Positions 1 to 20,023 of a stretch of DNA of 20,023 nt are shown here, piece after piece; within the stretch, counting starts at the first letter, position 1; every line of letters starts with the position of its first letter. Under the pieces are notes generated by a model. It was given only the letters and a program-made list of their open reading frames with translations. It did not search any database and had not been told where the DNA came from. The position numbers and the translations under genes are program-made. Location: IMG/VR virus record IMGVR_UViG_3300037245_000908, positions 1 to 20,023 of that record; one strand, written 5' to 3'. This DNA comes from a virus.

Positions 1-327
1 AAAGACTGTGTAGACAAGGAAGAGTGTGACACCCACGACTGTGGTGACGACACCTGTGACTTTGCGGAGGAATGCCGGGAAGACTTTCTCAGGGGTACCG
101 AGGACAGCACACACCTTGACGACATGGTGGATGAGGTTGAGGATGAGATACCGGAAGACTTTGGATGGGAAAATATGGATATGTGCATGAAGTGTACAAG
201 TTTGACCAAGAAGTGGAATGAATTACCGTGTAGTATATGCAAGGTAAACACTACCAGCATAGGTGCTGGTGTTGGTGATTGCTATTTCCTGAGCCAGTCG
301 ATTATGGACACCCGTACGGAAATCTAA
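1..327 (+). CDS. Cys-rich acidic protein with C-terminal zinc-ribbon-like motif, 5' partial
   Basis: The reading frame is open from base 1 to the TAA at 325-327, giving at least 108 residues; the first in-frame ATG (124) has no good ribosome site and would discard a clearly coding-like upstream part, so the gene probably begins outside the window. The visible N-terminal part is rich in Asp/Glu and has cysteines at residues 3, 9, 14, 19 and 25, spaced about every five residues. A second group, C62-x2-C65-x11-C77-x2-C80, with W72 and P76 between the pairs, looks like a small zinc ribbon; short phage proteins with a CxxC...W..xPCxxC pattern are common, but I know no function for them. The gene lies on the opposite strand to the structural operon and is followed by a 31-codon gene. 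A role in the early or replication part of the phage genome is only a guess. Confidence 0.7.
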   Translation, partial: KDCVDKEECDTHDCGDDTCDFAEECREDFLRGTEDSTHLDDMVDEVEDEIPEDFGWENMDMCMKCTSLTKKWNELPCSICKVNTTSIGAGVGDCYFLSQSIMDTRTEI

Positions 328-328
328 C

Positions 329-342
329 TGGGTAAACACCCA
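329..342 (+). other. Small perfect stem-loop between two plus-strand genes
   Basis: TGGGT (329-333) pairs with ACCCA (338-342) around the loop AAAC, just after the stop codon of the Cys-rich gene. There is no T run behind it, so it is not a standard terminator. It could protect the 3' end of the upstream message or be chance. Confidence 0.25.
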
Positions 343-378
343 CCAACTCTCAAAAGATTTACGTAGGAGACGATTACT

Positions 379-474
379 ATGGAACTTATTGCACTAATTA
401 ATGCGTCAGATCCCATGACCACCCTATTGGCCGGATTACTTATCGGGTTTATATTTGGGGTGCTGATAGGATAG
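379..474 (+). CDS. 31-residue single-pass membrane microprotein
   Basis: A short gene supported by a strong AGGAG ribosome site nine bases before its ATG and by its clean end just upstream of a terminator. The product is 31 residues: a short polar start with one Asp (D11) and then a Gly-rich hydrophobic helix, LLAGLLIGFIFGVLIG, that runs to the last residue, so it should insert once in the inner membrane with almost nothing on the far side. It has the form of small phage membrane peptides that act in lysis, superinfection exclusion or modulation of host membrane proteins, but nothing in the sequence tells which. It is 51 bp downstream of the Cys-rich gene and probably shares its transcript, ending at the stem-loop at 487-525. 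Confidence 0.65.
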   Translation: MELIALINASDPMTTLLAGLLIGFIFGVLIG

Positions 475-486
475 GTAACAAAAAAG

Positions 487-525
487 AAAAGCCCCATTGG
501 ATAATTAATATCCTTTGGGGCTTTT
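487..525. terminator. Bidirectional intrinsic terminator between convergent operons
   Basis: AAAAGCCCCA (487-496) pairs with TGGGGCTTTT (516-525). After a symmetrical TT/TT internal loop, GGATA (499-503) pairs with TATCC (509-513) around an ATTAA loop. The plus strand continues with a T run (522-527), and the minus strand has a T-rich tract opposite 481-490. The stem lies between the end of the plus-strand microprotein gene (474) and the end of the last minus-strand gene (537), so it can terminate transcription from both sides. Confidence 0.9.
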
Positions 526-536
526 TTAGTTTGTGG

Positions 537-746
537 TTATTGGCTCAAGATCCTCCAGATGCCTGTAACCAGTCCACCAACGGAAGGCACGGCTATTGCC
601 ATTGCCTTCCAGAACTTGTGGGCTGCTTCAAGCTTGGTGATTCTCGTGTGAGCATCAGCCTTCATGAGTGCTTCAACTTGGACCTCCGTCCTGGTTACAA
701 CTCGAATGATCTTATCGAGTTTATCTTCTGTTGTGGTATTTGCCAT
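537..746 (-). CDS. Small coiled-coil/membrane-helix protein, holin candidate (XhlA-like form)
   Basis: 69 residues when started at the ATG at 746, which has a GGAAGG ribosome site ten bases upstream; a longer reading from a TTG at 764 would overlap the stop of the giant gene and has no ribosome site. Residues 5-48 are charged and amphipathic, compatible with a short coiled coil. Residues about 49-67 (KAMAIAVPSVGGLVTGIWRI) form one membrane helix near the C-terminus. This order, helix then C-terminal membrane span, is that of XhlA-type and other small class III-like phage holins. Its place, seven bases after the last virion gene and before the terminator, is also where lysis genes often sit (T7 gene 17.5 follows the virion genes). 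No endolysin or spanin gene is beside it in the window, so the holin call is inference; it could also be a minor membrane or virion protein. Confidence 0.6.
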   Translation of the reverse strand: MANTTTEDKLDKIIRVVTRTEVQVEALMKADAHTRITKLEAAHKFWKAMAIAVPSVGGLVTGIWRILSQ

Positions 747-753
747 GGGTGGC

Positions 754-3700
754 TTACCTTCCAACTACATCGGCAAACTTTTGATATACATCTGCCTTCT
801 TACGTTTTTGATCCTGCAACTGTTTGGCCTCAGATTTACTTAACCCGAATTTATCTTGCTTTGCCTCCAGTGCTCGAATCTTTTTGTTGAGAGGACTGAG
901 TCTGGATCTGGCAAATCCCAGTCGAGACTTTGTTCGATTAAAGTTGTCGTACTTTCTCATATCCATACGGGCCTCAGTGATCATACGATTATCTCTAACC
1001 TGCTTAGCCTCATCCAAGTTTCTTTCCAGTTGTTGTATCTCCTGACTCTTGTCCCAGTAGAATGCTTCGTTGGGGTCTGTGTGTCGGACATCCCGTACAT
1101 CAACACCGAGTCCTCTACCAATAGATGCCAGCCAAGATGATTCCCCGGCCATAGCCTGGGCCACCTCACTCAGTGGTATTGGAAAACTCTGACGAACGTT
1201 ATACAGGGAAGCGGCAAACAACTGTGATGCACCAGCTCCCCATCCCTCTACATACTTGGGATCGTTATAGTCCTCGGCAGTTAACTGCCAGCTACCGTGC
1301 TGCCACATCTCTGCAACCGTACGGAAACGATCACCCTTCCAGTCTGTCCGAGTAAGACTTGATTCAGCCAAACGTGTTATGGGTGACAGCTTGTGCTTTG
1401 CCAGCGTGACCGGATCTGTTACCTTTAGAATATCCTTGAAGTGCCCAAGCAGGTTCATGTCTGTACGTTTGCCCTTAGGCACGGTACCACCGAACGTCTT
1501 GATGATAGGGGTGATGTCAACGGATGCCCACCGGCCCTTAGCAAAACCCTCCATAGTGGAGGCTTCACCAATCTGCTTTAGATATTCCTTACGATCATCC
1601 TCGTCCCCAAATAATGCCAGCACTGCAAACTGTGCAGCCAATACTGATATTGCACCCTTCCAAGCAATGCCCCACCAGAACTTACGGTAGACCTTCTGCA
1701 TTCCCTCAGGTCCAGGGTTATCTCCAATAGCTTTACCGATAGCCTTGTTGACAATGTTACCAGGTGCCATACCTGTCACTGTTCTCCAGTTTGATTCTGT
1801 CCAGTCAGGTGCAAGGAGAAGCATCTGGGCCATTCTCTGCAGATCCGGATTCCTACCCATACGTCCAAGGTGTAGTCCACCGTAGTCAGCATTGATCAGC
1901 CGGGCTACCAGTAAGGCCTCATGATTAACCTCTTCCTCCGTAAGGCCACGTTTCAGATCCTTTTCCTTCTTATTAATCTCACGTGTCAACTCAACTGCAG
2001 CTGACTGTGCCTTGAGACCAGCAAACAACTGTCCAAATAAACCGTTTGTCCACTGTCGTTTCCACCGTCGAGCACCCTCCCAACCGTGCAGTGCCATGTG
2101 GGCACCAGGTATAGTTTGCTTGTGCAGGTACTCTGAAATGGTGGAGTCCATCACTCCCATCTCTTCCCAGTCCTGAATCTTACCAAGTGTTAACCCCTGT
2201 CCTACAAGGAGATTAACGATTGGACCCAGGTAGTTATAGTTGGGGTTTTTAAATCCAGTCTGTTTGTCTATCTTTTTTAGTCCCTCCCGGTAAGCTTTGA
2301 ACGGTCTTGCTCTCAAAAGGCCCGTGCCTCTCACACCATACACGTATGATCGGAGTCCAGCCAGGTGGTGGAACATTGTTACAGACAGAATTGTACTCTT
2401 GAGCATTGAGTTGACCCTGCGAGTAGCCTTAAGTGCCGGCACATCCCAGAAGTCTGAGGCCCTCTTTCCAATCTTGTTCAGCAGTTTACCCATGTCAGCC
2501 CTGGCATATACAACCTTACCAGGTGCAGCAAACCCACGGGTGGTCAGCTTCACAAATCCATCAGGAGGATTCTGTGCCTTGTCTCTGACTACAAGCACAG
2601 AGCTTTCACCGGACGGACCAATTAAGGATCTCATGTAATCAACGAATCTACGATTAGCATACACATAGCCAATCTCAGATGCATAGGCCTGGAGGTTGGA
2701 CAGCACTCCCTCAGTCTTTAACTCCAGACCAAGTTCCCATCCATCAATAATACTTCCCAAGGACCGTTGCTTACCGGACGAGGGTGTTAACTTAAACCCT
2801 GTTGTGCCTGTACCGTCCCACGTGATGCCGGCATCCTTATACTTCTCGGGCATGACCCACACACGTTTGACGTAGTCCTCAATATGAGTATCAAGTATGT
2901 CGTGCTTCTGTGCAAAGTTAAAGAACTGATCATAGTGGACCCTGACGTTCTCGTCGGCCCAAGCTCTCTCAGCGGCCGACAGGTTCAACATCTTATCCAC
3001 GATCTTAAGCTTCTCAGTCTCTGCCACTGTCCTGCTTTTCTTAGCCATTAACTTCTTGTGGAACTGCTCAACCTTTGCCAGGTTTTCACCTGCTCCACTG
3101 TCAATATAAAGGTTCATAGCCTTAGCCGTTATCTCAGAGTTGGATGTGTGCAAGAATCTACCTGTGCCCACTACCTTTATCCGTGACTTACGACCACCAA
3201 ACATCTCAAGGAACTCCTGCTCAAGCTGAGCAAAGAGCCTGTTGATATTTAATTCAGCCTTATCCCTCCACACGTGGATCTTGTTGACGTGACTCTCACG
3301 TTCCCTGTGTGTTGAAAGGAATTGTACATCATCCTCTGCAGAGTTCAAGGCAGCCATACTATTCAGGCTGGCCTCAGCATCCTTGGAGAAACGAATTGCC
3401 CGAGTGTAGTTTCCGGAAAATCCTGTCAGGTTATCACGGACAAGATTAATCTTAACCTTATCATTCTTGTCACTGTACAACTGTATGGCCTGATCAGACA
3501 GTTTCATGTTTAGACTATCATCCATCTTCTCGAACCCAAATGTACCCTGATACCAGGTGGCCATCTCCTCACTGGATGCTGTGACCTCACGGCCACCGTT
3601 AACAATAGCATTCATCATACGAGCCGTGCTGTTGTTGTCCACTCCAGGGGATAGTACCCTTATGACACCGGCTTTGCTTACAGGATATTTACCTTTGACC

Positions 3701-6700
3701 TCTTTGCCCTTCTGAGCTATGAGTTTCTTTTCCAGGGGACTGATCGGTGCCAGGGGTATGTTCTCAATTCCCAGGAGATCAGACAGCTTACCCTCACTAA
3801 GGCCAGGTATCGCAGCCTGCAACCACGCCAGTGGTGTCTTGCCACCGTACATTGCAGACGGCCTGTTCAATCCGGATTGGTATGATGCAACCTCTGATAT
3901 ATTTTTACCAGTCTGTTTGGAATTTATGTTTACCCACAGTGCAGCCTGCATCTCACGAGGGGTCCATACCTCATCAGTCTTAGCAGACATCTGTGCTGCA
4001 AGACTAATCAGCTTCTCCCGTAGTGATGTGATCTGTGGTATAGAATACGTCTCATCGTCCTTGTTGGCTGTCGTGGCAGGATCTCCATAAAACAATCGAT
4101 ACATCCAAAGATCCCCAACTGTGGCATTAGCATCACCCAGGAGTGCCCGGGCAAACTCTGTTACCTTAAAATGACCAGACTCAAGATTAGCCAGCATTGC
4201 ATCCGGAGATGTCCACTTGGAGTCTATCCGTTTTTGTAACTTACCTGGGTACCGTGCACCTGGCTCATCTCTAACACCCATCAGGTAGGCATACGTGTTG
4301 ATTGCATATTGAACATTAATCTCAACGTCAGCCTGGGGGCTTGTGATTGCCAGCAACACACTAAACAACTGTGAGTCCTTACCAAAATGCTTACGGATCG
4401 TCTCCACGTGCTGTGAGTACCACTTCTTTAGGTGTGGTGCAGCCTTCTGAGTCTCTGCTGCCCACTCCAGGTATGTTTCGTCACTCTCCATAAACGTAGG
4501 AGCGTTTTTCCCAGCCAAGGATTTATGCTTGGGGCGACGTTTAGCCACTGCCTTATCCAGCATGATGCCAAACTTATCGGACCCCGTGAAGACGTTCTCA
4601 CGGGCTATCTCAAGCATGTTCATTATGTCCTTATCGTTAAGGATGAAGTCTGCCTTTACATCAGTGAACTTGGCCGGCAACCATCTCTTGATAAAGGACT
4701 TGAACCTGGTGATCAAACCTCTCTTGGTGACAGGCTTTAAGGTCTCTGCCCTTCGAGCTATCATCTCCTCAGCCAGCAATCTCCTCTCAGCCTTGGTGAA
4801 CTTCATAACCCATTTGCCCTTCTTGTCCTTACCAACAAAGATGTCGTGCAACTGAGCCATGGCAACAACAGCCTCCTGCTCTTTGACACTAAACAGGGTG
4901 TAGGACTGGTCAAGGAAACGGTTGAACAGGGCTTTGTTCTTACCAAAGATATTACGTAATCCCTGGTGTGCTACCTGCTCGTGCATCCAGACCTTTACAA
5001 AACGCTCCTTGGATGTAATGTTGTCAGCGTTAATAATTAATGTGCCATCACCGGTCCACACTGCCTCAGTATTAGCAGGCACAGCAAAACCAAGCATCAC
5101 TGCCATACTATCAGCATTTACAGCAATTTTAGTTTCCAGTGCGTTAACTGCCAGGGTGTCTAATTCCTCAGCCCAATTTGTAGCCATAAAGTGATCTACG
5201 TTTTCACCAAAGTCAAAGGATATATCATCCTTACTAAATCGTGCTATCTTCTCACCAAGAGGTATCCTGGTGTTGAGTATGTCAATCAACTCGTCGTGCT
5301 TGCTGGGCATTCTCAGAATCTTTGTCACGATCAGATCCGTCAAGGCATCCCACATAGTTTTGATGTAGGACTTCTTAGCTTTGAATCTGGGGCTGGCCGG
5401 TATTTTGTTCAGCCAGGCAGCAAACTCAGGGTGGGCCAGAGCATAGGTTACTATCTCTGTCACACTCTTATTGGATTGATCAATACCCTTTTTGATACGT
5501 GGATGCACATCTGGGTTAGTCATCTGCTCGGCAAGGAAGTCCTTACCTATGCCATCCCAAAAGGTTCGAAGTTCTGCAACCACTTCCCTCTGCTGTGCCT
5601 GAGGCATTTTTTCAATAGCCTTATGCACCAGGGCATGGATGTGCTCGTGGGTGACAGTCTCAAGAGCCTTCTTAATGCTATTTGTGAACTTGTCTATTAA
5701 TGGGAGGTTTATTATTGCAGCCTTCTGAGTCTGAATATACAGACCAAATGTACCACCAATACGAGACATGTTACCGGTAACAGAATTTATCTGCATGTCA
5801 CCTTCAAAACGTTTGACAGCGTCATCGATTGCTTTGGCATTCCCGTGCCTACGTATTACTTCTTGCAGTTTACCAAACTGTCCCTTATCCGTAACGAATA
5901 TGGTTTTAACACCATACTCCTTCGTGGTATCAAACAAAAACTTATACTTACCCAGCTTCATCTCTTTCTCAAGAGCATCCATCACCTCAAGGGTGCCAAG
6001 CTTTTTTTCACGAGGCATCTTGTTCAAGTTGGGAGCAGTAATATTTTTGTCCTGCAGCCTCTGCTCAAGAGCAGCCCCGAGGAAGTCCTCAGAGATTAGG
6101 ATATCCGTACCAACAAGCTTGGATGCCTCAGCTCTGTTTACATACTGTCCGGTATGAGTTACAAACCCATCAGCTTTAAACTCAGTCAACTCAGCCATTG
6201 TTGCATTGTTCACGTAGTTCTCAACTGCATCACTTTGCATCATAATTTTGAGGTGACTTGCACCCTCAATTACTTTGCCATTTGGTAAACGAAAAGCTGC
6301 AGCCCTAAATAATTTCTTGGCATCTGTGGCTACGTCAGCAGGTACCTGCATCTCACTGGTATCAAGAATTGATGCCTCACTTGGGAAAAATGGTATCGTG
6401 AACCTCTCCCCACCCAGTTCAGTATAGTCCTCATTAGGATCAGTGCTCTCTTTAATGGTAGACTTATCAACTGTGGTGACAGTGGTGCCCTTTATAAAAT
6501 GAGCCTGCTTTCCCTTTGCAAATATAAAGGAATCCTGGCCCAGTTCATCGGATAGCTTCTTTGCAGCTTTACGGCTCAAGGCAGGTATAATAAAAGGAAC
6601 TTCGATATCCTTGCCAAACTTCGACTTGCCTATCTTATATGGGATACCCAAAAGATCCAGTCTTAGCTTTAGCTTTCTCCGTGCTTTCACGTTTGCAGCA

Positions 6701-9700
6701 GGAGTGGCTGTTTTAGAGCCGGGGTTATCTGACGTTAAGATTGTCCACGTTGAGGATGAATCCTTGATACCTTTAACGACACCAAAGTCTTTTTTACTTC
6801 GAAATGTTTCCTTGATCCCACTGACCAGTACCCTAAAAAATGAGTCCTGCTTTAACTGTACCCCTGTCGATTTCTTTAGCTTAAGGGGTCTTCGAAGGGT
6901 CTCCTTAACCTCAGCTGCCAAGGTCTTAAAAACAGAGTCTTGTTTTAATTCAGGACCTACTGCCTTCGGTTCGTGAGCCTCGACTTCTTTCTTTTGCCGT
7001 TCAATAGCCGCCACTCGTGTAGCCTTATCTGCCTTAGCTTCTTCGAGTTCTGCTGTACGAGTCGGACCAGGAATCGGTTTACGGATCTCCTTAGCTTGAG
7101 TGACAACGACACCCTGTGCCTTCTTACGTTCAGCAGCAATCTTCGAAATACGTGTTCGTTCTTTCCGTTGCTTCTGGGCTTCCTCACCTTTCTTCCTCCG
7201 TGCGATTGTCTTGACGGCCGGCTTGGCCTCAGCCTTTTGAGTCTTGGCAGCAGCCTCTGCTTTTTGCTTTTGCTCTACCTGGGCATCAAAGGTAATCCTC
7301 TCACCCAACAACTGGACCTGATCATAATCAAGACGATCGTCTTGCTGTTGTTTGATCCACCTGGAGATAGCGTTGTCTCGTTCTATGACATCAGCACTAA
7401 CATTAGGATTGGTCTTATTCTCCTCAGCCACCAGTGTGGCCTGGACATCAAGGTTCACCAACTTCTTCATCGGTGTCTTAGAGAAGTAGTCAACGTGACC
7501 AGATGCCTGTCGAAACCTCATCTCTGATATAACGTTGTTGTACAACTTGGCAAGCTTAGGTTGGTTTTCACGAGTGGCTCTGTTGGTTGCAGATATTAAT
7601 TCAGTCTGCAGACCGTCAACTGTATCCAGGGAATCAATGTACTGTTGCCTCTGCACTTGCTGCTCGGCCTGGACCAGTTTGGTTTGGGATTGTACCCGTG
7701 TATCTGATTGTTCCTTTAACCTCCGGACCTCGTTCTGTACAGACTCAATCATGTCCGGATTAGGAAGCATCTTTTTATTCTTAGCTCGGGCATCAGCTGC
7801 CTCAAGTAATTTCTGATAGCTGCCTATGACGTTGCTTGTTTCCTGCTCCATCATCTGCGCCATCTGGAGACCACCCGGGGCATCCTTAGCTTCAACCATG
7901 TCATTATAGAATCCCACGAAGGAATCCAGCTTAGCCAAGGAGGTATCTATAAGCAGACGCTGTTTATCCATGGCCTTCTCACCGGCCAACTCACCAAGTA
8001 TTTGTTTCAACGAGTCATTACCTTGGTGCTGATTGACACGTTGTTTATCTGTAACTGTGAGATCGTCAGACACAGAAACCCCATCCGGTGTGGTGATATT
8101 GGACGGATCTGTCTCTACTCCCAGAAGTGTTTCCACACTGGGCACTGACTCAGCATCCTGTTTCACGTCAACCTGAGAGGCTGTGTCTTCAACCGCTACA
8201 GTGACTCCCGACTGGTCTGTGTGCACCTGTACATGCTCAGCACCCGAGGCTACTGCACTGGTTGATATATTTACAGCAGCACCTGGCATACCCATGACAG
8301 TCATGGCTGTGGCAGTCATCAAGGCAGTTTCCGAAACGTTCTCAAATATCCTTGACACAACTTCTTCAACGCTGGCAGCAGACATGTCCGTCTTGTCAAG
8401 TTCTGGTCTGATCTCTTTGGCCACGGTCTGGGCAATGTTAGCCCATATTTCTTGACTGGTCTCTACCGCTGTCTCCTGGCCTATGTTCTTTACATAACCA
8501 CCAGCAGCACGTTTGGTTGCACTCTTGGCAAACTCCTTAGTGATAGCTTTACGTAATAGCTCACTTACAAGTTTCTTTCCACCAGGTATCAACCTGAGTA
8601 TTGGACCCATACCAAAGACTTCCAAACTACTGGAACCGGTGTTCACAAAGTCTGCCATCTTACCGGCCTTATCACGTTCCATTCCAAGGGCTGTGGCCTC
8701 ACGGAACACAGCACCACCCTCTATCTCACCGATGTCAGAGGTGGAACCAAACATTCCAAATATAGCGGCACCAAGTTTAAATCCAAGAGTAGCTGTAATT
8801 GCTTCCTCACCAGGAATCAAAGCACCTATCGGTGTGGCATTCCCAGCAATAGCAAACAGTGCACCCGTGGCCACGCCACCGATGACTGCATTCTCTCCGT
8901 ACTGCTTTATGGAGTTTGCTATGAAGGGTGCAAACTGACCTACTGCTTTAGCAACATAGGGCTTACCCTCTAACTCCTCGGTCAATCCCTGCTGCTTCTT
9001 TTCAATCTCCTTAAGTCGGGTTAGTTCCTTAGAGGTGATCGTGTTCATACGATCCTTCCACCCCAACCGTCCGGACTCAATACTCATGGTACCCTGTTCC
9101 CAAGAAATGCTGGCTGCTTCAAGATTGTTTTTAACCACGGGAGACATGTTCTCAAAATCGTCAATCGTCTCTGTTCTAAACTGGCCACCACCTCCTATGC
9201 TTCTAAAGATGGTATCCCACAAGCTGGACGACTGATCCCTGGCCCACTGCCTTTGAGCATAGGTTGTTTCCCGGTGTGCCTGACCGAGTTGCATTTCTAA
9301 CTCACGATCATTATCAGGTACCTCGGACTCTACAGGTCCACCATAAGCAGACAGCACTCTGTCAACGTAGGCCGGCACATCATACTGAACACCTTGTTTG
9401 TTAGTGCCACGTTTGTTCTGCCAATCTTTTGCACTGCCACTATTCCACGTGGCGGCAATCTCCTGTGGGCTAAGACCTTCATCAATCCACTGATTGATCT
9501 TAAACTCCACGACAGCCTCCTCACTCTCGGGTGTCTGTTCAATAGAACCTCTACCCTGGTTATACTCTGAGGAGTACTGTTTCCAAGTTGCTGGCATAAA
9601 TTGAAATGCTCCTGTCTCTCCAGAAGTACCCTTGGCAGCGAAGTTTCCACCGGACTCTGTTTGTTTTATTGCCTGCATTAGTTTGGCTGAGTCAACAGCC

Positions 9701-9873
9701 TGTGAACTTACTGTGGTCGAGTCAATAGCTGGTGTACTCTCAGTGTCAAACACGTTGGCAAACATGTTGGACCTCCCACCAGTTGTAGGGGCATCAACCT
9801 TTCCCTCTTGCTCGGTTTTACTTTTCTCAAAGGAGTCAAATACTCCTGAGAATAAATCATTTCTTGATGCCAT
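754..9873 (-). CDS. Giant 3039-aa virion/ejection polyvalent protein: lytic transglycosylase, two zincin-like motifs, LPD38-like C-terminus
   Basis: This fills the place of T7 gp16 at the end of the internal-protein genes and is far larger (3039 against about 1300 residues). The ATG has an AGGAG 12 bases upstream. Residues 64-180 are a lytic transglycosylase domain: catalytic E73 in QTESGGN, then GETGAFQFMPATW. Residues 325-378 are Gly/Ala-rich and hydrophobic, perhaps membrane-inserting. Residues 560-970 are mostly charged helix, very Lys/Glu/Ala-rich after 860. A short repeat (LKQDS.F..L....KET.R) occurs twice near 972-1020. About 1185-1250 is a module ending in GFVTHTGQYVNRAEA. HEHIH at 1409-1413, with E1473 in SVTEIVTYAL, is a gluzincin-like site; HEQVAHQGLR at 1631-1640, with E1702/E1703, is a second. 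A TSPQADVEIN motif sits at 1844-1853. The C-terminal third has LLLAPDWTESNW near 2690, a membrane helix near 2730-2753 and a coiled-coil end, resembling LPD38-type polyvalent proteins. Expected role: packaged in the head and ejected to open the cell wall and conduct DNA. Confidence 0.85.
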   Translation of the reverse strand: MASRNDLFSGVFDSFEKSKTEQEGKVDAPTTGGRSNMFANVFDTESTPAIDSTTVSSQAVDSAKLMQAIKQTESGGNFAAKGTSGETGAFQFMPATWKQYSSEYNQGRGSIEQTPESEEAVVEFKINQWIDEGLSPQEIAATWNSGSAKDWQNKRGTNKQGVQYDVPAYVDRVLSAYGGPVESEVPDNDRELEMQLGQAHRETTYAQRQWARDQSSSLWDTIFRSIGGGGQFRTETIDDFENMSPVVKNNLEAASISWEQGTMSIESGRLGWKDRMNTITSKELTRLKEIEKKQQGLTEELEGKPYVAKAVGQFAPFIANSIKQYGENAVIGGVATGALFAIAGNATPIGALIPGEEAITATLGFKLGAAIFGMFGSTSDIGEIEGGAVFREATALGMERDKAGKMADFVNTGSSSLEVFGMGPILRLIPGGKKLVSELLRKAITKEFAKSATKRAAGGYVKNIGQETAVETSQEIWANIAQTVAKEIRPELDKTDMSAASVEEVVSRIFENVSETALMTATAMTVMGMPGAAVNISTSAVASGAEHVQVHTDQSGVTVAVEDTASQVDVKQDAESVPSVETLLGVETDPSNITTPDGVSVSDDLTVTDKQRVNQHQGNDSLKQILGELAGEKAMDKQRLLIDTSLAKLDSFVGFYNDMVEAKDAPGGLQMAQMMEQETSNVIGSYQKLLEAADARAKNKKMLPNPDMIESVQNEVRRLKEQSDTRVQSQTKLVQAEQQVQRQQYIDSLDTVDGLQTELISATNRATRENQPKLAKLYNNVISEMRFRQASGHVDYFSKTPMKKLVNLDVQATLVAEENKTNPNVSADVIERDNAISRWIKQQQDDRLDYDQVQLLGERITFDAQVEQKQKAEAAAKTQKAEAKPAVKTIARRKKGEEAQKQRKERTRISKIAAERKKAQGVVVTQAKEIRKPIPGPTRTAELEEAKADKATRVAAIERQKKEVEAHEPKAVGPELKQDSVFKTLAAEVKETLRRPLKLKKSTGVQLKQDSFFRVLVSGIKETFRSKKDFGVVKGIKDSSSTWTILTSDNPGSKTATPAANVKARRKLKLRLDLLGIPYKIGKSKFGKDIEVPFIIPALSRKAAKKLSDELGQDSFIFAKGKQAHFIKGTTVTTVDKSTIKESTDPNEDYTELGGERFTIPFFPSEASILDTSEMQVPADVATDAKKLFRAAAFRLPNGKVIEGASHLKIMMQSDAVENYVNNATMAELTEFKADGFVTHTGQYVNRAEASKLVGTDILISEDFLGAALEQRLQDKNITAPNLNKMPREKKLGTLEVMDALEKEMKLGKYKFLFDTTKEYGVKTIFVTDKGQFGKLQEVIRRHGNAKAIDDAVKRFEGDMQINSVTGNMSRIGGTFGLYIQTQKAAIINLPLIDKFTNSIKKALETVTHEHIHALVHKAIEKMPQAQQREVVAELRTFWDGIGKDFLAEQMTNPDVHPRIKKGIDQSNKSVTEIVTYALAHPEFAAWLNKIPASPRFKAKKSYIKTMWDALTDLIVTKILRMPSKHDELIDILNTRIPLGEKIARFSKDDISFDFGENVDHFMATNWAEELDTLAVNALETKIAVNADSMAVMLGFAVPANTEAVWTGDGTLIINADNITSKERFVKVWMHEQVAHQGLRNIFGKNKALFNRFLDQSYTLFSVKEQEAVVAMAQLHDIFVGKDKKGKWVMKFTKAERRLLAEEMIARRAETLKPVTKRGLITRFKSFIKRWLPAKFTDVKADFILNDKDIMNMLEIARENVFTGSDKFGIMLDKAVAKRRPKHKSLAGKNAPTFMESDETYLEWAAETQKAAPHLKKWYSQHVETIRKHFGKDSQLFSVLLAITSPQADVEINVQYAINTYAYLMGVRDEPGARYPGKLQKRIDSKWTSPDAMLANLESGHFKVTEFARALLGDANATVGDLWMYRLFYGDPATTANKDDETYSIPQITSLREKLISLAAQMSAKTDEVWTPREMQAALWVNINSKQTGKNISEVASYQSGLNRPSAMYGGKTPLAWLQAAIPGLSEGKLSDLLGIENIPLAPISPLEKKLIAQKGKEVKGKYPVSKAGVIRVLSPGVDNNSTARMMNAIVNGGREVTASSEEMATWYQGTFGFEKMDDSLNMKLSDQAIQLYSDKNDKVKINLVRDNLTGFSGNYTRAIRFSKDAEASLNSMAALNSAEDDVQFLSTHRERESHVNKIHVWRDKAELNINRLFAQLEQEFLEMFGGRKSRIKVVGTGRFLHTSNSEITAKAMNLYIDSGAGENLAKVEQFHKKLMAKKSRTVAETEKLKIVDKMLNLSAAERAWADENVRVHYDQFFNFAQKHDILDTHIEDYVKRVWVMPEKYKDAGITWDGTGTTGFKLTPSSGKQRSLGSIIDGWELGLELKTEGVLSNLQAYASEIGYVYANRRFVDYMRSLIGPSGESSVLVVRDKAQNPPDGFVKLTTRGFAAPGKVVYARADMGKLLNKIGKRASDFWDVPALKATRRVNSMLKSTILSVTMFHHLAGLRSYVYGVRGTGLLRARPFKAYREGLKKIDKQTGFKNPNYNYLGPIVNLLVGQGLTLGKIQDWEEMGVMDSTISEYLHKQTIPGAHMALHGWEGARRWKRQWTNGLFGQLFAGLKAQSAAVELTREINKKEKDLKRGLTEEEVNHEALLVARLINADYGGLHLGRMGRNPDLQRMAQMLLLAPDWTESNWRTVTGMAPGNIVNKAIGKAIGDNPGPEGMQKVYRKFWWGIAWKGAISVLAAQFAVLALFGDEDDRKEYLKQIGEASTMEGFAKGRWASVDITPIIKTFGGTVPKGKRTDMNLLGHFKDILKVTDPVTLAKHKLSPITRLAESSLTRTDWKGDRFRTVAEMWQHGSWQLTAEDYNDPKYVEGWGAGASQLFAASLYNVRQSFPIPLSEVAQAMAGESSWLASIGRGLGVDVRDVRHTDPNEAFYWDKSQEIQQLERNLDEAKQVRDNRMITEARMDMRKYDNFNRTKSRLGFARSRLSPLNKKIRALEAKQDKFGLSKSEAKQLQDQKRKKADVYQKFADVVGR

Positions 9874-9904
9874 AATACTTATCTACTCCTATAACAGTTA
9901 GTTG

Positions 9905-10984
9905 TTAGTCTACGAAAAATCCAAGTACACTGTCGTACATCGATTTAAACCAGCCGTCCGACAGGGCTGCACTTTCATCGGCCCTCTCTTCATACCCTCT
10001 CTCGAACTCGCCGTACATTCTCTCCATGAACTCACGGGGCAATCCCTCTGTAACACCAGACTCGATGAAATCAGCTCTGGTTGTTGGGTCTTTTGGATCG
10101 AGTGCCTGCTTTACACCGGTTAGGAATTTATCACGTATCTTTGCGTTGTCTGAGATAGCAGCAATCTTCTTTGCTGTGTCAGGACTAACTGCCACACCAA
10201 GTTCGGCTGCCAGTTTACCTGCAAACTGGTTAAACCCCTGCTCTCTAATCTTGTCAAGGTTTGAACCCTTCTTACCAGCCTCAGTACGTTTAGCCAGGGC
10301 AGCATCCTGCTTGGCTTTCTCAGCCTGCTGTTTAGCTTTCTCAGCCTGCTGCTTCTTTAACTCAAGGTCGGCCTTACCAATTATACTGTCTGACATAGCA
10401 TTAGATCTACGTATAGCCTCCTCAGTGTCGATGTCTTGAAGGGCATAAGCAAAGTATAGCTCAGGGCTTGAGATTCCTGCTTTGAACTTCTCGTAGTCAC
10501 CCTGTGTCTCGAAGATAATCTCATTGGTAGGTGCCCGGGATTGGATCTCTTTTGGTTCCCCGGTTCTGTCATCCATTTGGATCTCACCAGTTATTTTATC
10601 TTTGTCAAGAAAGGATATGTCCATGACTCCCCATGCCTTTAATTCTGCTGCACGACTGTCATTAAATCTGTATATCCGTTTATCAGGAAAGAAGTTAGTG
10701 ATAGCCTCGGCCTGCAGGGTTAAGTTATTCCCAGCACCCGCCAAGTGTTTTGCTAACTTGGCGTGGTTAATCTTGGCATTACCAAGTATCTTCTGCTGCT
10801 CAGCTGCTTGTGCCCTGAGTTCAGCATCCTTTTCCTGTATGGATAACTGACGCTCCTTGAAGGCATCCTCTTTATCCAGGCGTTCATCAGCCCTCTCTTC
10901 TGCTGCTTGTTGTTGCAAACCGGCACCCAGTGTTGTCAAACCACTGTGTACACCGGCAGCTATAGCTCGTCCGAATTTTCCCAT
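9905..10984 (-). CDS. Internal virion/ejection protein candidate, helical and Ala/Lys/Gln-rich
   Basis: 359 residues, with a GGGAG ribosome site ten bases before the ATG, two bases after the preceding gene and 31 bases before the giant gene. I do not recognise a named family. It begins with a Gly-rich segment (MGKFGRAIAAGVHSGLTTLG) followed at 22-85 by a strongly charged, glutamine-rich helix, a pattern often seen at the start of phage ejection proteins. Residues 207-240 form a second coiled-coil-like helix containing the seven-residue repeat QQAEKAK twice. The C-terminal third is a compact helical domain ending FKSMYDSVLGFFVD. No catalytic motif is seen. Its place between the gp14-like and gp16-like genes matches that of T7 gp15, so the natural reading is a core or ejection protein that works with the giant protein. 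This is inferred from position and composition. Confidence 0.65.
   Translation of the reverse strand: MGKFGRAIAAGVHSGLTTLGAGLQQQAAEERADERLDKEDAFKERQLSIQEKDAELRAQAAEQQKILGNAKINHAKLAKHLAGAGNNLTLQAEAITNFFPDKRIYRFNDSRAAELKAWGVMDISFLDKDKITGEIQMDDRTGEPKEIQSRAPTNEIIFETQGDYEKFKAGISSPELYFAYALQDIDTEEAIRRSNAMSDSIIGKADLELKKQQAEKAKQQAEKAKQDAALAKRTEAGKKGSNLDKIREQGFNQFAGKLAAELGVAVSPDTAKKIAAISDNAKIRDKFLTGVKQALDPKDPTTRADFIESGVTEGLPREFMERMYGEFERGYEERADESAALSDGWFKSMYDSVLGFFVD
10314..10351 (-). repeat. 21-bp tandem duplication encoding the QQAEKAK heptad
   Basis: A 17-base string (10314-10330) recurs exactly 21 bases later (10335-10351) inside the 359-aa gene. It adds one heptad to a coiled coil without shifting the frame, which looks like a recent in-frame duplication. 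Confidence 0.7.
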
Positions 10985-10986
10985 AA

Positions 10987-12243
10987 TTATGCCACTCCCT
11001 GTGAGTCAACTCCCTCACCAGTTCCACCACCAGCTATTCCACCTGTGCCAGAGCCTTCACTACCAGCAACCCCAACACTTCCAGCAGTACCAACACCTGG
11101 ACCACCACCAAAACTGTCAACACTATTATTTTTTGCATTTAGCTGAGCCTGCAGCTTTTTAAAGTCTGCATTCATAGCGTCCCGCCTTGCTTTCATCTCG
11201 TTATCAAAGGACGTTACACTCTGTCCGGATGCCGTGACAACTTCCCCAGTCTCCTTGTCAAAGAACTTGGGAACAGCAATACCCTTCTGGGTAAAATCTG
11301 CTGACTTTGTTTCGGTATCCGTGCCGAGGACTCTCTCTCCACCAGCTTGGGTTAGAGTAGCCCCTACCTCGCCGGCCGAACTTAGTGCTGTACCTTCCTG
11401 CACACCACCCACCTGGGGGGTTAGCATAGCAGCGGTCTGGGTCAATTGCTGTTGGGATGTCAATAGACTTGCTTGTGATGTTTGAACACCAGCAGCCACC
11501 TCAACACCAGCGGCAGCACCCGCAAGCTGTTCCTTACGTGCTGCCTCTTGTGCAACACCAGTGGCCCCAGCCTTGGCTCCTGCTTTGGATATTGCCAGCT
11601 GCCGTAGGCCGGCCTCTGATACATCCATACCCTTGGCACCCATCTGTCGTTTAAGCTCAGCACCGGCCTCGCCAAATCTTTGTTCAACACCAGACACTGC
11701 CTCACCAACACGTTGATCGGCTGTGGGTATCTTATCTATCTGATCCGAGAAGGATTGTGCAAACTTACTAACGTCAGCACCGGACGCACCTATCTGTTGC
11801 CTATAGGCTTCTTTTAAAAAGTCACCACCCATAAGATCCTTTAGGCTGGACTTCATTGCAGCCCCAGCGTTTTCTACGATGCCGGCTATGAGTACCTGGT
11901 TGGCCTCGATCAACGATGCTTGAAACGGCTGGAAGGTGTTCTCAAAAAAGTCTCTGTCGGCACCACTCCATTCGTTTAGTTGCTCCGTCAAGTCCTTCAT
12001 GACCTGACCGGCCTCAAGGTCAAAGACAAAGTTCATGTCCTGAATAAGCTGCCCAGATTTAGTCTCTGGTAATACCTCTGGCTTATACCCCTCGGGGGCA
12101 TCGTCGGCCGCCAGAGAAGAAGCTAACCCAGCAGCAGCAGAAATGCCAGCTGCTATTACTAAGGGCCAAATACAATTTACTGTGGGCTTGAGCATCTCGT
12201 TACGCTTAGGCTCAAAACCAAAATTCATATCATCTAAAAACAT
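10987..12243 (-). CDS. Internal virion protein candidate with N-terminal membrane segment and Gly-rich tail
   Basis: 418 residues; AAGGAG eight bases before the ATG fixes the start. A hydrophobic segment at about 24-46 (around IWPLVIAAGISAAAGLASS) is the only membrane-like stretch, as in T7 gp14, whose position this gene occupies. Residues 60-260 are helical and alanine-rich. Within them, around 190-240, is an Arg-containing stretch followed by regularly spaced Ala and a closing AARK; this resembles ejection proteins of other podoviruses, where a R.(M/L)G..P/D segment precedes an Ala-rich helix. Residues 378-418 are a disordered-looking tail of Gly, Ser, Thr and Val. No enzyme motif is seen. 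Likely role: a minor head protein ejected into the cell envelope, forming the outer part of the DNA conduit. The family assignment is by form and gene order, not by a strong signature. Confidence 0.65.
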   Translation of the reverse strand: MFLDDMNFGFEPKRNEMLKPTVNCIWPLVIAAGISAAAGLASSLAADDAPEGYKPEVLPETKSGQLIQDMNFVFDLEAGQVMKDLTEQLNEWSGADRDFFENTFQPFQASLIEANQVLIAGIVENAGAAMKSSLKDLMGGDFLKEAYRQQIGASGADVSKFAQSFSDQIDKIPTADQRVGEAVSGVEQRFGEAGAELKRQMGAKGMDVSEAGLRQLAISKAGAKAGATGVAQEAARKEQLAGAAAGVEVAAGVQTSQASLLTSQQQLTQTAAMLTPQVGGVQEGTALSSAGEVGATLTQAGGERVLGTDTETKSADFTQKGIAVPKFFDKETGEVVTASGQSVTSFDNEMKARRDAMNADFKKLQAQLNAKNNSVDSFGGGPGVGTAGSVGVAGSEGSGTGGIAGGGTGEGVDSQGVA

Positions 12244-12255
12244 AGGAGTAACTCC

Positions 12256-12417
12256 TTAAGTGTTCTTGTTCAGCAAGGCATCCAGATCATCAGGGGTTGC
12301 CCCGGTTATTAGTTCAATCGATATCTTTAGTGCCAGCAATAATTCTCTGAGCTGGGGATCTTCCATGACGGTTTTACCCATCACGTCGGGGATACCCGGC
12401 AAATGTATATCAGCCAT
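12256..12417 (-). CDS. 53-aa small protein of unknown function
   Basis: Started at the ATG at 12417, which has GAGGAG ten bases upstream. A start 30 bases further out would overlap the end of the nozzle gene and has no ribosome site. The product is acidic to neutral with a Pro-containing N-terminus (MADIHLPGIPDVMGK) and one amphipathic helix (about 20-38) followed by a short ATPDDLDALLN motif. No cysteine, membrane span or known domain is seen. It lies one base after the nozzle gene and 12 bases before the internal-protein gene, so it is translated from the same late message. It may be a small virion or assembly factor, but there is no direct evidence. Confidence 0.7.
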   Translation of the reverse strand: MADIHLPGIPDVMGKTVMEDPQLRELLLALKISIELITGATPDDLDALLNKNT

Positions 12418-12418
12418 A

Positions 12419-14635
12419 TTACACAATCTCCTCTGTTGAAGTAGCAAGTATAACTCGTTTCACGGGTATCATTCCGTCAACACTCCACTCCCACTTCTTG
12501 TGCTTAAAGCCGCTGGGCAATTTAAACATCTGACTGTCGGACACTTGCTTCACCCACTTCAAGGTACCACCTACATAAATCTTAAAATTAATGTAACTTT
12601 GTACACCAAGATTTCGTAGGCTATACAACGTGTCTCCATTAATGTCCTGCTCGTTTAGCATGTTGGCATTAAACGCACCACGTAGTGGTAGCTCCCAGGC
12701 AGTGGCATTTAAATCCTCAAGTTTACTCTGATCAGATACACTTCCCAGAACACTATCATAAAATTCTGTATCAAGTATAACTTGGGCAACTTTAAAGTTG
12801 ACTGGTTTTGTCAGTATATACTGGGGAGATTTATAGTTAAACATCCGATACTCCGTGGTGTCAGCATCCCACATGGATATGTTCAACACCGTCGGGGCCT
12901 CTATATTTGAAAAGTATATTGTGTGAAATGTGCCGTCGGCAATGGTGACGTATCCAGCATAGTGATAGTCAACACCTGTGGTAACAGTACCATTAAGCAT
13001 ATCCAGAATTATATATCCCTCATGATCAGCAGATTTATAAAATCCATAGTAGGCTTTATTGTACCAGGTGCTGTGCATTGTCTCCACTTCAAAATCAACC
13101 CAGTCCTCAGGCTTAAACATATCAGTAGTGATGTTTACTACACCACCAGCTGTGACGTGCTGGAATCCTTCCTTTGAAGGAAAGATGACTCCGTCATGTG
13201 ATTCAACTACGGCACGTTGGGATAAGCACGGCTGGAAAGATAACTTAGTCTTATACAAGGACGTAGGATGTGGCCCAGAGAACGTGTAGATATGCCCATC
13301 AGTTGCAACCACAATGGTAGATCCGTACACTCCAATTCCAACGATCTGTTGATCAATCGGTACCTGGTAGTCTTCTGGCCAAGCCCACGGTGAAAAGGGT
13401 TCACTAAAGTAAAGGACGTTATCCTTGGAGGCTACAAAGAATCCACCAGGATGCCCACGTAAATTTGTTAGGTCGTCTGGTGCTCTGTCATAAAAGATAG
13501 ACGTACAGACACTGCCAAGGTTTCCATCCACACCATCATCATCAGTATCCGTAAATGTATAGTCTACCCATGCTGTACTACCAGGTCCAGTTTCATCAAT
13601 GGCCACCTCTGCCACGAGCAGGAATGCAGTATTACCGTCTCCGTCTGTTGATGTTCTGTAAAATCTGAGAGCTGGGGCGTTACCATCTACCACTGTCTTA
13701 AGATGTTCATCAGTGTCTGAGGGTTCCACGAATCCGTCAAGCACAAGACTACTGGTGCCATCCCAATCAGGAACACCGTCTCCGTCCACTGTCTCAGCTA
13801 TCACCGAGGGAGGACCCTCCTCACCATATCTACTCACGTGGGTGAAGAAGTATGCCCGGTACTTTGTACTGCCGGTGGAGTACCCTATAGTCAAGGCACT
13901 ATTGACCGGTGAACCCGGGAAATAAAAGTCTGTCGTAAAGTCAAATGCATCCCCACCCTGAATATCATTTACAAATGCTTTATATTTTCCAGGGTCAATA
14001 CCAATAGTCGTGCCACCAAGGGTGCCACTACCATCAACAGAGATACGCCCACCCGACTCGGTTAAGACTATAGCATTACCGGCAGCCCCGGCCGTGACAG
14101 CCGTAACTGTAACCGTGCCATCTTCGTTATCCGTGAAGGTGACATCTGCATCTGGAGTCAAAGCTGCTAATGCCGCTGCAGCTAATTCTTTTGTGGTGGT
14201 CGTGTTGTCACCAACTGAGGTGTCTCCACCAATACCATCCTCGTCAATGTCAAACTCAAATACCTCCGAGCCAATAGTTATTGTCTCACCATCTGTCATG
14301 CCGTCAATAAATGTTATCAATCCCTGTGCTTGTACACCGGCATCAGCACCTGTCAGGTACATTCGTTCAAACGTGTCTTCCACCGTGGGGGACCTAACCC
14401 AGTGCACTATAAGATTATAGTATACCCAGCTTTTGGAACCACCCTCCAAATACTGAAACAGTGCTTTGTAGGATGCCTCCGCCAAAGGGGTGACAACAGT
14501 TGACCGTCTATAAGCTTTTATGTCACCAGAGGCAGACTTCAAATCCGAGGCGATCTGTGCCATATTAGATGGTAACTTATCCTTTGCAATCTTAGGCTGA
14601 ATGCCCTTGAACTCGGTGACCAGTATCTTAGCCAT
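12419..14635 (-). CDS. Tail nozzle / stabilisation protein (T7 gp12-like) with inserted beta domain
   Basis: 738 residues. The start (MAKILVTEFKGIQPKIAKDK) and following residues match the usual beginning of podovirus nozzle proteins, where a short beta segment is followed by a line on the Leu-Pro and Ala residues that start the subunit contact. Residues 258-277 (RAYFFTHVSRYGEEGPPS) are the family's fibronectin-like strand, and 434-495, with TIVVATDGHIYTFSG and QPCLSQRAVV, are the beta-propeller signature. Nozzle proteins form the hexameric lower tail through which DNA leaves. Residues about 104-212 interrupt this plan with a separate domain (ITIGSEVFEFDIDEDG ... GAAGNAIVLTE), a beta fold known as an add-on in many phage structural proteins. 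Several Asp-rich loops, including DIDEDG (129-134) and DTDDDG (362-367), could bind calcium. The ATG overlaps the upstream gene by eight bases, suggesting coupled translation. Confidence 0.88.
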   Translation of the reverse strand: MAKILVTEFKGIQPKIAKDKLPSNMAQIASDLKSASGDIKAYRRSTVVTPLAEASYKALFQYLEGGSKSWVYYNLIVHWVRSPTVEDTFERMYLTGADAGVQAQGLITFIDGMTDGETITIGSEVFEFDIDEDGIGGDTSVGDNTTTTKELAAAALAALTPDADVTFTDNEDGTVTVTAVTAGAAGNAIVLTESGGRISVDGSGTLGGTTIGIDPGKYKAFVNDIQGGDAFDFTTDFYFPGSPVNSALTIGYSTGSTKYRAYFFTHVSRYGEEGPPSVIAETVDGDGVPDWDGTSSLVLDGFVEPSDTDEHLKTVVDGNAPALRFYRTSTDGDGNTAFLLVAEVAIDETGPGSTAWVDYTFTDTDDDGVDGNLGSVCTSIFYDRAPDDLTNLRGHPGGFFVASKDNVLYFSEPFSPWAWPEDYQVPIDQQIVGIGVYGSTIVVATDGHIYTFSGPHPTSLYKTKLSFQPCLSQRAVVESHDGVIFPSKEGFQHVTAGGVVNITTDMFKPEDWVDFEVETMHSTWYNKAYYGFYKSADHEGYIILDMLNGTVTTGVDYHYAGYVTIADGTFHTIYFSNIEAPTVLNISMWDADTTEYRMFNYKSPQYILTKPVNFKVAQVILDTEFYDSVLGSVSDQSKLEDLNATAWELPLRGAFNANMLNEQDINGDTLYSLRNLGVQSYINFKIYVGGTLKWVKQVSDSQMFKLPSGFKHKKWEWSVDGMIPVKRVILATSTEEIV

Positions 14636-14951
14636 TGTCTGTTGTTTCCTCTATTTGTTTAGTATCCTCGATCTCTCCCTCCACTATTAGCTCCACACCG
14701 TGGGCCTGGGCTGCAAGTTTTAGAACTTCCGTCGAGGCATTTCTAAATTGGTTATAGTCCCTTCTGACTCCAATAACATGATCGTACATTTGCTGTGTCA
14801 GGATCATAGATCGTTTGGGAGCACAGTCCTTGGTGGTATACTTCTCACCATCTTGTGACTCCCACGTTCCCTCAACAAAGTTCGGACAATGCTTTTTGTA
14901 TCGTGTCCAGAAGGGACACCTTGTGTTACACGTGTTTTCTCTACGACTCAT
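14628..14951 (-). CDS. 107-aa Cys4 small protein, unknown function
   Basis: Begun at the ATG at 14951, which has AAAGGGGG seven bases upstream; an earlier ATG at 14984 lies before the stop of the fibre gene and lacks such a site. Cysteines at 8, 12, 22 and 43 (C-x3-C-x9-C-x20-C) could bind one zinc or iron, and the last lies in the motif DCAPKRSMIL, which I associate with small uncharacterised podovirus proteins. The rest is a charged helix ending in an acidic tail (residues 92-107, many Glu and Asp). Its last eight bases overlap the start of the nozzle gene (ATGGCTAA), so the two are probably translated together. It may be a tail chaperone, a minor tail part or a regulator; the sequence does not decide. 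Confidence 0.75.
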   Translation of the reverse strand: MSRRENTCNTRCPFWTRYKKHCPNFVEGTWESQDGEKYTTKDCAPKRSMILTQQMYDHVIGVRRDYNQFRNASTEVLKLAAQAHGVELIVEGEIEDTKQIEETTDNG

Positions 14952-14970
14952 AATTCCCCCTTTATAATTA

Positions 14971-16005
14971 TTAGTCTCGTTCAATTAAAAGTCCGGCCGC
15001 TGAATAGGGCCTGTCTGTACTCGGTGCCCTGGCACCACCTGTATTGGCAGTACCTGAGGAACCAGTGTTACTCGTTCCGTCGGCTCCTGTGGCACCCGTT
15101 CCACCGGCTCCTGTGGCAGCTGTACCACCTAAGTTAGTGTCACCGGGATCAACTGGGCTTGTCCAGAGATCTTCGTTGGGATCAAGATATGGATCAGCAG
15201 AAGTGACTTGGTGAACCAAACCGATCTGTTTCAGACCACCGTTTATAAATGTGTGTGTGGTGCCATTTTGATTGTACGAATAACGACCAGCCCACGACCA
15301 ACGGTGGGTATGTGCTCCCATAGTGTGAACGTGACTGGGACCAGTATGTGTATGGTTGGGGCCGGTATGCGTGTGACTCGGTCCGGTGTGAACGTGACTG
15401 GGACCGGTGTGTGTATGGTTTGTGGCAACCCATGATCCTACCAGATTTCCACCCTCTACATCATAGGCTTCTGATCCACCAACGATTGCCAGAAGACAAT
15501 CGGCCGGGCCACTGTGGGCTGACCAACCAACAGGTATGTCAGCAGCAGCATTATAAATGTACATTACCAGACCAGTGGGTGCATAGAGCACCTGCTCGTC
15601 TGCAGTATCTTTTGACTCAAGTGCTGCAACAGCAATGTCATTTGATGTCTCGTAGTCCACCAAATCAGATGTGTTGGTGGCTATGTCGTCACGAAACTCC
15701 ACAAGAATAATCTTGGGAAATCGAAGCTCACACTTCTCTGCTGTCGAGAAAGCAATAGCACTGGTGTCATCCTGTGCCCTGATAATTACGGTAAATACGT
15801 CTGTGCCACCGGTGTGCTCTGTGACCTTTACAATTTCACGAGCACCTGTATCCTTGATTAATGTGGCATAAAAGTAAGTGCCCCCACTCACCGAGGCAGC
15901 AGGAAATAGAGCACCATCCCCTGCCTCCAAAGTGATGGCAGTATCACTGTCTGTTATACCAGCAGCAAAAGTACCCTCGGCATTGTTTGAAAATTGTACA
16001 CCCAT
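14971..16005 (-). CDS. Collar-type tail fibre with His-x-His repeat
   Basis: 344 residues. TAGGAG lies nine bases before the ATG, inside the end of the preceding gene. Residues 1-110 look like a beta-rich attachment domain. Around 140-192 are features of the phage tail collar family: APTGLVMYIYN, then PVGW, then a glycine-rich turn. Residues 197-234 hold six H-x-H pairs spaced exactly seven residues apart (period HxHTGPS), as in T4 short-tail-fibre-type proteins where such histidines hold iron ions along the trimer axis. Residues 295-323 are a Gly/Thr/Ala repeat. The C-terminus RPYSAAGLLIERD is the usual end of collar fibres. The protein should trimerise and form a host-binding fibre or spike. 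The metal is not shown by the sequence. Confidence 0.85.
   Translation of the reverse strand: MGVQFSNNAEGTFAAGITDSDTAITLEAGDGALFPAASVSGGTYFYATLIKDTGAREIVKVTEHTGGTDVFTVIIRAQDDTSAIAFSTAEKCELRFPKIILVEFRDDIATNTSDLVDYETSNDIAVAALESKDTADEQVLYAPTGLVMYIYNAAADIPVGWSAHSGPADCLLAIVGGSEAYDVEGGNLVGSWVATNHTHTGPSHVHTGPSHTHTGPNHTHTGPSHVHTMGAHTHRWSWAGRYSYNQNGTTHTFINGGLKQIGLVHQVTSADPYLDPNEDLWTSPVDPGDTNLGGTAATGAGGTGATGADGTSNTGSSGTANTGGARAPSTDRPYSAAGLLIERD
15080..15118 (-). repeat. 24-bp repeat encoding Gly/Thr/Ala fibre tip segment
   Basis: The string CGGCTCCTGTGGCA occurs at 15081-15094 and again at 15105-15118, a 24-base period that encodes the GTGATGAD-type repeat of the fibre. It forms part of a longer Gly/Thr/Ser/Ala-rich stretch (residues 295-323) before the collar end motif. 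Confidence 0.6.
15304..15417 (-). repeat. Six-copy 21-bp repeat encoding HxHTGPS units
   Basis: The codons from His197 to His234 of the fibre repeat every 21 bases with small changes: Thr or Val between the histidines, Ser or Asn after Pro, and MGA replacing TGPS-type residues before the last pair. The array can gain or lose units in frame. Confidence 0.85.
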
Positions 16006-16007
16006 TA

Positions 16008-16709
16008 TTATATACTCCTAACTGTATCAGATCCCACGACTATAAAGTCCTGGGGTATCACCCGGCCGGGGTATTTCCCGGTGCCGGTTAGTGTTGTCTT
16101 CCTGGCCTCTCGAACTCCTCTCTTAAATTCCAAGGCAAATCCTGCAGCCACACTGGGATTAAACCAAGTGGCCTGGGGTATCGATAACACTTTGGCCAAG
16201 GCACCCGCTTGAACTATCTCGTGCCACTTCTCAAAGATAAATTCATCGACCTCTACTTGGCCACGTTTATACGTGACGACTGCTTGAGTGGTAACATCCT
16301 CGTCAATGTCAGCCTTTGGTGTGGGCCAAATTCTTATCTTATTCACATCGTCCGTAAGCCAGAACCTGGTCGGCCGACCGGACTCTGTATCTCTCCAGTT
16401 TGGGAGTCTGCCATCCATCTCTCGTTCAGTTGTCCGTATCAATGGGTCCTTGTCAGCAATCTTAATCTCGTCTATAGCAATAGTGCGATACCTATCCTGA
16501 GGGTATTTCAAAGTGTACGTGTGAACCTCTTCCTCAAACTGAATAGATGTTGGTGTCTTCTTTAGCAGCAATGCTTTGTTGCACAGATCGATGGCTGAGT
16601 TAATCAAATGAACCCTCAGCATGATGGGAGGTGCCCCATTACAGTACTGCATCATTTCGGGTAGAAATTCATTTAGCAGTGTGTAACCTGCTGATGCTTG
16701 TGCTGCCAT
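16008..16709 (-). CDS. Head-tail adaptor, gp11/gp4-like (T7 gp11 / P22 gp4 type)
   Basis: 233 residues with AAAGGA ten bases before the ATG. The order of motifs is that of short-tailed phage adaptors: an N-terminal helix with FLPEMMQYCNGAPP, then a helix with LRVHLINSAIDLCNKALL, a strand-rich middle with RPTRFWLTDD and KIRIWPTPK, and a C-terminal helix pair with WHEIVQAGALAKVLSIP followed by ATWFNPSVAAGFALEFKRGV. This final pattern (GAL..L..P...W.NP..A......F..GV) is a good signature of the family. The protein should form the ring that joins the portal to the nozzle and close the head after packaging. It follows the other adaptor gene by six bases. Confidence in the role is high; the closest named relative cannot be fixed without a search. 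Confidence 0.85.
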   Translation of the reverse strand: MAAQASAGYTLLNEFLPEMMQYCNGAPPIMLRVHLINSAIDLCNKALLLKKTPTSIQFEEEVHTYTLKYPQDRYRTIAIDEIKIADKDPLIRTTEREMDGRLPNWRDTESGRPTRFWLTDDVNKIRIWPTPKADIDEDVTTQAVVTYKRGQVEVDEFIFEKWHEIVQAGALAKVLSIPQATWFNPSVAAGFALEFKRGVREARKTTLTGTGKYPGRVIPQDFIVVGSDTVRSI

Positions 16710-16715
16710 ATTTTA

Positions 16716-17366
16716 TTATTCCTTTGATTCAGGGCCTGCAGCCTGTGAGGTTGCTATCTCGACCTGGAGTAAGTTAAAAAAGTTTTGCATATACATTGTG
16801 GCCTTCTGAAATTCAACGCCCTCATCATCAGTGACAAAAGCTTTGTACAACATATACTGCACGATAGGCTCAAAGAATACATCATTAATACCGAGGTCAT
16901 TGCCAGTGGCTGTCACTGCTGTGGGCAACTGGGAGACTTGCATCTCTACGTACACGTCCACATCGGAACCTACAGGAGGTGTCACATAAAATATTCTCGG
17001 ATTCTCTTTGTCATAGGAGAAGTTGTCAATCTCTGTGTCTCCAGATGCGGCCGGCCACAAGAGGTTTGAGTAGTTCAAATGCTTACGGTCCACTGGGGTA
17101 ATTATCTTACCTGCCGTTAATCCATCATCACCCATGTTTCGTGTGATGTCCAACATCCTCAATGCTGTAGAGGGCAGGGATTGCAAGACACCAGCCGCTA
17201 ACTGTATATTATCTGTCTGTGCCCCGGCATCAGGTCGAACCAGGATCAAGGCTCGAACAGAAGCATTCAAGTGCTTGATCCAAGTTGTTTCCCATATTCG
17301 GTCATAGCCAGTATCACCATACAGGCCAGCAGCATCTACTATATAGTCATTTGCTGTGAATGCCAT
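16716..17366 (-). CDS. DUF6682-like head-tail adaptor/virion protein
   Basis: 216 residues, starting at an ATG with AAGGAAA about ten bases upstream. The motifs are those of a widespread phage family (DUF6682 as I recall it): WIKHLNASVRALILVRPDA, then IQLAAGVLQSLPS, then LRMLDITRNMG. Such genes lie beside adaptor genes in podoviruses. The C-terminal half (VYVEMQVSQLP, then VFFEPIVQYMLYKAF) repeats the general plan of adaptors, strand followed by helix pair, so the protein may be a second ring component at the head-tail joint. The gene is six bases before the gp11-like gene and six bases after the 181-aa gene. Role by family and context; no biochemical motif is visible. Confidence 0.8.
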   Translation of the reverse strand: MAFTANDYIVDAAGLYGDTGYDRIWETTWIKHLNASVRALILVRPDAGAQTDNIQLAAGVLQSLPSTALRMLDITRNMGDDGLTAGKIITPVDRKHLNYSNLLWPAASGDTEIDNFSYDKENPRIFYVTPPVGSDVDVYVEMQVSQLPTAVTATGNDLGINDVFFEPIVQYMLYKAFVTDDEGVEFQKATMYMQNFFNLLQVEIATSQAAGPESKE

Positions 17367-17372
17367 GGTCGG

Positions 17373-17918
17373 TTAGTTTCCTTTTGCTTGGGCCTCGTCA
17401 TACTCTTTACGAAGCACGTCAATGTGTTTGATTTCATGCACGGTGTGCTGAAATCGAGGTACCTGCTTAGGTATGTACCGGATCTTTCCATCACGATCGA
17501 CATCCATCTTCATCTTGGTCATGATCGCATTCTGCAATACACCATCAATGAACTCTTTGGGTATCCAGACTTTTTTCTCACGGGGTATAATCAATCCTAT
17601 ACCATTTAGAGCCAGCTGGACGTACGGTAAATCATTCTCATCAGAACTGTAAAACGTAATCTCAACCATCATCCCACTTAGGGACTTATGAAGTTTACCG
17701 TTCTTTACCGGGTTGTGATCCTCAACAGTACCTTTCTCATCTATCGAAACGGCTTCCTTAGATTTGCCAGTCTGGGCATCAATAAGCTTCAAGATGTTAT
17801 TCAGCTTCTTTCTGTTAACAGATCCGGACTTTGCCAGGTAGTCTTCCTTGTCCAGTTCATACTTTTCGATGAGGTCCAGTAACTCTGTGTCCTTCTTTCC
17901 CATGTAATTTGTAGCCAT
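17373..17918 (-). CDS. 181-aa conserved-looking unknown between capsid and adaptor genes
   Basis: The ATG has AAGGAA eleven bases upstream. The N-terminal 50 residues are a charged, Leu-rich region, perhaps a small helical domain. Residues 83-135 contain a strand-rich pattern: MVEITFYSS, then VQLALNG with a following IIPREKKVWIP and a helix with FIDGVLQNAI. This NG....(I/V)R....V.(I/V)P pattern recalls a small phage protein often found just after the major capsid gene, for which I know no settled function. The last 30 residues are charged helix. The gene follows the 96-bp gap behind the capsid gene and is probably expressed at a lower level if the stem-loop there terminates part of the transcripts. 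It may be a minor head or connector protein. Confidence 0.75.
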   Translation of the reverse strand: MATNYMGKKDTELLDLIEKYELDKEDYLAKSGSVNRKKLNNILKLIDAQTGKSKEAVSIDEKGTVEDHNPVKNGKLHKSLSGMMVEITFYSSDENDLPYVQLALNGIGLIIPREKKVWIPKEFIDGVLQNAIMTKMKMDVDRDGKIRYIPKQVPRFQHTVHEIKHIDVLRKEYDEAQAKGN

Positions 17919-17929
17919 GATTTATTAAT

Positions 17930-17995
17930 TCCTTCCAACTAATAAAGTAAAAGTAAGGATGGCCGAGCCAGGGGGTAGCCCAACCCGGTCCATCC
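17930..17995 (-). terminator. Stem-loop with T-rich tail after the capsid gene (partial terminator or attenuator)
   Basis: On the minus strand GGATGG (17990-17995) pairs with CCATCC (17957-17962). A single bulged base (17989) is followed by three more pairs (17986-17988 with 17963-17965). The loop is about 20 bases. Reading on, the minus strand is T-rich (TTACTTTTACTTTATT, 17956-17941). It sits in the only gap larger than 40 bp in the operon. This fits partial termination that would keep capsid message higher than the genes behind it, but the T run is broken, so it is likely weak. Confidence 0.55.
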
Positions 17996-18014
17996 ATTAG
18001 GTTAAAACTTTGTC

Positions 18015-19073
18015 TTACGACAGATCGGATACAGCAACTTCCAGTCGAACCATCCAAAAGTCGTTCAGGATGATTGTTGCAGAATAGCCTTTCCAACCAA
18101 CGTGTCCACGCTGAGCCAATGGATCGGAATCACTTGCCTTCGGATTCACTACCATCGGGGTCATAGCATTAGCACCCTTGAAGGCCACGATACCATAAGC
18201 ATCACGGGCCAGGAACAGCATCGGGTACACATCAGCCTGTCCACCTGTCTCAAGGACATTGGTTCCACCGGAGTCACCACCACCCAAGAAGGGTTCGATG
18301 ATTGTGGTTGCCAAGTAACGTACGTCCTCAATCTTGCCAATCTCACCAGCCCATGGGGTCATGGTTCCGTATTTCTCAGCCGGTACGAAAGAACTGATAG
18401 CACGGAGATCAGGCTCCAGGTCGGGGTGAACGATACAAACAAATGCAGGGGCAATAGCTTCTGTCCCGTAAGCCGGTGTACTTTTCACAACGGATGTGAT
18501 CGGTTTGCCAAGCTGACGTTTCAGAAAACGTGTAACCTTACGTTGGTCATTCAGGGTAAACACTTTGTCAGTGGCCGAACGACTGGCATCACCCTGTGCA
18601 TAGAAGACGTTGGTACCAGCCTTCAATACGTTATATCGGGTTTTCTCAATCAGAACTGCAGCTTGCTCACCAAGAATATCAACGGCTTCTCTCATGATAG
18701 GATCTTCATGGGTGTCCATGATAACGTCAGTGATGACGGTACGATCACCGTACTGCACCAGTGTGGCACTGTAGTCGGCACTCTCAATCAGAGTAGCATC
18801 AGGAGTGACACCTTCTGTCAAGGTCTTGTTGGCCGGGTTAAAGTTGGTACCCTTGAAATATTCGTGGGGGTTAAAGTCACTTCCAAATGTCGAGGTAAAT
18901 GTACTGTCAAGAAAATACCGTCGGAACTGAATGGTCTTGGTAGACCTGGTCGGCAACGGTTTGGCCTGTCCAAACTTCTCAAGGATCAGCCAAGGCATAC
19001 CACGTTTCAGAAGATCACGAACCACGAAAGCTGCCGTACGGGGGGATATATCACCATATGTTAATGTACTCAT
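18015..19073 (-). CDS. Major capsid protein, N4-gp56 family type
   Basis: 352 residues; AGGAG lies 12 bases before the ATG. Sequence hallmarks of the N4-gp56 major capsid family are visible: an N-terminal helix with LLKRGMPWLILEKFGQ, followed by LPTRSTKTIQFRRY, then TLTEGVTPDA and the strand VQYGDRTVITDVI, and a long helix with ILGEQAAVLIEKTRYNVL; later parts have VCIVHPDLEPDLRAI and FLARDAYGIVAFKG, and the C-terminus ends in ILNDFWMVRLEVAVSDL. The length fits an HK97-fold subunit that assembles the icosahedral shell. It lies 36 bases after the scaffold-like gene and is followed by the stem-loop above. No delta-domain cleavage site is obvious, in agreement with a separate scaffold gene. Confidence 0.92.
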   Translation of the reverse strand: MSTLTYGDISPRTAAFVVRDLLKRGMPWLILEKFGQAKPLPTRSTKTIQFRRYFLDSTFTSTFGSDFNPHEYFKGTNFNPANKTLTEGVTPDATLIESADYSATLVQYGDRTVITDVIMDTHEDPIMREAVDILGEQAAVLIEKTRYNVLKAGTNVFYAQGDASRSATDKVFTLNDQRKVTRFLKRQLGKPITSVVKSTPAYGTEAIAPAFVCIVHPDLEPDLRAISSFVPAEKYGTMTPWAGEIGKIEDVRYLATTIIEPFLGGGDSGGTNVLETGGQADVYPMLFLARDAYGIVAFKGANAMTPMVVNPKASDSDPLAQRGHVGWKGYSATIILNDFWMVRLEVAVSDLS

Positions 19074-19109
19074 AATAATTTACTTCTCCTAATTCTATAT
19101 CAGGTAGAG

Positions 19110-20003
19110 CTATAAACCAGCATCCTTTGCTCCTTGATCAAAGTCATTCTTATCAACGGTCTTACCATCTGGTGTGCCCGTTTCTGAGTTAACTTCTCTC
19201 ATGGAGTTTAGTTTATCGTCAGCTGCTGTGTTCTTGTCGCCTACCTTTGTTAGCTGGGATTTCCAGCTGGTTTTGTCTTTGAACTCTGTGACCATATTAA
19301 TAACATCCTCAGCTTTACCTGAGTTATAAATGGTCTCAAGTGTCGGACGAATAAAGTCAGGCTGTTGATTGATCCAAGTTAACAACACTCCGGTGTTTAC
19401 CATTTCTGATAAGTCGGGGTGTACTTTCCGGATAGCTGTGGAGTGCTCATCTACTATCTTATCTTTTGCTGGGGTTGCCTCTGCAGGCTTGGCAGCAGGT
19501 ACTTTATCCGGAGCCGTCGTAACACCGTCGATACGTTTTTGCATAATATCAAAGGCAGTAGTCAACTCTGGGAAGTCTTTTTTAAAACGATCAAGCACTT
19601 CATTATCAGACTCAGTGGTGGCCTTTACCTTGGCAGCAGCAGCAATCTCCTCCTCGGAGGGGGCTTGCTTTTGTTTAGCTGATCCCAATTCGGCCTCTAA
19701 GTCTGTGGCCCTTTTGTTGGCTGCAGTGATCCTGCCGTTCCAACTGGAGGTCTTTTGCTTCTCCTTTGTTAACTCTTCTTCAAGAGCCTTAACTCTTGAT
19801 TGTAGACCGTCAACATCAGTAGGTGTTTTTATAATCTCCTCGGTAACAGGCACGTCGTCAGGCTTTATCTCGTCCTTAACAACTCCCTGGCCTGGAATCA
19901 AAACATCGGAATCGTCAGCTGCTGGCTTTTTGGTTGCATCATCATCAGGATCTTTTTTGGCTTCCCCAGCCACATCCTTATGTTCAGCATCCTTCTTAGC
20001 CAT
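19110..20003 (-). CDS. Scaffold-like head assembly protein (start uncertain)
   Basis: At least 297 residues. It is very rich in Asp, Glu, Lys and Ala and low in aromatic residues. Residues 1-60 look disordered, with many acidic residues. About 64-115 form a coiled coil (VKALEEELTKEKQK, then TDLEAELGSAKQK). About 130-270 form helices, and the last 40 residues are again polar. Composition and position directly upstream of the capsid gene match phage scaffold proteins, which line the procapsid and leave before packaging. Start: the ATG at 20003 has only a weak GAAGAG site, and the same frame stays open to the window edge (EEIAEA before the ATG), so the gene may begin further out. In another frame a TAA (19998-19996) lies eight bases inside, so an upstream gene such as the portal could also end here. 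Confidence 0.75.
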   Translation of the reverse strand: MAKKDAEHKDVAGEAKKDPDDDATKKPAADDSDVLIPGQGVVKDEIKPDDVPVTEEIIKTPTDVDGLQSRVKALEEELTKEKQKTSSWNGRITAANKRATDLEAELGSAKQKQAPSEEEIAAAAKVKATTESDNEVLDRFKKDFPELTTAFDIMQKRIDGVTTAPDKVPAAKPAEATPAKDKIVDEHSTAIRKVHPDLSEMVNTGVLLTWINQQPDFIRPTLETIYNSGKAEDVINMVTEFKDKTSWKSQLTKVGDKNTAADDKLNSMREVNSETGTPDGKTVDKNDFDQGAKDAGL

Positions 20004-20023
20004 AGCTTCGGCAATCTCTTCGT

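Follow-up and report, generated by a model that had tools for sequence, protein, structure and literature searches.

A gene at the end of the late operon in a 20,023-base virus record (the window, which covers only part of the genome) encodes a protein of 3,039 aa, the giant. It is likely a polyvalent protein that the virion carries and injects, from a podovirus whose coat is of the N4 type and whose late genes resemble those of Bcep22. By analogy with counterparts in other phages, it would very probably travel inside the particle and enter the bacterium together with the DNA. The best reading is of a chassis that is injected, may or may not bear a wall-opening head, offers a slot for cargo between two peptidases and keeps a conserved body. 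The strongest new evidence on the giant is mosaicism: comparison with its relatives shows that the predicted wall opener and the putative cargo can be exchanged as modules while the chassis that bears them is conserved.

Gene Structure and Genomic Context

The gene is a single uninterrupted ORF with an ATG start preceded by AGGAG, while the plus-strand reading of 754–9873 contains many stops. The earlier note had described this ORF and its length correctly but without saying that it lies on the minus strand. Three other virus records hold relatives that are complete or almost so and 45–50% identical to the window protein (L002, 3,132 aa; L021, 3,012 aa; and L022, which ends at the contig edge and has 3,012 aa or more), and a fourth (L026) holds an N-terminal piece of a relative. 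In an alignment of the four long proteins, frame and domain order are retained over about 3,000 codons, and one frame kept over that length at 45–50% identity excludes a chance ORF. A tblastn search with nearly the whole giant against 50,697 phage records gave one match only, phage zth2-2, and a scan of bacterial genomes (prophages) found no relatives.

In transcription order, the operon encodes a scaffold-like protein, an N4-gp56 coat protein, a 181-aa protein, two SU10-type adaptors, a tail fibre, a 738-aa 'internal virion protein' (of a family present in 156 phage records), two proteins of 418 and 359 aa without family, and the giant as the last large gene (Table 1). The order matches that of Bcep22-like podoviruses (BcepIL02, Parlo); the window's coat protein is of the N4-gp56 type. 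A transglycosylase fused to a polyvalent body within a late virion operon, as proposed previously, is supported by this gene order and by the domains described below. The comparison with T7 gp16 made at that time is not, as the coat, adaptors and gene order are N4/Bcep22-like instead.

The match to N4 in coat and operon position raises the question of whether the giant is a disguised N4-type virion RNA polymerase; N4 gp50, too, is a zincin-bearing giant encoded among late genes (PMC5512222). N4-type polymerases are divergent and could hide, but no Pfam RNA_pol match was seen in the giant, and an RNA polymerase family search, which had no positive control, found none in the contigs of the three relatives or in zth2-2. 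The giant carries an SLT domain, whereas none is described for gp50, and such an identity is highly improbable.

Just downstream of the giant gene (window 537–746, minus strand) lies a gene for a 69-aa protein with a coiled coil and one membrane-type helix, holin/XhlA-like by eye and without a Pfam match. On the strand opposite the giant gene, the stretch 379–530 (plus) contains a 31-aa membrane-type peptide, MELIALINASDPMTTLLAGLLIGFIFGVLIG, followed at about 490–530 by a GC-rich hairpin and T-run, which was noticed by eye, is absent from the scan and could end transcription.

Table 1. Features of the giant protein gene and of its neighbours in the window.
Feature	Position	Strand	Evidence
Giant virion-associated polyvalent protein gene (putative), 3,039 aa	754..9873	minus	In-frame homologs L002, L021, L022
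Residues 1–52, conserved N-terminus, candidate capsid-targeting signal	9718..9873	minus	Alignment, module identities, DarB analogy
Residues 63–161, SLT lytic transglycosylase, catalytic E73	9391..9687	minus	Pfam PF01464/PF06737; RpfC structures
Residues 301–575, Gly/Ala-rich hydrophobic region	8149..8973	minus	blastp/HMM, composition
Residues 1046–1114, DUF3293	6532..6738	minus	Pfam E = 1e-6; also in L002, L021, L022
Residues 1381–1535, zincin-like metallopeptidase site 1, HEHIH 1409	5269..5733	minus	Invariance 4/4; weak SprT-like match
Cargo slot between peptidase sites, about residues 1546–1551	5221..5238	minus	Comparison of four relatives
Residues 1557–1770, zincin-like metallopeptidase site 2, HEQVAH 1631	4564..5205	minus	HMM/hhalign; fold match
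Residues 1808–1986, DUF7178	3916..4452	minus	Pfam, hhalign
Residues 2016–3039, highly conserved C-terminal body	757..3828	minus	Alignment, module identities
359-aa protein directly upstream of giant, internal-virion type by position, no family	9905..10984	minus	
418-aa Ala/Gly-rich protein, internal-virion type by position, no family	10987..12243	minus	
738-aa 'internal virion protein'/head-closure family of Bcep22-like phages	12419..14635	minus	phrog_511 E = 2e-87
Tail fibre protein	14971..16005	minus	phrog_8469 E = 5e-19
Head-tail adaptor-like protein	16008..16709	minus	SU10_adaptor E = 3e-8, phrog_437
SU10-type adaptor protein	16716..17366	minus	SU10_adaptor E = 5e-20
Major capsid protein, N4-gp56 family	18015..19073	minus	TIGR04387 E = 2e-84
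Scaffold-like protein, acidic coiled coil	19110..20003	minus	phrog_479 E = 5e-9

The N-Terminal Region

The N-terminus carries a doubled LF..xFD..E-type motif, with module identities of 59–67%. In P1 DarB, the first 30 residues (N30 signal) suffice for head targeting (PMC9024508). The N-terminus of the giant is retained in the relative without an SLT domain, making it a candidate for a DarB-like job; its conservation and this analogy suggest a head/capsid-targeting signal.

The lytic transglycosylase domain with E73 reported in the earlier note is well founded. Pfam SLT (PF01464, E = 4e-6, 26.7 bits against a curated cut-off of 21.3) and Transglycosylas (PF06737, residues 66–106, E = 3e-6) both score above their curated cut-offs, E73 (the family's catalytic Glu in its ES motif), GETGAFQFM (GAFQFM corresponding to the family's G-x-QF/MQ) and AATWNSG (AxWNxG) are present, GETGAFQFMPATW lies where it had been placed, and the slice matches RpfC structures by sequence (E = 6e-7). 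Further along, the Gly/Ala-rich region evolves fast within the close family, yet is common to phage zth2-2 and, weakly, to Ruegeria phage 45A6; it is possibly a membrane-associating part.

Peptidase Sites and DUF Modules

Both predicted zincin-type motifs are present, and they are invariant in the four full-length family members. Site 1 combines HEHIH with a candidate third ligand (E1473), also invariant in all four, and shows a weak SprT-like match (E = 0.008, below the cut-off) and a model pLDDT under 50. At site 2, HEQVAH (the HEXXXH form) is followed by an equally invariant candidate third ligand, E1702/E1703. This site is related to the peptidases of giants from Bcep22-like, Vibrio and Bacteroides phages (HMM E = 6e-10; hhalign probability 95.8, E = 7e-9), its homologs being the zincins of the BcepIL02, D96a, BKO1-TP3 and BS-TP4 giants. 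Its low-confidence model has the helix-strand-helix order of a zincin, with selecase (Z 5.3) and jannalysin (Z 5.0) as the best matches; these mini-metallopeptidases are followed by anthrax lethal factor and by aminopeptidases, all with modest Z. Site 2 thus shows the motif, the invariant downstream Glu, the fold order and the homology to known polyvalent zincins that are expected of this class.

The peptidases might act in head assembly, with the giant as a prohead-maturation factor that processes the scaffold or its own chain and of which part stays in the virion. No separate prohead protease was recognised within the 20-kb window, although the window spans only part of the genome. To our knowledge, zincins are not a known class of prohead protease, which weakens this reading. 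P1 DdrB undergoes cleavage ahead of packaging, and polyvalent proteins include assembly peptidases, whereas the N4 vRNAP, which has a comparable domain, enters the particle uncleaved; the HEXXXH zincin form has also been described for polyvalent proteins (PMC5512222). A role in maturation appears quite unlikely.

The domain previously called 'TSPQ'-type proved to be Pfam DUF7178 (PF23802; 31.7 bits against a cut-off of 27, E = 1.8e-7, and 36.4 bits for the slice), and it aligns with other DUF7178 proteins by hhalign (probability 89.9, E = 1.7e-6). Relatives of one solo DUF7178 protein occur in 124 phage records, and some solo proteins have been named glycosylase by their depositors. Profile comparison (hhalign) with the HhH-GPD glycosylases Nth/MutY gave under 1%, a PDB sequence search returned nothing credible, and the DUF7178 model has a weak fold match to the phage glycinyltransferase PUGT (Z 3.9, rmsd 7.0). 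K1903 and D1921 show a K-18-D spacing like that of endonuclease III, which hinted at an HhH-GPD glycosylase, but the profile comparison did not bear this out. The domain also occurs within proteins that are giant or head-encoded, in zth2-2, LS06 and CRP-738. In Roseobacter phage CRP-738 (L043 4732–7239), it is part of an 835-aa protein whose gene sits between the portal and coat genes, a head context. Any roles of DUF3293 and DUF7178 within the giant are inferred.

The C-Terminal Body and Structure Models

The C-terminal body has a hydrophobic helix (2736–2754) and charged helices at its end. The LPD38-like C-terminus suggested in the earlier note was not borne out: Pfam LPD38 (PF18857) returned no hit up to E = 10 for the window or for its relatives (BcepIL02 and Vibrio D96a were positive), and profile-profile comparison (hhalign) was not significant. 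Only a weak similarity was detected in a column-shuffle test (Z about 2.9; 1 of 60 shuffles). By eye, ordered LPD38-like motifs follow the hydrophobic helix (an acidic loop, FGDEDDR; a short strand; and P..RLAE.....DWKG), and the helix/loop/strand order resembles that of BcepIL02 and D96a, but this is not significant.

AlphaFold models of residues 1140–2080 and 2080–3039, built from four-row alignments, had mean pLDDT values of 45 and 50. The moderately confident parts were zincin 2, parts of DUF7178 and about 2080–2410. The models yielded a modest fold match for zincin 2; being poor, they give no fold support to peptidase 1 or to most of the C-terminal ~1,000 residues, and their low confidence leaves fold searches silent on most of the chain. 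Matches among viral structures included 'large polyvalent protein' entries with TM-scores < 0.2, which were given no weight.

Module Exchange among Relatives

The relatives differ in the modules that they carry. In L022, the SLT domain is missing (78 of 126 columns are gapped), with the N-terminus and the regions after the SLT kept, and no SLT was found elsewhere in its 17-kb contig. Other virus contigs contain SLT modules 43–45% identical to that of the giant, placed N- or C-terminally in proteins that are unrelated to it apart from this module. The cargo slot is empty in the window protein and in L021, holds ART-PolyVal (an ADP-ribosyltransferase of polyvalent type, E = 8e-17) in L022, and is filled in L002 by an insert of ~130 aa, acetyltransferase-like by eye and without a Pfam match. 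L021 and L022 are 94–95% identical from residue ~2171 on, 73% in DUF7178 and 20–22% at 179–575, and this unevenness suggests that recombination has occurred within the gene. In the L002 phage, a further gene (L025 2068–3312) codes for a putative metallopeptidase (DUF2201) with a VWA-like domain, and a PolA-type polymerase and an RNA ligase are encoded elsewhere.

These comparisons bear on whether the giant is an enlarged ejection protein of the T7 gp16 type, in which the SLT and a membrane/DNA-translocation channel are functional and the zincin and DUF domains are non-catalytic leftovers. T7 gp16 is likewise an internal virion protein with an N-terminal transglycosylase, which helps entry through cross-linked peptidoglycan, and the two smaller virion-type genes upstream of the giant recall gp14–gp15–gp16 (PMC8954989). 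However, T7 gp16 has 1,318 aa, no zincins or DUFs and an unrelated head type. Neither Pfam nor PHROG matched gp16-type proteins in the giant beyond the SLT, the head and adaptor genes are not T7-type (the coat being N4-gp56), the HEXXH/HEXXXH residues are invariant in four diverged relatives, and the SLT is dispensable in L022, so that this reading is improbable. That ejection proteins have no domain besides the transglycosylase, as stated earlier, is true of T7 gp16 but not of podoviruses in general.

Proposed Mode of Action

The preferred reading remains that of an injected polyvalent protein. The giant would be produced late, alongside the proteins of head and tail, as the gene order supports, and may be taken up into the head via its conserved N-terminal ~50 residues. 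It would leave ahead of or with the DNA, and the transglycosylase, an enzyme by family and motifs, would cut a small hole in the peptidoglycan, as suggested by T7 gp16 and the Bcep22-like phages. The remainder would reach the cytoplasm, where one or both zincins, whose peptidase type is supported, might cut the chain or a host target. Cleavage could then release DUF3293, DUF7178 and, where a relative carries it, the ADP-ribosyltransferase that sits between the peptidases. The idea of injection, put forward before, gains support by analogy from the Bcep22-like giants in the same position (with SLT and related zincin) and from JC1 virions. That of defence-related modules found no counterpart in the giant itself, in which no anti-defence enzyme was identified; the clear effector is the ART-PolyVal of L022 instead.

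In a variant of the last step, the giant is a host-targeting effector whose injected peptidases cut host proteins and not the chain. Iyer and colleagues list this option for such domains (PMC5512222), and the ART cargo of L022 is of effector type. Release is favoured over host targeting because the two peptidase sites flank the cargo slot, and the variant is possible but doubtful. A more ambitious and rather unlikely version of the release scheme is a programmable chassis: its packaging signal would be fixed, its wall-opening head optional, and two self-cutting zincins would enclose a cargo bay and free interchangeable effectors from it (none, an ADP-ribosyltransferase or another) once inside the host, while DUF7178 would act on DNA during the first minutes of infection.

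Comparison with Known Systems

Polyvalent proteins were described as a class in 2017 (Iyer, Burroughs, Anand, de Souza and Aravind; PMC5512222). Like the giant, they join unrelated enzyme domains in one late-encoded chain, with zincins (including the HEXXXH form) as hub domains and lysozyme/transglycosylase domains; the ART of that description is matched in a relative of the giant. The giant joins domains of several unrelated predicted activities (SLT, two zincin sites, DUF3293 and DUF7178), lies among late virion genes and shares domains with other giants: zincin 2 with those of BcepIL02, Vibrio and Bacteroides phages, DUF7178 with those of zth2-2 and LS06, and ART-PolyVal through L022. The 2017 description already covers lysozyme/transglycosylase, metallopeptidases (zincins) and LPDs in late-gene giants, so the machine is not of a new kind, and it proposes that zincins process polyvalent chains either ahead of injection or once it has taken place. 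Neither DUF7178 nor DUF3293 is among the domains named in the sections consulted.

The giant of zth2-2, a phage of the deep-sea Lentisphaerae strain zth2, is 29% identical to the window giant over residues 238–536 and also has DUF7178 and an HEXXH site (HETAH). Unlike the window giant, it carries LPD22 and ART-PolyVal, and no SLT was found in it. Its gene (L024 12257–16471 and L023 1–5083; OL791268) is split by the point at which the circular record, which carries no annotation, begins, and the halves appear one frame apart at the join, with a 39-residue overlap. The LS06 giant combines a methylase, a weak ART and DUF7178. In Pseudomonas phage Itty13 (NC_070969.1; L028 2–12337, minus), three annotated 'hypothetical' plus-strand genes (gp01–03) lie opposite a frame that stays open for 4,112 codons or more, begins SLT-like (MPLFEQSAVKYNVPVNVLLALGDQESRFNP) and has no annotation; the record probably misses its giant protein.

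The closest counterparts in gene order are the Bcep22-like giants (BcepIL02 gp70, JC1 gp69, CSP3 orf43 and Parlo gp81), each the last late gene. They share with the window giant an N-terminal SLT, a related zincin and a length of several thousand residues, and the same internal virion protein family is encoded ahead of them. Typically they join SLT, helicase, methylase, peptidase and LPD38 in ~4,500–4,700 aa; the SLT-headed DarB-like giants in this position measure 4,667 aa in BcepIL02 and 3,764 aa in Parlo (PMC6606913), Atu_ph08 encodes one of 4,877 aa in the same gene module, and the CSP3 gene has 13,994 bp (PMC10269572). JC1 gp69 was detected in virions purified with CsCl (PMC9144972). Polyvalent proteins that are headed by an SLT and borne in virions are therefore already known. 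By Pfam, the window giant lacks the SNF2/helicase and DNA methylase domains found in BcepIL02 and Parlo, as well as a clear LPD38 or LPD39, and has DUF3293, a second zincin and DUF7178 instead; sequence comparison links it to these giants only at the zincin.

What is new is the domain set, which was not found described, and the unusually clear evidence, from alignment, of swapped modules. The giant adds the combination of SLT, DUF3293, two zincins and DUF7178 to the injected giants of podoviruses, and ties DUF7178, a widespread solo phage protein, to virion-borne delivery. Peptidase cargo release has been a proposal without proof since 2017 (PMC5512222), and the relatives, by marking where modules enter and leave, supply the comparison needed to test it.
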